Program-made: the position numbers and the translations under genes
Notes under the pieces: generated by a model
Told to the model about the DNA's origin: nothing
Databases searched by the model: none
The model's input: only the letters and a program-made list of their open reading frames with translations
NCBI RefSeq assembly: GCF_029267515.1
Contig: NZ_JAJUIS010000005.1
Span: 124,001-188,000 of the forward strand
Source of the DNA: Seleniivibrio woodruffii
GTDB taxonomy: Bacteria > Chrysiogenota > Deferribacteres > Deferribacterales > Geovibrionaceae
Direction: 5' to 3'
DNA length: 64,000 nucleotides
Shown: positions 1 through 64,000 of the stretch, one piece after another
How positions within the stretch are numbered: position 1 is the stretch's first letter
Layout: each line of letters opens with the position of its first letter

Positions 1-50
1 GAGGGATCGCGTCTGCTGCCCGACTGGGCAAGCCTCGTTTCGATATTCAT
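1..50 (-). CDS. Partial trans-sulfuration enzyme (PLP-dependent Cys/Met metabolism family), N-terminus only
   Basis: Reading leftwards from ATG at 48-50 gives MNIETRLAQSGSRRDP before the window ends. This resembles the N-terminus of cystathionine gamma-synthase/lyase and O-acetylhomoserine sulfhydrylase proteins (typically M.IET.LAQ.G.R.D). A strong GGGGAGAGG ribosome site lies 9 bases upstream. The start is 25 bases downstream of the cysK stop on the same strand, so the two genes are probably cotranscribed in a sulfur amino-acid operon. Only 16 codons are visible, so the exact enzyme cannot be told. Confidence 0.6.
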   Translation of the reverse strand, partial: MNIETRLAQSGSRRDP

Positions 51-75
51 ATAAAAAACCTCTCCCCTGTTGATT

Positions 76-1011
76 TTACGCCGTAGGTTCGCTGAAAAGA
101 ACTGTTGAAAGGTATCTCTCTCCGGTGTCGGGCAGGATAACCACTATCAGCTTGCCTTTGTTTTCGGGTCTTTTTGAAATTTCGTATGCAGCATGGAATG
201 CCGCGCCGGATGATATACCAACCAGAAGCCCGTCCTCTTTTGCCAGTTTGCGTGCGGCTGCCAGTGCTTCCTCGCTCTGCACCTGATAAATTTCAGATAT
301 CACGTTTCTGTCCAGCACACCGGGAACAAATCCGGCACCGATACCCTGAATTTTGTGGGGACCGGGGTTTCCGCCGGAAAGTACGGGTGATTCCACAGGT
401 TCAACGGCGATAACCTGAAGCTCCGGTCTGCGCTCTTTAAGCACCTGACCGATACCTGTGATGGTTCCGCCTGTGCCCACGCCGCCCACAACTATGTCAA
501 CCTTACCGTCGGTATCTCTCCAAATCTCTTCCGCCGTGGTGGCTCTGTGGATTGCGGGGTTTGCAAGGTTGTTGAACTGCTGGGGAACGAACGAATTGGG
601 TGTTTCCGCAGCAAGCTCCTCCGCCTTTTGCACTGCACCTTTCATACCGAGCGCGCCGGGGGTGAGAACTATCTCAGCGCCGTATGCTTTCAGCAGTGAA
701 CGGCGTTCGACGCTCATGGTTTCGGGCATTGTCAGGATAAGTCTGTAGCCGCGTGCGGCAGAAACCAGCGCCAGCGCGATACCCGTATTTCCGCTGGTGG
801 GTTCAATGATAACCGTGTCCTTGGTGATAAGTCCTTTCTTCTCTGCGTCTTCAATCATCGCGAATCCGATACGGTCTTTAACGCTTCCGCCGGGGTTGAA
901 TGATTCCACCTTAGCAACAATCTCTGCTCCCGCACCCTCTGCTGCTCTGTTGATTTTAAGCAGCGGTGTGTTTCCTATAAGGTCTGTCAGTGTGTTTGCT
1001 ATCCTTGCCAT
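76..1011 (-). CDS. cysK: Cysteine synthase A (O-acetylserine sulfhydrylase)
   Basis: 311-residue cytosolic PLP enzyme making cysteine from O-acetylserine and sulfide. The family signature is clear: IGNTPL at 12-17, [11 protein letters not shown] with the PLP lysine at K45, EPTSGNTGI for the substrate loop, GTGGTITG for the phosphate site and GISSGAA near the C-terminus. The start was placed at ATG 1009-1011 because GAGGAGAGG lies 5 bases upstream; an in-frame ATG 24 bases further up has no such site. A near-consensus promoter lies at 1065-1093. The next gene downstream begins a trans-sulfuration enzyme. CysM-type sulfhydrylase is the only real alternative. Confidence 0.95.
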
Positions 1012-1064
1012 AATATCCTCTCCTCTATTTATCATATTACCTATCGATTTACTAGATTAATTGG

Positions 1065-1093
1065 ATAATATTACCGCGAAGGGCGTATGTCAA
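1065..1093 (-). promoter_or_regulatory. Sigma-70 promoter of cysK
   Basis: On the minus strand TTGACA (1088-1093) is followed after exactly 17 bases by TATTAT (1065-1070), close to the ideal housekeeping promoter. It lies about 55 bases upstream of the cysK start. The A+T-rich stretch between the -10 and the start codon could hold a regulator site, but no clear palindrome is seen. Confidence 0.75.
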
Positions 1094-1108
1094 CAGGATA
1101 TTTTAATG

Positions 1109-1140
1109 AAAAAGCCCCTTCTGCGGATGCAAAAGGGGCA
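1109..1140 (-). terminator. Rho-independent terminator after cusA
   Basis: Inverted repeat GCCCCTT (1114-1120) with AAGGGGC (1133-1139), followed on the minus strand by TTTTT. It sits directly after the cusA stop and separates the copper operon from the cysK promoter. Confidence 0.8.
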
Positions 1141-1146
1141 AATTAT

Positions 1147-4100
1147 TTATACTGTGCGCTTTTTAATTTCCCACTTTTTCCATGAGAAATATAGAGCAGG
1201 TATTATCACAAGGGTGAGTATAGTGGAAGTAACCATACCTCCTATCATTGGAGCGGCTATGCGCTTCATAACGTCCGCGCCGCTTCCAGTTGCCCACATG
1301 ATAGGCACCAGACCAATGATAAGTGTTGCAACGGTCATGACCTTTGGACGCACCCTCTGCACCGCGCCGTAAACCACTGCGGCTTTAAGGTCTTCGTCGT
1401 TGTTCATCTGCCCGCGCGCAGTCCATTCGTCATACGCTTCGTCCAGATAAACTATCATAACAACCCCCGTCTCGGCGGCGACTCCGGCAAGGGCTATCAG
1501 CCCCACCCAGACCGCCACGGACATATTGTACCCCAGAAAATAGAGGTATAAAAATCCGCCCACCAGCGCGAACGGCACCGAAAGCATGACTATTGCCGTT
1601 TTTGTCACCGAACGGAAGTTCAGATACAGCAGCATGAATATCAGTCCAAGCGTAAGGGGTACCGCGAGTTTCAGCTTCTCCTTTACCCTCTGCATGGATT
1701 CGTATTCGCCGCTCCATCTCAGGGTGTAGCCCTGCGGCAGTTTTATCGTTTTGTCCGTCTGTTCCATGGCTCGTTTGACATAGCTTCCCACGTCAACGCC
1801 CTGTTTCAGATCGACATAAACGTATGAAACCAGCATTCCGTTCTCCTCTTTCAGCATGTCGGGACCGGACTTCAGGTATACGTCGGCAACATCGCCAAGC
1901 GGAATGTAGTTTGCCTGTCCGTTCATGCCGCCGACTGGCACCAGAACGTTCTTTATGGACTCAACGTCGTTGCGGAACGCCTTCTTATAGCGCACTGCGA
2001 CGGGGTAACGCTCTCTGCCTTCGACTGTTTTTGTCACGGGCATACCGCCTATAGCTGATTCTATCACCATGTTCACGTCCTCAACGGTGATTCCGTATCT
2101 GGACATTCTGAACATATCCGGCTCTATGTAAAGATAGTAACCGCCGTCAGTCCGCTCGGAATAGACGCTTCGGGTACCGTCCACGTTCATAAGAGAGCTT
2201 TCAAGCTGTTGCCCTATCTTCTGGAGTTCGGCAGGGTCTGCACCGAAAACCTTTATTCCCACAGGTGTTTTGATACCCGTTGAGAGCATGTCGATACGCG
2301 CCTTAATGGGCATGGTCCACGAGTTGACCCATCCTGCGACCTTAACCTTGTCGTTCAGCTCGTCGGTGAGTTTTTCAAATGTCATGCCCTTTCGCCACTG
2401 GTCGTGGGGTTTCAGGGTTATGACAGTTTCCGCCATGGAAAGCCCGGCGGGGTCTGTTGCCGTGGTGGCGTTGCCCGCCTTTCCGAATACGGCATCAACC
2501 TCCGGAACGCTCTTTATCAGTCCGTTCTGCGCCTGCAGGCTTTTCGCCGCCTCAGATGCGGATATCCCCGGCAGAGTTGTGGGCATATAGAATATGGTAC
2601 CCTCGTTCAGCACAGGCATGAACTCCGAACCGAGTTTTCTTACCACGGGATAGGTTGCGACCATGGAAATAACAGCCAGCGCCATCACAAGATACCTGTA
2701 TTTAAGCGCGAACTGAACGAACGGGTTATACAGGAAAACCAGTGCCTTTGTTATGGGGTTGTCCTGTTCGTGGCGTATCTTTCCTTTTATGAATATCACC
2801 ATCAGCGCCGGAACAAGCGTAACCGACAGGATGGATGCAAACATCATTGAAAAGGTCTTGGTGTAGGCAAGCGGCTTGAACAGCCTGCCCTCCTGCGCCT
2901 CCAGAGCGAAGACGGGAAGGAACGAAACCGTTATTATCAGCAGCGAGAAAAAGAGCGGCTTGCCCACCTTCTGCGCGGCGGCGATTATAACCTCTTTCCT
3001 GTCCGCGTCGGGATTATGTTCAAGCTGCTTGTGGGCGTTCTCCACCATAACTATTGCCGCGTCGACCATAGCTCCGATGGCGATTGCTATACCGCCCAGC
3101 GACATTATGTTGGACGTAATTCCCAGCCAGCGGAACATTATGAAAGACATCACTATTGCCACAGGCAGAGTGAGTATCGCCACCAGTGCCGAGCGGAAGT
3201 GGAACAGGAACACTATACACACAAGGCTGACGATGATAATTTCCTCTATCAGCTTGTCGCGCAGGGTCTTTATTGAATCGACAATCAGGGTTGAGCGGTC
3301 GTATACGGGGACTATCTCAACGCCTTCCGGCAGTGACGGTTTCAGTGCCTCTATCTTCTCTTTGACGTTGTTTATGACATTCAGGGCGTTTTCCCCGTAG
3401 CGCATGACCACCACGCCGCCCACAGCTTCACCTTCGCCGTTGAAATCCGCTATACCTCTGCGCATTGCGGGTCCTGTTTCAACGGACGCAACGTCGCTCA
3501 CCAGCACAGGAACGCCCATTCCGTCGTTCTTTATTACTATGTTGCCGATATCGTCCGGATTTTTAATATAACCGATGCCCTTCACCATAAAATCCCGTCC
3601 GGAAAGCTCAACGGAGCGTCCGCCGGTGTCGCGGTTGCTGTCGCGCACCGCATCAACTATCCGGTTCAGGCTTATGCCGTACCCCCGCAGTTTGTCGGGG
3701 TCTATGTTTATCTGATACTCTTTCACCTGCCCGCCGACGGATGCTAACTCCGCAACACCCTTAACCTCTTCCAGAGCGTATTTCAGGTACCAGTCCTGAT
3801 ATGAACGCAGTTCGCTGAGGTCGTGTCTGCCGGATTTGTCCACCAGCGCATACTGGTATATCCAGCCCACACCCGTTGCATCGGGTCCCAGAGCAGGATT
3901 GACGTCCGGCGGCAGTTTCCCGCTTATCTTGCTTATGTTCTCCAGAACCCTGCTGCGCGCCCAGTAAATATCCGTTCCGTCGTCGAAGATCGCATAGACG
4001 TAGGAGAACCCGAAGAACGAGTATCCGCGCACCACCTTAACCTTTGGAGCGGCAAGGAGACTGCTTACTATAGGGTATGTTATCTGGTCTTCAACAAGGT

Positions 4101-4275
4101 CGGGGGAGCGCCCCGACCACTCTGTAAAGACTATGACCTGAACGTCGCTGAGATCGGGTATCGCATCCAGAGGGGTCTTTTTCGCAGACCACAACCCAGC
4201 ACCCACCGCCGCCAGAATGAACAGTATCACCAGAAACTTGTTTCTGGCGGAAAAACCGATAAGTTTCTCAATCAT
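1147..4275 (-). CDS. cusA: Copper/silver efflux RND transporter, inner-membrane subunit
   Basis: 1042-residue heavy-metal RND pump (HME family) driving metal export by proton influx. Visible are the N-terminal helix, paired periplasmic domains, the helix-4 relay GAMVDAAIVMVEN and the twelve-helix layout. The three methionines known for Cu(I)/Ag(I) binding in E. coli CusA have counterparts here in FYMPTTLPG, GLSMAET and RIDMLSTGIK. This argues for copper/silver rather than zinc/cobalt (CzcA). The start chosen is ATG 4273-4275, which shares one base with the cusB stop (TGATG), giving translational coupling; GTG directly upstream is possible. It is the last gene of the operon and is followed by a terminator. 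Confidence 0.93.
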   Translation of the reverse strand: MIEKLIGFSARNKFLVILFILAAVGAGLWSAKKTPLDAIPDLSDVQVIVFTEWSGRSPDLVEDQITYPIVSSLLAAPKVKVVRGYSFFGFSYVYAIFDDGTDIYWARSRVLENISKISGKLPPDVNPALGPDATGVGWIYQYALVDKSGRHDLSELRSYQDWYLKYALEEVKGVAELASVGGQVKEYQINIDPDKLRGYGISLNRIVDAVRDSNRDTGGRSVELSGRDFMVKGIGYIKNPDDIGNIVIKNDGMGVPVLVSDVASVETGPAMRRGIADFNGEGEAVGGVVVMRYGENALNVINNVKEKIEALKPSLPEGVEIVPVYDRSTLIVDSIKTLRDKLIEEIIIVSLVCIVFLFHFRSALVAILTLPVAIVMSFIMFRWLGITSNIMSLGGIAIAIGAMVDAAIVMVENAHKQLEHNPDADRKEVIIAAAQKVGKPLFFSLLIITVSFLPVFALEAQEGRLFKPLAYTKTFSMMFASILSVTLVPALMVIFIKGKIRHEQDNPITKALVFLYNPFVQFALKYRYLVMALAVISMVATYPVVRKLGSEFMPVLNEGTIFYMPTTLPGISASEAAKSLQAQNGLIKSVPEVDAVFGKAGNATTATDPAGLSMAETVITLKPHDQWRKGMTFEKLTDELNDKVKVAGWVNSWTMPIKARIDMLSTGIKTPVGIKVFGADPAELQKIGQQLESSLMNVDGTRSVYSERTDGGYYLYIEPDMFRMSRYGITVEDVNMVIESAIGGMPVTKTVEGRERYPVAVRYKKAFRNDVESIKNVLVPVGGMNGQANYIPLGDVADVYLKSGPDMLKEENGMLVSYVYVDLKQGVDVGSYVKRAMEQTDKTIKLPQGYTLRWSGEYESMQRVKEKLKLAVPLTLGLIFMLLYLNFRSVTKTAIVMLSVPFALVGGFLYLYFLGYNMSVAVWVGLIALAGVAAETGVVMIVYLDEAYDEWTARGQMNNDEDLKAAVVYGAVQRVRPKVMTVATLIIGLVPIMWATGSGADVMKRIAAPMIGGMVTSTILTLVIIPALYFSWKKWEIKKRTV

Positions 4276-5396
4276 CACTGCACCTTGGCAGGTTTAATAC
4301 CTTTAAGCTGCGCCTCGGAATCTAACAGGAAGTTCGCGCCCCTTGCCACAACGTCGTTGGCTTTCAGACCCCTGCGTATCTCGTAGAAACCGTCGGCTTT
4401 CGCTCCGGTGACTATCACGCGGGGTTCAAATTTTCCTGCACCCTTTGAAACGAAAACTATCTTGCGCCTGCCGTCGTCCATAACCGCATCCTCTTCAACT
4501 TTAAGCACTTTCCCTGACTTAACGCTGAGTACCACGTCGCCGTACATGGCGGGTTTAAGCATGTTTTTGCGGTTATTCACCGGAAAACGGACTTTCAGAG
4601 TTCTGCTGCTGGGGGACATTTCCGGATAGATGTAGTCAGCCCGAATGTCAAACGCAGTATCCGGCTGGTTTGCCGGAGTGAATTTCGCTGTTGCGCCCTG
4701 ACGGATGAATTTCATATCCTCTTCGTAAACGTCAGCTATCACCCACATACGGTCGGTCGATGCAAGCGTAAAGAGTGCCATACCAGGCTGAACCATCATT
4801 CCTGCGGAAACGTTTTTTGCAAGTACGTATCCGTTCGAGGGGCTGTATACGGAAACCGTGCGGCGGGGTTTTCCAGTGCGCTCAAGCTCGCGTATCTGCG
4901 CTTCGCTCATGTCCCAATATTTAAGCCTTGCCCGCGCACCTGCCGCAAGCTGGTTCGCATCGTTTGCAAACACGCCGCTGTATGCGTCCTGCTGCTGTCC
5001 TTTAAGTCCGTTGGCATGGCGCAGAAAAGAGAGATATTCCTCCTGTACTGCAACCATTTCAGGACTGTATACCTCGGCTATCTTCGCGCCTCTGCCCACG
5101 GTTTTTCCCGTATAGTCCAGATACAGCCGTTCAATCCAGCCGCCGAACTTCGTATTTACAGTGAAAGTGGACGTTTCGTCAGTGTTCACGATTCCAGGCA
5201 GCTTTATGGATTTTGTGCTGTCGCCGTATTTCACTTTTGTAAGGCGCACACCCATTTTCTGAAGAATGGCGGGCTTTATCTCAAGGAGCTTCTGCTCGTC
5301 AAAAGCGTCGAACTCGTCCGCAAAAGCGGACAGAGCCAGCGCAAACAGCGCAAAAAGCGTCAGTGCGTATATCTTAATCCCCGATGTTCGTTCCAT
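4275..5396 (-). CDS. cusB: Copper/silver efflux periplasmic adaptor
   Basis: 373-residue membrane fusion protein linking CusA to the outer-membrane channel. It has an N-terminal signal sequence (residues about 8-26, ending SAFA), a barrel-sandwich region with TKFGGWIERLYL and GYVLAKNVSAGMMVQPG, and a helical hairpin between (SPEMVAVQEEYLSF). Met residues are frequent, as expected for a CusB that also handles copper. The gene overlaps cusC by 23 bases at its start and cusA by one base at its stop. A GGGAGGG site precedes the ATG. Confidence 0.9.
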   Translation of the reverse strand: MERTSGIKIYALTLFALFALALSAFADEFDAFDEQKLLEIKPAILQKMGVRLTKVKYGDSTKSIKLPGIVNTDETSTFTVNTKFGGWIERLYLDYTGKTVGRGAKIAEVYSPEMVAVQEEYLSFLRHANGLKGQQQDAYSGVFANDANQLAAGARARLKYWDMSEAQIRELERTGKPRRTVSVYSPSNGYVLAKNVSAGMMVQPGMALFTLASTDRMWVIADVYEEDMKFIRQGATAKFTPANQPDTAFDIRADYIYPEMSPSSRTLKVRFPVNNRKNMLKPAMYGDVVLSVKSGKVLKVEEDAVMDDGRRKIVFVSKGAGKFEPRVIVTGAKADGFYEIRRGLKANDVVARGANFLLDSEAQLKGIKPAKVQ

Positions 5397-6630
5397 AGAG
5401 CTTCCCTCCCGTAAGCACGTTGAGCCTGCTGAGACTCTTTTGTCTCTCGGAATATTTTTCGAGATATTTCATTCTGTATTCGACGGACGTGTTCACAGCG
5501 GCGATAACGTCCGCTGCGGAACCTCTGCCCTGCCTGTATGCGGCGAGCGCCGCGTCTCTCGTCTGGTCAGCTTTGGCTGAAATGCCTGACTGATAGATGT
5601 CCATGATGCGCTTTGAAGCGTCTGAGGATGCAGTAAGCTCCGTTATCATGCTTCTCAGCTCGTGGCGCATGTTGTAATAGGTCGCGTCCGCTTTGAGCTT
5701 CTGCGCTTTCGCCTCGTTTATGGCGGGAAGCTGGCGCGTTTTATAGTAAAGAGGGATGTTAAAACCTATGCTTGCGGAATATACGTCGGACATTGTGTAT
5801 CCGGGTCTTGGTTCATAGCCGAGGCTGACCGTGAAGTCGGGATATTTTTCCAGTTCCTTCATTTTCAGGTTCGCCTCCATGGCACTGACCTCGTTCTTCA
5901 TACTTTTGAGGGTGACGGAGCTTTCCACCGCCATCTGATAAAGGTTCTGCCCGTCGAGGTTAATCTCTTTTTCCGGCAGAAGGGCAAATTCACCGAAATC
6001 GTCGGAATCCATGCCCGTAACATGGGCGAGGGAGCTTTTCAGCATCCGCTCTTTTTCGTTCATCATCTCAAGCGCTTCAATCACCATATATTTTTCGCGC
6101 TGAACCATCAGAACGTCCTTTGAATCCATCATGCCGGAGCTGTATTTCGCCTGTGCGGAACTCTCCGTCATCTGTATCAGCTTCATCTTTGTGTTCAGCA
6201 GTTTTTTCGATTCCTGAACGGTATAAAGGTCGAGGTAGAGTGACATGACGGAATTTACAACCTCCAGCTTTTCTGCGCGTATGCTCTCGCGCAGAGCCTG
6301 AGTTTTATATTTCGCCTCAAGCTGTTTCGCGTCCAGCTTGCCGAAGAACGGGAACATCTGGCTCACCATAACGGTGTATCTGGACATCCCTTCCCTGCCG
6401 ACTGTGTAGTTTGTGCCCTCGTTAACTATGCCGAGGGTGACCATGGGGTCGTTCAGGCTTCCGGCATAGCTTTCGGCTGACTCCGAAGCGCTCACTCCGT
6501 ATTTCAATGATTCCAGCTTTATATTTTTTGAAAGGGCGGTTTCGGTAAGGCTGTTAATATCCGCCGTTTCAGCCTGTGCCACCCCTGCCATAAGAATGAA
6601 AATTGTTAACAGATATGCTTGTATCATCAT
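5374..6630 (-). CDS. Outer-membrane efflux channel of the TolC/CusC family
   Basis: 418 residues with a cleavable signal peptide (ends AQA at about residue 20), then long coiled-coil helices typical of the two-repeat TolC fold (NSVMSLYLDLYTVQE; AAYRQGRGSAADVIAA). No lipobox is seen, unlike E. coli CusC, so it is a non-lipidated member. GGAGG lies 6 bases before the ATG at 6630. It is the second gene of the copper operon and overlaps cusB. Confidence 0.88.
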   Translation of the reverse strand: MMIQAYLLTIFILMAGVAQAETADINSLTETALSKNIKLESLKYGVSASESAESYAGSLNDPMVTLGIVNEGTNYTVGREGMSRYTVMVSQMFPFFGKLDAKQLEAKYKTQALRESIRAEKLEVVNSVMSLYLDLYTVQESKKLLNTKMKLIQMTESSAQAKYSSGMMDSKDVLMVQREKYMVIEALEMMNEKERMLKSSLAHVTGMDSDDFGEFALLPEKEINLDGQNLYQMAVESSVTLKSMKNEVSAMEANLKMKELEKYPDFTVSLGYEPRPGYTMSDVYSASIGFNIPLYYKTRQLPAINEAKAQKLKADATYYNMRHELRSMITELTASSDASKRIMDIYQSGISAKADQTRDAALAAYRQGRGSAADVIAAVNTSVEYRMKYLEKYSERQKSLSRLNVLTGGKLYGTNIGD

Positions 6631-6682
6631 GTTTTCCTCCGCGGAAAAAAAGGGGAGACAAAACCTCCCCCGCTATACGTAA

Positions 6683-7075
6683 CTATCTTGCGTCGACGGA
6701 ATAAGAGGTCTGCTGAACCTCTTTTGAACCGGGCAGAATAAATTTCACATCAACGTTCCACGGACCTGACATGCCAAGATCCAACACTGCGGAATAAACG
6801 CCGCCCTTACCTCCCGCTATCACCTTGTAGTCCATTGCAGGCATACCGGACATTGCGGGCATGGAGTAGTAAACGGCTACCTTAGCGCCCTCAACAGCTT
6901 TCGCGCCGTCTTTGATGGTGATATTCACCTTGTTCTTGCCTGTTGTGGCAGGATTTTTGTCGAAAACTGAAACAACAGTGTAGTTTCCTGTTTTCTTAGT
7001 GATGCTGAGGGGTGCCGCGAAAGCAAACGCCGCAACGCAAAGGATAAGGGACAGTGTCATAACGATCTTTTTCAT
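6683..7075 (-). CDS. Secreted YtkA/FixH-like protein with a Met-rich motif, first gene of the copper operon
   Basis: 130 residues: signal peptide (MKKIVMTLSLIL to AFA), then one beta-sandwich domain like YtkA/FixH with phrases such as VNITIKDGAKAVEGAKV and MSGPWNVDVKF. The motif YYSMPAMSGMPAMDY has four Met in eleven residues, which suggests Cu(I)/Ag(I) binding. It could fill the role of CusF (periplasmic copper donor), which is absent here; that role is inference. GGAGGAGA stands before the ATG at 7073-7075. Its stop is 52 bases upstream of the channel gene, so it leads the operon. Confidence 0.75.
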   Translation of the reverse strand: MKKIVMTLSLILCVAAFAFAAPLSITKKTGNYTVVSVFDKNPATTGKNKVNITIKDGAKAVEGAKVAVYYSMPAMSGMPAMDYKVIAGGKGGVYSAVLDLGMSGPWNVDVKFILPGSKEVQQTSYSVDAR

Positions 7076-7302
7076 TAGATCTCCTCCTGAAATGAATTCT
7101 CCCGGAACATTAACATTAAACATGCCAAGCTGTTACGGGATGCAGCAAAGACAGCAAAAAGATTTAAGTATTAAAGATTTAACAGAAAAGCAGGAATATA
7201 ATAAAGGGGTTACAGGGAGTGCTTAGATGCTGACTATTCTCCATAGGGGAACGTGCCGATGTATAATTTTCGACACCGGTTTCAGAGCAGCAGCCAAAAA
7301 AA

Positions 7303-8379
7303 TTAAAAAGAAGTGATTATGCGTCCGCGACCGAGCACCCTTTCACCGTCGAAAAGCACCACCGCCTGACCGGGAGCTATTGCTGAAACAGGTTCGGTAA
7401 AGTCCACCCTGCCCCTGCCATCGCCGAGATAAGTATATGAAGCGTCAACAGGTCTCTGTCTGTAGCGCACCTGTGCCTGACACCTGACGCTTTCGCCGAC
7501 AGGATATTCGTAAACAGTGACCATCCCATCCGCCGTCAGACCGCTTTCAAAAAGTGCCGCACTGTCGTCTGTGACCGTCACTGTGTTTCCGCTGATAGCC
7601 TTAACCCAATAGGTCTTGTGGGTGTTCAGATTAAGCCCGCGCCGCTGACCCACGGTGAATCTGTGGATGCCCTCATGGGGCGCAATCTTTGCACCTTTGC
7701 CGTCCACCACATCCCCTTTCAGAGCAGTTCCGCCGAACCTGTGGCGCAGCATCTCCGAAAAACTGCCATATGCACCAACAAGGCACGCATCCTGACTGTC
7801 TGGGGTTTCCGCGCTTGGGATATCATGAATACGGGCGTACTCCCGCACCTGCGGCTTGGTCATTTCGCCAAGCGGAAACAGTACCCTTCTGAGCTGTTCG
7901 CGGGAGAGTCCCGCAAGAAAATATGACTGGTCTTTATTGGCATCCAGACCGCGCATAAGGCATGTCACGCCGTTTTCATCCGTAAAAGTGCGCGAATAGT
8001 GCCCCGTGGCGATAAAGTCCGCGTCCAGTTCGTCGGCAAACTTCATCAGCAGCCCGAACTTGACCTTTTCGTTGCAGTTCAGGCACGGGCTTGGAGTTCT
8101 GCCCTGTGAATATTCGTCCCACGCTGGTCTGAGTATCATCTCCTCAAAATCCTTAACGCAGTCATAGACGTAGTGGCGTATACCCAGCTTCGCGCAGGCG
8201 GCGGATGCTTTCAGTATGCCGTCAACTCCGCAGCAGGAGGGGCTTTCCTCCGTGTCGGAACATTCGCGCAGTTTCATGGTCACGCCTATCATTTCGTATC
8301 CCTGCTCTGCCAGCATATAAGTCACGGCGGAAGAATCCACCCCGCCGCTCATAGCGGCTATAACACGTTTATTTTGCAA
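7303..8379 (-). CDS. mnmA: tRNA-specific 2-thiouridylase MnmA
   Basis: 358-residue PP-loop enzyme placing sulfur on U34 of tRNA Lys/Glu/Gln. The ATP-binding SGGVDSS is at 11-17. The sulfur-handling cysteines align with the E. coli numbering: C102 (in PCLNCNEKVKF) and C199 (in SQDACLVG). Residue 99 is Cys where E. coli has Asp, so this is a CxxC+C enzyme, a subtype linked to a [4Fe-4S] cluster; an extra Cys pair is at 49-50. The start overlaps the cysteine desulfurase stop by 11 bases, so donor and acceptor are made together. Confidence 0.95.
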   Translation of the reverse strand: MQNKRVIAAMSGGVDSSAVTYMLAEQGYEMIGVTMKLRECSDTEESPSCCGVDGILKASAACAKLGIRHYVYDCVKDFEEMILRPAWDEYSQGRTPSPCLNCNEKVKFGLLMKFADELDADFIATGHYSRTFTDENGVTCLMRGLDANKDQSYFLAGLSREQLRRVLFPLGEMTKPQVREYARIHDIPSAETPDSQDACLVGAYGSFSEMLRHRFGGTALKGDVVDGKGAKIAPHEGIHRFTVGQRRGLNLNTHKTYWVKAISGNTVTVTDDSAALFESGLTADGMVTVYEYPVGESVRCQAQVRYRQRPVDASYTYLGDGRGRVDFTEPVSAIAPGQAVVLFDGERVLGRGRIITSF

Positions 8380-9493
8380 GTCTTTTCCTCATACGACCGA
8401 CGACATCACCTATTTTAGCCACAGCCTGAAATATCTCCTCTTCGGTGTTGTATCTGCTGAACGAAAAGCGCACGGAGGAGCGCGCCTCCGCAGAGGACAT
8501 GCACATGGCTGTAAGAACGTGAGAAGCCTCTTTTTTGGCGGCACTGCAAGCGGCACCTGTTGAGGCGGCTATATTTTCAAGGTCGAGATTTATAACGATT
8601 GCCTGATTTTCAAGCCCTTTAAAACCTATATTTGACGTGTTAGGCACGCGAAGAGCATCTTTACCGTTGACGAAGGAATCCGGTACGGAAGCCAGAATCA
8701 TCTCCTCGAACATGTCCCGCAGTCTGCTGTCGCAGAGGTACTGACCGGCAAGCTCGCAAGCCTTTCCCAGCCCTGCTATGGCAAGAATGTTCTCCGTTCC
8801 CGGACGCATGGCATGTTCCTGTGTTCCGCCGAGATGGACAGGGGATACCTTCACGCCGCCGCGGATGTACAGAGCGCCTATCCCTTTGGGTCCGTGGAAC
8901 TTATGGGCGGAGATGCTGAGCATGTCCACACCCAGCTCGTCAACGTTCAGCGGGATCTTTCCGGCAGCCTGAACAGCGTCTGTATGCACGATAAGTCCCT
9001 GTTCCTTTGCAACGGCGGCAAGCTCCTTTATCGGCTGGATAACGCCTGTTTCGTTGTTAGCCGTCATTATGGTAAGAAGACCTTTATTTATGCTGCGAAC
9101 GGCACCCATGGCGTCTTTTGCGTTTATGCGTCCATCGCCGTCCGGCAGAAGTTTTATTACGGTACGCCCGTTCTCCTCAAGCCTGCACACAGGCTTCAGA
9201 ACCGCTGAATGTTCTATTGCGGTGGTAATAAACGCGCCTTCAGGCTCGGAAAGTGCATAGCCTGTGACGGCTATATTGTCCGCCTCCGTTCCGCTTCCGG
9301 TAAAAACAATCTCCTCCGGACGAGCACAGATGAAGTCTGCCACCCGTCTTCTTGCAGTCTCTATAACCTGTCTGGATCTCTGCCCCTCGATGTGGAGGCT
9401 GGAAGGGTTGCCGAATATGTCGAAACAGGACGCCATTTCGTCCTTAACCTCTTTTGCCAGAGGCGTTGTTGCGTTGTTGTCGAAATAGATCAT
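8369..9493 (-). CDS. iscS: Cysteine desulfurase (IscS/NifS family)
   Basis: 374-residue PLP enzyme releasing sulfur from cysteine as a persulfide for tRNA thiolation and Fe-S clusters. It starts with MIYFDNNATTPL, has the PLP lysine in SAHKFHGPKG, a TAIEHSAV substrate loop and the persulfide cysteine in STGAACSAAKKEASHVL. ATG 9491-9493 is chosen because the domain begins there; the 24 upstream codons are not family-like. Nearest functional partner is mnmA, overlapped by 11 bases. No iscU or iscA is present in the window. It could equally be called NifS; the family does not separate by sequence alone. Confidence 0.92.
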   Translation of the reverse strand: MIYFDNNATTPLAKEVKDEMASCFDIFGNPSSLHIEGQRSRQVIETARRRVADFICARPEEIVFTGSGTEADNIAVTGYALSEPEGAFITTAIEHSAVLKPVCRLEENGRTVIKLLPDGDGRINAKDAMGAVRSINKGLLTIMTANNETGVIQPIKELAAVAKEQGLIVHTDAVQAAGKIPLNVDELGVDMLSISAHKFHGPKGIGALYIRGGVKVSPVHLGGTQEHAMRPGTENILAIAGLGKACELAGQYLCDSRLRDMFEEMILASVPDSFVNGKDALRVPNTSNIGFKGLENQAIVINLDLENIAASTGAACSAAKKEASHVLTAMCMSSAEARSSVRFSFSRYNTEEEIFQAVAKIGDVVGRMRKRLAK

Positions 9494-9536
9494 AAGATCA
9501 CCAATAAAAATATCAGAATTTTGATAGCATTTATAG

Positions 9537-9565
9537 ATAATATAGACAGCCGCCACGCCTGTCAA
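9537..9565 (-). promoter_or_regulatory. Sigma-70 promoter of iscS-mnmA
   Basis: Minus-strand TTGACA (9560-9565), 17 bases, then TATTAT (9537-9542): the same two hexamers and spacing as the cysK promoter. About 43 bases of A+T-rich leader precede the ATG. Confidence 0.7.
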
Positions 9566-9628
9566 GGTTCAGTGAACTATTTAAAACCGCATATGTCTTA
9601 ACATCATAAAACATGAACGGGGGACAGA

Positions 9629-10105
9629 ATGACATTTAAGGCTTCTTTTATTGCGGTTATGATGATGCTCTGCGCATGGGTGGCGCAGGCGGCACAGAAA
9701 GAACCGGAGATACCCTCCGTTGCCGGATGCTCCATTATCGCCGAGCGCTCCGGACGCACCGCACTCACCGAAATTGCATATCTTCACAGAAAACAGATAG
9801 ATGCCAAAGACGCCTATTCCGCAGAATACAAATGCGCGGACGGAAGCCTGTATGTGTGGGCTTCCTTCTCAGAAAACAACCTGAAAGCACAGCAGCTTTA
9901 CAAAGACATGGACGTTAAGATGCCCCAGAGCAAGGTTTTCAGCGACATGAAAAAGATGAAGGTGGACGGCATGAACATTACGAAGGTTCAGGGCATGGGT
10001 ATGGACAACTATTACTTCATGAAGGACACAGGAAACTATTGGGTATCGGTTAAAGACGCCGACAGCATGAAGTATCTGAAAGCGTTTCTGAAATCAATTA
10101 AATAG
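9629..10105 (+). CDS. Secreted protein of unknown function
   Basis: 158 residues. A signal peptide (hydrophobic 8-18, cleavage after VAQAA about residue 22) precedes a mature part of about 136 residues. Two cysteines (GCSIIAERS and YKCADGS) could form a disulfide. The C-terminal part is rich in Met/Lys/Asp (KKMKVDGMNITKVQGMGMDNYYFMKD). I do not recognise the family. GGGGGA stands before the ATG. It runs towards the Rrf2 regulator gene and their 3' ends overlap by 8 bases. It looks like a single-gene unit. Confidence 0.7.
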   Translation: MTFKASFIAVMMMLCAWVAQAAQKEPEIPSVAGCSIIAERSGRTALTEIAYLHRKQIDAKDAYSAEYKCADGSLYVWASFSENNLKAQQLYKDMDVKMPQSKVFSDMKKMKVDGMNITKVQGMGMDNYYFMKDTGNYWVSVKDADSMKYLKAFLKSIK

Positions 10106-10559
10106 TGTAGTTTATCAGACCTTTGGAATTCTGTATTGCTTCCTCGGTCATGGTCTGCATATCCTGAAGGGTTCTGCTGCGCAGAGACAGCGTAAACTCT
10201 TCTGTGAGACCCGTCATAATCAGCCGCACCCCGCACACGGAACTGTCGTCGCAGTATTCGCATTTCGAGCCTGTCTCTTCATAAACGCACGGCACAAGAG
10301 CCAGAGGACCTTCGAGCGCGGAAACCACACGCTCCATGGTTATGGACGAAGGCGGAAACGCAAGCTGATATCCGCCGCCCTTGCCTATCTTGCTGGTGAG
10401 CAGTCCTTCGTTTTTCAGCGTCAGAAGAATTGTTTCAAGGAATTTTTTAGGTATCTTCCCGTGTTCGGCAATCTCAGAGATAAGCAGATACTCGCTGGCA
10501 CCCCTTGATGCCATAAACTGCAATGCTTTCAGCCCGTATACCGTCTTCATAGAGAACAT
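10098..10559 (-). CDS. Rrf2-family transcriptional regulator with a four-Cys motif
   Basis: About 153 residues. The winged-helix part (MKTVYGLKALQFMA, then LISEIAEHGKIPKKFLETILLTLKNEGLL and GKGGGYQLA) is the Rrf2 family pattern seen in IscR, NsrR and CymR. Four cysteines (PC, then KCEYC, then VCGVR) follow the dimer helix and may hold an Fe-S cluster. Start is uncertain: ATG at 10559 has AGGA upstream, but ATG at 10550 or 10583 is possible. Lying near iscS-mnmA and cysK, it might sense Fe-S or cysteine supply. Its targets cannot be read from the sequence. Confidence 0.85.
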   Translation of the reverse strand: MFSMKTVYGLKALQFMASRGASEYLLISEIAEHGKIPKKFLETILLTLKNEGLLTSKIGKGGGYQLAFPPSSITMERVVSALEGPLALVPCVYEETGSKCEYCDDSSVCGVRLIMTGLTEEFTLSLRSRTLQDMQTMTEEAIQNSKGLINYTI

Positions 10560-10768
10560 TTCGCACATCCTGTTTTCATTCAACCAACAAGATATATGTA
10601 TTATATAGAATATTCAACAAAAAAAGGTTAATCGAATAATACGTTATTTTCCATTGTAAATATTACAAAGTTCTCCCAGTCTGTTGCATTATTGCTGCGA
10701 TATTGCACAAAGACGGAGTGTTGACGAGGCTGCTGGACGGGGTCTATCATGCAGAAAGAGGGGAAAAA

Positions 10769-11806
10769 ATGATTAAAGTTGAAAAAGTCAATATATGGGG
10801 AAGAGTAACAAAATGCGCCCACCGCTGCCGCTACTGTTTGCAGGGGGAACAGTCGCAGCCGCTTCTGAACTGGGACACATATGTAAAAACAGTTGAAAGA
10901 TACGTCAGGTGGGGAAATGAGAACGATATGCGCATCGGGTTTGAGCTTGCCGGCAACTTTGACCTTACCCTTGAACAGTATAAAAAATATCTTGAGCTGT
11001 CGTCTCTCTGTGGAAAATTCTCCGACAGCCTCCTTATGGGCGGAATGCGCATGAGAACAGAGGACGAAATGCGCATTTGGCTGGCAGAGCGGCAAGAGAT
11101 GGGGCTTAAAAAAGTGATATTCTCCATGGGCGGCACAGAACAGCACCACGATGCCATGAACAGGCGGAAAGGGGATTTTCAGTATCTGCTTGGCGCACAG
11201 AGAGCCGCGTTCATCCTTGGACTCAGCGTCGAACAGCGGATATTCATCACAAAAGAGAACATGCAATCAATGGACGGACTCTGCCGTGTTCTGGACGATA
11301 TCGGAGTACCGTTCCGGCGTAGTATCTATCCACTGCATTTCCGCGGAAACGCAATGGACATGGAAAATGTACGTCTGGATGAAAACGACGTAAAATGTAT
11401 CCCCGAAAACGTAATGAGATATATGATGCCGGACATGCTCCTTTCAGAAAGGCAGTGGGCAAGTCAGCTTTGCGGTTCAACAGAGCAAAACCCTGAAAAG
11501 ATAGGTTTTTTCCTCTATATGGATACCAAAAACACTGAAAAACTGCTTTCAGGCGACTGCAAAGAAATAATTGAAAGCGCGGGGAAAGAGGTTGCGGAAG
11601 AATATGCAAAAATGCCCACACTGGCGGAACTTTGCAGAAGATATGCTGATACGTCATGCCGAAAAATACACGAGGGAAAGAGCAAGGTATACGCGCTCTG
11701 GTTCGAAAGATACATCGCAGATACTGAAAACGGGGTTACTCCGCGGAAAGCGGCAGTCCTGCACAGCATTTTCCCTGCAAAGAAGTCCGTTATACATAAA
11801 ATCTGA
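10769..11806 (+). CDS. Radical SAM protein of unknown specificity
   Basis: 345 residues. The [4Fe-4S]/SAM motif TKCAHRCRYCLQGE (C16, C20, C23) sits unusually close to the N-terminus, followed by a GFELAGN strand in the barrel. The C-terminal third has scattered cysteines (QLCGS, GDCKE, ELCRRYADTSC) but no clear SPASM array. AGAGGGG before the ATG at 10769 fixes the start. No peptide precursor or partner enzyme is next to it; the next gene is a histidine kinase 67 bases on. Substrate unknown. Confidence 0.85.
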   Translation: MIKVEKVNIWGRVTKCAHRCRYCLQGEQSQPLLNWDTYVKTVERYVRWGNENDMRIGFELAGNFDLTLEQYKKYLELSSLCGKFSDSLLMGGMRMRTEDEMRIWLAERQEMGLKKVIFSMGGTEQHHDAMNRRKGDFQYLLGAQRAAFILGLSVEQRIFITKENMQSMDGLCRVLDDIGVPFRRSIYPLHFRGNAMDMENVRLDENDVKCIPENVMRYMMPDMLLSERQWASQLCGSTEQNPEKIGFFLYMDTKNTEKLLSGDCKEIIESAGKEVAEEYAKMPTLAELCRRYADTSCRKIHEGKSKVYALWFERYIADTENGVTPRKAAVLHSIFPAKKSVIHKI

Positions 11807-11873
11807 ATCGTTCTGTTGTGGCGGCACTTATTATGTTATACTATGACATATATCAACCTCAGCAGAGTGATTT

Positions 11874-13556
11874 GTGAAAAACAGAATAGAAAACAGCGAT
11901 CAATTCCGGAAACTTTATTTTGAAGCTCTGCAATCCAACCCTTATCTGCCTGTCTTATGGATAGATGCGGACAGCCTTATCTTTAAAATCAACAACGCAA
12001 CCGAAATTTATCTTGGGTATACGGAAGAGGAGCTCGTCGGAAAACACATCAGCTTCATCGACGCGGCGAAAAGCGACAGGGAGGTTGACGAGATTTCCTG
12101 CTTTCTCCGCAAGAACATGGTCAACAGGTTCATAACTCAGCACAGAAAAAAGGACGGCTCCCTGGTTGATGTTGAGGTCATACACGGATATCACGTCATC
12201 GACGGCGTCGGCTTCTCCATTAACTACGTTTTCGACATCACCCAGAAGGTTCAGCTTGAAAAAGACCTCATGAAAGCCGTTGACGAAAAAACCGCCGCAC
12301 TGTCAAAAAAGATAGATGAACTGGAACGCTCCAAAGAGTTGGCGCGCCACAACGAAGAGATGTTCATAAACGCTTTCCGCACCAGTCAGGACGCCATAAA
12401 CCTTAACGACATAGAGACCGGAATATATATTCAGGTGAACGAAGGCTTTTCAAAGATAATGGGCTACAGCACCGAAGACGTGGTGGGAAAATCGTCCATA
12501 GAGCTTAATATCTGGAAAAATCCCGAAGACAGAAAACAGCTCATTGATGCCGTTAAAAAATACGGTTTCTGCCACAACCACGAGGCGGACTTTGTCCGCA
12601 GAGACGGTTCCATAGTACACGGTATAATGTCCGCCAGTATTCAGGAATACAGAGGCAGAAAGGTTCTGCTGAACGTTTCAAAGGACATAACACGCATAAA
12701 AAAGCTGGAAAACGAGCTGAAAGAGCTGAACAGCAGACTGAGAACCCGTGTCGAGGAAGAGGTCGCAGTAATCCGCAAGCAGCAGGAGATTATCTTTGAA
12801 CAGAAGAAACTTGCGGACATGGGGATGATGATAAACGCCATAGCCCACCAGTGGCGGCAGCCGCTGAACATCATAGGGCTTATGACCCAGAATCTCGCCG
12901 ACTGCTACCGCGACAAAACCCTTACAGCCGACGACGTGGACGAGTTTGAAGAGAAACAACTGGGCACACTGGACTATCTCTCATCCACCATCGACGATTT
13001 CCGCACCTTCTTCAAACCGGACGACAAAGAGAGCGAATTCGACGCTAGCAATGAGATAATCGCACTTCTCCGGCTGGTGGAAATTCAGATGCTGGCAAAG
13101 GGCATAAAGCCTTACGTTTCGTATGTCAGTCCAACAAAAAAGCTGGACAGCGTGAGCATCGGGGAGATACCGAGATCCGTCAACGCCGAAACCGTTGTGA
13201 AGGGGTACAGAGGCGAATTTAAACAGGTTATCACCAATCTGGTGTATAACTCGATCTATGCAATTGAGGAGCGGCTGAAAGAGGGCAAAAACCGCGAAGG
13301 CTTCATACATATCAGGATAAAAAGAGCAAAGAACCTCGTCACCATAAATATCGAAGACACAGGCGGAGGCATAGACGAAGAGATTAAACCGCATGTCTTC
13401 AACCCGTATTTCACCACGAAAACCGACGGAAAAGGCACAGGACTTGGGCTTTATCTGGCGAAACTCATAATCCACAACCATATGAACGGCACCATAACCG
13501 TAAGCAACACGCCTCTGGGCGCTGATTTCGAAATTATCCTTCCCGCCGTCGATTAA
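11874..13556 (+). CDS. Cytosolic PAS-PAS sensor histidine kinase (HQWRQPLN type)
   Basis: 560 residues and no membrane segment. First PAS domain about 20-125 (LWIDADSLIF, then DGSLVDVEVIHGYH), short coiled coil, second PAS about 165-275 (NLNDIETGIYIQVNEGFSKIMGYS), coiled coil, then the phospho-acceptor H325 in AIAHQWRQPLN and an ATPase domain with NLVYNSI, DTGGGI and GKGTGLGLY. An unusual stretch about residues 410-445 (VSPTKKLDSVSIGEIPRS) lies just before the N box. Start is GTG with a weak site. No response regulator is adjacent, so it is an orphan kinase. Confidence 0.88.
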   Translation: MKNRIENSDQFRKLYFEALQSNPYLPVLWIDADSLIFKINNATEIYLGYTEEELVGKHISFIDAAKSDREVDEISCFLRKNMVNRFITQHRKKDGSLVDVEVIHGYHVIDGVGFSINYVFDITQKVQLEKDLMKAVDEKTAALSKKIDELERSKELARHNEEMFINAFRTSQDAINLNDIETGIYIQVNEGFSKIMGYSTEDVVGKSSIELNIWKNPEDRKQLIDAVKKYGFCHNHEADFVRRDGSIVHGIMSASIQEYRGRKVLLNVSKDITRIKKLENELKELNSRLRTRVEEEVAVIRKQQEIIFEQKKLADMGMMINAIAHQWRQPLNIIGLMTQNLADCYRDKTLTADDVDEFEEKQLGTLDYLSSTIDDFRTFFKPDDKESEFDASNEIIALLRLVEIQMLAKGIKPYVSYVSPTKKLDSVSIGEIPRSVNAETVVKGYRGEFKQVITNLVYNSIYAIEERLKEGKNREGFIHIRIKRAKNLVTINIEDTGGGIDEEIKPHVFNPYFTTKTDGKGTGLGLYLAKLIIHNHMNGTITVSNTPLGADFEIILPAVD

Positions 13557-13597
13557 AAATCATTTTAAGCCCTGTTGACGCATTATAATTTACATAC

Positions 13598-13608
13598 TAA
13601 CCTAGTTA
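13598..13608. promoter_or_regulatory. Possible operator in front of the RND pump operon
   Basis: TAAC-CTA-GTTA, a perfect 4-3-4 inverted repeat, with partly matching flanks ACTA and ATAGT. It lies 38 bases before the adaptor gene. Short palindromes of this kind are bound by MarR or TetR family repressors, but none is encoded next to it. Weak evidence. Confidence 0.3.
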
Positions 13609-13645
13609 TAGTAGCGATTATCACGGAGCCTGGCTGGAGCGGAAC

Positions 13646-14836
13646 ATGAAATTTTTCAGAAATATTTTACTTATTTTGTCAATACTTTCTCTGGCTGCCT
13701 GCGGCGGCGAAAAGAAACAGGAGACCCGCAAACCGCTGTCTGTAAGAGTTTCACCAGTAAAGCAAGTTGACGATACATACAAAATTAGCGCATCCGGTGT
13801 GATAACCTCACAGGATAACCCTTCAAAGGTATCGTTCATGGTGAGCGGACGGGTGATTAAGGCTATTCCCAGAGAGGGTGACTACGTTCGGGCTGGGCAG
13901 GTTCTGGCGGAGCTTGAGGCGGCAGATTACAAAAGCAGTCTGGACAAGGCGAACGCCGCCGCCGACATGGCACAGGCGGCATATATGAAAGCAAAATCCC
14001 CGGCACGCGCCGAGCAGCTTGCACAGGCGAAGATAGCATATGACAGAGCTGCTGACGAGTACAGCCGGATGAAAATGCTTTATGACAACAAGAGCCTAGC
14101 ACCCAACGACTTTGAAAAGTTTCAGGCGGCATATGAATCGGCAAAGCAGCAGTATGATATGGCGAAAACAGGCGCACAGCCTGAGGACAAGGCACAGGCG
14201 AAAGCCGGATATGAACAGGCTATGGCATATGTCAGCATCGCACGGAAGGCGCTGAACGACACTGTGCTTAAAGCCCCTGTAAGCGGGTTTGTGACAAAGC
14301 GCCTCTGCGAAGCGGGGGAAACCATACAGGCGGGCTATCCCGTGTTTGAGATATCGCCTCTGGATCCTGTTGAAGTGAACGCAGGTATAGCTGAAACGGA
14401 TATCCGTTTTGCATCCGTTGGTCAGGCGGCTCAGGTTTCAGTTCCTGCACTTGCCGATAAAAAATTCAGCGGAACAGTCCGCGTGATAAACGTTTCCGCG
14501 GATCCCGCCACCAGAACCTATATGACGAGAATCACAGTGCCCAACCCCGACAAAATACTGCGTCTGGGGATGGTGGCTGAGATCACGATAGATACGAAAC
14601 AGCCGTTCAAAGCAATGACGGTGCCTCTTAACGCTGTCCTGCGCGACCCGCAGGGCGCAGCCATTGTCTACGTCTATTATCCTGACAAAAAGAAGGCGTA
14701 TTCAAAGCAGGTGGAAACAGGCTCGGTATACGGACAGGAGGCTGTCATAAAATCAGGTCTTAAAGGTAACGAGCTTATTGTAATCGCCGGACAAAACAAA
14801 CTTGCCGACGGGCTGGATGTCAGCCCTGTTAAATAG
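13646..14836 (+). CDS. RND efflux periplasmic adaptor lipoprotein (AcrA/MexA family)
   Basis: 396 residues. Lipoprotein signal with lipobox SLAAC (lipidated C19). Then a beta-barrel and lipoyl half (VSFMVSGRVIKAIPREGDYVRAGQVLAEL), a long helical hairpin (residues about 85-200, Ala/Gln-rich) and the second lipoyl half (LKAPVSGFVTKRLCEAGETIQAGYPVF). It joins the inner-membrane pump encoded 9 bases downstream to the outer-membrane channel fused to that pump. Substrate not predictable. Confidence 0.92.
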   Translation: MKFFRNILLILSILSLAACGGEKKQETRKPLSVRVSPVKQVDDTYKISASGVITSQDNPSKVSFMVSGRVIKAIPREGDYVRAGQVLAELEAADYKSSLDKANAAADMAQAAYMKAKSPARAEQLAQAKIAYDRAADEYSRMKMLYDNKSLAPNDFEKFQAAYESAKQQYDMAKTGAQPEDKAQAKAGYEQAMAYVSIARKALNDTVLKAPVSGFVTKRLCEAGETIQAGYPVFEISPLDPVEVNAGIAETDIRFASVGQAAQVSVPALADKKFSGTVRVINVSADPATRTYMTRITVPNPDKILRLGMVAEITIDTKQPFKAMTVPLNAVLRDPQGAAIVYVYYPDKKKAYSKQVETGSVYGQEAVIKSGLKGNELIVIAGQNKLADGLDVSPVK

Positions 14837-14845
14837 AGGTTTGTC

Positions 14846-17800
14846 ATGAACCTCGTAAAATCATCGCTGAAATACCCATCAGTCGCGCTTTTCATGGCGT
14901 TTCTGCTGCTCTGCACCGGATTGTATGCGTTCTTTACCATGCCAAAGACCGAAGACCCGTCCATCACTATCCGCACCGGACTTGTAATAGCGTCATACCC
15001 CGGCGCAACCACCGAAGAGGTTGAAAAGCAGGTTACGAAGGTGCTTGAAAAGCACATCTTCAAATATCAGGAGGTCTACAAGGCTAAGACCTATTCCACC
15101 AGCCGCCCCGGCATTGTCATAATCAACGTGGAACTGGAGGACAGCGTTAAAAACGCAGACCTGTTCTGGGCGGAACTCCGCCACGAGATGAACGAAGCCG
15201 CTTTCACGGAGCTTCCGCGCGGGGTGCGCGGGGTTATGGTGGTGTCGGATTTCGGCGACACTGTGGCGATGCTCATTGCAGTCCACGGCGAAAACTACAC
15301 ATACGCACAGCTTAAAGACTATGCCGACAGGATTCAGGACGAGATGCGCACAGTGCGGGAAGTGGGCAAGCTGGCGCTTTACGGCGACAAAGAGGAACAG
15401 ATACGCATCACTGGCGACCTGAAACGGATGGCGCAATTCTCAGTTACGCCCTCCGCCATGATTCAAACGGTGCAGGCGCACAACGTAACAGGCGCGGCAG
15501 GCACTCTGGACACTGACACAACATCCGTACCCGTTAAGACAAACGGCGAATACGCATCCCTTGACGACATACGCAATACGCTGATAAACGTGTCCCCGAC
15601 AGGTCAGCCTCTTTATGTCAGAGACATAGCCGACGTTACGAGAACCTACGAAGATTCTGATTTTAAGGTGCGCTACGACGGGAAGCCCTGTGTGATAATC
15701 TCCGTTGAGATGCAGAAGGGCAACAACATCGTGAAGCTGGGCGAAAGCCTTTCGGGTGTGTTCGACAGGCTGAACAGAATCCTCCCCCCAGACATAAAGC
15801 TGGATCTCATAGCCGACCAGCCGCAGGTGGTTTCCGACAGGATGGAGTCCCTCACTCACGAATTTCTTCTGGCGATAGCCTCAGTAATAATCGTAACAAT
15901 AATACTTCTCCCAATCAGAGTCGCCCTTATAGCGGCTCTTGCCATACCTGTAACACTGCTGACAACAATTGCGATGATGAACTTCTTCGACATAGCGCTC
16001 CATCAGGTGTCCATCGCGTCCCTTATCCTTGTGCTGGGCATAGTGGTTGACGACGCCATAGTGATAGCCGACAACTACGTCGATCTGCTAGACAGAAAGG
16101 TGACGGGGGAAGAGGTGGGCTGGCGCGCTGTCGGCGAGGTGCTGATTCCCGTTCTGACAGCCACCGTAACCATCATCTGCGCGTTCCTGCCGATGCTGAT
16201 TCTGACAGGTTCCGTGGGCGAGTTCATACAGGCGTTGCCGCTCACCGTAACCATAGCTCTCACAACGTCTTTCATCGTGGCGACCATGCTCACCCCAATA
16301 ATCTGCCGTTTCTTCATCAAAAAGGGACTGCACTCTGAAACCAAAGAGAAAAAATTCAGCCTTCTGGACTCCTTACAGTCCATGTACGGTCAGAACATGC
16401 GCTTTTTCATGCGCTATAAATCATTAGCCATAACCATCGGCATAGTCTCATTTGCCTGCGGGCTTTACCTCTACATGCACATCCCGCAGGAGTTCTTCCC
16501 GTCCGCGGAACGCAATCAGTTCACCATAGACGTGTGGATGCCGCAGGGCACCAAAACCGACAGCACCGACGAAGCCGTTGCCAGCATCGAAAATATCCTT
16601 AAAGACACGTCGGGCGTTAAGCATTACGCTTCGTTCATAGGGCAGAGCGCGCCGCGTTTCTACTATAACGTAAACCCCCAGCAGCCGGACACAGCTTATG
16701 CTCAGATAATCGTAAACACCGAATCGGTGGAAGCCACAAAGAAACTGGTTGGCAGTCTGAGCGGCGAGCTTGACAGGGAGATACCCGAAGCGCTCGTGCT
16801 GGTGAAGGAACTGCAGCAGGGACAGCAGATGGAGGCACCTATAGAGGTGCGTATCTCAGGCTATGACCTGCCGACACTCAAGAAAACCGCAGAGGACGTT
16901 TCTGAAATAATGCGCAAAGTTCCATACAGCAGAGACATATACACCAACTATTTCAACGATTCAGGTATGGCTGACGTGCAGGTGAACAACGAGCTTGCAA
17001 ACCGCCTCGGTGTTACGAACTACGGCGTATCCGGTACTCTGGATGCCGCTCTGGACGGGCAGATAATCAGCATCTACCACGAGGGCGACAGAACCATCCC
17101 CATAATATTCAGGCTGCCGGAGGACAAACGCAAATCCTTCGGCGATATCAGCGATTCATACGTTGCGTCCTCCGTTACGGGCAAAGGGATAGCCGTTAAG
17201 GCGTTTGCCGACATCAGACCCGAATGGCAGACAAGCCGTCTTGTGCGGCGCAACGGCGTGCGCACCATAACAATCAACGCGTTCATCAGGAAGGGGCACT
17301 ATGCCTCGGAGATGCTGAACGAAATCCGACCTGAAATAGAGCGGCTCAACCTGCCGGAAGGCTATAAAATAAGCTACGGCGGCGAAAACTCCAATCAGGA
17401 GGAGACCATGCCGCAGATGATAAAGGCGCTGGGCATAAGCCTTCTTGCAATATTCATCGTAATGCTGGTGCAGTTCCGCAATTTCAGCGAACCGCTTATA
17501 GTAATGTCGTCGATACCTCTCTCCATCCTTGGTGCAATGGCGGGGCTTTTCATAACGGGCAACCCGTTCGGCTTCACCGCCTTTATGGGTGTGATAAGCC
17601 TGAGCGGCATAGTGGTCAGAAACTCCATCATACTGGTGGACTACATAAAAGACCGGATTGCGGAGGGGCACCCCATCGAGCTTGCAGCTATGGAGGCGGG
17701 ACAGCGCAGACTGCGCCCCATCTTCCTTACGACGATGGCGGCAGCGGTTGGAGTTATTCCCATGATACTCTCCGGATCGACCCTGTGGAGTCCCCTTGCA

Positions 17801-19204
17801 AGCGTTATGGCTGTGGGGCTGATATTCTCCATGTTCTTCACACTGCTTGTGGTGCCCGTGCTTTATGTCATTGTTATGACTAAGAAATCAAAAAATATCA
17901 CGGCTGCCGTAATCGCCCTCTTCCTGCTGGCACCCGCCGCACACGCGGAAACTATAAATATGACACTGGAACAGGCGCTGGCAGCGGCAATGGAAAACAG
18001 CCGCGTGATAAAGATAGCCAAGGCTCGAATAGATGAGGCGGAGGGCAAGTTGACAGGCGCGCAGGCGGATTACTTTCCGCAGGTGAGGATATCCGGTTCG
18101 TACACAGACACGCTTCAGGACAATCTGGCGGTCATTCCAGCAGGCGACCTTGGTTCCGTGGCTGGTTTCTCACTTCCAGCATCTGACTATGACATAGACT
18201 CATCCGGCGGCACTGCAATGGCATATGGCATAATCGCACAGCCGCTCACCCAGCTTCTCAGGATAAAAGAGAACGTCGGCGCAGCGAACGCAGACAAAAA
18301 AATATCAGAAGCCGATATGAAAAAAGCCCGCAGCGAGATAGCTTATGCGGTGAAAAACCTCTATTACGGACTTCTTATAGCAGACGCACAGAAATCTGCG
18401 GCACAGGCAGGACAGAACGCCGCACAGCTCGCCCTGAAAGAGGCGCAGGATGGAGTGAATTCCGGCAGTGTCCTCGATGTTGCGGTCATTGAGGCACGGG
18501 CGGCGCTTCTGCAAAGCAGACAAAACCTGATGGCGGCGCAGAACAGTTATGAAAACTATAACGCAGACCTCAACACCCTGACAGGACAGCCAGCGGGCAC
18601 CTTTATTGTTCCATCGGAAGTAACTCAGGAGTTCGCAGAGACAGCCAGCCGTAGGGAATACATGGACATGGCTGCGGCTTCCAACCCCGACGTGCTGGCG
18701 GCGAAAGAGACTCTGGCAAAAGCGCGCCACGGGCAGAAAGCCGCGGTTTACGAATACATACCCGACGTTACCCTGTTTGCGGCGGACATATATACAGACG
18801 GCGTTTCATACCTTAACGACAACATAACCGTGGTCGGGGTGAAAATGGACTGGAATATTCTTGACTGGGGTAAAAAGCGCGGGAACAAAATATCACGCGA
18901 TTCTCAGGCGGCTCAGGCATCCCAGAATCTTCTGAGGGTGCGGGAACAGACGAAAGCTGACATCATAAAGGCATATAACAGGATACGGCAGACTGAGCAG
19001 ATGACGGAAGTTGCGGGGGAAGCGTTGAAACTAAGCGAGGAGCAACTCAGGATAAACGCGGACAGATACGCCGCTGGAGTTATAAGCGAGGCGGCATACG
19101 CTAAGGCGCAGGCGTATGTTGAAAAGGCGCGGGCGGAAAGCATCGGTGCAGAGCTTAACTATCTGCTTGCAATAGACAATATCGACAAGCTCACTGCAAA
19201 ATAA
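14846..19204 (+). CDS. RND inner-membrane transporter fused in frame to a TolC-type outer-membrane channel
   Basis: 1452 residues in one uninterrupted frame. Residues 1 to about 1010 are a full AcrB/HAE1-like pump: N-terminal helix, periplasmic loops, helix-4 LGIVVDDAIVIADNYVD and the last helix FSMFFTLLVVPVLYVIV. Residues 1011-1034 (MTKKSKN, a hydrophobic core, then APAAHA) look like a signal peptide with a cleavage site AHA/ET before E1035. The rest (about 418 residues) is a TolC-fold channel with two coiled-coil repeats. The internal Met codon (17876) has no ribosome site. Cleavage by signal peptidase would free the channel into the periplasm. The adaptor is the gene upstream. Usual lengths are about 1030 and 450. 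Confidence 0.88.
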   Translation: MNLVKSSLKYPSVALFMAFLLLCTGLYAFFTMPKTEDPSITIRTGLVIASYPGATTEEVEKQVTKVLEKHIFKYQEVYKAKTYSTSRPGIVIINVELEDSVKNADLFWAELRHEMNEAAFTELPRGVRGVMVVSDFGDTVAMLIAVHGENYTYAQLKDYADRIQDEMRTVREVGKLALYGDKEEQIRITGDLKRMAQFSVTPSAMIQTVQAHNVTGAAGTLDTDTTSVPVKTNGEYASLDDIRNTLINVSPTGQPLYVRDIADVTRTYEDSDFKVRYDGKPCVIISVEMQKGNNIVKLGESLSGVFDRLNRILPPDIKLDLIADQPQVVSDRMESLTHEFLLAIASVIIVTIILLPIRVALIAALAIPVTLLTTIAMMNFFDIALHQVSIASLILVLGIVVDDAIVIADNYVDLLDRKVTGEEVGWRAVGEVLIPVLTATVTIICAFLPMLILTGSVGEFIQALPLTVTIALTTSFIVATMLTPIICRFFIKKGLHSETKEKKFSLLDSLQSMYGQNMRFFMRYKSLAITIGIVSFACGLYLYMHIPQEFFPSAERNQFTIDVWMPQGTKTDSTDEAVASIENILKDTSGVKHYASFIGQSAPRFYYNVNPQQPDTAYAQIIVNTESVEATKKLVGSLSGELDREIPEALVLVKELQQGQQMEAPIEVRISGYDLPTLKKTAEDVSEIMRKVPYSRDIYTNYFNDSGMADVQVNNELANRLGVTNYGVSGTLDAALDGQIISIYHEGDRTIPIIFRLPEDKRKSFGDISDSYVASSVTGKGIAVKAFADIRPEWQTSRLVRRNGVRTITINAFIRKGHYASEMLNEIRPEIERLNLPEGYKISYGGENSNQEETMPQMIKALGISLLAIFIVMLVQFRNFSEPLIVMSSIPLSILGAMAGLFITGNPFGFTAFMGVISLSGIVVRNSIILVDYIKDRIAEGHPIELAAMEAGQRRLRPIFLTTMAAAVGVIPMILSGSTLWSPLASVMAVGLIFSMFFTLLVVPVLYVIVMTKKSKNITAAVIALFLLAPAAHAETINMTLEQALAAAMENSRVIKIAKARIDEAEGKLTGAQADYFPQVRISGSYTDTLQDNLAVIPAGDLGSVAGFSLPASDYDIDSSGGTAMAYGIIAQPLTQLLRIKENVGAANADKKISEADMKKARSEIAYAVKNLYYGLLIADAQKSAAQAGQNAAQLALKEAQDGVNSGSVLDVAVIEARAALLQSRQNLMAAQNSYENYNADLNTLTGQPAGTFIVPSEVTQEFAETASRREYMDMAAASNPDVLAAKETLAKARHGQKAAVYEYIPDVTLFAADIYTDGVSYLNDNITVVGVKMDWNILDWGKKRGNKISRDSQAAQASQNLLRVREQTKADIIKAYNRIRQTEQMTEVAGEALKLSEEQLRINADRYAAGVISEAAYAKAQAYVEKARAESIGAELNYLLAIDNIDKLTAK

Positions 19205-19205
19205 C

Positions 19206-20054
19206 TCAGCCAGTGGTGCGCAGCAGCGAACATCCGCCGTCGTTTCTGAAACGCTCCCTTATGGCGCTTGGCGACGCTCCGAAGCGTTTTCTGAACATCC
19301 GGCTGAAATACAGCGGGTCGGTATATCCGGCACTGCCTGCTATCTCGCTTACGTTCGCATCGCTGGTGATAAGCATATCACGCGCCCTGTTCAGCCTGTA
19401 TGTGTTCAGATAGTCACCCGGTCCCACTCCTGCAAATTTACTGAATATATAGAAAAGTCTGTTCTCATTGACACCGAACTGTTCAGCAAGCTCGCGCACT
19501 GACAGCGGGTCGGTGTAATGCTCGTGTATATACTGGGAAACACTGCCGAAAAGCTCCTTTGCGTCACAGTTCTGCCGTCCTCCGGCACAGACGAACATTT
19601 CCTCCAGCACACACCGGAAAAGCATCTCCGACCGGAACACCGACAATGTATCGGGATGGGTATACGCCCGCCACAGCCTCCAGAGTAGCTCCGTCAGCCG
19701 CGGGCTGTTGCCCGTTGAAATCTCAAAGTGCATGTCACCCATACGCATATTCTCAGGTTCAGACGTAACAGCTTCATAAAAAACGATTATATATTCCCAC
19801 CTGCTTTTCCCCAGCACCAGCTTGTCAAGGGTCATGTTCGCCCCGCCGTGAACCACCGTACCTGGTGAGATTATGTACGGCGTGCCGTTAAAGGTGAACC
19901 GCGCCTTGCCAGCCAGCGGAAAAACGAACACCGGAAACGGTGCGCTCATCTGTGTGTGGGAACATCCCGCCCCTTTGGTGTGGTGATGCACACCCATAAC
20001 CTTATACGAAACGGTTGAAAAATAGTTTATCAGGTTGCTCTGCTCAACGTGCAT
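19206..20054 (-). CDS. AraC-family transcriptional regulator of the siderophore locus
   Basis: 282 residues. N-terminal cupin-like sensing half (HHHTKGAGCSHTQMSAPFPVFVFPLAGKA region) and C-terminal double helix-turn-helix (LSVRELAEQFGVNENRLFYIFSKF and VSEIAGSAGYTDPLYFSRMFRKRFG). It is encoded 2 bases after the esterase gene on the same strand, so it belongs to the iron-uptake operon and probably activates it when the siderophore is present, as related regulators do. Start ATG at 20054 has AAAGGTGA upstream. Its 3' end is one base from the RND-TolC stop, convergent. Confidence 0.88.
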   Translation of the reverse strand: MHVEQSNLINYFSTVSYKVMGVHHHTKGAGCSHTQMSAPFPVFVFPLAGKARFTFNGTPYIISPGTVVHGGANMTLDKLVLGKSRWEYIIVFYEAVTSEPENMRMGDMHFEISTGNSPRLTELLWRLWRAYTHPDTLSVFRSEMLFRCVLEEMFVCAGGRQNCDAKELFGSVSQYIHEHYTDPLSVRELAEQFGVNENRLFYIFSKFAGVGPGDYLNTYRLNRARDMLITSDANVSEIAGSAGYTDPLYFSRMFRKRFGASPSAIRERFRNDGGCSLLRTTG

Positions 20055-20056
20055 TG

Positions 20057-20953
20057 TCAGTCACCTTTTAAAAAAAGCGCCGCTTCCAGCGAAACGGAGA
20101 AAAGCGGACCGTGTGAAAGATATCCGTATTCGCTGTACTGCGTTTTCATTCCTGCCGCCGAAAGCGCCCTTGTCACTTTCAGTGCGGCATCCTCCGGCGC
20201 ATATGAATAAAGCCGCTTTCTGAGCGCCACCCTTTCGCTGTCGCCCTGCGCAGGGGTATACCCATCCGCAGCGGCTCCTTTCAGCATCAGCAAAGTACCG
20301 TTAAGCCCTGTCAGTCCGGTTATTCTGTCATAAAAGGCTCCCCTCTCCCACCAGAGTGAAGGATCGGCGGAAACGTATCTGCTGAAAAGCTGCGGACGCG
20401 CAGACAGAGCAGAAAGAACGAACAGTCCTCCGTAGGAATGACCGAAAAGTACCCTTCTGTCCCTGTCAATGTGCGCCCTTTTCTCCGACAGGGGGAAAAC
20501 CGTTCTCTCTATAAAATCGATGAATTGTTCCGCGCCGCCGCCTGTGCGGGCGGGGTCAAGCTCATCCTGAACAGGCCTGCCGTCCGCAGACGGTGTGAAA
20601 TCAAAAGTTCTCGACGGCATATGGAAAAGCACGTCCTCGTCATACCCTATCGCCACTATCACGGGCGGGTCGTTTTCAGACAGCTTTTTAAGCTGCCCGT
20701 CTGTGATATGGTGAATCACAGCGTTCCCGTCAACAGCGTATACCGCGCGGTATCCCTTTTCGGAAGCCGCCGCCTTCGGCACTCCGGTTATTATCCTGTA
20801 TCTTCTCCCGCCGTCCGCGGAAACAGCTTTGTCGTAATAAAACGTGTAATACTGGGAATCCCGTCCGTCTGTGTATTTCGCTTTCTCAAACATCGGTTCC
20901 GCCCAAACGGTACATGCCGCCAGAAGAACATACAGAAAAACAACGTATCTCAT
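20057..20953 (-). CDS. Periplasmic siderophore esterase, IroE-like alpha/beta hydrolase
   Basis: 298 residues with a signal peptide (MRYVVFLYVLLAACTVWA). The fold is that of IroE/Fes esterases: nucleophile S173 in GHSYGG, acid region WWERGAFYD, and the catalytic His in YLSHGPLF near the C-terminus. Such enzymes cut catecholate tri-ester siderophores such as enterobactin or salmochelin to release iron. It follows the receptor gene, but a strong terminator lies between them directly before its own AGGAG site. No siderophore synthesis gene is in the window, so the substrate may be foreign. Confidence 0.82.
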   Translation of the reverse strand: MRYVVFLYVLLAACTVWAEPMFEKAKYTDGRDSQYYTFYYDKAVSADGGRRYRIITGVPKAAASEKGYRAVYAVDGNAVIHHITDGQLKKLSENDPPVIVAIGYDEDVLFHMPSRTFDFTPSADGRPVQDELDPARTGGGAEQFIDFIERTVFPLSEKRAHIDRDRRVLFGHSYGGLFVLSALSARPQLFSRYVSADPSLWWERGAFYDRITGLTGLNGTLLMLKGAAADGYTPAQGDSERVALRKRLYSYAPEDAALKVTRALSAAGMKTQYSEYGYLSHGPLFSVSLEAALFLKGD

Positions 20954-20963
20954 TAATACTCCT

Positions 20964-20994
20964 GAAAAAAACTGCCGCGTTCCTGCGCGGCAGT
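20964..20994 (-). terminator. Terminator between the receptor and the esterase
   Basis: ACTGCCGCG (20971-20979) pairs perfectly with CGCGGCAGT (20986-20994) around a 6-base loop. On the minus strand it is followed by seven T, ending one base before the AGGAG of the esterase gene. No room is left for a promoter between it and the esterase, so esterase and AraC must depend on read-through or on a promoter inside the receptor gene. Confidence 0.85.
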
Positions 20995-21007
20995 CTCACA
21001 TTTATCA

Positions 21008-23065
21008 TCAGAATCTGAGTGTCATATCCGCCGCAACGCGCAGACCTTCGTCAACCATCCAGTTGCCGTCCAGCCCGCCCGTACGGGTGCGGTCGTCCAC
21101 TGCCACCTTTTTGTCGGTGATGTTGAGCACCGCCAGTTTGAAAGCAACGTATTTGTTAACGTCGTAAACACCGCCTATATCATAGGTAGCAGCGCCCGGA
21201 CGGGTTCTTGAGTTCATCGCGCCGTTGCGGAACGCTGACCAGTACTGCTTGCTCACAACGTTTGCCCTTGTGTAGAGCGAAAGTGATTTAACCGGTTTCC
21301 AGTCGAGCTGTGCATTGAACATGTGCTCCGGCGTTTTGTCCAGCGGTTTTCCGTCCAGAGAACTGCCGTCGTATGCGGGTTCGCCGCCTTTACGCTCGGA
21401 ATCGGTATAAGTGTAGTTAGCACCGAATTTCAACTTTTTTGTGAGCGGCATATTGAATGTGACCTCAACGCCTCTCATGTTCACTTCGTCTATGTTGTCA
21501 TAAACGTAGATATATCTGCTGGGCACCAGCGGGTCAACCACGCCTGTGCTGAAGCTGGAGACCTTGTCTTTAAGGTCGTTGTTGTACACTGTGAAACCAA
21601 AGTTCATTCCGGTTGGCGCATCGTATCTGATACCCACTTCCTCTGTGACGCTTGTTTCGGGGTCAAGGTCGGAATTGCCGCAAAGGGTTCCCGCCTGCTG
21701 TGTTCCGCCTCCTGTGGTCATACAATATCCTTCGGTGGTCTGGCGCACTGTGGGAGCCTTAAAGCCCATTGCAACGCCGCCTCTCAGCGTCCATCTGTCG
21801 GTGAGTTTATATACAGTGTACACTCTGGGTGTCCAGTTGGAGCCGTATCTCTCGTCGTCGTCCATACGCACGCCTGCTGTGATAGCAAGTTTATCCGTAA
21901 GGAAATATTCGTCCTCAAGATACAGCGCATATGAATCTATGGATACGTCGTCGGTGTTCGTCGGATATCCTGAAATTGAATCCTGCTTGCCTATGCCCTC
22001 AATCTCCGCTTTCATAAGCTGCCCGCCTGTGCGCAGGGTGTGCTTTGTAAAGTTATATGACAGTCCCGCGTCCAGTGTTGAGTTGGTGAGTTCCGGAACA
22101 ACGGCGCTCTTCGTGCCGTCTGTCCAGTTTTCAAGCTCCGCTATCTCCTGAGACAGCACGAGGCTTGTTGTCGCGCTGCCGTATTTACCGTCGTGGCTCA
22201 CAGACCAGTGTTTTCTGGTGTGTTCAGACTTTGTGGATGCCGCCGTGTCCGCAAGGGATTTTCCGGCTGTGCGTTCATATGTCAGCGTGTCGTATCCGCC
22301 CTCAACGTTTATCTCGTTGCGGCTGTCGGGTGTTATGGTGAACTTCGCAGTGATATTTTCGTCCTCTTTCCCGTTGCTGCCGCTTGTGGCGGAACCGGGA
22401 TAGTAAACGTCGTCCTCATTGCGGTCGTTCATCTCGCCGTAAAGCTGGAATCCCACCTTGTCTTTAACTATGGGACCTCCTATCCAGAACTGTCTGTTGA
22501 ACGTAGTTCCGATGTCGCCGTCCTTTGGCTGTACAGTGCCGAGGGTGAGCGATCCACTCCATTTTTCAGGCACCTTTTTGGTGATGATGTTGATAACACC
22601 ACCCATCGCCTCTGAACCGTATACAGCGGACATGGGACCTCTGACAACCTCTATGCGCTCAATGGCTTCCAGCGGCGGAATCATGTTCGACTGAACGCCG
22701 CCTGTGCCTCTGTTCATCGTTTCTCTGGTGTTCTGACGTTTGCCGTCAACCAGAATCAGCGTATATTCGCCCGGCATACCCCTTATAACGATATCGGTAT
22801 CGTTGGGCGAGGAACCTGTGATGCTCACGCCCTCCACGTTTTTAAGCAGGTCTGTCACAGAGGATGCGGGAACTTTCGCGATATCCTCTTTCGTTATCAC
22901 GCTGATGCTTGCCGGAGCATCAGCAATATACTGCTCGTAGCCTGTAGCCGTCACAACGACGGGCTTAACCTCCACAGCGTCCTCTGCGTGCGCCGCAAAA
23001 GTACCGAGCGCCATAGACACGGCGAAAATAAAACTCCCGCGTCTGAATAAATTCATTGGCTTCAT
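21008..23065 (-). CDS. TonB-dependent ferric-catecholate siderophore receptor (FepA/IroN-like)
   Basis: 685 residues. Signal peptide ending AAHA; TonB-box region VKPVVVTATGYE; plug domain with IVIRGMPGEYTLILVDGKRQNTRE and IERIEVVRGPMSAVYGSEAMGGVINIITKK; then a 22-strand barrel ending in MTLRF. The plug wording is typical of FepA, IroN and colicin I receptor relatives. Start has GGAGGAAAG. A Fur box (23085-23103) and an extended -10 (23116-23124) stand upstream. Neighbours are the permease, ATPase, binding protein and esterase of the same route. Confidence 0.92.
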   Translation of the reverse strand: MKPMNLFRRGSFIFAVSMALGTFAAHAEDAVEVKPVVVTATGYEQYIADAPASISVITKEDIAKVPASSVTDLLKNVEGVSITGSSPNDTDIVIRGMPGEYTLILVDGKRQNTRETMNRGTGGVQSNMIPPLEAIERIEVVRGPMSAVYGSEAMGGVINIITKKVPEKWSGSLTLGTVQPKDGDIGTTFNRQFWIGGPIVKDKVGFQLYGEMNDRNEDDVYYPGSATSGSNGKEDENITAKFTITPDSRNEINVEGGYDTLTYERTAGKSLADTAASTKSEHTRKHWSVSHDGKYGSATTSLVLSQEIAELENWTDGTKSAVVPELTNSTLDAGLSYNFTKHTLRTGGQLMKAEIEGIGKQDSISGYPTNTDDVSIDSYALYLEDEYFLTDKLAITAGVRMDDDERYGSNWTPRVYTVYKLTDRWTLRGGVAMGFKAPTVRQTTEGYCMTTGGGTQQAGTLCGNSDLDPETSVTEEVGIRYDAPTGMNFGFTVYNNDLKDKVSSFSTGVVDPLVPSRYIYVYDNIDEVNMRGVEVTFNMPLTKKLKFGANYTYTDSERKGGEPAYDGSSLDGKPLDKTPEHMFNAQLDWKPVKSLSLYTRANVVSKQYWSAFRNGAMNSRTRPGAATYDIGGVYDVNKYVAFKLAVLNITDKKVAVDDRTRTGGLDGNWMVDEGLRVAADMTLRF

Positions 23066-23084
23066 CTTTCCTCCAAAACAATTC

Positions 23085-23103
23085 GGTATTGATAATCAGT
23101 ATC
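23085..23103 (-). promoter_or_regulatory. Fur box in front of the FepA-like receptor
   Basis: GGTATTGATAATCAGTATC matches the 19-base E. coli Fur consensus at 16 positions, with inverted arms TTGATA and TATCAA. It covers the expected transcription start of an extended -10 promoter (TGC TATACT on the minus strand, 23116-23124). This predicts repression when iron is plentiful. Confidence 0.8.
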
Positions 23104-23189
23104 AACTTGCGGCGAAGTATAGCAAAATGTTTTAAACAATGGAATGGAACTTTCCTTAAATTTACATGGATTATTCCTGAAATTTTGTA

Positions 23190-24104
23190 TCAGGCGGAAG
23201 TTTTGCTCACTATGCTGCGGATGTCTTTCAGCATAAACATCATGGACTTTGCCCCGCCGTTGGCGAGATACCAGTAGTCAGCGGGAAGATAGGCTATCCT
23301 GCCGTTCCGGTAAGCGTTCGTGGTGCGGATGAGTTTATTTTCAACGTCTTTTTTCACTGCGGATTTCCCTGTTACAACGGAATCCCTGTCCACCACGAAC
23401 AGAAAATCAGGGTTGAGCTTCGCGATGTATTCGCTGTTCACGCTTTTGCCGTGGGTGGAGACCAGAATATTGCCGTCCGCCTGTTTAAGTCCAAGCACGT
23501 CGTGCACTATGCCGAATCTGGAACCCTTGCCGTATGCGCTGAACTTGCCCGCGTTATAAAGTGTGATCAGCCCTCTGCCCTGCTCTTTCGATATGATGGA
23601 GCGCAGTCTGTCCGCCTCTGTTTCGAATTTTTCAACTATCTGCTTCGCCTGTGCATCTTTTCCCCATATCCTGCCGAGGAGCATCGTGTTTGTTTTAAAT
23701 GAACCGACGTAGTTGTTGTTGTCGATGTTTATATTCACCGTGGGCGCTATGCGCGACAGTTTTTCGTGCATCCGCTGCTGTCTGGCGCTTATGATGATGA
23801 GGTCCGGGGACATTCTGTATATCTTCTCTATATCAAAATCCATCACACCGCCCACGTCCGCATATTTCTTATCTTTGAACTCGCCCAGATACGCGGGCAG
23901 ATTGCCCTTTGGCACAGCAGCAACAACGGAGGCAAGCCCAAGCTCCTGCATGGTGTCCAGAGAGCTGTAGTCCATGACGACAACTTTTTTAGGGCTTACC
24001 GGAACCTGATTAGCCACCTTACCTTTAAAAAGCAGCGTGTAGTCCGCCGCAAAAACGGCCTGTGCAGCCAGCAGTAGAACTGCGGCAAAAAACAGCTTTT
24101 TCAT
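23190..24104 (-). CDS. Periplasmic siderophore-binding protein of the CeuE/FatB type
   Basis: 304 residues: signal peptide (MKKLFFAAVLLLAAQAVFA), then a two-lobed binding protein (VVVMDYSSLDTMQELGL, DFDIEKIYRMSPDLIIIS, long linking helix). Related proteins bind enterobactin fragments or other catecholate complexes in the periplasm and pass them to the permease. The signal peptide has no lipobox. It is encoded 13 bases after the ATPase. Iron may be bound directly by protein side chains (His/Tyr) as in CeuE; conserved residues were not checked. Confidence 0.88.
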   Translation of the reverse strand: MKKLFFAAVLLLAAQAVFAADYTLLFKGKVANQVPVSPKKVVVMDYSSLDTMQELGLASVVAAVPKGNLPAYLGEFKDKKYADVGGVMDFDIEKIYRMSPDLIIISARQQRMHEKLSRIAPTVNINIDNNNYVGSFKTNTMLLGRIWGKDAQAKQIVEKFETEADRLRSIISKEQGRGLITLYNAGKFSAYGKGSRFGIVHDVLGLKQADGNILVSTHGKSVNSEYIAKLNPDFLFVVDRDSVVTGKSAVKKDVENKLIRTTNAYRNGRIAYLPADYWYLANGGAKSMMFMLKDIRSIVSKTSA

Positions 24105-24117
24105 ATCTTTACCTCGT

Positions 24118-24876
24118 CTATGTATAATACAGGCAGATCCTGCTGCCGTTCATCTCCCGCACGTCAAATTCCATCCCGAAGATGTCTTTGAGTATTCCGC
24201 TCTCGATCATCTGCTCCACCTTGCCGAATCCGGCGAGTTTGCCGTCTTTCAGCGCCGCAATATAATCCGAATAACAGGAGGCGAAGTTTATATCATGGAT
24301 AACCAGTACAACGGTTTTCCCAAGTTCGTCCGTCAGCCTGCGCAGGGTCTTCATTATCTGCACCGAGTGTTTCATATCCAGATTGTTCAGCGGCTCGTCC
24401 AGCAGAATACAGTCCGTATCCTGCGCAATTATCATTGCGATGAAAGCCCTCTGCCTCTGTCCGCCGCTGAGTGTGTCGATGTACTTATTCTCCGATTCCG
24501 TCAGATCCATATAGCCTATGGCGCGTGAAACGATATCCTCATCCTCCTGCGTAAGCCGTCCGCCGCTGTATGGAAACCTGCCGAAAGAGACAAGCTCCCG
24601 CACCGTGAGTCTTATGTTGATATGGCTGGACTGTTTCAGTATGGATACCCGCTTTGCAAGCTCACTGTCCTCAATGTCCGTTATTGGCATTCCGTCGAGG
24701 TATACCTTGCCGTCTGACTGTTTAATAAGCCGGCTCATTATTGACAAAAGAGTGCTTTTGCCTGCGCCGTTGCTGCCTATGAAAGAGGTTATCTTTCCTT
24801 TTGGAATATCGACGCTGACCCCTTCAACAACCGCCTTTTCGTCATAGAATTTAGATATATTCTCCGTTCTCATCAT
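24118..24876 (-). CDS. ATPase of the ferric-siderophore ABC importer
   Basis: 252 residues: Walker A SFIGSNGAGKST, Q-loop LKQSSH, signature LSGGQRQR, Walker B DCILLDEP, switch His in VVLVIHDINFAS. The C-terminal tail is like that of FecE/CeuD relatives. Its ATGA start overlaps the permease stop by 4 bases. Confidence 0.92.
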   Translation of the reverse strand: MMRTENISKFYDEKAVVEGVSVDIPKGKITSFIGSNGAGKSTLLSIMSRLIKQSDGKVYLDGMPITDIEDSELAKRVSILKQSSHINIRLTVRELVSFGRFPYSGGRLTQEDEDIVSRAIGYMDLTESENKYIDTLSGGQRQRAFIAMIIAQDTDCILLDEPLNNLDMKHSVQIMKTLRRLTDELGKTVVLVIHDINFASCYSDYIAALKDGKLAGFGKVEQMIESGILKDIFGMEFDVREMNGSRICLYYT

Positions 24877-25817
24877 CGTTTGCTCTCCCTTGTGAGAAGA
24901 TAGATAAAGTAGATACCTCCGGTGAAATTGATTATCACCGATATGGTTATATTAAAGTAGAACACGCGCTCAAGGATGAACTGCCCGCCCGCTATGGCAA
25001 TGATTGAAAATAGGGAGGCGCACGCTATAACATACCCGTGCTTATAAGTTTTCATGGTTTCATACGCAAGGTTGCTTACAATTATGCCCAGAAAGGTCAT
25101 CTGCCCAACAAGAGCCGTGGGTATCGCCACCAGCAGGGTTATGATTATCAGAGATTTTTTCACCAGAACGTCATAGGAGATACCGAGGTTGACGGCGTGC
25201 TCCCTGCCCAGAAGCATAACATCCAGCTTTCTCAGCATCGGCACGCAAAACAGCGCCACCAACGCGATTATTACAGCAGAAACACCTATGAGGTCGGCGC
25301 GGACGTTATTAAAGCTGGCAAACATGGTGTCCTGCACTATCGAGTATTCGTTTGGGTCTATGAGCATCTGCATAAAGACAGTGAGACTGCGGAACAGCGT
25401 CCACATGACGACACCCACCAGCATCAGAAAGAATACGTTCCCTTTGCGCACGAAAACCAGCCTGTAGAGAAAAAACGTAAACAGCATCAGACTTGCCGCA
25501 GATACGGTGAAGTTGAAGACCTCGTTCACCATCATGAACCCGCCGCCGCCGAATAAGAACAGCGCCACGGTTTGCAGAAAAAGATATACCGCATCGAATC
25601 CCATCACCGAAGGCGTGAGGATGCGGTTGAACGTTATCGTCTGGAAAATCACAGAGGAATAAGCCACCGCAACGCCTGTCAGCACCATAGCGGCTACCTT
25701 TGCGCCCCGTTCGGGCAGTATGAAAGAGAGGTCGCTTCCCGCATCGTAAAAGATGAACAGGAGCACACAGACAAGTGAAGCCGCAAAAAGCACGGCGAGT
25801 TTTACACTATCCCGCAT
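24873..25817 (-). CDS. Siderophore ABC importer permease, second subunit (FecCD family)
   Basis: 314 residues, about nine to ten membrane helices, with GREHAVNLGISYDVLVKKSL before the coupling helix and FLGIIVSNLAYETMKTYKH in the family core. It overlaps the first permease gene by 11 bases and the ATPase by 4, so all three are coupled. It forms the membrane pore as a heterodimer with the 26760 gene product, as CeuB and CeuC do. Confidence 0.9.
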   Translation of the reverse strand: MRDSVKLAVLFAASLVCVLLFIFYDAGSDLSFILPERGAKVAAMVLTGVAVAYSSVIFQTITFNRILTPSVMGFDAVYLFLQTVALFLFGGGGFMMVNEVFNFTVSAASLMLFTFFLYRLVFVRKGNVFFLMLVGVVMWTLFRSLTVFMQMLIDPNEYSIVQDTMFASFNNVRADLIGVSAVIIALVALFCVPMLRKLDVMLLGREHAVNLGISYDVLVKKSLIIITLLVAIPTALVGQMTFLGIIVSNLAYETMKTYKHGYVIACASLFSIIAIAGGQFILERVFYFNITISVIINFTGGIYFIYLLTRESKR

Positions 25818-26760
25818 TTACGCGCCTCCCCAGAATGAGATAAAGGAAAATCGCACCGCCGATTATCCCCACCATCACGCTTACGGATATCTCATAGGGC
25901 GCCATCAGTGTTCTGCCGAGAATATCGCACACAAGAAGGAACGCCGCACCGGAAAGCGCTGTCAGCGGAAGGGTTTTCCGCAGGTTATCGCCGTACAGGA
26001 TGCTGATTATGTTCGGCACGATAAGCCCGACAAAGGGTATCATCCCCACCGTGAGCACTATCACCGCCGTCACGCATGAAACTATCACCAGCCCCAGCCG
26101 GAACATAGTATTGTAGTTCATGCCGAGATTAACTGCGAAGCTCTTTCCCATGCCCATCAGGGTGAACCTGTCCGCATAGATATAAGCCGCCGCCAGAAGC
26201 GGGATGCTGACGTACATTATTTCGTAGCGTCCCTGCATAACAGACGAGAAATCACCGTGGAGCCAGGATGCCATACTGTGCACCACATTGAACTGGAGAC
26301 CGATAAAGGTGGTCACCGAATCCAGAATGTTGCCGAAAATTATCCCCAAAAGGGGCACGAACACCAGATTTTTAAATTTTATCCGCTCCGCCATGGTCAT
26401 AAACACCGCCGAAGCAAGAAGAGTCACGCCAAGGGAAACGGAAAGCCGCTGATACGTCCCGCCATCCGGAAAGATGAGCATCGAGAGCATTATTCCAAGC
26501 GCCGCCGCATCCATTGTGCCCGCCGTTGTGAGGGAAACGAATCTGTTGTGGGACATCTGCTGCATTATCACCCCGCAGATACTCATGGACGCACCCGCGA
26601 TTATAACCGCGGCGAGCCGCGGGATACGGCTTGCGACCATTACAAGGGACTGACGGTCTGACATTGTGAAGATATCCGAAACGGAAATTTCCGTGTACCC
26701 AATGAAAAGCGACCAGCACCCAAGAAGGATAACCACCGCCAGCAAAACAATAAATTTCAT
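25807..26760 (-). CDS. Siderophore ABC importer permease, first subunit (FecCD family)
   Basis: 317 residues, multiple membrane helices. Recognisable family motifs are the early GASMSICGVIMQQMSHNRFV, the region before the coupling helix MGMGKSFAVNLGMNYNTM, and GMIPFVGLIVPNIISILYGD. It is the first gene of the leftward uptake operon, divergent from exbB1 across a 156-base region holding two Fur boxes. A fair -35 (TTGACA, 26823-26828) lies upstream, but its -10 is poor. Confidence 0.9.
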   Translation of the reverse strand: MKFIVLLAVVILLGCWSLFIGYTEISVSDIFTMSDRQSLVMVASRIPRLAAVIIAGASMSICGVIMQQMSHNRFVSLTTAGTMDAAALGIMLSMLIFPDGGTYQRLSVSLGVTLLASAVFMTMAERIKFKNLVFVPLLGIIFGNILDSVTTFIGLQFNVVHSMASWLHGDFSSVMQGRYEIMYVSIPLLAAAYIYADRFTLMGMGKSFAVNLGMNYNTMFRLGLVIVSCVTAVIVLTVGMIPFVGLIVPNIISILYGDNLRKTLPLTALSGAAFLLVCDILGRTLMAPYEISVSVMVGIIGGAIFLYLILGRRVNAG

Positions 26761-26775
26761 TTGATTAAATCACCG

Positions 26776-26794
26776 GATATTGATATTCAATTTC
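26776..26794 (-). promoter_or_regulatory. Fur box in front of the permease operon
   Basis: GATATTGATATTCAATTTC matches the E. coli Fur consensus at 15 of 19 positions and contains the perfect palindrome ATTGA-TAT-TCAAT. It is 16 bases upstream of the first permease start. Confidence 0.72.
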
Positions 26795-26854
26795 AGGCAA
26801 TAGTTACCGTATTATCTTTTTTTGTCAAGCACTCATTGCATTTTTTATTTTAAG

Positions 26855-26883
26855 TTGACTCAGAGAAAAATATCTGATATCGA
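26855..26883 (+). promoter_or_regulatory. Promoter of the first exbB-exbD-tonB set
   Basis: TTGACT (26855-26860), 17 bases, TATCGA (26878-26883). The -10 is weak but overlaps the Fur box, which fits a repressed promoter. Confidence 0.5.
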
Positions 26884-26894
26884 ATATCGTTATC
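26876..26894 (+). promoter_or_regulatory. Fur box in front of exbB1
   Basis: GATATCGAATATCGTTATC matches the Fur consensus at 14 of 19 positions. It lies 22 bases before the exbB1 start and over the proposed -10 element. The first TonB set is thus predicted to be iron-repressed together with the divergent importer. Confidence 0.65.
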
Positions 26895-26916
26895 GCTTAT
26901 TTTCGGAGATGAGATC

Positions 26917-27351
26917 ATGAATATGCTCGGACATATGGTGGACTACGGAATCATCGGATTACTTGTTATACTAAGTATTGTCGCAATAGCCATCGCAATC
27001 GAAAGATACCGCTTTTATAAGAATACAGACGTAGAGTCGTACCAGACCTCTCAGGAGTTGGAGTCAGCTCTGACAGGGCGTCTGCATATTGTCGCAACCA
27101 TAGGCAGCAACGCCCCTTATATCGGGCTTCTCGGAACTGTTCTTGGCATCATGCAGACCTTTTATTCCATGGGAACAGGCGGCACAACAAACGTGAACGA
27201 CATCATGGCGGGTCTTGCGCTGGCGCTGAAAGCCACCGCGGCGGGACTTCTCGTGGCGATACCATCCATCGTGCTCTACAACATGCTCCACAGAAAGGTC
27301 AATGTGCTGATGCTTGCAAAAGAGGCTCAGAATGAAAGAAAAAAGTTTTGA
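26917..27351 (+). CDS. exbB: ExbB-type proton-channel protein, first set
   Basis: 144 residues, shorter than E. coli ExbB (244). Three membrane helices: IIGLLVILSIVAIAIAIE, APYIGLLGTVLGIMQTFYSM and the last around ALKATAAGLLVAIPSIVLY. The core IGSNAPYIGLLGTVLGIM is the MotA/TolQ/ExbB signature. Together with ExbD it uses the proton gradient to energise TonB. GGAG stands 8 bases before the ATG. It overlaps exbD1 by 20 bases. Confidence 0.93.
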   Translation: MNMLGHMVDYGIIGLLVILSIVAIAIAIERYRFYKNTDVESYQTSQELESALTGRLHIVATIGSNAPYIGLLGTVLGIMQTFYSMGTGGTTNVNDIMAGLALALKATAAGLLVAIPSIVLYNMLHRKVNVLMLAKEAQNERKKF

Positions 27352-27706
27352 CACGATAAACGTCGTCCCTTTCATCGACATAATGCTGGTGCTGCTCACA
27401 ATAGTGCTTGCAACGGCAACCTTCATAGCCAAAGGCTCAATCCCCGTCGAACTGCCGAAAGCGTCCCAGACGGAGAGCGCGAAACAGGGGATAACCATCG
27501 ACGTTTCAAAAGACGGAAAATATTACTACGACGGCAAAAGCTATTCCATACAGGGGCTTTCTGAAACACTCTCCTCTCTCGATAAGGAAAGCCCCATAGT
27601 TCTCAGGGCAGACAGAAACTCTGTTATCCAGAACTTTGTGGACATCATGAATATGCTGAAACTTGCCGGATTTAAAAACGTAAACCTCGAAACAGAGAAG
27701 GAATAG
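27332..27706 (+). CDS. exbD: ExbD-type protein, first set
   Basis: 124 residues: short cytosolic head (MKEKSFDTINVVPFID), one membrane helix with the proton-carrying Asp in FIDIMLVLLTIVLATATFI, then the periplasmic domain ending NVNLETEKE. The start at 27332 is chosen because AGAGG precedes it and the family begins near there; six more codons upstream are in frame. It lies between exbB1 and tonB1. Confidence 0.92.
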   Translation: MKEKSFDTINVVPFIDIMLVLLTIVLATATFIAKGSIPVELPKASQTESAKQGITIDVSKDGKYYYDGKSYSIQGLSETLSSLDKESPIVLRADRNSVIQNFVDIMNMLKLAGFKNVNLETEKE

Positions 27707-27709
27707 GAT

Positions 27710-28441
27710 ATGAGAAAAGCAACTGTTCAGTCACTTGCGATTCACGGTCTATTACTCGGCGCACTGTTTTACGCATCAACTATCACAGGACTGGGTCCGA
27801 AACCCGAAACGCAGGTCATAGACCTCTCCGCATATTTCAAAGAGCTGGCACCGCCGCCATCCGTTGAACAGCCGCTGGCTCCCGCAACATCTCCCGAACC
27901 TGTTCAGCAGCAGAAAGCGGAAGCGCCTGCCCCCGTCCCTCCCAAACCAGTACAGAAACAGGTCACTGCTCAGAAACCTGTTGAAAATAAGATATTTGAA
28001 TCGGTGAATTCAGCCGCTGTTGCGGAAATTGCCGCTCCGGCTGCGCCAGCACCCATTGCGGCAGAACCTGTGAAATCAGCGCCAGTTGCCGCAGCCGCTC
28101 CCGCGGTTCAGTCCGCGCCCCCGTCATCGTCTGCACCCGTTGCGTCGGCAAGACCGGAGTTTGACTATTCAGCTTACCAGTCAACCCTTAACTCACGGCT
28201 GGAAAAGAATAAATACTACCCCATGATGGCAAGACGAAGAGGCATGGAAGGAACTGTTAAGATGAAACTGGTGATAGCACCAAACGGCTCTCTGGTGGAA
28301 TCACAAGTGGTAGCTTCCAGCGGATACGACATTCTCGACGGAGAAGCTCTGAAACTGGTGCGCTCAGTGTTCCCCATTAAGCACAATTCAGATAAACAGA
28401 TTTCCGTTGTCGTTCCTGTAACATACAAACTTCAGGGCTGA
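27710..28441 (+). CDS. tonB: TonB energy transducer, first set
   Basis: 243 residues. N-terminal membrane anchor (SLAIHGLLLGALFY, with the key His), Pro/Ala-rich spacer (residues about 45-150), then the C-terminal domain with YPMMARRRGMEGTVKMKLVI and SSGYDILDGEALKLVRS. It spans the periplasm to the TonB boxes of the receptors. It follows exbD1 by 3 bases and is the last gene of the Fur-controlled set. Confidence 0.92.
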   Translation: MRKATVQSLAIHGLLLGALFYASTITGLGPKPETQVIDLSAYFKELAPPPSVEQPLAPATSPEPVQQQKAEAPAPVPPKPVQKQVTAQKPVENKIFESVNSAAVAEIAAPAAPAPIAAEPVKSAPVAAAAPAVQSAPPSSSAPVASARPEFDYSAYQSTLNSRLEKNKYYPMMARRRGMEGTVKMKLVIAPNGSLVESQVVASSGYDILDGEALKLVRSVFPIKHNSDKQISVVVPVTYKLQG

Positions 28442-28452
28442 TAACTGCTCCC

Positions 28453-28481
28453 TTGACAAGAGTAATACTTTTATTTAAAAT
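28453..28481 (+). promoter_or_regulatory. Promoter of the second exbB-exbD-tonB set
   Basis: TTGACA (28453-28458), 17 bases, TAAAAT (28476-28481). It stands 11 bases after the tonB1 stop and shows that the second set has its own transcription. No Fur-like sequence lies nearby; a long palindrome follows at 28503-28534. Confidence 0.72.
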
Positions 28482-28502
28482 TTAATACTTGAGTCTGCAG
28501 CT

Positions 28503-28534
28503 AAATCGTTATATAAATAACAGCATAACGATTT
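28503..28534. promoter_or_regulatory. Perfect 10-12-10 palindrome in the exbB2 leader
   Basis: AAATCGTTAT (28503-28512) and ATAACGATTT (28525-28534) are exact inverted copies separated by 12 bases. The site begins about 15 bases after the expected transcription start, where a repressor would block elongation. The core CGTTAT-N12-ATAACG also occurs before the lipoprotein gene at 34082. NikR-type regulators bind arms with such spacing. Confidence 0.7.
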
Positions 28535-28551
28535 CTCAGGGGGAGCTGAAT

Positions 28552-28977
28552 ATGGAATGGTTATCAAATCTTATCGATTACGGCGTTATCGGTCTTCTTA
28601 TTGTTCTCTGTTTCGTTGCCGTTATGCTTGCCGTTGAGCGGGCACTCTTTTACAAAAAGACCGATCCCTCCGCATACAAATCCAGAAAAGAACTTGAACT
28701 CGCACTGTCAAAAAACCTGCCGTTCATAGGCACAGTAGCCAGCAACGCGCCCTATATCGGGCTTCTGGGGACTGTTCTGGGCATAATGCTCACATTTTAC
28801 AAGGTCGGAGTGACAGGCAATATAGAGGCGGGAGAGATAATGGTCAGCCTTTCCCTCGCGCTTAAAGCCACGGCTGTGGGACTTGTGGTTGCCATCGTCG
28901 CCGTTGTGCTTTTCAACGCCCTCAACGGCAGCGCCAGAAAGATGCTCATAAGATGGGACATCCACAATGAAGGATAA
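28552..28977 (+). CDS. exbB: ExbB-type proton-channel protein, second set
   Basis: 141 residues, the same short form as the first copy, with VASNAPYIGLLGTVLGIM and SLALKATAVGLVVAIVAVVLF. ATG 28552 is preceded by AGGGGGAG; the longer in-frame start upstream lies inside the palindrome and is unlikely. It overlaps exbD2 by 11 bases. Confidence 0.92.
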   Translation: MEWLSNLIDYGVIGLLIVLCFVAVMLAVERALFYKKTDPSAYKSRKELELALSKNLPFIGTVASNAPYIGLLGTVLGIMLTFYKVGVTGNIEAGEIMVSLSLALKATAVGLVVAIVAVVLFNALNGSARKMLIRWDIHNEG

Positions 28978-29338
28978 TTTCACCGATATAAATGTCATTC
29001 CTCTGGTGGATATAATGCTGGTGCTTCTCACTATAGTCCTTGTTACGGCTAACTTCATCGCAAGGGGGGTGATTCCGGTGAACCTGCCGAAAGCTGACGC
29101 AGAGAACCCGTCTATAAAAGAATCCATCACGGTTGATATGACAAAGGACGGAGCGCTGTTTCTTAAAGGCGAACCTGTCACCATTGAAGAGCTGAAAGCG
29201 GCTCTGGCAGGCGAAGATAAAAATACACCCATATTAATCAGCGCCGACAGGGACGCAACAGTCCAGCCGTTTGTCACAGCGGTGGAAGCCGTTAAGGACA
29301 GCGGATTTACAAAAGTAAGCATACAGACAGAACACTGA
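28967..29338 (+). CDS. exbD: ExbD-type protein, second set
   Basis: 123 residues: MKDNFTDINVIPLVD head, membrane helix with VDIMLVLLTIVLVTANFIA, periplasmic domain ending KVSIQTEH. It is clearly paralogous to ExbD1. The start overlaps the exbB2 stop. Confidence 0.92.
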   Translation: MKDNFTDINVIPLVDIMLVLLTIVLVTANFIARGVIPVNLPKADAENPSIKESITVDMTKDGALFLKGEPVTIEELKAALAGEDKNTPILISADRDATVQPFVTAVEAVKDSGFTKVSIQTEH

Positions 29339-29340
29339 AC

Positions 29341-30084
29341 ATGAACTACTTCAAAGGATTTTTTGTTTCGTTCGTTCTGCACGCGCTGGTGATACTCGCC
29401 CTTTTCGCGGGCAGAGCCAATATGAAAGCGGTTGCCGACGAACCTGAAACTATAGACATATCGACGTATACGGTCGCAAAAGCAGAACCTGTTAAAACAG
29501 AAACACCCGCTTTGCCGGCACCTAAAAAAGAACCCGTAAAAAGTGCGCCTGTAAAACCCGTTGCCGCACCACCTGTTTCGGCACCGCCTATGGTTGCAAA
29601 AGAACCTGTAAAGGCGACAGAACCGAAAGTGGTAAGCGATTTCGGGCAGAAGGAATACGTCCCCGTCAGCGTGCCGGATGCTCAAAAACTGCCCGCATAT
29701 TCAGGAGAGGGAACAGTGGGTGCCAAAGAGGAACCCGCACAGGGAACAGGCATAAAACAGGCGGGAGCACAGAACACATCAAATACCGACAGCGCAGCCG
29801 CCACAGCGGAATATATGCGGATAAATCTTTCAGGGATAAGAAAAAAGATATACGATAAGCTCAGTTATCCCTCATCCGCCAGAAGGATGGGGATGAGAGG
29901 AGCCGCCAGCATAAAGTTCAGGATACACGAAAACGGCACGGTGGACAACGCCACAGTGCACAAGTCCAGCGGTTTCGACGTGCTGGACGAGGCGGCAAAA
30001 CAGGCCGTTCTTGATGCCGCCCCTCTTCCATCACCTTCCGAAACGGTAAACGTTGTCCTGTCGGTGAATTTCGCCCTGAGATAA
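29341..30084 (+). CDS. tonB: TonB energy transducer, second set
   Basis: 247 residues. Membrane anchor with SFVLHALVILALFAG (His present), a Pro/Lys/Ala-rich spacer with KKEPVKSAPVKPVAAPP, and a C-terminal domain around YPSSARRMGMRGAASIKF and SSGFDVLDEAAKQ. Its stop codon directly abuts the stop of the convergent receptor at 30085 with no base between, so the receptor and this TonB set are closely joined on the map. Confidence 0.92.
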   Translation: MNYFKGFFVSFVLHALVILALFAGRANMKAVADEPETIDISTYTVAKAEPVKTETPALPAPKKEPVKSAPVKPVAAPPVSAPPMVAKEPVKATEPKVVSDFGQKEYVPVSVPDAQKLPAYSGEGTVGAKEEPAQGTGIKQAGAQNTSNTDSAAATAEYMRINLSGIRKKIYDKLSYPSSARRMGMRGAASIKFRIHENGTVDNATVHKSSGFDVLDEAAKQAVLDAAPLPSPSETVNVVLSVNFALR

Positions 30085-32076
30085 TCAGTATTTAGCCGAC
30101 AGCGTTGCGGAATAGGTTCTGCCCGCCAGCGGATAATACTGCTTTATCTCATAATTCTCGTCGAAAATGTTATTTGCGCCGACAGACACTGAAAAGTTCT
30201 TATTGATATCGTATGTCGCTTTCAGGCTCAAAAGTGTATAACTGCTGAGTTTGTCTATGCCCTCAGCGTCGGCGTATCTTGAATCGATATATTCCACTCT
30301 GGGGGTAATGGTCAGATTTTTAACCGGAGCAACAGTAATATAGCCGCTGGTGGTTATTTCGGGATAGTAGTCTATCTCGTTTACCGTGATGTCAGCGCTT
30401 TTTCCTATCTCATATTTATTTATCGAGAACGCCGCACCGCCTGAAACGTATCTGTTAAAGAACGCTTCCGCCGCAAGCTCGTATCCGTAGAAGGTCACTT
30501 CATCTATGTTCAGCGAGAAATCCACGGTGGTGGTGGGATAGGTGGGATCCGGAATCTCTATGGTCGCTATCTTATCTTTAAGCACGCTGTAATAAACGGC
30601 AGTGTTAACGTTGTATTTTCCGAAATCACCTTTGTATCCGAACTCATAATGGTCAGCGACCTCAGGCTGAAGCTGCGGGTTCGGCAGCTCAGTTCCGAAG
30701 CGGGTTGAATATCTCTGTGACATATTGGGGAAGTGGTTCTTCCGCGCATATGTAAGGCGCAGTTCGTGATTGTCCGCAACCTCATAAAAGAATCCCAGCT
30801 GACCTTTAATGAGCCATTCGCTGTCTGTCTGAACAGTGTATTCATCCATTCCTATAAACTGCGCAAAATCGTTGGATTTGCTCCAGAAATTCTGCGGCTG
30901 AAGTGTATCGTAGCCGACGCCGCCGACTACAGTGAGTTTTTTCACAGGAACGTATGTATATTCAGCGCCAAACGAATAGGTGTCCTCTTTGATGGAGATA
31001 TCTTTGATATCTTTAGTGTATCCGTCATGCTGTTCGCGCTTGAAGGTTGCGGCGAACTCTATTTTATTCTGCGGATTGAAAGTCCATCCGGCGGCTATGC
31101 GACCGCCGACTGCATATTCGTCATAGTCCGAAGCGGGTTTATGTACGCCCGCGTTGTATGCGGGAAGATTGTAGTATTCAAGGAGTCTGTTGTCGTATTT
31201 GTCATAATGAATAAGGGTTTCCAGCGTAAAACGTCCCGAACGGTATTCGCTCGCCAAAGAAAAACTTTTGCGTTCCCATTCAGGCCAGTCCCAGATGGAA
31301 GCACCTGCGATGGTAGTTTCAGGCGGAGAAACGCCCTTGTCCGCATCCTGATAGATGTAGGTTGCCCAGATGTCCAGATTTGAAGACGGGGTAACGCCCG
31401 CAACCAGCGTATATTTTGAATCTTTGGAATCGGAGAACAGTCTTTCGCCATCTTTCTGGGGGTTAACGGATGTCGGCTCAAAATCTTCGGAAAGCCTGAA
31501 ATGGTCAACATCCCTGCGCTGAACCGTTCCCTTGATATAGAATTTTTCCTGTCTTGTGCCGAGGCTTGCGAGATAATAATTTGACGCACGCTTGAATATG
31601 CTGTCAAACTCCATGGTAGTATCCAGCCTCGCCTCAAACTCTTTAGCGGGTTTTGCGGTCTTCATCAGTATTGCGCCGCCGAGAGTGTTTGCACCGAGCA
31701 GCATGGAGCTGTATCCCTTCTGAATGGTTACGCTCTCAAGGTCGCCCGTAAGGATACGCGCCGCGTCCCCCTCGCCTCTGTACGGGTTGGCGATTATAAC
31801 GCCGTCAACGAATATCGGCACGCTGTCAGCACCGAAACCTCTGACAGTAAAGGATGAATCGTTGCGCTGTCCGCCGCCGGAAAGTATCACGCCGGGGGTG
31901 TAGCGCACCGCCTCCCAAAGGTCATGGGCGTTGTCGCGCTCCATATCCTCCTGAGTTATAACACTGCCCTTGTCCGACTCTTTGCTCTCAACCTTGTTAA
32001 TCTCAAGCATGTAGGTATCCGCAGCATACGCCGCGAAGGAAAACAGCAATAATGCCGGAATTACAAATCTCTTCAT
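30085..32076 (-). CDS. TonB-dependent outer-membrane receptor, substrate unknown (possibly a metal complex)
   Basis: 663 residues: signal peptide MKRFVIPALLLFSFAAYA, plug domain with FTVRGFGADSVPIFVDGV and LESVTIQKGYSSMLLGANTLGGAI, barrel ending SATLSAKY. The typical TonB box is not obvious. ATG 32076 has a GGGGGCGGAG site. No Fur box is upstream. Upstream is the lipoprotein gene preceded by the CGTTAT palindrome, and downstream is tonB2, whose promoter carries the related palindrome. Co-regulation with that set suggests a cargo other than the siderophores; nickel or cobalt is a guess. Confidence 0.88.
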   Translation of the reverse strand: MKRFVIPALLLFSFAAYAADTYMLEINKVESKESDKGSVITQEDMERDNAHDLWEAVRYTPGVILSGGGQRNDSSFTVRGFGADSVPIFVDGVIIANPYRGEGDAARILTGDLESVTIQKGYSSMLLGANTLGGAILMKTAKPAKEFEARLDTTMEFDSIFKRASNYYLASLGTRQEKFYIKGTVQRRDVDHFRLSEDFEPTSVNPQKDGERLFSDSKDSKYTLVAGVTPSSNLDIWATYIYQDADKGVSPPETTIAGASIWDWPEWERKSFSLASEYRSGRFTLETLIHYDKYDNRLLEYYNLPAYNAGVHKPASDYDEYAVGGRIAAGWTFNPQNKIEFAATFKREQHDGYTKDIKDISIKEDTYSFGAEYTYVPVKKLTVVGGVGYDTLQPQNFWSKSNDFAQFIGMDEYTVQTDSEWLIKGQLGFFYEVADNHELRLTYARKNHFPNMSQRYSTRFGTELPNPQLQPEVADHYEFGYKGDFGKYNVNTAVYYSVLKDKIATIEIPDPTYPTTTVDFSLNIDEVTFYGYELAAEAFFNRYVSGGAAFSINKYEIGKSADITVNEIDYYPEITTSGYITVAPVKNLTITPRVEYIDSRYADAEGIDKLSSYTLLSLKATYDINKNFSVSVGANNIFDENYEIKQYYPLAGRTYSATLSAKY

Positions 32077-32095
32077 CTCCGCCCCCTGATAAACA

Positions 32096-32131
32096 TTTGA
32101 AAACGGGAGACAACAATCTCCCTGTTTCAAA
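32096..32131 (-). promoter_or_regulatory. Long imperfect hairpin in the receptor leader
   Basis: The arm at 32096-32110 (TTTGAAAACGGGAGA) pairs with TCTCCCTGTTTCAAA at 32117-32131, two mismatches, loop CAACAA. It lies just upstream of the receptor's ribosome site. It is not followed by a T-run, so it may be an operator, an attenuator or a stabilising hairpin. Confidence 0.5.
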
Positions 32132-32154
32132 TCACTATAAATATGAATCGGAAA

Positions 32155-32185
32155 TCAGCCCTCCCGCCAAAAACAGGAGGGCTGA
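32155..32185 (-). terminator. Probable terminator after the FnIII/nucleotidase lipoprotein gene
   Basis: TCAGCCCTCC (32155-32164) pairs perfectly with GGAGGGCTGA (32176-32185), 11-base loop. On the minus strand only three T follow, so stopping may be partial and the receptor gene may be reached by read-through. Confidence 0.6.
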
Positions 32186-32192
32186 AGAAATG

Positions 32193-34082
32193 CTACTGAA
32201 GCATATATGATGTCTGGTCGTAGGGAGCAACCCAGTCGAGTGCACCTTTTTTCCATCCGGGAGTCTGAAGCGGAACGCCGCCGATAAGCGCCACGCGCCC
32301 GTCAAGATAGGGAGTGACCTTGGCCATCTCATAGATATAGTTGGAAACGGCTTCCCACAGATATTCTGTCTTATCTGTTCTGTTTGTGCCCTGAAGGAAT
32401 ACGAGATAACCCTCGTTTCCGTCAGCAAGATAAGAGGTTGTTGCTATTCTGTATGTAGCAGTAGGGTTGATATCCTGACCGTTGATTTTCAGAGTGCCGT
32501 CCTTAATCCATCCGTACTGGTACTGGCTGGAATCGGTTGAAGAGAGAGCTGTCGTGCCGTCCCATGTCGTATCGTCCCACGTTTTGTACTGAATGGTGTA
32601 GTTCACAGCATCTGAAACCATGGCAAAAGCACCTGTGTTCTTGCTGCCGCGTCCGGTGTGCACAACTGCCGCAGCCGTACGGAACAGGTCTATGACCTGA
32701 CTGCCTGTCAGGGTTATGATTGTCAGCGTGTCTTCCAGAGATTCGGATGGTATCATGCGCAGCATTGAGCCTACGGTTATCTTGCCCTGCGCTATGGGAC
32801 CTTCAATGTAGCCGCCGTTGAGGAATACGAAATCAACGTTCTCGTATTTGTCCGCAACGTACCATGCAGTACCGTCGCAGAACAGATTGCCCAGAGCTGT
32901 TTCTTTAAATCGGGTGAGACGGTCGCTTGATCTTCCGGTGGGGAAGAACGCGCTCGCGGGAACGTCCTCTGCGAAGATGTATTCTCCGGCAGCAGTGCCG
33001 AGTTCAAAGTCGATATCTGAAAAATCTATGGGGGCTGCCGCTGCTTTCGAAGCAGGGATTGCAGATCCGATAGAGGCGTATGCAGATTCGCCCTGACTGT
33101 TGACAGCTTTAACTGAAAAATAGTAAGTCGCGCCGTTCGTAAGCCCTGTCACCATCTGCGTAACAGTGCCGCTCTGCGCGTCAACAGCAACCTCAACAGC
33201 ATCGCCCGCAGCCTTTGCGTTTCCGGCAGTGGTTGAATATTTCAGCATATAGCTTGAGGCATAAGGAACAGCCGTCCAGCTTACGGATACTGTTTTGCTG
33301 CCTGTAACCGCCGAAAAGCCTGTTGACGTTGCAACAGCAGGAACAGCAGTCGCCGCAGCGGGTGTTATGTCCGCCGTGTCATATCCGGAGGCTCCGGCGT
33401 TGTTTATCGCCTGAACCCAGACGCGGTATGCAGAACCGTTTGGAGTGTCTTTGATAAGGATTCTTGAGTCGGAGACCACAGCACCGTCAGCATCGGCATC
33501 CGGAGTTGCGGATGAGGAACCCTGTTTCCAGTAAACTTTATACTCTGCCGCATATGGCACGTCGTCCCACACCACTTCGAGCATATTTTCATAGCCTGAA
33601 TCGGAGGATATCACAGGAGAAGCCGGAGCGGGAACCGGTATCCCTGCCATAGCGTCGCTCAGTTCTGCCTGACCTACGCCGGGATAGTATGCCCTGAGCC
33701 TGATATAGTAGGTATTGGTATTAACCAGCGGTGTACCGTCGGCAAGGGTTGAAACTGTACAGGAAACGAGATTTCCGGCAATAGTCGGGACTATGTCCGT
33801 TTTCTGTGTGTTATCGGCTGATGTGCCTATCCACACTTCATAGGTCGCGTCCACCTCAAGAACGGAAGGAAGTTTTGTCCATGCGATGTCCAGTTTTCCG
33901 CTTTTCGGTGTAATAACAAAGTTTTTGGGGCTTGAAAGCGGGATGCTTCCTGTGCCGCCGTCATCGCTGCTGCCTGAGCCGCCGCCGGAGCCGCAGCTGT
34001 AAAGCATAACAGAGAGAGCCATGACCGCAAGAAGGGTCCATACGTGTCTGAATAGGGATTTTCCCAGTTGAACTGATTTCAT
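32193..34082 (-). CDS. Lipoprotein with fibronectin-III-like repeats and an orphan 5'-nucleotidase C-terminal domain
   Basis: 629 residues. Lipobox LYSC (lipidated C30), a Gly/Ser linker, then three fibronectin-III-like repeats at about 52-150, 155-245 and 250-345. After a linker, residues about 365-605 match the substrate-specificity half of 5'-nucleotidases (ETALGNLFCDGTAWY, DFVFLNGGYIEGPIAQG, TGSQVIDLF, TYRIATTSYLADGNEGY). The metallophosphatase half that carries the catalytic metals is missing, so a hydrolase activity is not expected; binding is more likely. Start ATG is preceded by GGGTGAG, which overlaps the palindrome. It probably sits on the outer membrane next to the receptor encoded downstream. 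Confidence 0.8.
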   Translation of the reverse strand: MKSVQLGKSLFRHVWTLLAVMALSVMLYSCGSGGGSGSSDDGGTGSIPLSSPKNFVITPKSGKLDIAWTKLPSVLEVDATYEVWIGTSADNTQKTDIVPTIAGNLVSCTVSTLADGTPLVNTNTYYIRLRAYYPGVGQAELSDAMAGIPVPAPASPVISSDSGYENMLEVVWDDVPYAAEYKVYWKQGSSSATPDADADGAVVSDSRILIKDTPNGSAYRVWVQAINNAGASGYDTADITPAAATAVPAVATSTGFSAVTGSKTVSVSWTAVPYASSYMLKYSTTAGNAKAAGDAVEVAVDAQSGTVTQMVTGLTNGATYYFSVKAVNSQGESAYASIGSAIPASKAAAAPIDFSDIDFELGTAAGEYIFAEDVPASAFFPTGRSSDRLTRFKETALGNLFCDGTAWYVADKYENVDFVFLNGGYIEGPIAQGKITVGSMLRMIPSESLEDTLTIITLTGSQVIDLFRTAAAVVHTGRGSKNTGAFAMVSDAVNYTIQYKTWDDTTWDGTTALSSTDSSQYQYGWIKDGTLKINGQDINPTATYRIATTSYLADGNEGYLVFLQGTNRTDKTEYLWEAVSNYIYEMAKVTPYLDGRVALIGGVPLQTPGWKKGALDWVAPYDQTSYMLQ

Positions 34083-34090
34083 ATTCTCAC

Positions 34091-34116
34091 CCGTTATATA
34101 AGATTATACATAACGG
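34091..34116. promoter_or_regulatory. 7-12-7 palindrome over the -10 of the lipoprotein gene
   Basis: CCGTTAT (34091-34097) and ATAACGG (34110-34116) with a 12-base spacer. A perfect minus-strand TATAAT lies inside it, so a bound protein would block RNA polymerase. The site shares core and spacing with 28503-28534. Confidence 0.7.
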
Positions 34117-34288
34117 TTATAGAAAAGATGTCCGGAAAATGCAATAGAAAATTTTGCTTATCTGATAAAACCTTACGCTCCAAATACGATCGGTTATTCG
34201 TTCGTTATTTATAAACGGTAAGAGAACGGGAAAAAGAACGGAAAAATTTCCCCTGCGTTTGAATTTGCAATGTGGCAAAACTATGAAA

Positions 34289-34822
34289 TTATTCGGGAAA
34301 AATTGCGAACTGTCTTCCGCGTATTGAACAGACGGGCGTTTCATCCTGAAAAACGGTTGTTCTTTTGATATTTACTATTCCGTTTGATAAACTGAACGAT
34401 AGGTTTCTTGTATAGCTTCCGCCTGTGTCGCTTTTCATTATGCAGTATCCGAGACTGCGCAGAAGAGATTCCGCCGCGTGCACATTTTTTACACCTATGC
34501 CGTTGGTTTCGCTTTCAACGCTGAACATGGCACTGCCGCCGAACAGTTTCACCTCTGTTTCGCGTTTTTCCGCACCACAGCCGGACATCTTTTTGTGCAT
34601 ATACAAAATAGCGCAGTCAACGTATTTCATGGCGTCCTCTCCGCGCTTTATGGCGCCCAGAGCAGTCGGCAGTACACAATGGCTTATCATTCCGGCTTTC
34701 AGTCTCGGAACGTACATCGTTATGCTGACGCATGATCCCAGAACGGTATTGACGACCGTGTGCCTGTCGCTGAAAAATATCTCACCCGGTTTAAGGTATA
34801 CGCGTCCGAAACTGCAATACAT
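34289..34822 (-). CDS. cheD: Chemoreceptor glutamine deamidase CheD
   Basis: 177 residues. Catalytic Cys31 in VLGSCVS and His48 in ISHCVLP follow the family. It deamidates specific glutamines in chemoreceptors, tuning their signal. Here no cheC is nearby, its usual binding partner. The gene begins one base after the cheR stop, last in the chemotaxis operon. No terminator is evident in the 206 bases between its stop and the next leftward gene. Confidence 0.92.
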   Translation of the reverse strand: MYCSFGRVYLKPGEIFFSDRHTVVNTVLGSCVSITMYVPRLKAGMISHCVLPTALGAIKRGEDAMKYVDCAILYMHKKMSGCGAEKRETEVKLFGGSAMFSVESETNGIGVKNVHAAESLLRSLGYCIMKSDTGGSYTRNLSFSLSNGIVNIKRTTVFQDETPVCSIRGRQFAIFPE

Positions 34823-34823
34823 T

Positions 34824-35687
34824 TTATATCCTTCTGAGAATAGTCGGTGCTGTCGGTCTGGCGGCTATATTCATGCCGTGCACCGATTCCGAATGTCCGA
34901 GGAAAACGTAGCCACCCTCCGCGGTGCATCTGCATATCCTGTTTATGATGCTCTCCTGAGTCGGCTGATCGAAATATATTATCACGTTGCGACAGAACGA
35001 AACGTCCATCTGAACAGGAAGCCTGTAAAAATCGTCCATAAGGTTCAGCCTGAAGAACGAGACCTTTTCACGCAGTTCAGGTCTTATACGGACTATGGTG
35101 TTGTCAGTCTTCGATCGCATCAGATATTTCTTTTTAAAATCCGCAGGTATCGCCGCCGCCTTATCTATCCTGTATATCCCGTTAACAGCCTTTTCCAGCA
35201 CAGTGCAGTTTATGTCGCTGGCATAAATACGGAAATTTCCGTCTGTCCCGAAAAACTCCGCAAGCACCATGGCAAGCGTATAGGGTTCTTCCCCTGTCGA
35301 ACAGGCGCTGCTCCACACGTTCAGACATCTTTTCGTTCCTGCGCCCTCGTCCGCAAAAGCCGGAAGCAGTTTTTCCGTCAGATAAGTAAAATGGTTAGGC
35401 TCACGAAAGAAATCGGTCTTGTTGGTGGTGATGGCGTCTATAAGCCTCAGTTTTTCATCGTCTCCGGCCGGATTGGAGTCGCTGAACACCATCGACAGAT
35501 ATTCTGTATATGAGCCTAATCCAAGCGTTTTCAACCGTTTGCGGAGCCTCCCCTCCACCATGTTCTTTTTGGTGATGGGGAGCTTTATCCCGCAGTTATC
35601 ATGTATGAACACCTGTATTCTGGCAAACTCGTCGGGTGCAAGTTTCTGCCCGTAAATATCTGCGTCAGAATAAACAGTTGTATCCAT
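34824..35687 (-). CDS. cheR: Chemoreceptor methyltransferase CheR
   Basis: 287 residues. N-terminal helical domain (KLPITKKNMVEGRLRKRL), then the SAM-binding domain with WSSACSTGEEPYTLAM, the beta-subdomain and CRNVIIYFD. It methylates glutamates on chemoreceptors during adaptation. A matching CheB methylesterase is not in the window. Two receptors of the cluster end in DFESF and NVELF, which resemble the NWETF tether that binds CheR. Confidence 0.93.
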   Translation of the reverse strand: MDTTVYSDADIYGQKLAPDEFARIQVFIHDNCGIKLPITKKNMVEGRLRKRLKTLGLGSYTEYLSMVFSDSNPAGDDEKLRLIDAITTNKTDFFREPNHFTYLTEKLLPAFADEGAGTKRCLNVWSSACSTGEEPYTLAMVLAEFFGTDGNFRIYASDINCTVLEKAVNGIYRIDKAAAIPADFKKKYLMRSKTDNTIVRIRPELREKVSFFRLNLMDDFYRLPVQMDVSFCRNVIIYFDQPTQESIINRICRCTAEGGYVFLGHSESVHGMNIAARPTAPTILRRI

Positions 35688-35696
35688 ATTTTCCTA

Positions 35697-36203
35697 TTAT
35701 CCCGCAGCGGTTTCTGCCGCTGCTCCGGTACACGCACCAATCTCCGTCATGGAGAATACCGCGTTCACATCCAGAATTATCACAAAACCGTTGTCTTTTT
35801 TCGCCATTCCGGCGATGAAATCCGTGTTCAGGTGCGTGCCTATTCTCGGCGCATCCTCTATGGTTTCGTGTTCGAACTCCACAACCTCCTGAACGGAATC
35901 GGCAAGGGCTCCGAGAACCGTCGATTCGTTATCTATCACCACCTCTACGATGATGATACAGGTGTTTACAGTTCTTTCTGTGTCCCCCAGACGGAATTTC
36001 TTTTTCAGATCCACCACCGGAACGACATTTCCCCGCAGGTTTATCACACCGACCATAAAGTCGGGGGTATGGGGAACTTTTGTGACGCTGGAAAAATCCA
36101 GCACCTCACGGACAGACATTATGTCCACCCCGTAAACCTCATCAGCCAGTTTAAAGGTTAGCACCTGACTTATGTCAGTGCCTCCTGTAACTTTTTCTTC
36201 CAT
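35697..36203 (-). CDS. cheW: Chemotaxis coupling protein CheW
   Basis: 168 residues, single CheW domain: FKLADEVYGVDIMSVREV, VPHTPDFMVGVINLRGNVVP and a C-terminal DSVQEVVEF strand. It bridges receptors and CheA. It lies 9 bases after cheR in operon order and 11 bases after the receptor gene. Confidence 0.93.
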   Translation of the reverse strand: MEEKVTGGTDISQVLTFKLADEVYGVDIMSVREVLDFSSVTKVPHTPDFMVGVINLRGNVVPVVDLKKKFRLGDTERTVNTCIIIVEVVIDNESTVLGALADSVQEVVEFEHETIEDAPRIGTHLNTDFIAGMAKKDNGFVIILDVNAVFSMTEIGACTGAAAETAAG

Positions 36204-36214
36204 TACGCACCGCC

Positions 36215-38092
36215 TCAGAAACTTTCAAAATCGGCATCAACGCGGTCTTTTTTGCCGTCTGTCATATCAAGTGAAATACCCTCTGTCTCTTTTCCGTTCT
36301 TTTTATGGGATGGGAAAACGGGCTTGTCGAAGTGGGGCACATGCGAAACCGATGTCTTTTTGACGGGTTTTGCCGGTGCGTGTCTGACAGCTCCGTCGGA
36401 CTTCATTTTAAAGAACGAGACAGCCTGCTGAAGCGCCTCGGACTGGCTGGAAAGCTCTTCTGCCGTCGCCGCCATCTCCTCAGATGCGCCCGCGTTCTTC
36501 TGTATGACCTGATCAAGCTGCTGTATGGCAGTGTTTATCTGCTCGCCGCCAGTACGCATTTCATTGCTGCCTGCGGTTATCTCCTGAACCAGTTCGGATG
36601 TTTTCTGTATATCGGGAAGTATCTGCATCAGCAGAACGCCGGCTTTTTCGGCTATATCGACGCTGGAAGAGGACAGGTCGCTTATCTCCCGTGCCGCCTC
36701 CTGACTGCGCTCAGCCAGTTTACGCACTTCCGATGCCACAACGGCGAAACCTTTTCCGTGTTCGCCCGCTCTCGCCGCTTCAATAGCCGCGTTCAGAGCC
36801 AGAAGATTCGTCTGTCTGGCTATCTCCTCAATGATAGATATTTTGTCGGCTATATCTTTCATGGCTTTCACAGTCTTCTGCACAGCCTCGCCGCCTTCCT
36901 TTGCGTCGCCGGACGCTTTCAGAGCTATTTTTTCTGTTTGAAGGGCGTTGTCTGCGTTCTGGTTGATGTTGGAAGCCATCTCCTCCATGGAAGCGGACGC
37001 CTCTTCTGCGCTCGCCGCCTGTTCAGTTGCGCCCTGAGACATATCCTGTGCGGCGCTTGAAAGTTCGCGGCTGCCTATGGCGACGTTGTCCGCAGAGACA
37101 CGCACTTCGGTGATGATGCTTTTAAGTTTGTCCACCATGTTTTTAAGAGCTTCCGCAAGCTGACCGACCTCGTCTTTCTGATCGATGTCCAGTTTCGCGT
37201 CAAGATTTCCCTCGGAAAGTTCTTTCGCAAAGGCGACTCCTTTCGAAACGGGACCGGTTATGCCTTTGGTAATTACTATTGCGGCTATGATACCCACAAC
37301 CACTGCACCGATAATTATGATTATTATCATGCTAGTAACTGATTTAAACGCGGCAAGCATCTCTTCGGTGCTGGCTGCATTCTCGCTTTCAGCAAGTTTC
37401 TGAGCGATTGCACCTGATTCAACCATCCCTTTATCAACTTCACCCTGCCTGTTGATTGAATCAATTACGACATTCAGCTTTTCTTTATATGAATCCAAAG
37501 ATGTTACAGCCTGCGGGACACCTGCCAGCATCCCCCTTACGATATCATAATCCTTGTCTATTTTGTCTAGCAGGGAAAGATCCCCTGTATAATAAACGTC
37601 TCTGATGAGAACTCTTATGTTCATAAATTCGCTCATTGTTTTGCCGTCAGCACCAGCCTCTTCAAGTTTTGCTTTTACGTTTGCACCATCCAAAGCCATC
37701 TGCTCAAAGGCTGCTTTTTTGGTGTTTGTTGCTTTAACATATTCATCAAAGCCCGATTTATAATCGTTTATTGCTTTTATCAGCTCATCAAGTGTTTTAT
37801 CCTGCTCTTCCGAACCAATCACTTTTGCCTCTTCAGCTTTTTTTACAGCTTCCGCAAGAGATTCTATAGTTGCATCAATAGATTCCTGAGTCCCTCTTAG
37901 CCTGTAATCCCTAAGAGCCATTCTGGCATTCTTATAGTTGATGGTTACGGAAGATAATCCGTCGGAATACTTCGCACCGTTTAAAACAACATTAAGACCG
38001 TTATAGGAAACAAGCCCCACTATAATGGTAAGGGCGATGACAAGTCCGAAACCCATCATCAGCTTCACACCGATTTTAAGATTCTTGAACAT
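36215..38092 (-). CDS. Methyl-accepting chemotaxis protein with a four-helix-bundle sensor
   Basis: 625 residues: membrane helix at about 10-32, periplasmic helical sensor (4HB-like) up to about 255, second membrane helix about 256-280 (rich in Ile), HAMP, then the signalling hairpin with [30 protein letters not shown] tip. C-terminal DFESF looks like a CheR tether. It is inside the chemotaxis operon between cheA and cheW. Ligand unknown. Confidence 0.92.
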
Positions 38093-38103
38093 AAAGCCTC
38101 CTT

Positions 38104-40167
38104 TTAACCTATATCATTGTAAATCTTCATAATATCTATGATCAGAGCCACCGAACCGTCGCCAAGGACGGACGCGCCGGAGATACAGTCGATATCCTTG
38201 AATGCTTTTCCCAGAGATTTGATCACCGTCTGGTGGTCGCCCACAACGCTGTCCACAACAAACCCCACGCGTCTGCCGTCAACGCTTATGATGACTATCT
38301 GCTGTATCTCCGGTTCCTCACCCCTGATATCGAAGAAACCGCGCAGGGGCACATAAGGCACCAGTTCATTACGAACCATGATGATTCTGCGCCCCGAACC
38401 GCTTCTGTTCTCCGAACGGTTAAATTCGATGCACTCGTTGACAATGGAGAGCGGCAGTATGAAGAACTGACCGCCGATGGTCACAAGGAGTCCGTCGATT
38501 ATCGCCAGCGTCAGAGGGAGTTTCAGAACAATGGTCGTTCCGGTTCCCTCCGCACTGTTTATCTCAATCGTGCCCCGCAAAGCCTCAATATTTCTCCGCA
38601 CAACGTCCATCCCAACTCCTCTTCCCGAAACGCTGGAAACAGAAGCCGCCGTGGAAAAACCGGAGGCAAATATCAAATCATATATATCTCTGTCGGAAAG
38701 TTCGGCGTTCTCGGAAACAAGCCCTTTCGCTTTTGCTTTTTCAAGCACCGCCTTCCTGTTTATTCCTCTTCCGTCGTCGGTTATCTCAATAAGCACGCTG
38801 TCGCCGGAATGGCTTGCCTGTAGGCTTATATGCCCCTTCGCCGGTTTTCCAGCCGCAATCCTGTCCTCCGGTTTTTCAATGCCGTGGTCTATGCTGTTGC
38901 GTATAAGGTGCACCAGAGGATCGCCCAGTTTTTCAATGACCGTTTTGTCTATCTCCGTCTCGCCTCCGAATGTGACAAGCTCAATTTCCTTGCCAAGCTC
39001 AGCCGAAAGATCGCGCACAAGTCTTTTAAATCTGTTGAAAGTGGAACCTATCTCAAGCATCCGTATGCTCATGGTGTTATCGCGCAGTTCCCAGACGAGG
39101 CGTTCCACCTCTTCAGCAACTTTCAGCATGTCCTGATCGTTCTTCCGTGAGGCAACCTGACTGAGCCTCGCCTGCACAGTTACAAGCTCGCCGACAAGAT
39201 CAACAAGAGAATCCAGTCTCTCCGAAGGAACTCTTATGGATGAAGCGGTAACTTCCGCAGAAAGGGTCTTTTTTTCATTAACGTTCTTAACGTGAACCTG
39301 CTCCATAAGAGCGGCTTCCACAGCTCCTTCCGAAACAATCCCCTTCTCAACCATTAATTCGCCGAGGCGCTTCTTTTCGTTCAGAACTTCGCCGAGCTGT
39401 TCCTGAGTAAGGCATCCGCGCTCAAGCAGTATTTCGCCCAGCTTCTTTTCACGATCGTCGAAAGTTTCCGCCACAGGCTGTATGGTTATCTCCGCATCGT
39501 CCTCCACAAAAATAAAAACGTCGCGGATATCGTTCTCCGGTTTGTCCGTGGTCAGAATAATATCCCATGACAGATAGCAGCCCTCCGGCTGAATCTCGTT
39601 AAGCTCCGGAACGTCCGCAGTGTGTGCTACGACTGTTGCGGAACCCATCTCCGCAAGTTCTTTCAGAAGCAGAGAGGGGTTTGTGCCGTTCATCATAATG
39701 TTGTGTGAAGGTCTGAAAGTTATCCGGTATGTCCGCAATACTCCGTCTGCAGTTTTATACGGCTGTTTTTCAGTCTGCACCTGCTGTTTCTGTATGTTCG
39801 CCGCCCGCGTAAAAAACTCAGATATCTCAACCGCAACAGGCGAATCAGCCCGCATTTCCGGGTCACTCAGCATTTCCCGGATTATGTCGCAAGCCTTCAG
39901 AGAATAGTCCAGCATTGGCTTGGTGACGCATATTACATTGCTGCGCACCATATCGTATGCGGTCTCTATGCTGTGTACCAGCGCGGCAATATTATCGAAT
40001 CCGAACATCGCGCCGGAGCCCTTTATGGTGTGCATGGCACGGAAAACACGGGCTATAAGCTCTGCGCTGTCCGGTGTGTTTTCCAGTTCCAGAAGCGATT
40101 CCTCCAGTTCCTGAAGCAACTCCGTAGCCTCGTTAACAAATACCTGCTGGTTTGAATCCAATGTCAT
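38104..40167 (-). CDS. cheA: Chemotaxis histidine kinase CheA with an inserted repeat module
   Basis: 687 residues. HPt domain with phospho-His46 (AMHTIKGSGAMFGF), then about residues 235-290 a duplicated 24-residue-like unit (LGEILLERGCLTQEQLGEVL and LGELMVEKGIVSEGAVEAAL) resembling the GSPII_E_N/MshEN repeat. Then the dimer helices, ATPase (LVHLIRNSIDHGIE, DDGRGI, GRGVGMDVV) and the CheW-like domain ending IYNDIG. The usual CheY-binding P2 is not evident; the repeat may replace it or bind c-di-GMP as MshEN does (inference). Confidence 0.92.
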   Translation of the reverse strand: MTLDSNQQVFVNEATELLQELEESLLELENTPDSAELIARVFRAMHTIKGSGAMFGFDNIAALVHSIETAYDMVRSNVICVTKPMLDYSLKACDIIREMLSDPEMRADSPVAVEISEFFTRAANIQKQQVQTEKQPYKTADGVLRTYRITFRPSHNIMMNGTNPSLLLKELAEMGSATVVAHTADVPELNEIQPEGCYLSWDIILTTDKPENDIRDVFIFVEDDAEITIQPVAETFDDREKKLGEILLERGCLTQEQLGEVLNEKKRLGELMVEKGIVSEGAVEAALMEQVHVKNVNEKKTLSAEVTASSIRVPSERLDSLVDLVGELVTVQARLSQVASRKNDQDMLKVAEEVERLVWELRDNTMSIRMLEIGSTFNRFKRLVRDLSAELGKEIELVTFGGETEIDKTVIEKLGDPLVHLIRNSIDHGIEKPEDRIAAGKPAKGHISLQASHSGDSVLIEITDDGRGINRKAVLEKAKAKGLVSENAELSDRDIYDLIFASGFSTAASVSSVSGRGVGMDVVRRNIEALRGTIEINSAEGTGTTIVLKLPLTLAIIDGLLVTIGGQFFILPLSIVNECIEFNRSENRSGSGRRIIMVRNELVPYVPLRGFFDIRGEEPEIQQIVIISVDGRRVGFVVDSVVGDHQTVIKSLGKAFKDIDCISGASVLGDGSVALIIDIMKIYNDIG

Positions 40168-40170
40168 AGA

Positions 40171-40536
40171 TTAACCCAGAACCTTTTTGACAACGGTCAC
40201 AAGCTGTTCCGGCTTAAAAGGTTTCACAATCCATCCGGTCGCTCCGGCAGATTTGCCCTCCTGCTTTTTAGAATCCTGTGACTCTGTTGTCAGCATTATG
40301 ATAGGAACAAAACGAAACTCCGGTTTCTGCCTGAGCTCTTTTATAAGTGAAATACCGTCCATATTTGGCATATTGAGGTCGGTAACAACCATGTCGCATT
40401 TACTCACGGCTGTCTTTGCCAGGGCATCCTTCCCATCGCAAGCCTCAATAACGTTGTAACCCTCTTTGTTCAGTGTAAACTTAACCATCTGGCGGATACT
40501 TGCCGAATCATCGACGGATAGAATAGTTTTAGACAT
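40171..40536 (-). CDS. cheY: Chemotaxis response regulator CheY
   Basis: 121 residues, a stand-alone receiver domain: acid pocket D9/D10, phospho-acceptor D53 in VVTDLNMP, Thr in MLTTES and Lys in WIVKPF. ATG 40536 is chosen since the domain begins there; eight more codons upstream are in frame. It overlaps the STAS gene by 8 bases and is followed 3 bases on by cheA. Confidence 0.93.
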   Translation of the reverse strand: MSKTILSVDDSASIRQMVKFTLNKEGYNVIEACDGKDALAKTAVSKCDMVVTDLNMPNMDGISLIKELRQKPEFRFVPIIMLTTESQDSKKQEGKSAGATGWIVKPFKPEQLVTVVKKVLG

Positions 40537-40876
40537 CAGACCTCTCCTTAACCAATGCACAGTTGTTGTATCTGTCTATCACACAGCCTTTAACTCTGGT
40601 GAATCCCGTAAAGCAGTCCATGCAAAGAAGCTCATTCTTTTTTCCGGTGACGTCAAACCGCTTGTCTTTAGAAAGCGCCGCTCTGTGGGCGGAGCAAAAA
40701 AGCTGCAAAAGCGTCAGATCGGCTCTTTCCACATCGCCAACCTTTATCTCAACCGAATCCGAACTCTGGAGAGCCTCCCTTAAAACAGAGTGAAGCTCTA
40801 TCACATAACCGACTGTCAGATCGCCTGAAATTTCTATAACCGTTTTGTCTTCCTCTACTGAAGTTTCAATACTCAC
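40529..40876 (-). CDS. STAS-domain protein in the chemotaxis operon
   Basis: 115 residues with the STAS fold (TVIEISGDLTVGYVIELHSVL, then DVERADLTLLQLFCSAHRAA). The phosphorylatable Ser of anti-sigma antagonists is replaced around DLTLLQL. A C-terminal tail has four Cys (LLCMDCF, GCVIDRYNNC), which could bind metal or form disulfides. Its place before cheY suggests a scaffolding or modulating part in signalling; function not known. Confidence 0.8.
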   Translation of the reverse strand: MSIETSVEEDKTVIEISGDLTVGYVIELHSVLREALQSSDSVEIKVGDVERADLTLLQLFCSAHRAALSKDKRFDVTGKKNELLCMDCFTGFTRVKGCVIDRYNNCALVKERSDV

Positions 40877-40894
40877 TTTTTCTCTCCCGCCTGA

Positions 40895-42100
40895 TCAGAA
40901 TAGTTCCACGTTGTCGTCTGCCAGAGAAGCAGCCTTCACTCCGGCATTTCCGGCTTTGCGCTCTGTCATGACCCTTCTTTCCGACTCCATGGTATAAAGC
41001 AGCTTCACATGCTCGCTGAGGCTCTTCAGCTCTTTGCTGAAATCCATTTTTGAAACATCGCGAAGCCCTGCTGAAATTCTTCCGAGGTCATTTTTCATGA
41101 TGTCCATAGGGTCTATAACGTGCTCAAGCCTCTGCCTGTTTATGTCCTGATACTGCATGGAAACAACCATATCGTTGATATCCGAAGCAAGGTTGATGGA
41201 ACTTTGCCTCAGCCCCGCCATGATGCCGTTCGCGTCAAGAATCGCTCTGTCTAGGATATTAAGCGCCGTATCAACCTCTTCATGGGATTTTGCGGATGTA
41301 TCTTTTATGAAATTGACATCCTCAACGGATTTGTCGTGTATATCGTTTATCTGTCCGGCGATGTCGTCCACCGCGACCCGTATCTCATATGCGAATTTGT
41401 TTGATTTTTCCGACAGCTTGCGTATCTCGTCGGCAACAACGGCAAAACCTCTGCCGTGTTCCCCCGCCCTTGCCGCTTCTATTGCAGCATTCAACGCAAG
41501 AAGGTTTGTCTGGTCGGCGATATATTCCACGTTTGAAACTATCACCTTTATCCCCTGTATCTCGTCTATCACCGCCGAAAGACGGCTGTTGGTCTCTTTG
41601 GCGTATTCTCCTGTCTGTTCCAGTTCCCGTATTACCAAAACAAGCGCACGTCTGCTGGTATCCACAAAATTTCCGCCGTTTTTTGCAGACGTAAAGCTGT
41701 TCAGTGCTCGCCCAGCTTCGTCTGACTGCTCTGTCGCTTTGTCCGCTATGCTCCCGAAATTTGCTGAAATGATGTTGTTTGCCTCTTCACTGTCGGCGAT
41801 GACCTTTTTCATCTGTTCCTGAAAAACCGTAAGAATTGACGAATAGTCGGCAACAATGGCGCTGACCGGAACGAGATCTCTGTTTATGCCATCAATCTGA
41901 CCAAGAAGATTCTTCTCCCTGTCGGTTTTGACCCTTTCCAAAGCATCAGAGACAACTGCTCTTAACATGACAGCGGTCAGCACGAGTATCGGTATGCTTG
42001 CTATAAGACGGATGTGGATGGAATCAAGGCAAATTACCCCCGCCTGAATGAATATCAGGATGATAAGTAAAGAAAGTTTTTTTCTGTCAAACAAACTCAT
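40895..42100 (-). CDS. Membrane-anchored chemoreceptor lacking a periplasmic sensor
   Basis: 401 residues. Two close membrane helices at about 9-24 and 31-49 leave only a few residues outside, so it has no periplasmic sensing domain. The cytosolic part has a signalling hairpin with [30 protein letters not shown]. It ends in NVELF, like the CheR tether NWETF. It probably senses an internal or membrane state. First gene of the chemotaxis operon; its ribosome site is enclosed in a hairpin (42109-42134). Confidence 0.88.
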
Positions 42101-42108
42101 TAATAAAG

Positions 42109-42134
42109 CTCCGTTGGATATCTGAAAAACGGAG
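42109..42134 (-). promoter_or_regulatory. Hairpin hiding the ribosome site of the chemoreceptor gene
   Basis: On the minus strand CTCCGTT pairs perfectly with AACGGAG around a 12-base loop. The GGAG in the second arm is the only good ribosome site, 8 bases before the ATG at 42100. Translation of the first gene of the operon may therefore depend on opening this stem. Confidence 0.5.
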
Positions 42135-42244
42135 TTTGCGATTTCATCAATAAGCGGGCGTAAACCGGAACAACAGGGTATTATGAAAACAATATTATTA
42201 AAAAAACCGATAGATGCGCCGAAAACCTGTTTCCCCTCATAACA

Positions 42245-42302
42245 TAAAAAAATCCGTTATGAACTTACCGACAAAAACCTCCATTTCATGTCCGGATTTT
42301 TT
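42245..42302. repeat. Inverted repeat with poly-A and poly-T ends
   Basis: AAAAAATCCG (ends 42255) and CGGATTTTTT (42293-42302) are exact inverted copies with a 37-base loop. It could serve as a terminator on either strand or end a small RNA. The loop is longer than typical, so the role is unclear. Confidence 0.4.
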
Positions 42303-42577
42303 GCAATATCAATGCCAACTCAATACACATTATTTATGAGCCTGTCCGAGAAAGTGCGTAAAAAAAATTTGTAAAAAGATATTACAATAATTATCTAATC
42401 GTCAGACAATATTGAGTAAATATTTAAGTGTAAAAAATATTTACAGTTACACAGACGCATCCGTCAAAAATAATTCGTTGCCAATAATACAAATTTCAAC
42501 TAATAAAGACTAATAACCAATAAAAATGTTCGGCTGTTTTTATTCAGACGACTGTAATTTTATGGAGCACACGGACT

Positions 42578-42814
42578 ATGACAGTAAAAAGCACCTTTTA
42601 TTCGCAATTATTATCCATAAAAAATAACACTCTATTTTCCAAATACTTACAAGATTCAAAAAAATCAGATGAAAACCCGCTGCCAACAGCAGAAAGAATA
42701 TGCGGTTCATGTTCAATACCGGACATCGGCACATTATTTAAATCTGTAATATCTCTTTTCAATCTGAAACCGTATGTAAATCACGAAAATACCGAGCCGA
42801 GGCACAGGCTGTGA
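42578..42814 (+). CDS. Possible small protein, unknown
   Basis: 78 residues, not recognised. It has a CGSC pair (RICGSCSIPDIG) and no signal peptide. GGAG stands 11 bases before the ATG, which is a poor spacing. A terminator-like stem with six T begins at its end. It could be a real small gene or a chance frame in a small RNA. Confidence 0.3.
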   Translation: MTVKSTFYSQLLSIKNNTLFSKYLQDSKKSDENPLPTAERICGSCSIPDIGTLFKSVISLFNLKPYVNHENTEPRHRL

Positions 42815-42822
42815 CCTTTTTT
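42801..42822 (+). terminator. Terminator-like sequence overlapping the end of the small frame
   Basis: GGCACAG and CTGTGACC can pair with a very short loop, followed by TTTTTT and a further T-rich stretch. Weak stem geometry, but the T-run is clear. Confidence 0.4.
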
Positions 42823-43108
42823 CGGTTTTTCTCCGGACAGGGAAAACCCTGCGGAAACACTGCACACACGGAAGTATAGACAGATATTGAGATTTATTTT
42901 TCACACCTGAACAGATGCCTTCAGATTATTGGCATATGGTTTGGTAGTACACTGTATAGCTGTTAATAAACCTGTTGACTATTTTAACTTATTTTGACTG
43001 CTTACAGGCAAAATTAAGAGAAACTTAGTCTTATTAACGGGTTTATTTTTTAGTCTGAATACGCGGTTTTGCTGATTAACTAATTATGAGCTTCCGCATA
43101 AATACAAT

Positions 43109-44551
43109 ATGATAAAGGGGTATGAGGAAACGGTTTTTCCTCTGTCATTACTTTCAATGATCTCACAAGTTGTTATAATTGATGATGAAAAAGAACTGAC
43201 AGACATATATGTCAGGTATCTGGGACACATTGGCGTCAACGACATCTCAGCCATAAACGACTCCAGAGAGTTTTTTAAAACGGCAGAAAGGCTTAATCCT
43301 GCCATAATCCTTCTCGATATGAATATGCCTTATCACAACGGCGAAGAAGTTCTTGATTTTATCATGCAAAAGATACCGGAAGCCTCGGTTGTTATGATGA
43401 TAGAAAAGAACGAAACGGAATCGACGGTCAGATGTCTCCAAAAAGGAGCGGTCAGCTTTATAGTCAAACCTGTGGACAAGGACGCTCTTGCAAACGTTAT
43501 TCTGCGTGCACTGGAAGCGAACAGAGGGTTCCACGGAAAGAGAGTGATAAACTTTTCCGAAAACCGCGAAGAGTACCCGTTTTTCAACGATATCGTAACA
43601 GGCAACTCCAAAATGCTTGAAATATTCCGGTATCTCAACTTCATTTCAGAAAGCAGCTTTCCCGTTCTTATTACAGGCGAAACGGGAACCGGAAAGGAGC
43701 TTTTTGCCGAGGCTGTCCATAAAGCAAGCGGGCGCAGAGGTCCTTATGTTGCGGTAAATATATCCGGTCTTGACGACAACATGTTCACCGATACCCTTTT
43801 CGGGCATGTGAAAGGAGCCTTCACAGGGGCGGACAAAGCCCGCAAAGGACTCGTTGCCGAAGCGGACAACGGAACCCTGTTTCTGGACGAGATAGGCGAT
43901 CTGCACGAATCGGCACAGATAAAGCTGCTGCGGCTTTTGCAGGAAAAGGTGTATATGCCGCTGGGTTCCGACAGGAACACGCGGGCGAACGTACGCATTA
44001 TCGCCGCCACCAGCGTAAACCTGAAAAATAATGTTAAGACAGGAAAATTCAGGAAGGATCTGCTGTTCAGAATATCTACCCACTGCATCACCATCCCGCC
44101 GCTGCGGGAAAGAAAGGACGACATAGAGATACTTGCGCTGAACTTTTATAACAAAGCGCTTCTGGAATCAGGCTGTCAGATGTCCGCTTCTCTGCCCCAT
44201 GGCATAGGCGAAATTCTGAAAAACTACAGCTTTCCGGGCAACGTGCGTCAGCTTCAGGCGATAATGAACGACCTCGCCCTTATCACCAGAGGAAGGCATC
44301 TCAGCGGACGCGATATGATATCTTTCATGCGCAGGCACGACATAGGCGTAAGGATAGGCGCGAAGGAACATACTTTGGAACCGTTCTGCTATTCAGGAGA
44401 ATTTCCGACCATAAAAAGAATGGAATCGCTCCTCGTAAGCTCCGCCATAAGTCACAGCAAAGGCAACATAACAGACGCAGCTAAGATTCTTGGCATCACG
44501 CGGCAGACTCTCCACAGACTTATCAAAAACCTAGACAAGCTGCAGACATAA
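43109..44551 (+). CDS. Sigma-54-dependent response regulator (NtrC family)
   Basis: 480 residues. Receiver with D25/D26 and phospho-acceptor D70 (ILLDMNMP), AAA+ domain from about 165: Walker A GETGTGKE (190-197), sigma-54 contact GAFTGA (236-241), Walker B GTLFLDEIGDL, arginine finger region FRKDLLFRIS. C-terminal Fis-type helix-turn-helix (GNITDAAKILGITRQTLHRLIK). The start is uncertain: ATG 43109 and ATG 43157 (MISQVVIIDDE) both lack a good ribosome site; the second fits the family start better. No sensor kinase is adjacent. It is convergent with the hydrogenase operon and could regulate it, but that is a guess. Confidence 0.9.
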   Translation: MIKGYEETVFPLSLLSMISQVVIIDDEKELTDIYVRYLGHIGVNDISAINDSREFFKTAERLNPAIILLDMNMPYHNGEEVLDFIMQKIPEASVVMMIEKNETESTVRCLQKGAVSFIVKPVDKDALANVILRALEANRGFHGKRVINFSENREEYPFFNDIVTGNSKMLEIFRYLNFISESSFPVLITGETGTGKELFAEAVHKASGRRGPYVAVNISGLDDNMFTDTLFGHVKGAFTGADKARKGLVAEADNGTLFLDEIGDLHESAQIKLLRLLQEKVYMPLGSDRNTRANVRIIAATSVNLKNNVKTGKFRKDLLFRISTHCITIPPLRERKDDIEILALNFYNKALLESGCQMSASLPHGIGEILKNYSFPGNVRQLQAIMNDLALITRGRHLSGRDMISFMRRHDIGVRIGAKEHTLEPFCYSGEFPTIKRMESLLVSSAISHSKGNITDAAKILGITRQTLHRLIKNLDKLQT

Positions 44552-44580
44552 AAAAAGGCAACCGCTTCTGCCGATTGCCC
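44550..44580 (-). terminator. Terminator between the response regulator and the heme chemoreceptor
   Basis: GGCAA (44557-44561) and TTGCC (44575-44579) with inner pairs CG/CG; on the minus strand followed by seven T. It ends the hydrogenase-chemoreceptor operon. Confidence 0.75.
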
Positions 44581-44588
44581 TCTTATCT

Positions 44589-46508
44589 TTACATAAATCT
44601 TTCTATCACGCCGTTCATCAGAGAAACTATCTTCTCCGTCTCCGCCTGAAGCTCCGAAAGCTCGCCGTCAACCGCTTCGCCTCTGGCTATCTTTCCCCGT
44701 ATCCTCTCTGCCATGTCATGTAGACTGCGGTGGACGGTTTCAATCTCTCTGTAGTCAGGATCGCTGCCGAACATCTCATATCCGCGCCCTCTGTAAAAGT
44801 CAGTAAACGCGCAGTTCTCGTGACTGTCTATGATTATCGGACGCTTATACATTGCGCCGTGGTATATGTTCTTGGTCATAAGGACGTGGCTGACCTTCGC
44901 ATGGATAACAGGCAGAACGGAGGAGCTGAGAGTAAACTTTTTAAGCTCTTTCTCCGATTCGTCCAGAAGCCCGACAACGGTGTCAACACCGCTGACCATT
45001 GATTCTATACTGCCTGAGTTCACGTCGCTCATCCTTGCCACCTCCTCAATGTTCGCCGCAATCTGGGTCATGGCGGCGGACTGCTGCTGAACGGAGGATG
45101 CGATATGGGTGATGTTCGCGCTGAGATCGTCCACAGAGCTTTGTATCGTGCCGAACATGCTGTTTGCGTCGTTAACCTTTTCAAGCTGTACACCGACTTT
45201 ATTCGTAACAGTCTCGGCATTATCTACTGCGTTCTGCACTTTAAGCTGCATGGATTTGACCACAGAAGATATATTCGAAGCGGATTCGTTGGTCTTCTCC
45301 GCCAGTTTACGCACCTCGTCCGCAACAACTGCGAAACCGCGTCCGGCATCTCCTGCGCGCGCCGCCTCAATGGCTGCGTTAAGTGCCAGCAGGTTCGTCT
45401 GTTCCGTTATATCTGTGATTACCTTCACTATCTCGCCCACCTCACGGGACGACTCCAGAAGTTCTCCCATCTCACCAGCCAGAAGTTTAACGATACCGCC
45501 AACCTCATTGGATATGGCAGTGGTTTCCTGCATTACATCCAGCCCTTTTCTGGACATCTCAAGGGTCTGCTCCGCCTTTACGGACGAATCACTTATATTC
45601 TCTGCTGAATCCCGAACGGTTGTGCTTATCTCTTCGCTTGCCGCGGCAACCTCGCCGGCAAGCCTCATAGTCTCTGTATTCATCTGTTTAATCTGCATAC
45701 TGGTGAGGGTCAGCGGTAACACCTGTTCCATCATATTTGAAATAGACCTGAAAGTATGAAGTATGTCCGTTCCTATGGTCTGCATGAATTTATTGTATCT
45801 GTCCGATATCTCGCCCATCTCGTCGTTGGTTTTAATGTCCGATTCCAGGCTAAGGTCAAGGTTCTCAGCCGCCTGAACTATAGTGTCCTGCAATCTTCCG
45901 ACGTTGCGTATCACCAGTTTTGAAACAAGGAAATATATGATGTAAATCATCAGACAGCCGCTGATTATGACGAATATATCCGATATCAGCGACATACTCT
46001 GAACGTTATTCAGGGATTTGCGGCTGAGCTTCACGTAATAATATGAGTTTACAGACCCTTCCTGCCATTCAGTGTGGCAGCGCATACAGTATCCTATTGT
46101 TTTAACCGGAAACAGGTATACGTTATTGTCCCCTTCAGGGTGCATGTCCTCTTTATCTGTGAGTATGTACGCGTCAACTTTGGTGTTCACGCGCTTATCC
46201 TGCGATGAATAGGTGATTGTGCCGTCGGGCTTTATAAGGGAAAACTCCGTTACGTCCTCATATTTTCCTATCTCCTCGATAAGACTGTTAAAGGTCATCA
46301 TGTTGCCCTTTTTCAGTGCGTCGAAGGTGGACATATATATCATGTCTTTAAGGTAATTCATGTACCGGTTGAGCGATTTCTCAACCATCCTGAGCTTTAT
46401 GCTTTCAAAGATGATTGTACCGAATATGGTGAACGCTATGATGATCACCGTGGCGATAGCCATCTTGTGTTTGAGAGATAAACGGTATTTTCTGTCAATG
46501 TTCATCAT
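44589..46508 (-). CDS. Chemoreceptor with a periplasmic c-type heme motif and a C-terminal CZB domain
   Basis: 639 residues. Membrane helix about 16-34, periplasmic sensor about 35-170 containing YCMRCHTEW (C141, C144, H145: a CxxCH heme c site), second membrane helix about 173-195, HAMP-like linker, signalling hairpin with [30 protein letters not shown]. The C-terminal 120 residues form a zinc-binding CZB-like domain (His in [37 protein letters not shown]). ATGA overlap with the hydrogenase small subunit gene shows coupled translation. Geobacter has heme-containing chemoreceptors; pairing with a hydrogenase is unusual. It may read the redox state set by H2. Confidence 0.9.
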
Positions 46509-47464
46509 TTTCTGCCACCCCCAAGCACGTTCTTTTTAAAGTCGTTCCACGGAAGATCTTCGATATTCCGCGATTCGTAATAGATATTCTCTTTGAAGGG
46601 CCATCCGTTGTGGGTACAGCCGACGCAGGGAGCGTTGCTTTCAACGCATACGCTCACGCCTCCGTTCCAGCGCCTTGTTGGGCAGTCGGACTTCGTTATG
46701 GTACCGCGGCACCCTTTTTTCAGCAGACACGAGTGTTTATCCGCATCAAAATCCTTCAGGTAGATATCCTGTGAAAAATACTGAAAGCGACCGCAGTTGT
46801 TATGAATGAGGTTGCCGAAATACTGCTGAGGTACGCCGTCTTTCATTGGCGGCATTTTTCCGCTGCCGAGGATATAGGCGACCGTACCCATGAGCCTGTC
46901 GGGGTGCGCCGGACAGCCGGGAATTTTTATCAGCGGCTTGCTGATACCCTGCTTACGCATATACTGCTCAATATCTATTGCTCCGGTCTCGTTCCTGCCG
47001 GAAGCAGGTATCCCGCCGGAAACCGCGCAGGTTCCGCAGGCAACAACAGCATAAGCCTTCTGAATGTGCTTTTTCAACGCTTCGTAGAGTGGTTCCTCTC
47101 CCAGCAGGCAGGCTTTTTTCATACGCTGCGGGATGCTTCCTTCAAGGACAAGGACGTGTCCGCCTGCGGATGTGACCTCCTCAAGCTGCTGAATGTACCC
47201 ATGCCCCTGACTGAAAGACAGGTTAGGATGCACCTGCACTCTCACCAGCCGAGTAACAAAATCTATGAAATCGGTCTCGTTGCCGTATGTCATGGAGACG
47301 GAACAGCCTGTGCAGCTCTGCCCCTGAACAAACACTATCTGCGGGCGCTTCGAAGCGGCAATTCTCATGAACCCCTCGGCTATATCCGCCGCAAAAACCT
47401 CCGCGCCGATTACCGCCACCGATATATCTCTGCATCTTTTGATGAAATCTCTTCTTGTCAGCAT
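46505..47464 (-). CDS. [NiFe] hydrogenase small subunit, Tat-exported, three predicted [4Fe-4S] clusters
   Basis: 319 residues. Tat motif RRDFIK at 4-9 followed by a moderately hydrophobic stretch. Proximal cluster C51, C54, C146, C184 ([20 protein letters not shown]). Distal cluster H221, C224, C246, C252. Medial cluster C261, C273, C280, C283: position 273 is Cys where standard group 1 enzymes have Pro and a [3Fe-4S] cluster. No extra proximal Cys of O2-tolerant enzymes (CTGCS, not CTCCS). No C-terminal membrane anchor. It lies 9 bases after the large-subunit gene, the reverse of the usual order. Confidence 0.93.
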
Positions 47465-47473
47465 GTTTCCACC

Positions 47474-48913
47474 TCAATGAACCGAACAGGCGGTGCAGGG
47501 ATCGAAACTTCTTATGACCCTGCCGACCTCTATGGAACCGCTGTCGCCGCCGAAGCGCACCGGAGTTCCAAGAACCGCCTTCTCCGCCACACCATGCTTT
47601 CCTGCTGCCGTGGGACCGAAGTTCCATGTTGACGGAACTATCATTTTATATTCGGTCACTCTGCCGTCGTATGCCTTTATGTGGTGGATGAGCGCGCCGC
47701 GCGCCGCCAGCGAGAAGCCTATGCCCTCACCCGTCAGCTTCTTTTGCAGGTCAACGTGGGCGATAGTGGGCTTGCCCAGGACGAAATCCTCAGAACGCTC
47801 GAACAGATAGTTGCATATTTTGCGCGATTCGTAAGCCCGCGCCAGAAGCCTGCCCATCACTGACGAGCGGATGGAGTTCTGACCGAATCTCGCAAGAAGC
47901 TGTCTGAATCCTGAATCGTTGGACACCGCAGCCCGCGCCAGAGGTCCCGTTTCAAGGGGAAAACCGTTATAGCGCGGAGCCTTTATCCAACTGTAAGCAC
48001 CCTTTGCCGATTCGTTGGGGCTGCCGTCCGGATTGTAATATGAGGAGTTCAGGAACTCCTTAACCATCTTATAGTCAAAGGCTCTCTTTTCGCCGCTGAC
48101 GATTACGCCGGAGGTGAAGAGATATCCCTTTTTGCTTTTAAGTGAATCATGAGCATAAAAGGTGTCGTATGCCCCGCCTATTCTGAAATATTCAGGGTAC
48201 CGCTCCGCAAGCTCCATCACGTCAGGGATGAAAGCCTCGTTAACAAACGCCGCAGTATCGCTGAGCACCCGGTAATATTTCATAAGTGTGTCGGTGGTTA
48301 TCTCCGTTGTGATTCCGCCCGGCAGAAGCGCATGAATAAAGGGCACTTTTCCGCCGATGAGAGCCAGACCGGAAGCCGCTTCGGCGCGTATCTTCAGCGT
48401 CTGAAAATAGTGCAGGGCAAAGCGTCTCGCCGTGCCTTTGTCGCGCACATAATCTCCTGGGGTTTTGTTTATGACAAATTTGGTGCCGGAAGAACCTATC
48501 CAGTCGGATATGTTTCTCATCTCCGCGTCGTTGCCGGTGTACCCGGCGGCGGCTGTGTAGTCTATATAGTCGGGGGAACAGAGATTGTAGAAATGGAGAA
48601 GGTGGTCGGTGACGATGTGCAGCCCAAGTATCATGTCCCTGAGAACCTGACCGTTGTGGGGCGGCACAACTCTGTATATCTGCTCCAGAGCGGTTATGGA
48701 GGAGATACCGTGAACCTCGTGACATACCCCGCAAACACGCTGTGCAATGCGGGCGGAATCAACGGGATGGCGGTTTAAAAGTAGCCTTTCAAGCCCGCGG
48801 TACATATTTCCGGCGATGCGCACTTTTGAGACCCTGCCTCCATCAACAACAGTGCTGACACTCATGTGTCCTTCAATGCGGCTGACAGGGTCAACAGACA
48901 ATAAGTTAGACAT
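47474..48913 (-). CDS. [NiFe] hydrogenase large (catalytic) subunit without a C-terminal propeptide
   Basis: 479 residues. Ni-Fe ligands are in RVCGVCHEVHG (C61, C64) and DPCTACSVH (C473, C476). RIEGH at 12-16 and KAPRYNGFPLETGPLAR are family motifs. The protein stops at H479, exactly where maturation proteases cut normal large subunits, so no protease is needed. This is known for regulatory H2 sensors (HoxC/HupV type). No hyp genes, no protease and no cytochrome b subunit are near. AGAGGA stands before the ATG. It is first in an operon with the small subunit and a heme chemoreceptor. Confidence 0.94.
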   Translation of the reverse strand: MSNLLSVDPVSRIEGHMSVSTVVDGGRVSKVRIAGNMYRGLERLLLNRHPVDSARIAQRVCGVCHEVHGISSITALEQIYRVVPPHNGQVLRDMILGLHIVTDHLLHFYNLCSPDYIDYTAAAGYTGNDAEMRNISDWIGSSGTKFVINKTPGDYVRDKGTARRFALHYFQTLKIRAEAASGLALIGGKVPFIHALLPGGITTEITTDTLMKYYRVLSDTAAFVNEAFIPDVMELAERYPEYFRIGGAYDTFYAHDSLKSKKGYLFTSGVIVSGEKRAFDYKMVKEFLNSSYYNPDGSPNESAKGAYSWIKAPRYNGFPLETGPLARAAVSNDSGFRQLLARFGQNSIRSSVMGRLLARAYESRKICNYLFERSEDFVLGKPTIAHVDLQKKLTGEGIGFSLAARGALIHHIKAYDGRVTEYKMIVPSTWNFGPTAAGKHGVAEKAVLGTPVRFGGDSGSIEVGRVIRSFDPCTACSVH

Positions 48914-49150
48914 AGAAGTCCTCTGAAAGTTGGATTACCAATAAAAAACAAATAATATTATGTGTATTAAATCAAAATCAGCATACGTTCAAAAATACTT
49001 GTGTTAAGCAACTATTCTGTTTTTTAGTAATATATATTTCAACCATTTGTCAAGAATTTTATATTATATTTCCCTATTACAGACTGGGGGCATTAGGCAT
49101 AAGAAGGTTGAAAAAGTGACAAATACAAAATAATTTAATGTTTATCCACA

Positions 49151-49162
49151 ACCATTAATGGT
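49151..49162. promoter_or_regulatory. Palindrome ACCATTAATGGT
   Basis: Perfect 12-base palindrome about 100 bases upstream of the proposed hydrogenase -35. It could be a regulator site, but no second copy was found. Confidence 0.25.
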
Positions 49163-49286
49163 AGGTATTTATAACATATGACTGAAATATACTAATAATT
49201 TACATGTTATAATTTGTCAGATTAAGGCAGACAGCGAAGACATAACGGAGTTTATTTATCTATAGTTTTATTCTATCGCACAAAGA

Positions 49287-49313
49287 AGGCAGCCGCATTA
49301 AATACGGCTGCCT
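49287..49313 (-). terminator. Terminator of the 51328 receptor gene
   Basis: AGGCAGCCG and CGGCTGCCT pair perfectly (9 base pairs) around 9 bases, followed on the minus strand by TCTTT. It starts 8 bases after the receptor stop. Confidence 0.75.
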
Positions 49314-49321
49314 GTTATAAA

Positions 49322-51328
49322 TCAGAATCTGTAGTTCATATTAACGCCTATTGTGCGCGGATCGCCCGCTCTGGCGTACCACTCGCCGCTCATCTCAAAC
49401 GCTCTTGTGGCATATGCCTCGTCAAAGATGTTTTTCGCCCAGAGATATACGTCGAACTTCTCGGTTTCATAGCCGATTCTTGCATTTGCAACCTGATAAG
49501 AGTTCTGGTGCATTGAGTTCTCAGCGTCATACTCTATCTTGCCCGCTGCGGTCATTTCCGCATTCACGAACCAGTTGTTCAGAAAGCGCAAAGTCGTTCC
49601 GACGTTGTAAGTGTTCTCCGGTACGTTTGGAACCTTGTTGCCGGAATAGTCCGCTGCCGACGTTTCGTAGTCTTCAAATTCCGCATTTACAAAACCAGCT
49701 CCGGCGTATATTTCCGCCCAGCCGACGGGAAGATATCTTACTTCCGCCTCAAAACCTTTGCTTCTCGCCTCCGCCGCGTTTTCAATCACAAAGTCGGGAT
49801 ATGAGGGTATCTCAACCTGCATGTCCGTCCAGTCGATGCGGAAAACTGATGCACTGAGCATCATCTTCCTGTTCAGCAGTTCCGCTTTAACCCCGGCTTC
49901 ATAGTTCCATGTGAACTCAGAATCATACGCTCTGCCCACGTCCGAGTTCAGGTTGAACCCGCCGCTTCTGAAACCTCTCGACGCACTTACAAACGCTCTG
50001 AAATTATCCGTGAAGTTATACGTTACGGACGCTTTTGGCAGAACAGCATCAAACGATCTGTCGGTGGAACCGTCCGTGTCGGTGTAGCCGATCATGTTTC
50101 CGCCAGCCCATCGGTAGTCGAAGTCCTTCTGCGTGTTTTCATAGCGAAGACCTGCCGTCAGAACTAATTTACCAACGGTATAGTCAGCCTGACCGTAAAC
50201 AGCGGCTCCGGTGGTGTCCGTGTCGCCGTACCTCATAGACAGAACGCTGTAGGCTATCATGTCGAATCCGACCTTTTGCTCCTCTTTCTCTTTATAGAAA
50301 TACAGACCGGATGTAAATCTGATAGGAGATGCAGTGCCGCCTGACACATACCTGAATTCCTGACTGAACGAATCGGTCTTTTTATAGGTGGAAAGCTCCA
50401 TCATATCATATGATGTGAAGTCGAGGTCGTTCAGAGAATCGTATTCCTCATTTCTGAAATTGGTTATGGATGTGAATTTGCCGCCGCCCTTTTCATAGTC
50501 GGCTTTCAGCGACAGTCCGTATGCGTCCCGCTCAACACTGCCCGGCTGGTTGACATCAACCTCGAAGTCGCCGTCCTTTACCTTGTCAAAAGTGCTGAAC
50601 TCGGCATAATTGCTGTCGTACTTCTGCCCGTCCGCTTTCAGCGATATGTTCCATGAGCTGTTCGGGACAAGGGTGAAGGCGAGCTTGCCGTCAAAAGCGG
50701 TCGCCTTGTCAACGTCATCCGAGCCGTCGGCAACGTTCTCGAAATAACCGTCGGTGGAGGTGTATTTCAGTGCTGTGCGTACATACAGCCTATCCTTTAT
50801 CAGCGCACCGTTGCCGCTGAAATTCGCATCGTATGTGTCATAGCTTCCGTATGAAGCGCCAAACGTTCCGCTCCATTCGTTTTCGGGCTGTTTTGTGATG
50901 ATATTGATAACACCCGCTTCGGAGTTTCTGCCGTAAATGGTGCCCTGCGGACCCCGCAGCACCTCTATCCGTTCAACGTCAAGCAGGTTTATGTCGAAAC
51001 CCGGATAGTAAACGTCGTCAACATAGAAACTGAGAACAGGGCTGCCTGTCATAAAAGACGTGATACCCCGAACCGAAGCCATGTTCTCATAGCCGAGGGG
51101 ACCCATTTTTGTGAGATACATGTTCGGAGTGCGTTCAAAGATATCCTTAGTCTGGGATATACCCTTGTCAGCCGTGTCCTGATCCGTAAAAACCGTGATG
51201 CCCGCCGGAACCGACTGAACGTCCTGCGACATCTTGTTGGCGGTGACCTCAATGGGGTTTAAAACCACCTCTTCCGCCGCCGCAGAAACGGCGAACAGCA
51301 GCAGCGCCGCTAATAATAATCTGCTCAT
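49322..51328 (-). CDS. TonB-dependent siderophore receptor (pesticin/yersiniabactin receptor-like), first of two
   Basis: 668 residues: signal peptide ending SAAAE, TonB-box-like VLNPIEVTANK, plug with ASVRGITSFMTGSPVLSFYV and VERIEVLRGPQGTIYGRNSEAGVINIITK, barrel ending NMNYRF. The plug pattern resembles receptors for phenolate or hydroxamate siderophores (FyuA, FoxA relatives) rather than FepA. Start ATG 51328 has GGGAGG. It lies downstream of an AraC regulator gene on the same strand (81-base gap). The gap contains GGGAGCAGA, also found before the second receptor. Confidence 0.88.
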   Translation of the reverse strand: MSRLLLAALLLFAVSAAAEEVVLNPIEVTANKMSQDVQSVPAGITVFTDQDTADKGISQTKDIFERTPNMYLTKMGPLGYENMASVRGITSFMTGSPVLSFYVDDVYYPGFDINLLDVERIEVLRGPQGTIYGRNSEAGVINIITKQPENEWSGTFGASYGSYDTYDANFSGNGALIKDRLYVRTALKYTSTDGYFENVADGSDDVDKATAFDGKLAFTLVPNSSWNISLKADGQKYDSNYAEFSTFDKVKDGDFEVDVNQPGSVERDAYGLSLKADYEKGGGKFTSITNFRNEEYDSLNDLDFTSYDMMELSTYKKTDSFSQEFRYVSGGTASPIRFTSGLYFYKEKEEQKVGFDMIAYSVLSMRYGDTDTTGAAVYGQADYTVGKLVLTAGLRYENTQKDFDYRWAGGNMIGYTDTDGSTDRSFDAVLPKASVTYNFTDNFRAFVSASRGFRSGGFNLNSDVGRAYDSEFTWNYEAGVKAELLNRKMMLSASVFRIDWTDMQVEIPSYPDFVIENAAEARSKGFEAEVRYLPVGWAEIYAGAGFVNAEFEDYETSAADYSGNKVPNVPENTYNVGTTLRFLNNWFVNAEMTAAGKIEYDAENSMHQNSYQVANARIGYETEKFDVYLWAKNIFDEAYATRAFEMSGEWYARAGDPRTIGVNMNYRF

Positions 51329-51409
51329 TAAAAACCTCCCTTTGTTCAATAGAGCAGGATACATTCACGAACCCTGCGGATTCTACCTGCAAAGGGAGCA
51401 GAAATAATG

Positions 51410-52429
51410 CTAAACGGAAGGAGTGGCGCACTGGCTTCCCAGTTTCAGCTTTATATCCATAAGAAATTTACCCGGTGTAACGCCATAATGCCTGCGGAAA
51501 ACCGAAATAAAATGACTTACATTGGTATATCCGATTTCCCATGCAGCCTCGCTTACACTGACGGAGCCTGATTCCAGCATCTTTCTGGCTTTCAGCATCC
51601 TCTGTTCGGTCATATATCCGTTCACAGTGGTTCCGAATATCTCTTTAAAGCCGTTTTTCAATTTAAACTCGTTGATGCCGGCTTTTCTGGCTATCTGGCA
51701 ATGGGAGAGCGGCTCGAAAAGATTGGAATCTATCATACCTTTGATGTCGTAGAACTTTTCAAGGTCGCCCGGCTGAACCCCGAAAGAACCTGCACCCCTT
51801 TTAAGGAGCAGGTCGGAAAAGATTGAGTAGAGCAGACCGTTCGCAAGGTTTGCTATGACCGGACTGCGCAGTGGCGGCACATGTCTGCATTCGGCGATAC
51901 TCTTCGCCGCCGCTTCAACCGCTGCCGTCAGAGGCAGTCTCGCGAACCTGTTGCGGCTGTCGGTGATCAGTGAAAATATATCCGGCGCTTCCTGAATTTT
52001 AACCCCGTAAACTCTTTCCAGTATCGTTTCAAAAACGGAAGGTTCGAAAGACAGCTTAACCATTTCAACGGCGACGCTGGCGGGTTTGTGCACAAATCCC
52101 TTTTCGATGCCGGCAGACCCCGCCATGATGTACCCGTGCAGGGCGTGGTCGAATCCTGTACTGCCATCTCCGGTTTCATATCTGTATTCCAGTTCACCTT
52201 TCAGCCAGCACTCGAAGGTGACAAGCCCGCCGCGCACGTCGAAACTGATATCAACAGTGTTGTCGGCAGGGATGCGCAGGATATAAAGTATCACTCCCGG
52301 CTGGACATACACCGTTTCAATGTACTGACCGAGATTTTCGTGCATCAGTATCGGCTCAGGAATATCAGGCACATGTCTGAAACTCTGTCCCCGTATATCC
52401 ATAACAACACTGCAAGATGAACATGACAT
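51410..52429 (-). CDS. AraC-family regulator of siderophore uptake (PchR/YbtA-like), first
   Basis: 339 residues from ATG 52429, which has GGAGG upstream; the longer frame upstream has no such site and enters the Fur-box region. N-terminus MSCSSCSVVMD, a sensing domain, then helix-turn-helix pairs (LSHCQIARKAGINEFKLKNGFKEIFG; VSVSEAAWEIGYTNVSHFISVFRRHYG). The IARKAGIN/FKLKNGFKE pattern is that of PchR relatives, which activate receptor genes when bound to the ferric siderophore. Divergent from the second AraC gene. Confidence 0.88.
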   Translation of the reverse strand: MSCSSCSVVMDIRGQSFRHVPDIPEPILMHENLGQYIETVYVQPGVILYILRIPADNTVDISFDVRGGLVTFECWLKGELEYRYETGDGSTGFDHALHGYIMAGSAGIEKGFVHKPASVAVEMVKLSFEPSVFETILERVYGVKIQEAPDIFSLITDSRNRFARLPLTAAVEAAAKSIAECRHVPPLRSPVIANLANGLLYSIFSDLLLKRGAGSFGVQPGDLEKFYDIKGMIDSNLFEPLSHCQIARKAGINEFKLKNGFKEIFGTTVNGYMTEQRMLKARKMLESGSVSVSEAAWEIGYTNVSHFISVFRRHYGVTPGKFLMDIKLKLGSQCATPSV

Positions 52430-52465
52430 AGAAGCCTCCGTGAATAGCCGATTATAGTACAAAGT

Positions 52466-52484
52466 GATTTTGATAGTCAATATC
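52466..52484. promoter_or_regulatory. Fur box between the two divergent AraC genes
   Basis: GATTTTGATAGTCAATATC matches the Fur consensus at 15 of 19; a second match, shifted six bases, overlaps it (14 of 19). TTGACA at 52494-52499 begins a likely promoter for the rightward gene. Both regulator genes are probably iron-repressed. Confidence 0.7.
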
Positions 52485-52561
52485 ATTATTCTCTTGACAC
52501 ATATCATGCTATAGTATGATAATTGCATGTAAATTATTACCGTCTTGCGGGAGGTTGTGAA

Positions 52562-53611
52562 ATGCAGGAGACTTTCCCCGTTATGGGCATTGTCACGGAA
52601 AAAGACGTTGCTGTTTTCAAACTGAGAAACAAAGCGGGCAGCTACGACACAATACCTGTCAGCGACCACGCTTTCAGGATGTTCGGACTTAGCAAATACG
52701 TCGAACAACTGCATATTCAGAGCGGTCTGTACGTTTATCTTATTGACATTCCGGCGGACGTAGAACTGGTTATGGAATACGTCGTTGACGAATGTCCCAT
52801 AGGTTTCGGCATAACGCTGGAATCAGACCTTCACTCCGTTTTCTATAAAAACGGAAGTGAATTCGGAATGGATACAAAAAAATCCAATTCACTCATAATT
52901 TCCAAATCCAACAATACTTCCGGCAGAACCTCCAAAAAAAAGGGAAAGCCTACACAGGCGGTCAGCATCGCATTTGACCGCAACTTTGCAAAGGTGCACT
53001 TCAGAGACGAGATGCACCTTGTACGCCACGACATGAAGGATTATTTCGAGGACAATGACAGATTCTACGAAATAAGCACACCCGCTACACCAATGATGCT
53101 TGGCGCGGCAAGATCGATGTTGGGATGCACCATCTCCTCACCGAAAAGGGAGCTTTTCATCAAATCGAAAGTTTTTGAGCTTATCAATCACGTCTTCTCC
53201 GAATTTTTTCTGACCGGTTCCGACAGTTCCAGAAAATCGGTACTCCAGCCCGGCGAGGTTGGCAAGATACGCGACCTTTGCGGGTATATCGCGGAGCATC
53301 TCGACGAGCCGCCCACAATAAGTGAGCTTGCGAAACTTTCAGGCATAAACGATTTCAAACTCAAAGCAGGGTTCAAAGAAGTTTTCGGCGTTACGGTCTA
53401 CGGTTTCATCCAAACAGAACGCATGGCAAAAGCGAAGATGATGCTTGAAACAGGGGAATATTCCGTCAGCGATATAGCGTGGACTGTCGGCTACACAAAC
53501 GTCAGCCATTTCATAAAGGCATTCAAGAAGCACTTCAACGTAACGCCGGGTCAGATGCTGTTCCACGTTAAAAGCGACATAACCCGAAGCCGAATAAGAT
53601 ACTCCGTTTAG
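52562..53611 (+). CDS. AraC-family regulator of siderophore uptake (PchR/YbtA-like), second
   Basis: 349 residues from ATG 52562 (GGGAGG upstream). It is clearly related to its divergent neighbour: helix-turn-helix ISELAKLSGINDFKLKAGFKEVFG and VSDIAWTVGYTNVSHFIKAFKKHFN. The middle has a Ser/Lys-rich insertion (about residues 115-137) not seen in the other copy. It lies 84 bases before the second receptor gene and probably controls it. Confidence 0.88.
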   Translation: MQETFPVMGIVTEKDVAVFKLRNKAGSYDTIPVSDHAFRMFGLSKYVEQLHIQSGLYVYLIDIPADVELVMEYVVDECPIGFGITLESDLHSVFYKNGSEFGMDTKKSNSLIISKSNNTSGRTSKKKGKPTQAVSIAFDRNFAKVHFRDEMHLVRHDMKDYFEDNDRFYEISTPATPMMLGAARSMLGCTISSPKRELFIKSKVFELINHVFSEFFLTGSDSSRKSVLQPGEVGKIRDLCGYIAEHLDEPPTISELAKLSGINDFKLKAGFKEVFGVTVYGFIQTERMAKAKMMLETGEYSVSDIAWTVGYTNVSHFIKAFKKHFNVTPGQMLFHVKSDITRSRIRYSV

Positions 53612-53695
53612 AGCAACTTTGCATCCGCATGGGAGCAGAGAAAACCTCCGTAAAAAAGTACCGTAATGGTGCCGAAAATTTAGGAGGTTAGAATT

Positions 53696-55765
53696 ATGAG
53701 GCATTTCCGTATTATTTGTGCCATATCAATTTTGGCGCTGTTTTCAAGCGTTTGCTTTGCAGATGATTTAGAGCTTGAAACGATAACCGTTACGGCGGAA
53801 AAAAGAGCAGAAGACGCACAGAAGGTACCCGTTCCGATGAACGTAATGACCGAAACTTTTGTTCAGGATGCAGGACTGAGGAATATGTCGGACGTCGGAA
53901 GATATCTTCCGAACATCTCTCTCGACACCAACTGGGGTATAAACCAGACGTGGGTTGTTTCCAGAGGACTCACATCAAATGACTTTCTTGCCACAAGCCC
54001 GATGGTGCTTAATGTGGACGGACTGCCCAGCGACAGCAACTTCGGATATAACTTTACTTTCGAGGACGTTGAGCGGATTGAAGTTCTTCGAGGACCGCAG
54101 GGAACACTGTACGGCAAGAACGCCATGAGCGGCGCCATTAACGTCGTGACAAAAAAACCTGACAACAACCTCACCGGAAAAATAGGTTTCACCGCGGAGG
54201 AAAGAAACACCTACAAGGCTTCCTTCGCCGTGTCAGGTCCCATTCAGAAAGACAGATTTTACTTCGGACTGTCCGGCGGATATGCGAAAACCGATGGATA
54301 TCTTGACGACAAAACACCAGGTGCAAAAGAACATGTGGACGAAACTGAAAAATATCACTATGCGCTGAAACTGCGCGCCACACCTACACAGAAAACGGAC
54401 ATCAGCCTGAAATACGCACATAACAACGCAACAGGCGGCAACCCTCCCGTGGTCTTCTCCGACAGCCACACATACGATATCTACAGTGGTTTTGCCGATT
54501 CCGAATATGCAGATACAAAATCCGTCACAGACATTCTGCTGCTCAACATGGATTTTGCTCTGGACAGCATGAAAATACAGTCAATCACATCCTATAAGAA
54601 AGTTGACAGTGACGAAACGGTTCTAATGGGCTATCAGCAGGGCGCCTATACCATGGGAAGACAGGATTTTGAAATGCCCACCTTCACACAGGAACTGAGA
54701 TTCAGTTCGACCGACAAAAGCACAATCAAATGGCTGGGCGGTCTGTACTATGACAGAAACAAAATGGACGTGAACAACATGTCCAGTATATACGATTATA
54801 CGGCAACTGTTTATAGCTATGACTGGCGTCCGGAGACCGACTCCGACACTAAGGCGGTTTTTGCGGAAGCAACCCTGCCTCTGTTCTCCGATGTTCTGGC
54901 GCTGACGCTCGGCGGAAGGTATGAAACAACTCACAGAGAAATGGACTACAGGCTTGTGATGTCACAGGACGGCGCGGTTCTTTCCGACGACAGATATTCT
55001 GCGGAAAAAGACTGGTCTTCTGCTCTCGGCAAGGTTTCTCTGACCTATTCCCCGTCGCAGAAACTGAACTTTTATGCGCTGGTGTCCCAGGGCTATACCC
55101 CCGGCGGATTTAACTATACCACGGCGGCAAAAGAGTTTGCGGATTTCAACGAAACTAAATCCATGAACTATGAAGTCGGTGTTAAGTCAAAACTTTTCAA
55201 TAACAGAGTAATGCTCAACGCCAACGTTTTCCATACGGATTACGACGACCTGCAGGTGCTTGAGGCTGAATATATGTCAACTATATTCTCTGTGAAAAAC
55301 GCCGGAAAGGCACACGTTACAGGTGTCGAAGCCGACTTTGCCGCACGTCTTGCAAAAGGGCTGGACATTTTCGCAACGGCAGGGCTTATGGAAGCAAAAT
55401 ACGATGACTTTTATGTAAGCGGAGTCGATTACGACGATAAATATATGATAGGCGCCCCTAAATTCACTGGTACGGCGGGCGTTACATACAGACATTCGTC
55501 AGGTCTTGTCGGTATATTCGACATAAAACATACTGGAAAAACCTATTTCACCAAGAGCAATACGGATAAAATAGAGGATTCGTATGAGATACTTAATGTA
55601 AAAGCGGGCTATGAGTCTGCTAAGGGATACGAAGTTTACCTTTATGTCAGAAACCTGACCGACAAGGAATATTTCACATGGATGCGCGACGGCGGCGCAA
55701 ATATGTCATACAACTATATGGGCGAACCCAGAACGGTGGGAATGGAAGTAAACTACAGATTCTGA
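53696..55765 (+). CDS. TonB-dependent siderophore receptor (pesticin/yersiniabactin receptor-like), second
   Basis: 689 residues: signal peptide ending VCFA, TonB-box-like LETITVTAEKRAED, plug with VVSRGLTSNDFLATSPMVL and VERIEVLRGPQGTLYGKNAMSGAINVVTKK, barrel ending VNYRF. It is similar in build to the 51328 receptor, likely a diverged duplicate for another siderophore. GGAGG precedes the ATG. A strong terminator follows at 55786. Confidence 0.9.
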   Translation: MRHFRIICAISILALFSSVCFADDLELETITVTAEKRAEDAQKVPVPMNVMTETFVQDAGLRNMSDVGRYLPNISLDTNWGINQTWVVSRGLTSNDFLATSPMVLNVDGLPSDSNFGYNFTFEDVERIEVLRGPQGTLYGKNAMSGAINVVTKKPDNNLTGKIGFTAEERNTYKASFAVSGPIQKDRFYFGLSGGYAKTDGYLDDKTPGAKEHVDETEKYHYALKLRATPTQKTDISLKYAHNNATGGNPPVVFSDSHTYDIYSGFADSEYADTKSVTDILLLNMDFALDSMKIQSITSYKKVDSDETVLMGYQQGAYTMGRQDFEMPTFTQELRFSSTDKSTIKWLGGLYYDRNKMDVNNMSSIYDYTATVYSYDWRPETDSDTKAVFAEATLPLFSDVLALTLGGRYETTHREMDYRLVMSQDGAVLSDDRYSAEKDWSSALGKVSLTYSPSQKLNFYALVSQGYTPGGFNYTTAAKEFADFNETKSMNYEVGVKSKLFNNRVMLNANVFHTDYDDLQVLEAEYMSTIFSVKNAGKAHVTGVEADFAARLAKGLDIFATAGLMEAKYDDFYVSGVDYDDKYMIGAPKFTGTAGVTYRHSSGLVGIFDIKHTGKTYFTKSNTDKIEDSYEILNVKAGYESAKGYEVYLYVRNLTDKEYFTWMRDGGANMSYNYMGEPRTVGMEVNYRF

Positions 55766-55785
55766 AAGTAAACCTTTACGAACAG

Positions 55786-55817
55786 AGCCTGCGGCGCAAA
55801 CCGCAGGCTTTTTTTTC
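55786..55817 (+). terminator. Terminator of the second receptor gene
   Basis: AGCCTGCGG and CCGCAGGCT pair perfectly around 6 bases, followed by a run of eight T. Confidence 0.9.
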
Positions 55818-55825
55818 ATTGATGG

Positions 55826-57028
55826 TTAATTCTCCGCAGTCAGCTCATCGAGGTACACAACTTCGCGGCTTTTCCATGAATACAGCGTAAGAAGAACGAA
55901 CGCAGCCACAGCAGCGTAAAACGGCAATGAAGGGTCTATACCGTAAAAGAGCGTGCTGAGAAGTGGTCCGGCGATGATGCCTATACCCTGTGCTGCTGAT
56001 ACCGTTCCGGCAGCAGCGCCCTGCTCCGCCTTTGAAACTGCATTTGCGGCGAGTGCCTGAAACGCAGGAAATATCATCCCCAACCCCACAGTGGCAACAC
56101 AAAAACCTATTATCAGGCTCACTTTCGTCACAGCGAGCATAGACACTGCAAGAAAACCTATAGAGGATATGACGGCTCCGGCTTTCAGCCAGTTCTTAGG
56201 GGTCATCCCGCGCACTTTTGAAACGACAATCTGAACGGCTATAAAAGCGAAACCTATACAGGAAAGCGCAAAGCCCGTAACTTTCGCGCTTGAGGTCATA
56301 TCAAGCCCCAGTCTGTCTATAACATAGAACCCCAGACAGACCTGAGATGTAACGACGCTGTACATGGTGAGGAACGCCGCAGCCATGGGCAGACGCAGTC
56401 GTTTATCGGTAATTTTCAGCGGTTCTGCCTTTTCGATATGTTCCGGTCTGTCCCTTTTCAGAAGGAAATACACGACAAGAGCTGCCAGCGCTGGCATAAA
56501 AGCTGCGGCATAAAGCGGCACCGCAAGCCCGAAAACAGCCAGAGCCCCCCCCAGTGCGGGACCTATAATCATCCCGATGCCGTTGGACGCGCCGAGAACC
56601 GCCATCATGGAAGCCCTGTTCTCCGGTGAAGTGTTGTCGGCTATCAGTGCCGCCGAAACAGGAGGAATCGCCGAGTAAAAAGCGCCTATCAGACCGCGCG
56701 TGCCCACAAGCAGGAGCACAGAAACTATCACTGCGGGCGGATTCTTAACCGCAAAACTTATAAACAGGGAAAGGAGCAGATAAGAGACTGCGAAGCCTGA
56801 TATACCCAACAGGAGAACGGGTTTTCTGCCTTTGAAGTCGCTTTTTCTGCCCCAGAACCTTGCTGTGAGTATCCAAAGCACTCCCGCAAGGGCAACGGAA
56901 ACACCTGCGTGCCATTCCATGAGGTGAAGTTCGCGTACGATGGGTCCCACCACTGCGAGAAACGACATCATAGCTGCGACACAAAGTACGTTTATAAAAA
57001 TCAGCGGTTTAACAACATTCTTCTGCAT
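55826..57028 (-). CDS. MFS transporter (DHA1-like drug/siderophore exporter type)
   Basis: 400 residues, twelve membrane helices. The loop 2-3 motif is GRKSDFKGRKPVL and the motif-C-like stretch is GASNGIGMIIGPALGGALAVFG. DHA1 members are proton-driven exporters. Here it is the last gene of a siderophore import cluster, so it could export the iron-free siderophore after use; that is inference. GGAGG before the ATG. It begins 11 bases after the RhtX-like gene. Confidence 0.85.
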   Translation of the reverse strand: MQKNVVKPLIFINVLCVAAMMSFLAVVGPIVRELHLMEWHAGVSVALAGVLWILTARFWGRKSDFKGRKPVLLLGISGFAVSYLLLSLFISFAVKNPPAVIVSVLLLVGTRGLIGAFYSAIPPVSAALIADNTSPENRASMMAVLGASNGIGMIIGPALGGALAVFGLAVPLYAAAFMPALAALVVYFLLKRDRPEHIEKAEPLKITDKRLRLPMAAAFLTMYSVVTSQVCLGFYVIDRLGLDMTSSAKVTGFALSCIGFAFIAVQIVVSKVRGMTPKNWLKAGAVISSIGFLAVSMLAVTKVSLIIGFCVATVGLGMIFPAFQALAANAVSKAEQGAAAGTVSAAQGIGIIAGPLLSTLFYGIDPSLPFYAAVAAFVLLTLYSWKSREVVYLDELTAEN

Positions 57029-57039
57029 TTTGAACCTCC

Positions 57040-58281
57040 TTACGATTCAGCGGTTGAAAACTCAGGCACAGGAACACTCTTAACAGCTGGTCTGTAGAGC
57101 AACGCCGACGCAAAAGCTGCAATCAGCGATAATCCCGACAGTGAAACCAGAACCGTGCCGTAGCCATACCTGCCTGCACACGCAGTCGCGACAGAGCCGG
57201 AAAAGAAACTTATGAAAAGATATATGCTGTGCTGCATCGCAAAATCCGTGGCCGGTCTTTCGTTTGAAACATATTCCATCATGATCGTATAAAAAATCGC
57301 CGCTGCCGGTCCTGCGGCACCCATTATCATAAATACGCAAAATGCAGACAGAGCGGTATTTCCATGTAAAGTAACCGGTATGAAAAGAAGCAGAGCCACA
57401 AGCGCGTGCATAGCGGCAAACCCCACCAGAATAGTTTTTTTCCCGAATCTTTTCAGCAGGGAACCCGCCATGAAAGCCGACAATGCTCCGATTGCTGTCC
57501 CCATGAAATTCACAATAAAACCTATCACATCCAGCCTTATCCCGCTGTCCACAAGAACAGGAGTCATAAGAGCATGTACGGCTGTGTACCCCATAGGAAA
57601 AATTATCAGTATCACAAGCCAGTTCAACCTTTTCCCACTGCGCCAGAACTGTATAAAATATCTCCAGTAGCTGACTTCAGCAGTCTTGTGAGGGGGAAAA
57701 TACGGTTCCTTGAAGAACAATATCTGCACAAACGACAAAAGCATCACTCCGGCAAGGATATACAGACAGCTTTGCCAGCCGACGCGTGAATATACTATAA
57801 GTCCTACACCGCTTCCAAGCATCCAGCCCAGCATTGTTCCGGCGGTCTTAACCGAATTTCCGATACTCCTTTCTTTTGTGCTTAAAAGTCTGTAGACCAT
57901 TGCATCGGCAACAACATCCTGTGTTGACGAAAAGAAACCCATCAGCATACCCATAACTATTATCATTTTCATATCATCAATAACGTTAAGCATGGCTGTG
58001 GCAATGAAAACAACCGCCATAGCGATCTGGAACATCATAAGCCAGCCCTTGTATTTCCATCTTCTGACAGGTGAAAACCTGTCTATGACCGGAGCCCAGA
58101 GAAATTTCAGCAGCCAGAACACGCCAAGCAGATATATGGCGCTTATAGATTGAAGAGTTGCGCCGTTTTTCCGCATTATCGCAACCAGAGCCTCAAGAAA
58201 GAAGCTGAACCCCATATACTGCGTCAAATAAAGCGAACCTATGAGCAGAAGGCTTTTTAATGTTACTCTTTCGTCAGACAT
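57040..58281 (-). CDS. RhtX/FptX/AmpG-like MFS siderophore importer
   Basis: 413 residues, twelve helices, N-terminal LLIGSLYLTQYMGFSF and FFSSTQDVVADAMVYRLL, as in AmpG and in the RhtX/FptX/YbtX siderophore permeases. Such proteins import pyochelin or rhizobactin complexes, or assist in yersiniabactin systems. Its ATG overlaps the ABC gene stop by 8 bases (ATGTCTGA), so they are coupled. Context favours siderophore over muropeptide uptake. Confidence 0.82.
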   Translation of the reverse strand: MSDERVTLKSLLLIGSLYLTQYMGFSFFLEALVAIMRKNGATLQSISAIYLLGVFWLLKFLWAPVIDRFSPVRRWKYKGWLMMFQIAMAVVFIATAMLNVIDDMKMIIVMGMLMGFFSSTQDVVADAMVYRLLSTKERSIGNSVKTAGTMLGWMLGSGVGLIVYSRVGWQSCLYILAGVMLLSFVQILFFKEPYFPPHKTAEVSYWRYFIQFWRSGKRLNWLVILIIFPMGYTAVHALMTPVLVDSGIRLDVIGFIVNFMGTAIGALSAFMAGSLLKRFGKKTILVGFAAMHALVALLLFIPVTLHGNTALSAFCVFMIMGAAGPAAAIFYTIMMEYVSNERPATDFAMQHSIYLFISFFSGSVATACAGRYGYGTVLVSLSGLSLIAAFASALLYRPAVKSVPVPEFSTAES

Positions 58282-60064
58282 TCATCCCCTCCCCCGAAGC
58301 CAGATTCCAGTTTTTAGCTCTCTGCTGTGCATTCCACATACCGGCGTATCTTCCGCCTTTTTCCATAAGCTGTGCGTGTGTGCCCTGCTCAACTATCCCT
58401 CCGCCGTCAACCACAAAAATGGTGTCGGCAGCCTTGATTGTAGAAAGCCTGTGGGCAATGACTATGACCGTTCTGTTGCGCACGAGAACGTCCACCGCCT
58501 TCTGAACAGCCTCTTCGCTCTCGGTGTCCAGAGCTGCGGTGGGTTCGTCAAGGATGACCACAGGGGCGTTCTTCAGAATAGCGCGGGCAATGCTTATCCG
58601 CTGGCGTTCTCCGCCGGAAAGACTGCCGCCTATGTCGCCCACACGGGTATAATACCCTTCCGGCAGCCTGTTAATGAACTCATGACAGTATGCAGCATCC
58701 GCTGCACGCCTGACCTCTTCGTCGGAGGCTTCGGGTCTGCCCATGCGGATGTTGTTTATGATGGTGTCGTCAAACAGGTATATATCCTGAAAAACTACCG
58801 ATATGTTTTTCATCAGGGCGGTCTGCTCCATATTGCGTATGTCTGCGCCGCCCAGCCTTACCGTACCCGTCTGCGGATCCGCATATCTCATCATCAGCTT
58901 GGTTATCGTGGTTTTACCCGAACCCGACGGACCTACAATGGCGACAAGCGAGCGGTAAGGTATTCTGAAGGAAACGTTATGAAGTGCGGTCTGTTCCTCT
59001 CCGTCGTATGTGAAGGTCACGCCGTCAAACTCTATATCGAAGCCGTGGGGGCTTTTTTGAGGCTGAGACACTTCCAGTTCCTTCGCACCCAGCACAGTGC
59101 GTATCCTTTCAAACGCCGACTGAACAGTATCGAAAACGGTGGTTACATTGATATAAAGAGCGATAGGTTCCGCGAAGCGCGCCAGAGCGATCAGAAGCCC
59201 CGCCAGAATATAGACGTGGAGACTTCCGTCGCGGACAAAGAACCCGCCGAGTATCAGCACAGCCAGCAGTCCAAGCTCCACCAGCGATGTTATAAGCATT
59301 GCAGGCACGGAACCTTTCATAAGTCCCTCTGACTGAACTCTTCTCAGTTTCTTCACCGACGTCTGAAGTCTCGCGGATTTCGCACCCGTCTGGTTAACGG
59401 CACGCAGCACGGTAAGCCCCTGCGTATATTCGATTATATCCGCTTCAACGTCGGAATGTGCCTGAACGGTCTCGTATTTTTCCTCGCGGTTTGCCCGTCT
59501 GCGCCATTTGTAAAGGGGGATACCGAGCGGCATTATGATTACCATGGCAAGCCCGAGCCGCCAGTCAACAACGAACGCGGCGATGATAACCAGTAACGGT
59601 ACCAGAATTATCTGTATCAGAAGGGAGCCAACAACGCCGATGTGCATGACAGATTCGTCAACGTTCGCTGAAAAAACGGCGTTCAGGTCGCCTGTGCGGT
59701 ATTTATACAGCTTTTCCAGCGACATGAAGCGCAGCTTCGCGCCGAGTTTGGTTCTGAGACTGTGCGTAACCTCGACAATAGTTCCCGAATAGTCAAAATT
59801 ATGAGCAAACCAGCGGCACACAACCTCCACACCCATACAGAGTGTCATGAGTCCCAACCAGAACCACGCCTTTGAGACATCCGCATTTTCTGAGAACAGG
59901 TTATACATCAGAGGCAGGAAACAGACGAAGGAAAGCCCCTGTGCAATGAACGCTATGATGAAAAGCCGGACACTTCTGCGGTATGCCGGAGCCTGTGCGC
60001 CGCATATCTCCTGTGCCTCTTTATATGTTTCGTAAACTGTGAGAAATCTGTCATTGGTCTGCAT
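58274..60064 (-). CDS. ABC transporter, membrane domain fused to ATPase, YbtQ/IrtB-like (second of pair)
   Basis: 596 residues: six membrane helices (about 25-300) then an ATPase domain with Walker A VGPSGSGKTT, signature LSGGERQR, Walker B VVILDEPTAAL, His in VIVIAHRL. Start ATG 60064 has GGAGG 5 bases upstream and overlaps the partner gene by 14 bases. Pairs of this kind have exporter fold yet import ferric siderophores (YbtPQ, IrtAB). Confidence 0.87.
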   Translation of the reverse strand: MQTNDRFLTVYETYKEAQEICGAQAPAYRRSVRLFIIAFIAQGLSFVCFLPLMYNLFSENADVSKAWFWLGLMTLCMGVEVVCRWFAHNFDYSGTIVEVTHSLRTKLGAKLRFMSLEKLYKYRTGDLNAVFSANVDESVMHIGVVGSLLIQIILVPLLVIIAAFVVDWRLGLAMVIIMPLGIPLYKWRRRANREEKYETVQAHSDVEADIIEYTQGLTVLRAVNQTGAKSARLQTSVKKLRRVQSEGLMKGSVPAMLITSLVELGLLAVLILGGFFVRDGSLHVYILAGLLIALARFAEPIALYINVTTVFDTVQSAFERIRTVLGAKELEVSQPQKSPHGFDIEFDGVTFTYDGEEQTALHNVSFRIPYRSLVAIVGPSGSGKTTITKLMMRYADPQTGTVRLGGADIRNMEQTALMKNISVVFQDIYLFDDTIINNIRMGRPEASDEEVRRAADAAYCHEFINRLPEGYYTRVGDIGGSLSGGERQRISIARAILKNAPVVILDEPTAALDTESEEAVQKAVDVLVRNRTVIVIAHRLSTIKAADTIFVVDGGGIVEQGTHAQLMEKGGRYAGMWNAQQRAKNWNLASGEGMNV

Positions 60065-61844
60065 TGTTCCCTCCGTTTCTGTGCAGATCCCATGCCTGCG
60101 CATTTTCATAACTGTGCCAGAGGCGCGCATATACGCCGCCGAGCTTAACGAGGTCGTCGTGCCGCCCTTTTTCAACAGCCTCTCCGCCGTCGAAAACAAC
60201 TATCTGGTCTGCATCTTTTATGCTTGAAAGTCTGTGTGCAATGACTATGACCGTTTTGTTCTTCATAAGCATTGCCAGAGCCTTGATTATCTCCTCCTCG
60301 TTCTCAGGGTCGGCAAACGCCGTAGCCTCATCCAGAACGACTATGGGCGAATTGTGCAGAATCGCCCGCGCAATGGTGATGCGCTGTTTCTGTCCGCCGG
60401 AGAGACGCACGCCACGGTCTCCCGCCATGGTTTCGTAGCCCTGCGGGAGCGACATGATAAAATCGTGTATCTGCGCGGACTTAGCCGCATTTATGATATC
60501 CTCGTCCGTTGCGCTGACGTTCGCCATCCTTATGTTCTCTTTAAGCGTGTCGTTGAAAAGGAACGTGTCCTGAAATACGAACGAAACGGTTTTCATAAGC
60601 ACTTCGGTTGACATCTCTCTGATATCCGCGCCGCCGACCTTTATACTGCCCTTTTCAACGTCCCAGAATCTCGGTATCAGCTTCGCCACCGTACTTTTTC
60701 CGGCACCTGAGGGTCCCACAAGTGCAGTAACCGTACCCGCCGGAACTTTGAAGCTCACATCTTTAAGGGCGTAAGACTCTCTGTTCTCATAGCGGAACGA
60801 AACGTTTTCAAACTCCACAGACGCATCCAGAGGTATTTTGGGAGTTTCAGGTTCCCCAAGGGCGGGAATGTTCAGTATATCCTGAATACGCAGAGCACTT
60901 GCCTGAGATTTTTTGACAAAGTTAGATATCCACATCAGCGGCATCATGGCATCGGACATACCAGTGCTAAGAAGAATCGACGCTATGAAGCTGAACATAT
61001 CCAGCGAGCCTCTGCTCATAAACCATATACCGGCGGCTGAAACCGCAAGAATTGTCGGCAAGGGGCTTAAAATCATCATTCCCAGCTTTGCCGGAACCCC
61101 CGTAACCCCTATCCACCTTTTCAGCACTTTGCGGTAGTTTTCCAGCGCCTCGCTGAATCTGCGGAAAGAACTTGTTCCATCGTCGAATATCCGCACCACG
61201 GGCATAGCCTGAACGTATTCTATTACTGCGGCGTTAACGCTCTCCTGACTTTTGTCATACTGTTTTCGAAGTTCCACCGAATCCCGCATGACCATGAACA
61301 GAAGCGCGCCGCCTGCGACGAGAACCGACATGGAAACAAGAGCCAGCCGCCAGTCTATGATAAACATAACTATCATGGAAACAATCGGAGCCGTGGTGCT
61401 TCTGCCGATGAAGGGCGTAGTGTCCGCCACGAACGCATGGAGATTTTTAACGTCGTCCAGCATGACTTTTTTAAGAGCGCCGGAACCGCTGCTGATGATA
61501 TATCCCAGCGGAACCCGTGAAAGATGGGCGGAAATCTCAGTTCTGAGTATCTCCTCAAGCCGGAACGCACCAAGATGTGATGTGCGGAAACCTATGCTTC
61601 TGGACATATAAGCAGTCACGGTTGTGGCCACCAAAAGTATCACGCCTGTCTGAACGGACATGAGCTGTCCGCCGAACGGTTTTTCGCCTGCCAGAGCCGC
61701 CACGCAGAAGGCTATCAGCACCAATGAGATTATTGAGACTGCGGAAGCGAACCCGCCAAGGAAAACAGCGAAACGGATTTCGCCCATAACGGGGGTCATA
61801 ATAGCCCAAAGCCCCCGCTTAGGTTCGGTTTTTTCTGTGTTCAT
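60051..61844 (-). CDS. ABC transporter, membrane domain fused to ATPase, YbtP/IrtA-like (first of pair)
   Basis: 597 residues, same layout as its partner: membrane domain about 20-310, ATPase with GPSGAGKST, LSGGQKQR and DEATAFADPENE, the last wording typical of the IrtA/YbtP group. It has no extra N-terminal siderophore-interacting (reductase) domain as in mycobacterial IrtA. It is the first gene of the operon; a palindrome at 61856-61880 lies 12 bases before the start. It should act as a heterodimer with the 60064 product. Confidence 0.87.
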   Translation of the reverse strand: MNTEKTEPKRGLWAIMTPVMGEIRFAVFLGGFASAVSIISLVLIAFCVAALAGEKPFGGQLMSVQTGVILLVATTVTAYMSRSIGFRTSHLGAFRLEEILRTEISAHLSRVPLGYIISSGSGALKKVMLDDVKNLHAFVADTTPFIGRSTTAPIVSMIVMFIIDWRLALVSMSVLVAGGALLFMVMRDSVELRKQYDKSQESVNAAVIEYVQAMPVVRIFDDGTSSFRRFSEALENYRKVLKRWIGVTGVPAKLGMMILSPLPTILAVSAAGIWFMSRGSLDMFSFIASILLSTGMSDAMMPLMWISNFVKKSQASALRIQDILNIPALGEPETPKIPLDASVEFENVSFRYENRESYALKDVSFKVPAGTVTALVGPSGAGKSTVAKLIPRFWDVEKGSIKVGGADIREMSTEVLMKTVSFVFQDTFLFNDTLKENIRMANVSATDEDIINAAKSAQIHDFIMSLPQGYETMAGDRGVRLSGGQKQRITIARAILHNSPIVVLDEATAFADPENEEEIIKALAMLMKNKTVIVIAHRLSSIKDADQIVVFDGGEAVEKGRHDDLVKLGGVYARLWHSYENAQAWDLHRNGGNNADQ

Positions 61845-61855
61845 TATAGATATCC

Positions 61856-61880
61856 CTGTGATTAAAATAATTTTACACAG
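61856..61880. promoter_or_regulatory. Palindromic operator candidate before the ABC/MFS operon
   Basis: CTGTG (61856-61860) and CACAG (61876-61880) flank the perfect palindrome TAAAAT-A-ATTTTA. It covers the leader just before the start codon of the first ABC gene. It does not match Fur; an AraC or other regulator could bind. Confidence 0.45.
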
Positions 61881-61953
61881 AGATTATTAGACCTATGGGC
61901 ACCGCATTTCTACTCGGCGGCGGATAATAAATAGCCTGAAAGAGACTGTCTTT

Positions 61954-62835
61954 TCAGCCCCAGCGCTTTTTCGTCAGTTCCAGCCATGCACGCGCGGCAG
62001 GGGGCATATACGCGCCTCTGCGCCACATAAGCGACATCTCCCAGAAAATAGCGGGACTGTCCACAGGTATCAGCTTTGTTTTCGGGTGTTGGTGCTGCTC
62101 CGCAATCATCCGTGGCAGAAGAGCGATGCCTAGTTTCGCTGCCACAAGCCCTATGATGAACTCTATCTGGCTGGACTGCGCCGCCGCAACAGGCGTAAAC
62201 CCGCGACTCTTGCAGGCATCCATTATCATAGGGTTCAGGGCAAAACCCTGCGCATACAGTATGAAAGGATACTCTTTTAAATCGCTGAAACTTACCCTTT
62301 CCCTCTCTGAAAGGGGATGATCCTCCGCAATCAGCAGATCCATAGGCTCGCTGCGAACCTGCTGCCACTCCAGTTCATTACCGTCCACAGGCAGAAGCGA
62401 CGCCGCAAGGTCAAGCTCGCCCGCCAGAAGCATCTCTTCAAGCCGTTTACCGCCAAACTCCACCATTTGTATTTCTACGTTCGGATACTTCTGACGGAAC
62501 ACTGCGAATATGTCCGCAAAAAGCGTATTACTGCCCAAAAGCGGAAAGCCCATGCGCAGTGTGCCCCGCTCAAGCCCGCGCAGTTCTTCAAGTTCTGCAA
62601 AAATTTGCGTTCCCTGCTCCAGCATGGCGACACCCCGCCTGAAAACCAGCTCACCAGCCTGCGTAAGCCGCACGCCATGCCCTATCCTGTCCAGAAGAAG
62701 AACCCCAAGCTCATCCTCAAGCTGTTTTACAGCCTTGCTGACTGTTGACTGGGTTGCATAAACGGTCTTCGCCGCGTTCGAAAAACCGTCCTGACGCACA
62801 ACCTCCACAAAAGCCCGTATATTCCTTAGCTCCAT
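61954..62835 (-). CDS. LysR-family regulator, probably of cidA/lrgB
   Basis: 293 residues. N-terminal winged helix (MELRNIRAFVEVVRQDGFSN, ATQSTVSKAVKQLEDELGV), then the effector domain. It is divergent from cidA with 101 bases between, which hold a palindrome. In Bacillus and Staphylococcus CidR is a LysR regulator with the same arrangement, responding to acetate/pyruvate metabolism. That role is taken from context. Confidence 0.88.
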   Translation of the reverse strand: MELRNIRAFVEVVRQDGFSNAAKTVYATQSTVSKAVKQLEDELGVLLLDRIGHGVRLTQAGELVFRRGVAMLEQGTQIFAELEELRGLERGTLRMGFPLLGSNTLFADIFAVFRQKYPNVEIQMVEFGGKRLEEMLLAGELDLAASLLPVDGNELEWQQVRSEPMDLLIAEDHPLSERERVSFSDLKEYPFILYAQGFALNPMIMDACKSRGFTPVAAAQSSQIEFIIGLVAAKLGIALLPRMIAEQHQHPKTKLIPVDSPAIFWEMSLMWRRGAYMPPAARAWLELTKKRWG

Positions 62836-62856
62836 ATTTATTCCTTTTACGACTTA

Positions 62857-62872
62857 ATTATATTCTTATAAT
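62857..62872. promoter_or_regulatory. Palindrome in the LysR-cidA gap
   Basis: ATTATA-TTCT-TATAAT, a perfect 16-base palindrome, placed between the divergent genes as LysR sites usually are. Confidence 0.5.
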
Positions 62873-62876
62873 TCAT

Positions 62877-62905
62877 TTTACGAATAATACTTGCAAGCCT
62901 ATATT
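62877..62905 (+). promoter_or_regulatory. Likely promoter of cidA-lrgB
   Basis: TTTACG (62877-62882), 17 bases, TATATT (62900-62905). It stands 5 bases after the palindrome and 31 bases before the cidA start. Confidence 0.5.
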
Positions 62906-62936
62906 TCAAGGATAGAGAAAATCATGAGGTAAAAAC

Positions 62937-63335
62937 ATGCTGAGAACTGGTTCTGTGATATTCAGGAAGCACTGCCATACAAACGTTTTCACCCAGATAG
63001 GTCTTATAATGCTCTTCTGGCTGACAGGCGATGCGGCAGTGAAAGCTGTCGGTGTAAATATCCCCGGCAGTATAGCCGGATTGTTTCTGATAGTGGCGCT
63101 TCTGACTACGAAACAGATGAGCGTGCACAGCGTGAGGCTCGGCGCGCGCTGGTTTCTTGGCGAAATGCTCCTGTTCTTTGTGCCTGCTGTACTTGTTGTC
63201 CTCGACCATCCTGAGCTGTTCGGAATACTGGGGCTTAAAATCTTCGCGGTGATACTTCTGAGCACGGCGGTGGTTATGACGGCAACGGCTGTTTTTGTAG
63301 ACGTTTGCTACAGATATATAGGCAGGAGGCAGTAA
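62937..63335 (+). CDS. CidA/LrgA family membrane protein
   Basis: 132 residues, four membrane helices, with the family phrase NIPGSIAGLFLIVALL and GEMLLFFVPAVLVVLDHPELFG. CidA/LrgA proteins are holin-like and work with CidB/LrgB; current views link them to pyruvate or acetate movement and cell lysis control. ATGAGG lies before the start. Its stop is 2 bases before the lrgB start. Confidence 0.9.
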   Translation: MLRTGSVIFRKHCHTNVFTQIGLIMLFWLTGDAAVKAVGVNIPGSIAGLFLIVALLTTKQMSVHSVRLGARWFLGEMLLFFVPAVLVVLDHPELFGILGLKIFAVILLSTAVVMTATAVFVDVCYRYIGRRQ

Positions 63336-63337
63336 AA

Positions 63338-64000
63338 ATGTATATCATCAATATCATACTCTGGTCTGCCCTGACCATAGGGCTTTATTATGCAGGAAAG
63401 CTGTTCGGCAGAAAATTCCCCGCATGGTGGTCTTCGCCATTGTTGACCGCTCCCATTCTGCTTATAACCATTGCCCTTGTTTTCCACGTTTCATATAAGG
63501 AATACATCAGCGGCACACGCTGGATGATAACCATGCTGGCACCTGCAACAGTTGCCTTTGCAATACCTATATATGAACAGAGGGCACTTATAAGAAAGCA
63601 CTGGTTCCTCCTTGCAGGCGGAGTGATCGTCGGCAGTATCACTGCGATGGTCTCAAGCTGGTTTCTGGCGGAGCTTTTCGGACTGAATGATCAGTTGAGG
63701 CTCAGTCTGCTCCCCCGCTCCCTCAGTACGCCTTTTGCCCTGATAGTTTCAGGCGAAATAGGCGGAACGCAGGGGCTGACCGCCGTTTTTGTGATAATCA
63801 CCGGACTGTTCGGCGCGACCCTGGGCGAAATCCTGCTGAAATCCCTACCGCTTCAGTCTGCCATAGCCAAGGGCAGCCTGTTCGGTATGGGCGCACACGC
63901 AGTCGGCACGGCAAAGGCACACAGCATCAGCAGCGAGATAGGAGCTGTTTCAGGGCTTATAATGGTGCTTGTGGGCGCTGTGAACGTACTTGCGGCACCA
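63338..64000 (+). CDS. CidB/LrgB family membrane protein, cut by the window end
   Basis: First 221 codons, frame open to the edge. Translation begins MYIINIILWSALTIGLYYA and shows many membrane helices, then the strong LrgB signatures LLPRSLSTPFAL, GGTQGLTAVFV and GMGAHAVGTAKAH. GGAGG precedes the ATG by 8 bases. A complete LrgB is about 230 residues, so only the last few are missing. It forms an operon with cidA. Confidence 0.92.
   Translation, partial: MYIINIILWSALTIGLYYAGKLFGRKFPAWWSSPLLTAPILLITIALVFHVSYKEYISGTRWMITMLAPATVAFAIPIYEQRALIRKHWFLLAGGVIVGSITAMVSSWFLAELFGLNDQLRLSLLPRSLSTPFALIVSGEIGGTQGLTAVFVIITGLFGATLGEILLKSLPLQSAIAKGSLFGMGAHAVGTAKAHSISSEIGAVSGLIMVLVGAVNVLAAP

Follow-up and report, generated by a model that had tools for sequence, protein, structure and literature searches.

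A single open reading frame for an RND pump and a TolC-type channel, with a predicted internal signal peptide between them, in Seleniivibrio woodruffii and other bacteria

An RND pump and its outer-membrane channel belong to different membranes, and a reading frame that encodes both raises the question of how one chain could supply the two proteins. Such a frame lies in a stretch of 64,000 nucleotides of Seleniivibrio woodruffii (contig NZ_JAJUIS010000005.1, positions 124,001 to 188,000, hereafter the window), where positions 14846-19204 of the forward strand form a single, uninterrupted, ATG-started frame of 1452 amino acid codons that closes with a TAA stop codon (19202-19204). Residues 1-1010 (14846-17875) constitute an RND pump domain. 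The Pfam profile ACR_tran matches residues 5-1010 over its positions 3-1020 of 1021 (E 2.8e-194, 648 bits against a gathering threshold of 28), and 12 transmembrane (TM) helices are expected from homology, with D402/D403 in TM4 and R925 in TM10. Residues 1035-1452 (17948-19201) correspond to a mature channel of the OEP/TolC type, with an OEP match (E 1.1e-48, 166 bits against a gathering threshold of 22) in two stretches that reach residue 1450. The AF2 model of residues 1011-1452, built with 31 relatives as input (pLDDT 85.3), shows the layout of a TolC protomer, with two beta hairpins and long helices. In Foldseek searches its best solved matches were TolC structures (E. coli TolC, TMq 0.74, E 3e-18), and OprM, CmeC and CusC were also matched. 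A preliminary description had read the frame as a full AcrB-like pump up to about residue 1010, an internal signal peptide and a whole TolC-type channel; the ORF, the Pfam matches and the residues at the junction all agree with it.

That description had also raised a missed stop or frameshift at the junction. Six genomes of the Deferribacterota, all from one family, carry the fusion as an uninterrupted frame: the one studied here, two others of its genus (91 and 86% identity) and three of another genus (55%). It was absent from two further genomes of the genus studied here. A wide scan of 84,980 species genomes gave 59 loci, and all intact full-length matches of at least 48% identity were single frames of 1454-1546 amino acids, with two others running off contig ends. 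These matches belong to Geobacterales, Desulfuromonadales, Syntrophaceae, Acidobacteriota, Nitrospirota and Deferribacterota; outside the Deferribacterota (Geobacterales, Acidobacteriota, Nitrospirota and others) the fusion was found at 40-55% identity. Complete matches of 33% identity or less were ordinary RNDs of about 1015-1060 amino acids. In phylum samples, a match at E 1e-165 or better was present in 9 of 297, 11 of 247 and 2 of 198 genomes, and most of these matches were fused. Viral contigs searched for relatives of the fusion contained none. The same architecture is found in an NCBI-annotated protein of 1467 amino acids from a Persicobacter plasmid (WP_338399011.1), labelled only as a permease. 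Because the fusion is one frame in several phyla, it is a genuine arrangement that recurs, and sequencing error does not explain it. An assembly artefact masking a stop or a frameshift would have to recur identically in independent assemblies at 40-91% identity and in the Persicobacter protein, and its probability is negligible; we rejected it because the frame is equally open in the assemblies at 91, 86 and 55% and in more than 30 further genomes. The fusion family is widespread but sparse and recurs across several phyla, so the view that this fusion is rare is not borne out; its members usually bear an annotation as permease only.

What separates the two domains is a segment of 24 residues (1011-1034, 17876-17947, forward strand), MTKKSKNITAAVIALFLLAPAAHA, which alignments and column entropies delimit as a putative internal signal peptide. 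The junction reads ..LYVIV-MTKKSKN-ITAAVIALFLLAPAAHA|ET: a positive n-region, predicted to be cytosolic, is followed by a short h-region and by A1032-H-A1034, and E1035-T1036 come after the signal peptide. The positive n-region, the hydrophobic h-region and the small residues at -3 and -1 are those of a signal peptidase I substrate, and signal peptidase I would cut between A1034 and E1035 (17947/17948, within 17945-17950, the codon of E1035 beginning at 17948). The family alignments comprised 43 non-redundant fused sequences, 35 of which were used for column statistics. Position -1 is Ala in 34 of the 35 members (0.19 bits), and position -3 is Ala in 29 and Val in four (0.88 bits), while the linker drifts in length and sequence and positions -2, -4 and -5 carry 2.2-3.1 bits. 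Among the 1449 positions scanned, this is the only site with a conserved small-x-small pair between variable columns. Moreover, all 43 sequences have a net positive charge (+1 to +6) in the loop that precedes the h-region. Less canonical sites occur in a few members (ARG|E in L079, LNA|E in L094, and L135-L138). Signal peptides were called by motif and conservation, with no trained predictor; as an automatic cleavage-site picker misplaced a few rows (e.g. L057, L066 and L136-L138), counts from alignment columns were preferred. The cut before E1035 that had been predicted earlier is thus the best-supported reading, given that both Ala columns are kept while their neighbours vary, that the loop is positive throughout, that the expected topology fits and that unfused sister OEPs carry a signal peptide at the same place.

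With high probability, then, the frame encodes a polyprotein that signal peptidase I would split co-translationally into pump and channel in a 1:1 ratio, working with a separate lipoprotein adaptor. The ribosome would first make the 12-TM pump, whose C-terminus is expected to end in the cytosol, as that of AcrB does. Residues 1011-1034 would then act as an internal signal peptide, the h-region crossing from inside to outside, and the next 418 residues would leave through SecYEG. After the cut behind A1034, the spent signal helix would stay as the C-terminal tail of the pump, and the released channel would trimerise, enter the outer membrane and dock through the separately encoded adaptor. Pump and channel would thereby be made one to one, as needed by a pump trimer working with a channel trimer. 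The genome has one gene for signal peptidase I (Peptidase_S26).

A chain that stays uncut, as a covalent tether between pump and channel across both membranes, could account for the fusion being kept over a large evolutionary distance, since it would fix their pairing. However, only about five residues lie between the membrane helix and the first helix of the channel, and the N-terminus of TolC is far from the inner membrane in the established structures of tripartite pumps. The h-region is short, and the Ala columns at -3 and -1 would need no conservation in a tether. In the AF2 model of residues 1-1040 (pLDDT 74.5), the signal segment is a short helix with pLDDT under 50, and the model lends no support to a thirteenth pump helix packed against the others. 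We regard a permanent tether as very improbable. There is a small chance that the precursor is itself functional for some time before it is cut. Slow or regulated processing would then keep each channel close to the pump it was made with, so that cognate pairs assemble together and the channel does not mix with the dozen or so further OEP channels of the cell. On this view, the fusion would have arisen repeatedly because this hand-over was selected for, in addition to 1:1 synthesis.

The predicted polyprotein also has to be weighed against a channel made mainly from an internal start, here the ATG at 17876, in which case the long ORF would be incidental and little of the channel would come from the fused chain. 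All six Deferribacterota keep an in-frame ATG (M1011) exactly at the start of the signal peptide, which would yield a textbook signal peptide of 24 amino acids; many other members have a GTG at V1008, and unfused sisters begin their OEP where it overlaps the RND gene. Against this, the duplex energies of that ATG with the anti-Shine-Dalgarno sequence lie between 0.9 and -3.0 kcal/mol in the six genomes, that is, there is no Shine-Dalgarno site, and K or another residue replaces M1011 in most of the family. We compared these energies at junction start codons with those at in-frame background start codons of the same genes. Pump starts had a mean of -7.0 kcal/mol, with 35 of 35 at -4 or below; the junction start codons had a mean of -2.9 against a background of -2.6 kcal/mol (p 0.31), and in four of the 35 members the loop lacks a start codon altogether. 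Internal ribosome start as a general mechanism is thus unsupported by these energies. No member has a stop at the junction, so that translation of the pump must continue into the channel and the fused product is made in any case. As the main source of channel, an internal start is improbable, although weak internal starting may occur in the Deferribacterota, where the ATG sits at M1011 without a Shine-Dalgarno site. Relatives with two genes and a ribosome site at the junction had been named as the pattern that would speak against a single product; the close relatives are not built in this way, and no such site rises above background. As for the one-to-one synthesis proposed earlier, the sequence data favour negligible internal initiation, but the ATG at M1011 in the Deferribacterota leaves them short of proof.

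The third component of the system is encoded directly upstream. The gene at 13646-14836 (forward strand) specifies a periplasmic adaptor of the MFP type with a lipoprotein-type N-terminus, ..LSLAACGG (HlyD_D23, E 7.8e-30; TIGR01730 RND_mfp, 202.7 bits against a cut-off of 94.9), and it ends 9 bp before the pump ATG. A Shine-Dalgarno-like AGAGG (14835-14839, forward strand; duplex energy -6.5 kcal/mol) overlaps the adaptor stop and lies 6 nt 5' of the RND start. Adaptor, pump and channel of a tripartite system are encoded together here, and an MFP gene is also upstream in L153, L154 and L147. By homology, the product is a putative RND efflux pump, driven by protons and paired with a lipoprotein adaptor. 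An AraC-type gene is convergent downstream of the pump ORF and a PAS histidine kinase lies upstream; in several relatives, the neighbouring regulators are of the TetR or MarR type. The adjoining region of the window (19206-26760, reverse strand) is an apparent siderophore cluster, with the AraC-type regulator, a putative esterase, a TonB receptor, a Peripla_BP_2 protein, an ATPase and two permease genes; adjacency alone raises the idea that the pump may be linked to siderophore traffic.

The same genome contains five other full RND pumps, none of which has a frame long enough for a channel, and about a dozen other OEP proteins. A second RND system lies in the window itself (1147-6630, reverse strand) and shows the usual unfused arrangement in separate genes, for a pump (1147-4278), probably an adaptor (4275-5396) and an OEP (5374-6630), with gene overlaps of 4 and 23 nt. 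Two OEP proteins of genome G000 (C18:12249-13427 and C11:459895-461079) are in frames of 702 and 751 amino acids, which exceeds the length of a plain channel.

The closest unfused relatives (38-40% identity) suggest how the fusion may have arisen. Their gene order is MFP-RND-OEP in L147 and RND then OEP in L148 and L149; the RND stop and the OEP start overlap by 11 nt in L147 and in a 4-nt ATGA in the other two, and the three OEPs have standard N-terminal signal peptides. A merger of frames at such an overlap would give exactly the present anatomy, and the fusion probably arose by merging two frames of an overlapping MFP-RND-OEP operon, with the signal peptide of the channel kept. In an RND tree of 70 rows, the fused state requires seven changes, at least five of them forced by starred branches, counts in which gains are not separable from losses. 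The frame studied here sits in an all-fused clade of 28 rows (SH-aLRT 99), and the CzcA-OEP fusions of Bacteroidota lie elsewhere on the tree, as do the single cases L107, L109 and L110; the junctions of all these likewise end in AxA or xAQ (..NAQ/SAQ/AAQ). In AU tests, with groups named after the tree was seen, a common origin for every fused member of the wider family was rejected (p 2.6e-35), and one that leaves out L107 of the Bacteroidales was not (p 0.157). The RND-OEP fusion thus seems, from these analyses, to have arisen more than once.

Some of the individual cases deserve mention. L107 (G062:C152, Bacteroidales) is an RND-OEP fusion of 1483 amino acids with the junction ..RTSQAQ; its place among unfused sisters points to an independent fusion or to a re-split. 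Next to RND genes in L109 (G062, Bacteroidales), L151 (1467-3905) and L152 (8325-10883), OEP channels carry a large additional N-terminal region. ABC_sub_bind (PF04392) matches L109 and L151 weakly, and the extra length of L152 has no Pfam match. In L109, an RND pump, the ABC_sub_bind-like domain and an OEP share one frame of 1816 amino acids. An efflux channel is an odd place for a domain that resembles a binding protein.

Our search of open-licence papers found no description of a natural RND-OMF fusion or of its processing, and such fusions already exist in databases, as the Persicobacter protein and the Bacteroidota CzcA proteins illustrate. The parts and the type of processing are known; their combination is unusual and recurs. 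If the proposed reading is true, one gene supplies both an inner-membrane pump and an outer-membrane channel through an internal signal peptide in several phyla. Annotation as 'RND permease', seen for WP_338399011.1, hides the channel, and a count of TolC proteins by gene name would miss such products. Mutants of the cleavage site would offer a clean way to ask which of the two matters, the equal synthesis of pump and channel or their physical pairing.

Compared with AcrAB-TolC and MexAB-OprM, the system has the same three parts and a channel whose model matches TolC, whereas in those systems pump and channel are in separate genes and the OMF starts with a signal peptide of its own. The nearest solved chains of the pump domain by sequence search are MexK (9xwg, E 3e-149) and the RND transporter 6vej (E 5e-140), which we take to be TriC. 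MexJK and TriABC-OpmH thus share with the present system the nearest pump domain and the logic of RND, adaptor and TolC-type channel. In that type, the channel is a separate protein common to other systems (PMC8277102), whereas here it forms the C-terminal part of the same chain as the pump. The Bacteroidota fusions of CusA/CzcA (TIGR00914) with OEP, of 1441-1506 amino acids, likewise encode RND and then OEP in a single frame, joined by a signal-peptide-like segment that ends in NAQ/SAQ, but they belong to a metal-type RND branch that is well separated on the tree and are apparently independent. The present pump scores 371.6 with TIGR00914 (cut-off 701.45) and remains below the curated cut-offs of TIGR00915 (412 versus 940), NF033617 (533 versus 1250) and NF000282 (452 versus 1250); it is an RND member outside the HAE1, RND_permease and CzcA curated NCBI subfamilies. 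To our knowledge, the closest mechanism is that of Bradyrhizobium FbcH, a cytochrome b/c1 polyprotein in which a polytopic membrane protein and an exported protein share one chain until signal peptidase cuts it at an internal signal. FbcH differs in that it serves a respiratory complex and its second product stays at the inner membrane, whereas the second product proposed here would proceed to the outer membrane.

Follow-up and report, generated by a model that had tools for sequence, protein, structure and literature searches.

The 64-kb stretch of DNA analysed here, hereafter the window, corresponds to positions 124001–188000 of contig 10 in the genome (2.83 Mb) of Seleniivibrio woodruffii, a Seleniivibrio-like representative of the Deferribacterota. 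It contains two convergent operons, namely exbB2-exbD2-tonB2 on the plus strand (28552–30084) and a lipoprotein–receptor pair on the minus strand (34082–30085), with a gap of zero between the tonB2 and receptor genes (Table 1). A hydrogenase is also encoded within the window. The genome as a whole codes for 14 molybdopterin oxidoreductases, implying a high demand for Mo.

Table 1. Genes and predicted regulatory elements of the two convergent operons; positions are counted from the first base of the window, and bit scores refer to the matrix described in the text.
Feature	Position	Strand	Description
Sigma-70-like promoter of exbB2-exbD2-tonB2	28453..28481	+	TTGACA-N17-TAAAAT, 11/12 consensus; predicted
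Predicted ModE operator 1	28503..28534		AAATCGTTAT-N12-ATAACGATTT, downstream of the promoter and ahead of exbB2; 32.8 bits
exbB2 (MotA_ExbB)	28552..28977	+	Domain search
exbD2	28967..29338	+	Domain search
tonB2 (TonB_C)	29341..30084	+	Domain search
TonB-dependent receptor, Plug and beta-barrel	30085..32076	-	Second gene of the lipoprotein operon; domains, model, family alignments
Lipoprotein	32193..34082	-	FN3-type domains, then 5'-nucleotidase C-terminal domain
Predicted ModE operator 2	34088..34119		Core CGTTATATAAGATTATACATAACG at 34092-34115, 7-12-7 arms; 30.2 bits
Weak sigma-70-like promoter of the lipoprotein-receptor operon	34116..34144	-	TTGCAT-N17-TATAAC, 8/12 consensus; predicted

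Each operon is headed by a palindrome with the common core CGTTAT-N12-ATAACG, which shows no mismatch in its 12 arm bases at either site. A preliminary description of this DNA had drawn attention to both palindromes, and we recover them where it placed them: the first (28503–28534), whose full sequence is AAATCGTTAT-ATAAATAACAGC-ATAACGATTT, has perfect arms in a 10-12-10 arrangement and ends 18 bp ahead of the exbB2 ATG (28552), and the second has a 7-12-7 arrangement (core 34092–34115) and overlaps both the -10 element of the lipoprotein gene, whose ATG is at 34082, and its leader. Since the second site lies on the predicted -10 element, which ends at 34116, and the first falls just after its strong promoter-like sequence, at roughly +15 to +46, repression at both is plausible, as had been suggested.

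Under a simple composition model, the window should contain 0.004 exact matches to the motif, and two or more would occur with P ~8e-6; for the genome the expectation is 0.17, against nine copies found there (P ~3e-13). The earlier contention that two identically spaced sites exceed chance is thus borne out. Control patterns with spacers of N11 and N13 each occur once in the genome, and the reversed pattern does not occur in it at all. If up to two mismatches are allowed, 2.3 matches are expected in the window and four occur; hence, loose matches carry no meaning and the two exact ones constitute the signal. A position matrix derived solely from 22 sites at mod and mol genes, with TonB genes left out, ranks the two palindromes first and second in the window, with the third-best site reaching 9.1 bits and the best score among 200 simulated windows being 18.1 bits. 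The chance that these are fortuitous palindromes or an artefact of A+T-rich promoters, for which nothing beyond the A+T-rich core speaks, is negligible in view of the genomic excess, the single copy for each neighbouring spacer and the conservation of the box in relatives (see below).

To judge from the sequence, the palindromes are almost certainly operators of ModE, the molybdate-sensing repressor, because the E. coli K-12 modA promoter holds CGTTATATTGTCGCCTACATAACG, with identical arms and spacing, and because the motif marks the mod operons of the S. woodruffii genome itself. The published ModE consensus, ATCGNTATATA-N6-TATATANCGAT, has the same shape (PMC545781; PMC2700814). The genome encodes a ModE protein with HTH_1 and TOBE domains above the Pfam cut-offs, which scores 94.8 bits against TIGR00637, slightly below the cut-off of 98.5, and has an E. 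coli-like recognition segment (SYKAAWDSIN/SYKSAWDAIN). Among the exact copies of the motif, one stands directly upstream of modE, which is followed by modA, a gene for a TOBE protein, modB and modC, and two precede an operon with modA-like, modB-like and modD genes. Further exact sites are found upstream of genes for a protein combining a membrane part with an NTPase domain, a Tat C_GCAxxG_C_C redox protein and an HD-GYP sensor, and upstream of a gene adjoining a TorA/BisC-type molybdoenzyme. A site with one mismatch precedes a FecCD-type, MolBCA-like ABC operon, which codes for a FecCD permease, an ABC ATPase and a Peripla_BP_2 binding protein; in a congener (G002), the box of this operon is exact. 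The binding protein matches Haemophilus influenzae MolA (HI_1472) with an E-value of 5e-13, but its orthology to MolA is unproved since 4pag and 4ovk score higher. Moreover, as ModE boxes also occur at non-transport genes, such as those for the HD-GYP sensor and the Tat redox protein, membership in this regulon cannot by itself name the cargo of a transporter.

The preliminary description had instead proposed that the palindromes are NikR operators governing TonB-dependent nickel uptake, and the genome does encode NikR, at a site away from the window palindromes, in addition to the hydrogenase in the window. This reading now seems highly improbable. The arms of the motif differ both from the deltaproteobacterial NikR consensus, GTGTTAC-N13/14-GTAACAC (PMC545781), of which no exact copy exists anywhere in the genome, and from the enterobacterial GTATGAT-N13/14-ATCATAC, and no copy of CGTTAT-N12-ATAACG lies in the 12 kb around nikR. 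The expectation that a genome scan with the motif would mark nickel genes fails: the scan marks modE-modABC and the modA/B/D-type operon, and no nickel gene was found among the inspected genes beside the nine exact sites. What survives of the proposal is a shared site for a metal-responsive repressor that links tonB2, the lipoprotein and the receptor; nickel and NikR give way to molybdate and ModE. That the sites are not Fur boxes was correctly stated, as a GATAATGATNATCATTATC-like 19-mer has no match with five or fewer mismatches at either palindrome, which excludes a Fur operator.

Elsewhere in the window, the first TonB system is surrounded by Fur-like boxes, at 23085, 26776 and 26876. At the exbB1-exbD1-tonB1 operon and the three other receptors of the window, even the closest match to the ModE motif has at least four mismatches. 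With ModE boxes restricted to the second system and Fur-like boxes surrounding the first, the window appears to harbor two differently controlled TonB systems, one Fur-like and the other under ModE.

The lipoprotein–receptor pair recurs in Seleniivibrio relatives, in Mucispirillum and other Deferribacterales, and in Treponema from the termite gut. In both congeners with the pair, a ModE box is found upstream of it, with zero and one mismatch, respectively. The Mucispirillum species and a further genome (G016) have a related box of 22.7–25.2 bits just before the lipoprotein start, a score matched in 0–1 of 300 simulated leaders. The pair occurs without a recognisable ModE box in two termite-gut Deferribacteraceae (G021 and G032) and in Treponema, where it is often followed by TonB and once by a FecCD-type ABC system; exbB2-exbD2-tonB2 is absent from the corresponding locus of G001. 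A search for riboswitches near the receptor family in the Treponema, Mucispirillum and outgroup operons recovered none, only a tRNA.

Independent cases come from receptors of other subfamilies. Two further genera of the family have an exact ModE box followed by a TonB receptor of a different subfamily and then by an NTPase-membrane protein. These receptors are 37% identical to each other and about 26% identical to that of the window, and their NTPase-membrane proteins are 38–44% identical to the product of the ModE-boxed NTPase gene of S. woodruffii; a ModE-type DNA-binding protein comes next in one of these operons and TonB in another. Across 384 scanned genomes, a stricter version of the palindrome was found in 12, four of them outside the phylum, and in two of these four the box heads operons with the order ModE–receptor–membrane protein (L206) and NTPase–ECF–receptor (L207). 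It is this repeated pairing of the ModE box with receptors in independent lineages that turns a guess about the regulon of a single genome into a pattern.

The sequence and fold of the window receptor resemble those of siderophore, haem and B12 receptors in general and offer no hint of its cargo. Its top sequence scores are with siderophore and haem receptors. The best structural match of its model has a Z-score of 36.2 (rmsd 2.9 over 564 aligned residues), and FyuA, BtuB, FecA, OprC and others lie in the range of Z 32–36; with siderophore, B12, PQQ, haem and copper receptors thus tied, the fold is uninformative as a clue to cargo. The C-terminal domain of the lipoprotein aligns with 2z1a (Z 23.6, rmsd 2.1, 200 residues), and its N-terminal part is FN3-like; a Pfam search found no catalytic metallophosphoesterase domain in it. 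In nucleotidases, the 5'-nucleotidase C domain binds the nucleoside. In a single alignment, which is uncertain at these very points, the lipoprotein does not conserve the positions that we take to be the base-stacking residues of E. coli UshA; this weakens the case for nucleotide or Moco salvage through this domain.

Taking the above together, we consider it quite probable that the two operons constitute a ModE-repressed TonB module for the import of Mo (or W), as an oxyanion or chelate. We infer ModE binding and repression at both operons from sequence features, and it is the regulation and the neighboring genes that point to Mo or W as the cargo of the receptor. Counting against the proposal are the ModE boxes at non-transport genes, the pairs with no recognisable box in G021, G032 and Treponema, the absence of exbB2-exbD2-tonB2 from the G001 locus, and the generic sequence and fold of the receptor. 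We envisage the following mode of action. When molybdate is ample, ModE-molybdate would occupy both operators and shut off both convergent operons. Under Mo scarcity, ModE would be released, allowing production of the ExbB2-ExbD2-TonB2 energiser, the receptor and the lipoprotein that partners it. Mo (or W) might then cross the outer membrane through the receptor, in oxyanion form or, more probably, complexed, and from the periplasm the metal could be passed onward via the ABC systems that belong to the same regulon, namely ModABC, the ModA/B/D type and the MolBCA-like one (FecCD-type).

Within this proposal, a module dedicated to tungstate under ModE control is a decidedly unlikely special case. 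Its appeal lies in the breadth of the binding proteins, since ModE and ModA bind both molybdate and tungstate. MolA likewise binds both oxyanions (PMC4031551). The 14 molybdopterin oxidoreductases and modABC point the other way, to Mo as the main need, though not decisively.

Also unlikely, although to be taken more seriously, is that ModE indeed controls the module but that the receptor carries some general metal chelate (a catecholate siderophore, for instance) or a compound related to Moco, with Mo limitation being the signal rather than the payload. The affinity of the window receptor for siderophore and haem receptors in sequence comparisons and the 5'-nucleotidase C domain of the lipoprotein would fit such a cargo, as would a precedent in Azotobacter vinelandii: three TonB receptor–ABC operons are switched on there only in the absence of both Mo and V, via VnfA1 (PMC9542535). 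Against it stand the absence of the UshA base-stacking residues in the lipoprotein alignment and the association of several unrelated receptor subfamilies with ModE boxes beside NTPase, ECF or ModE genes. The A. vinelandii receptors resemble the module proposed here in responding to Mo shortage; however, they do so indirectly through a nitrogenase activator and also require the lack of V, and the passages considered here mention no ModE site at the genes for these receptors (PMC9542535).

Returning to the import of Mo or W, the operator as such is already known and its placement at TonB operons appears to be new. The operator of E. coli modABC, with the same CGTTAT-N12-ATAACG arms and spacing, likewise lies in the promoter region of an Mo uptake operon; in contrast, the two target operons in S. 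woodruffii encode TonB-system components, and we know of no control of such operons by ModE in E. coli. In the textbook view, molybdate diffuses in through pores. One review similarly has it entering via porins (PMC8264917), and a predicted ModE regulon with several transport systems has been described in Geobacter sulfurreducens (PMC2700814). Full-text searches of the open literature revealed no description of a TonB receptor for molybdate or of one controlled by ModE. An outer-membrane route for molybdate does exist in Pseudomonas aeruginosa, where it runs through ModA and IcmP of the H2-T6SS; it differs in relying on secreted ModA and IcmP and in having no TonB receptor (PMC8602904).

We lean slightly towards the view that TonB-powered uptake of Mo or W, probably as a complex, represents an overlooked general strategy of bacteria. 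On this view, ModE-repressed receptors of several unrelated subfamilies would carry out the outer-membrane step of Mo nutrition in several phyla, with that of S. woodruffii having an ExbBD-TonB set and a lipoprotein of its own. If so, some bacteria would spend proton-motive force on fetching Mo, just as iron and B12 are acquired by others, which might matter wherever organisms use molybdoenzymes to respire nitrate, selenate or arsenate in sulfidic or Mo-poor water. The ModE box upstream of a TonB receptor provides a searchable signature, and the proposed substrate can be tested directly.

Two further systems bear comparison with individual parts of the module. H. influenzae MolBCA pairs a FecCD-type importer with a Peripla_BP_2 protein, as does the MolBCA-like operon of S. 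woodruffii, and is an inner-membrane system, unlike the outer-membrane receptor of the window. BtuB-BtuG of Bacteroides similarly has a Plug and barrel receptor encoded beside a lipoprotein gene, and the S. woodruffii receptor model matches BtuB; the S. woodruffii module is distinguished by its predicted regulator, ModE, by a lipoprotein of FN3 and 5'-nucleotidase C domains, and by a second ExbBD-TonB set with the same operator.

Several further loci in this genome and beyond carry ModE boxes (predicted operators of the molybdate-sensing repressor ModE). In a genome outside the phylum, a single boxed operon holds genes for an NTPase, a small membrane protein resembling an S-component, a tandem ABC ATPase, a CbiQ-type protein and a TonB receptor. 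This gene set resembles an ECF-type importer for molybdate or tungstate that brings its own receptor in the outer membrane. In the window's genome (L020) an exact box also heads the gene for a conserved protein whose N-terminal part has multiple membrane segments and which ends in an NTPase_1 domain; in two other genera of the family, genes for related proteins sit within boxed TonB receptor operons. The protein may have a new role in the handling or uptake of Mo. The second modA-like/modB-like/modD operon, with no ATPase gene next to it, has two tandem boxes 29 bp apart. Since the 11-base-spacer copy of the motif lies between two molybdopterin oxidoreductase genes, it could be a ModE site of variant form and not a match by chance.

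Coordinates of the features discussed
Feature	Location	Remark
TonB receptor operon, ModE-boxed	L207:549-5634 (genome G181)	
NTPase_1 membrane protein	L020:8638-10257 (genome C27); L108:3283-4908; L138:8429-10057	conserved
Second modA-like, modB-like, modD operon in genome	L018:5598-7903 (genome C16)	
11-base-spacer motif	C26:14111-14133	sole copy
Fur-like boxes	window 23085, 26776, 26876	close to first TonB system

Termite-gut Treponema (L169-L180, L189, L190) possess lipoprotein-TonB receptor operons, often including TonB and once FecCD ABC genes, with receptors ~50% identical to that of the window's ModE-boxed operon; ModE boxes were not found at these operons. In Mucispirillum (L102:4160-5496), the orthologue of the receptor has as neighbours FmdE-like and DUF364/DUF4213 heavy-metal chelation genes, which also lie next to an ABC operon of the FecCD type.

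The window's first TonB system comprises a receptor (21008-23065), FecCD-type transporter genes and exbB1-exbD1-tonB1; the nearby Fur-like boxes would fit a system for iron or siderophores alongside the ModE-boxed one.

Follow-up and report, generated by a model that had tools for sequence, protein, structure and literature searches.

The [NiFe] hydrogenase pair and the chemoreceptor encoded in the window (the whole 64,000-nt stretch of Seleniivibrio woodruffii DNA that was analysed) probably form, at a rough probability of 0.7, a periplasmic H2 sensor in which the enzyme reduces the receptor heme and the receptor signals to CheA. The gene pairing is found again at over 50 sites among related bacteria, and the three genes are therefore probably a sensor for steering by, or otherwise responding to, H2. 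This H2-sensor interpretation, which had been put forward in a first-pass annotation, was supported at the level of sequence and was widened by the relatives.

The hydrogenase and receptor genes

The trio is located on the minus strand in the order large subunit (48913-47474), small subunit (47464-46505) and receptor (46508-44589). Both the ORFs and the sequence confirmed the layout given in the first-pass annotation, with 9 bases between the large-subunit stop and the small-subunit ATG, and an ATGA overlap of the small-subunit TGA with the receptor ATG. The features are as follows.

47474..48913, minus strand: [NiFe] hydrogenase large subunit, 479 aa, no C-terminal extension; PF00374 (NiFeSe_Hases), 3e-93
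47477..47503, minus strand: C-terminal active-site motif DPCTACSVH, directly before the stop (sequence)
48707..48739, minus strand: L1 active-site motif RVCGVCHEVHG (alignment and comparison with reference enzymes)
46505..47464, minus strand: [NiFe] hydrogenase small subunit, 319 aa, no C-terminal membrane anchor (Pfam)
47438..47458, minus strand: twin-arginine (Tat) motif TRRDFIK; protein start MLTRRDFIK (sequence)
44589..46508, minus strand: chemoreceptor, 639 aa; TM, periplasmic heme Cache-like domain, TM, HAMP-like, MCP signalling and CZB-like domains (Pfam and AlphaFold model)
46020..46388, minus strand: Cache-like periplasmic domain, residues ~41-163 (model pLDDT 81)
46074..46088, minus strand: c-type heme motif CMRCH at residues 141-145, with a predicted membrane helix on either side (sequence)
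45030..45491, minus strand: MCP signalling domain; PF00015, 3e-43
44700..44888, minus strand: CZB-like (chemoreceptor zinc-binding) C-terminal domain; PF13682, 3e-5, 24.7 bits, under the cut-off of 29.4
34289..42100, minus strand: chemotaxis cluster (context) with CheD, CheR, CheW, MCP, CheA, CheY, a STAS protein and an MCP-like protein (ORFs)

The large subunit ends in RSFDPCTACSVH and then a stop codon, so the pre-trimmed C-terminus that had been claimed is indeed present, DPCTACSVH being followed directly by the stop as the corresponding motif is in HoxC and HupV. The large subunit also contains a CxxCH, which was discounted as a heme site because it belongs to the L1 motif and serves Ni ligation. 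The small subunit (NiFe_hyd_SSU_C 9e-26, Oxidored_q6 4e-24) contains all cluster cysteines and aligns to the [NiFeSe] small subunit across the three cluster sites, with four Cys at the medial site as in the [NiFeSe] enzymes. Its Tat-type N-terminus, likewise claimed earlier, was found as TRRDFIK, and the twin Arg (RR) was present in 43/43 family small subunits read; on sequence grounds, the hydrogenase appears to be located outside the inner membrane.

No cytochrome b, hyp gene or maturation protease was found among the window ORFs adjoining the operon, as the first-pass annotation had stated, and no gene for a membrane partner (cytochrome b, HybB) or cytochrome c3 lies next to the hydrogenase. 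HypF is encoded on a different contig of the genome, in which TatC and cytochrome c assembly genes are also present. The three HycI-type proteases of the genome, none of which is near the operon, are located on the contigs of three hydrogenases with C-terminal extensions (C19, C26 and C14). The genome also contains a second, paralogous trio that was absent from the earlier annotation, and a separate cytosolic group-2-like enzyme (L051) beside kinases.

The receptor, with its MCP signalling domain and two membrane helices, fits a methyl-accepting chemotaxis protein; the CZB-like domain had not been described before. The periplasmic CxxCH claimed for it was located as CMRCH within the Cache-like domain. 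The heme domain had no Pfam match and no match in a PDB sequence search (best E 0.92), and a fold search was therefore performed with an AlphaFold model covering residues 1-210. The best matches were the sensor domains of WalK/YycG, KinD, DctB and CitA, and the Geobacter heme sensor GSU0935 was also retrieved (E 0.016). C141, C144 and H145 were identical across 57/57 aligned sensor domains, a count that is partly circular because a CxxCH was required for calling a sensor, although the fraction of loci with a sensor is unaffected. Identities of 15-23% indicate drift over most of the domain despite the fixed heme Cys/Cys/His, and some lineages have two predicted hemes.

Occurrence of the trio and its link to heme sensors

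The trio was found at approximately 58 loci in Deferribacterota, Chrysiogenota-like genomes and Desulfobacterota, including 17 Deferribacterales loci, Desulfuromonas, three Chrysiogenota-like genomes and wider Desulfobacterota; outside these groups, one genome-contig scan was performed for the window-type heme domain only. Large subunits that end in DPCxxCxxH and share an operon with a heme chemoreceptor, which the first-pass annotation had proposed as a search, were thus many and conserved. Gene order was kept across divergent lineages in which large-subunit identity falls to 32-37%, and conservation at this number of loci indicates that the arrangement exceeds chance. That the genes are mere neighbours or hitch-hikers with no common function is very improbable: some related heme sensors do occur without an adjoining hydrogenase (L063, L098, L099, L145, L147-L150), and one locus with an unextended hydrogenase, L198, is the single such locus without a sensor, but the order of the trio persists even where the output differs.

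A membrane heme sensor was encoded next to the hydrogenase at 38/39 readable loci with an unextended large subunit versus 0/15 with an extended one, loci whose downstream sequence was too short (L187, L194, L201, L206, L212 and others with short flanks) being left out; this contrast does not represent many independent events, since the tree fits a single change that took in both the missing extension and the adjoining sensor. Multiple independent origins of the link were considered and are not claimed, as one change suffices on the tree. At the sensor-linked loci, zero residues were found beyond the His of the C-terminal motif at any locus. When the unextended C-terminus was searched for in 395 Desulfobacterota genomes without regard to neighbours, 19/19 readable exported-type loci adjoined a heme sensor, and the reversed-pattern control gave 0. 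Nine further pattern matches (L219, L220, L222, L223, L226, L232, L233, L235 and L258), with DPCISCSVH and with L1 motifs that were of CGICS type or unrecognised, were excluded because they did not resemble group 1 enzymes, and no Tat-type small subunit was seen next to these nine loci.

The output domains of the sensors, assigned by Pfam, vary while the heme domain is constant: most are chemoreceptors (MCP), and HisKA kinases, HPt kinases, GGDEF and GGDEF-EAL proteins also occur, with c-di-GMP-type output at L048-L050. Retention of the heme domain while the output is swapped argues strongly for a signalling role. Such swaps to kinase and GGDEF outputs are not expected in a respiratory operon, and they bear on the proposal that the enzyme is a respiratory uptake hydrogenase feeding a periplasmic cytochrome c pool, the receptor being merely co-expressed or reading the pool (energy taxis). 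This is unlikely, even though the nearest solved relatives of the large subunit, the Desulfovibrio periplasmic [NiFeSe]/[NiFe] enzymes, are respiratory and further multiheme cytochromes are present in these genomes. The receptor is the sole electron acceptor gene conserved beside the hydrogenase, and tailed relatives of the same class, which carry the C-terminal extension, have hybB-type partners and proteases but never the receptor. Moreover, the canopy Arg of the PRY motif was lost (AMHY/AMLY) in the Desulfuromonas kinase-linked enzymes examined, which is odd and would be unexpected in a high-flux enzyme.

Tree placement may point in the same direction. A hydrogenase tree, also suggested in the first-pass annotation, placed the window enzyme outside the tailed respiratory group 1 enzymes, whose grouping was moderately supported (82/74) in a tree with some long branches. 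Respiratory group 1 enzymes are characterized by a C-terminal extension and a dedicated protease; the window enzyme lacks the extension and an adjoining cytochrome partner, and the proteases of its genome sit with tailed enzymes.

Comparison with known hydrogenases and heme sensors

The best solved match to both subunits was the Desulfovibrio [NiFeSe] enzyme HysAB, which shares the Tat motif and a three-cluster small subunit with a four-Cys medial site. HysA differs in that its unprocessed chain is of 507 aa with the motif ending at 492, and it therefore has a C-terminal extension. HysAB is a respiratory enzyme and is not known to have a receptor partner.

The sensory hydrogenases HoxBC/HupUV (HydDB group 2b) resemble the window enzyme in serving as H2 sensors, in the unextended HoxC and HupV ending in DPCMVCTVH, and in the PD[YF] motif common to HoxC and the window enzyme. 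However, HoxC and HupV form a long branch of their own apart from the separate window clade and have Phe at the gas-channel site, where the window enzyme has Leu. The partner in the window is a transmembrane heme receptor, and its small subunit has a Tat motif, whereas HoxBC is cytoplasmic and feeds the histidine kinase HoxJ (PMC6978683). The exact HoxBC/HoxJ signal is still being investigated (PMC6978683), which leaves room for cooperation of hydrogenase and receptor by protein contact or conformational change, the heme being structural and no electrons passing. Such a contact signal is nevertheless improbable, given that the strongly diverged domain has very few invariant features, the heme motif being one of them, that some lineages have two hemes, and that the small subunit retains every cluster required for conducting electrons outward.

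A [NiFe] enzyme feeding c-di-GMP output, as at L048-L050, resembles HydDB [NiFe] group 2c, 'Diguanylate cyclase-linked (putative)' (PMC5037454), which differs in being a group 2 class; the likeness is to its HydDB description, the tree containing no group 2c reference sequences. HydDB also lists [FeFe] group C2 as 'Chemotactic (putative)', with an H2 signal via methyl-accepting chemotaxis proteins (PMC5037454), although this is an unrelated enzyme class (the window enzyme is [NiFe] by Pfam) and no heme receptor is mentioned in the table of PMC5037454. Literature searches for H2-taxis hydrogenases returned just this group and the hydrogenotaxis of Methanococcus maripaludis. The earlier claim of novelty stood in part: no [NiFe] hydrogenase-to-chemoreceptor system, nor any bacterial [NiFe] receptor for swimming by H2, was found described in the literature, but the idea of such signalling is not wholly new because of the putative chemotactic [FeFe] C2 class.

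On the receptor side, sCache_heme domains (DUF3365/Tll0287; Geobacter GSU0582/GSU0935) have a similar periplasmic Cache-like fold with CxxCH, and are fused to MCP, kinase or GGDEF/EAL modules (PMC12889525). They have been reported to act as NO sensors or as redox proteins, and a signalling-associated member binds NO tightly (PMC12889525). Accordingly, the receptor might sense NO or another heme ligand, with the hydrogenase keeping the heme ferrous for binding, as heme-Cache domains fused to signalling modules are among the reported NO sensors (PMC12889525). This is quite doubtful: the other heme sensors of these genomes manage without a hydrogenase, and an H2 input dedicated to mere priming seems costly. 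PMC12889525, which mentions no hydrogenase, is based on the PF11845 profile, to which the window receptor domain had no significant match, and the lineage B receptor L146 reached just E 0.023.

Proposed route of H2 sensing

Taken as one periplasmic H2 sensor, the three genes would act as follows. The hydrogenase pair would mature in the cytoplasm without C-terminal cleavage, be exported folded via Tat, and dock onto the periplasmic Cache-like domain of the receptor. H2 oxidation at the Ni-Fe site would send electrons via three iron-sulfur clusters to the c-type heme predicted to be loaded on the receptor, and the redox change would shift the transmembrane helices and alter CheA activity. The cell would then steer by H2 (H2-taxis), the direction of the response being as much a prediction as export, docking, heme loading and electron transfer. 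In the relatives, the same front end may drive a histidine kinase, an HPt-type kinase or a c-di-GMP enzyme. It is likely that these systems together form a periplasmic [NiFe] H2-sensor family with several deep lineages, in which an exported hydrogenase feeds a transmembrane c-heme receptor with interchangeable output.

H2 is a main currency in anaerobic sediments, and a methanogen swims toward H2 gas (Brileya 2013, as cited in PMC4266047). If true, the proposed route would be the first [NiFe] H2-taxis system to be described, and a sensor that relies on a separate periplasmic enzyme to set the redox state of its heme receptor. It offers a concrete, testable H2 receptor, would account for a set of [NiFe] enzymes whose features are at odds with respiration, and suggests that signalling heme-Cache domains need not all be NO sensors. 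The Tat motif, the lack of an extension and an adjoining heme sensor together provide sequence criteria for telling a sensor from a respiratory enzyme. In the chemotaxis cluster of the window, CheA, CheW, CheR, CheD and the MCP-like protein were supported by Pfam.

The hydrogenase-chemoreceptor operon and its genome

Open reading frames and Pfam matches bear out the [NiFe] hydrogenase pair followed by a heme-motif chemoreceptor that the first-pass annotation had described, with a gap of 9 bases between the two subunit genes and an ATGA overlap between the small subunit and the chemoreceptor.

Features in the window
48913-47474, minus strand: [NiFe] hydrogenase large subunit, 479 aa (ORF, Pfam)
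47464-46505, minus strand: [NiFe] hydrogenase small subunit, 319 aa (ORF, Pfam)
46508-44589, minus strand: chemoreceptor, 639 aa (ORF, Pfam)
34289-42100: chemotaxis cluster (CheD, CheR, CheW, CheA, CheY, MCPs)

The last residues of the large subunit are DPCTACSVH, which means that it is unextended, and the small subunit begins with the Tat motif MLTRRDFIK; the pre-trimmed C-terminus and Tat-type N-terminus proposed at first were both confirmed. The large subunit retains RIEGH, the L1 cysteines, the canopy Arg of PRY and the Asp of DPC. The small subunit has no C-terminal anchor and could be aligned to the [NiFeSe] small subunit at each of the three cluster sites, among them the medial one with its four Cys. 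In the receptor, CMRCH stands between two membrane helices, and the protein also has a domain for MCP signalling and a weak match to CZB. A sigma-54 response regulator gene (43109-44551, plus strand) is convergent with the receptor gene, and it adjoins the operon in two congeners too (L035, L036).

In an AlphaFold model of the receptor's first 210 residues (pLDDT 81), a Cache-like sheet lies between two membrane helices. A fold search returned the Cache-type sensor domains of WalK/YycG, KinD, DctB and CitA, with the Geobacter heme sensor GSU0935 ranked lower. The sCache_heme domain (PF11845), fused to signalling modules, is described as a NO sensor in a 2026 preprint that does not mention hydrogenases (PMC12889525). 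Because the window heme domain gave no match to the PF11845 profile, it is regarded as a relative of sCache_heme in fold and motif.

The same genome (2.83 Mb) encodes a second, paralogous trio (L045, contig C13:162000-178000), with an unextended large subunit (51% identical to that of the window), a small subunit and, as receptor, a heme MCP that is shorter and lacks CZB. About 20 kb from it, a cytosolic group-2-like [NiFe] hydrogenase without Tat motif and with an 11-residue tail (L051, C13:183000-197000) has histidine kinases on both sides, one of sCache and one of PAS type. The genome also encodes two ordinary tailed group 1 enzymes (contigs C19 and C26) and a group-3-like hydrogenase (L052), together with HypF, TatC and genes for cytochrome c assembly. 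All three HycI-type proteases of the genome lie on C19, C26 and C14, the contigs of tailed enzymes, and none is near either trio, in agreement with the absence of a local maturation protease noted earlier.

Conservation of the trio and exchange of outputs

The order of large subunit, small subunit and membrane heme sensor was found at 17 loci of Deferribacterales, where the heme domain forms one family (alignment A1) and the output part varies: MCP with CZB (8), shorter MCP (6), and PAS-PAS-GGDEF with or without EAL (3). In a scan of named genomes, the same front end turned up in Desulfuromonas joined to PAS-HisKA-HATPase kinases (L060, L062, L064, L065, L143). More distant lineages comprise L180, MCPs of Desulfuromonas type (among them L144 and L146) and the diheme MCPs of Chrysiogenota-like genomes (L100, L101, L107); their sensors score about 30-72 bits against a heme-domain profile of the window type. 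Large subunits of distant members are 32-37% identical to that of the window and their sensor domains 15-23%. When 57 sensors were aligned, only 14 columns were dominated by one residue (80% of rows or more), and of these C141, C144, H145, G68 and F73 were invariant (57/57).

The genome search suggested by the first-pass annotation, for unextended large subunits accompanied by a heme chemoreceptor, was run blind to neighbours, using a DNA pattern that describes the unextended end of the large subunit, over 395 Desulfobacterota genomes. The pattern matched 32 sites, spread over 27 genomes, against 0 for the reversed control, and removal of already-seen sites and those of other hydrogenase kinds left 19 readable loci. 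At all 19, the small subunit starts in Tat-like fashion and is followed by a membrane heme sensor: 16 MCPs and three diheme proteins that combine HPt with HATPase (L252, L255, L256), each a transmembrane CheA-like kinase adjoining an unextended hydrogenase. With these, the trio is known from about 58 loci in all.

Wherever enough sequence downstream of a large subunit could be read, a CxxCH membrane protein followed 38 of 39 unextended versus 0 of 15 extended ones, a difference (Fisher 2e-12) whose value overstates independence because the unextended rows occupy one side of a single tree branch (support 82/74). The weight rests instead on the sensor link persisting across deep divergence. Several tailed large subunits have proteases and HybB-type genes nearby instead of a heme sensor. 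The single exception (L198, G137:C67:3300-11500) has unextended large and small subunits with no detectable sensor downstream.

At the PRY site, retained in nearly all other relatives read, the Desulfuromonas kinase-linked enzymes L060, L062 and L143 read AMHY or AMLY instead of APRY, and TPQY stands there in L050; the canopy Arg is therefore lost in these. Loss of this Arg strongly slows turnover of [NiFe] enzymes, which would be more in keeping with sensing than with respiration. The gas-channel positions hold Val or Ile with Leu, as against Ile with Phe in HoxC/HupV, which may be in line with an anaerobic setting.

Relation to known H2 sensors and proposed mechanism

HoxBC/HupUV are cytoplasmic, kinase-linked H2 sensors (PMC6978683), as the first-pass annotation had stated for known [NiFe] sensors. 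They share with the window trio an unextended large subunit and the H2-sensor role proposed for it; however, they are cytoplasmic, whereas the window small subunit carries a Tat motif and the enzyme stands apart on the tree. The window enzyme would thus work like HoxBC/HupUV yet outside that group. HydDB lists two putative classes, the chemotactic C2, which is [FeFe], and the diguanylate-cyclase-linked 2c, which is [NiFe] (PMC5037454); H2-taxis is known in Methanococcus maripaludis (PMC4266047). In the literature no description was found of a [NiFe] hydrogenase paired with a chemoreceptor, which agrees with the earlier claim of novelty.

The trio is real and conserved, and apparently represents a variant of enzyme-based H2 sensing that has not been described before; its function we infer. 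The hydrogenase would be exported by Tat and dock on the receptor; electrons from H2 would pass through the three clusters to the receptor heme, and a redox-dependent signal would then run from the receptor to CheA. No other electron acceptor is conserved across the trio operons, and the simplest reason for the strict retention of the heme would be that it is the acceptor. The trio makes bacterial H2-taxis directly testable.

Altered operons and sensors without hydrogenase

In Desulfuromonadia, related heme MCPs occur without an adjoining hydrogenase (L145, L147, L148, L149, L150), several of them beside chemotaxis-type genes. On contig C5 of G011 (L097/L063), a heme PAS-GGDEF-EAL sensor adjoins a pyruvate-kinase-like gene, and in the relative L050 hydrogenase genes sit between the two, an apparent case of hydrogenase loss with the sensor kept. 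At L038 (G007:C1:2696000-2712000), a transposase-like gene is inserted between small subunit and receptor and the last small-subunit residues are altered, so that the operon is naturally disrupted. At L050/L066, GGDEF and EAL, fused in relatives, lie in separate reading frames, possibly owing to a frameshift or a split gene.
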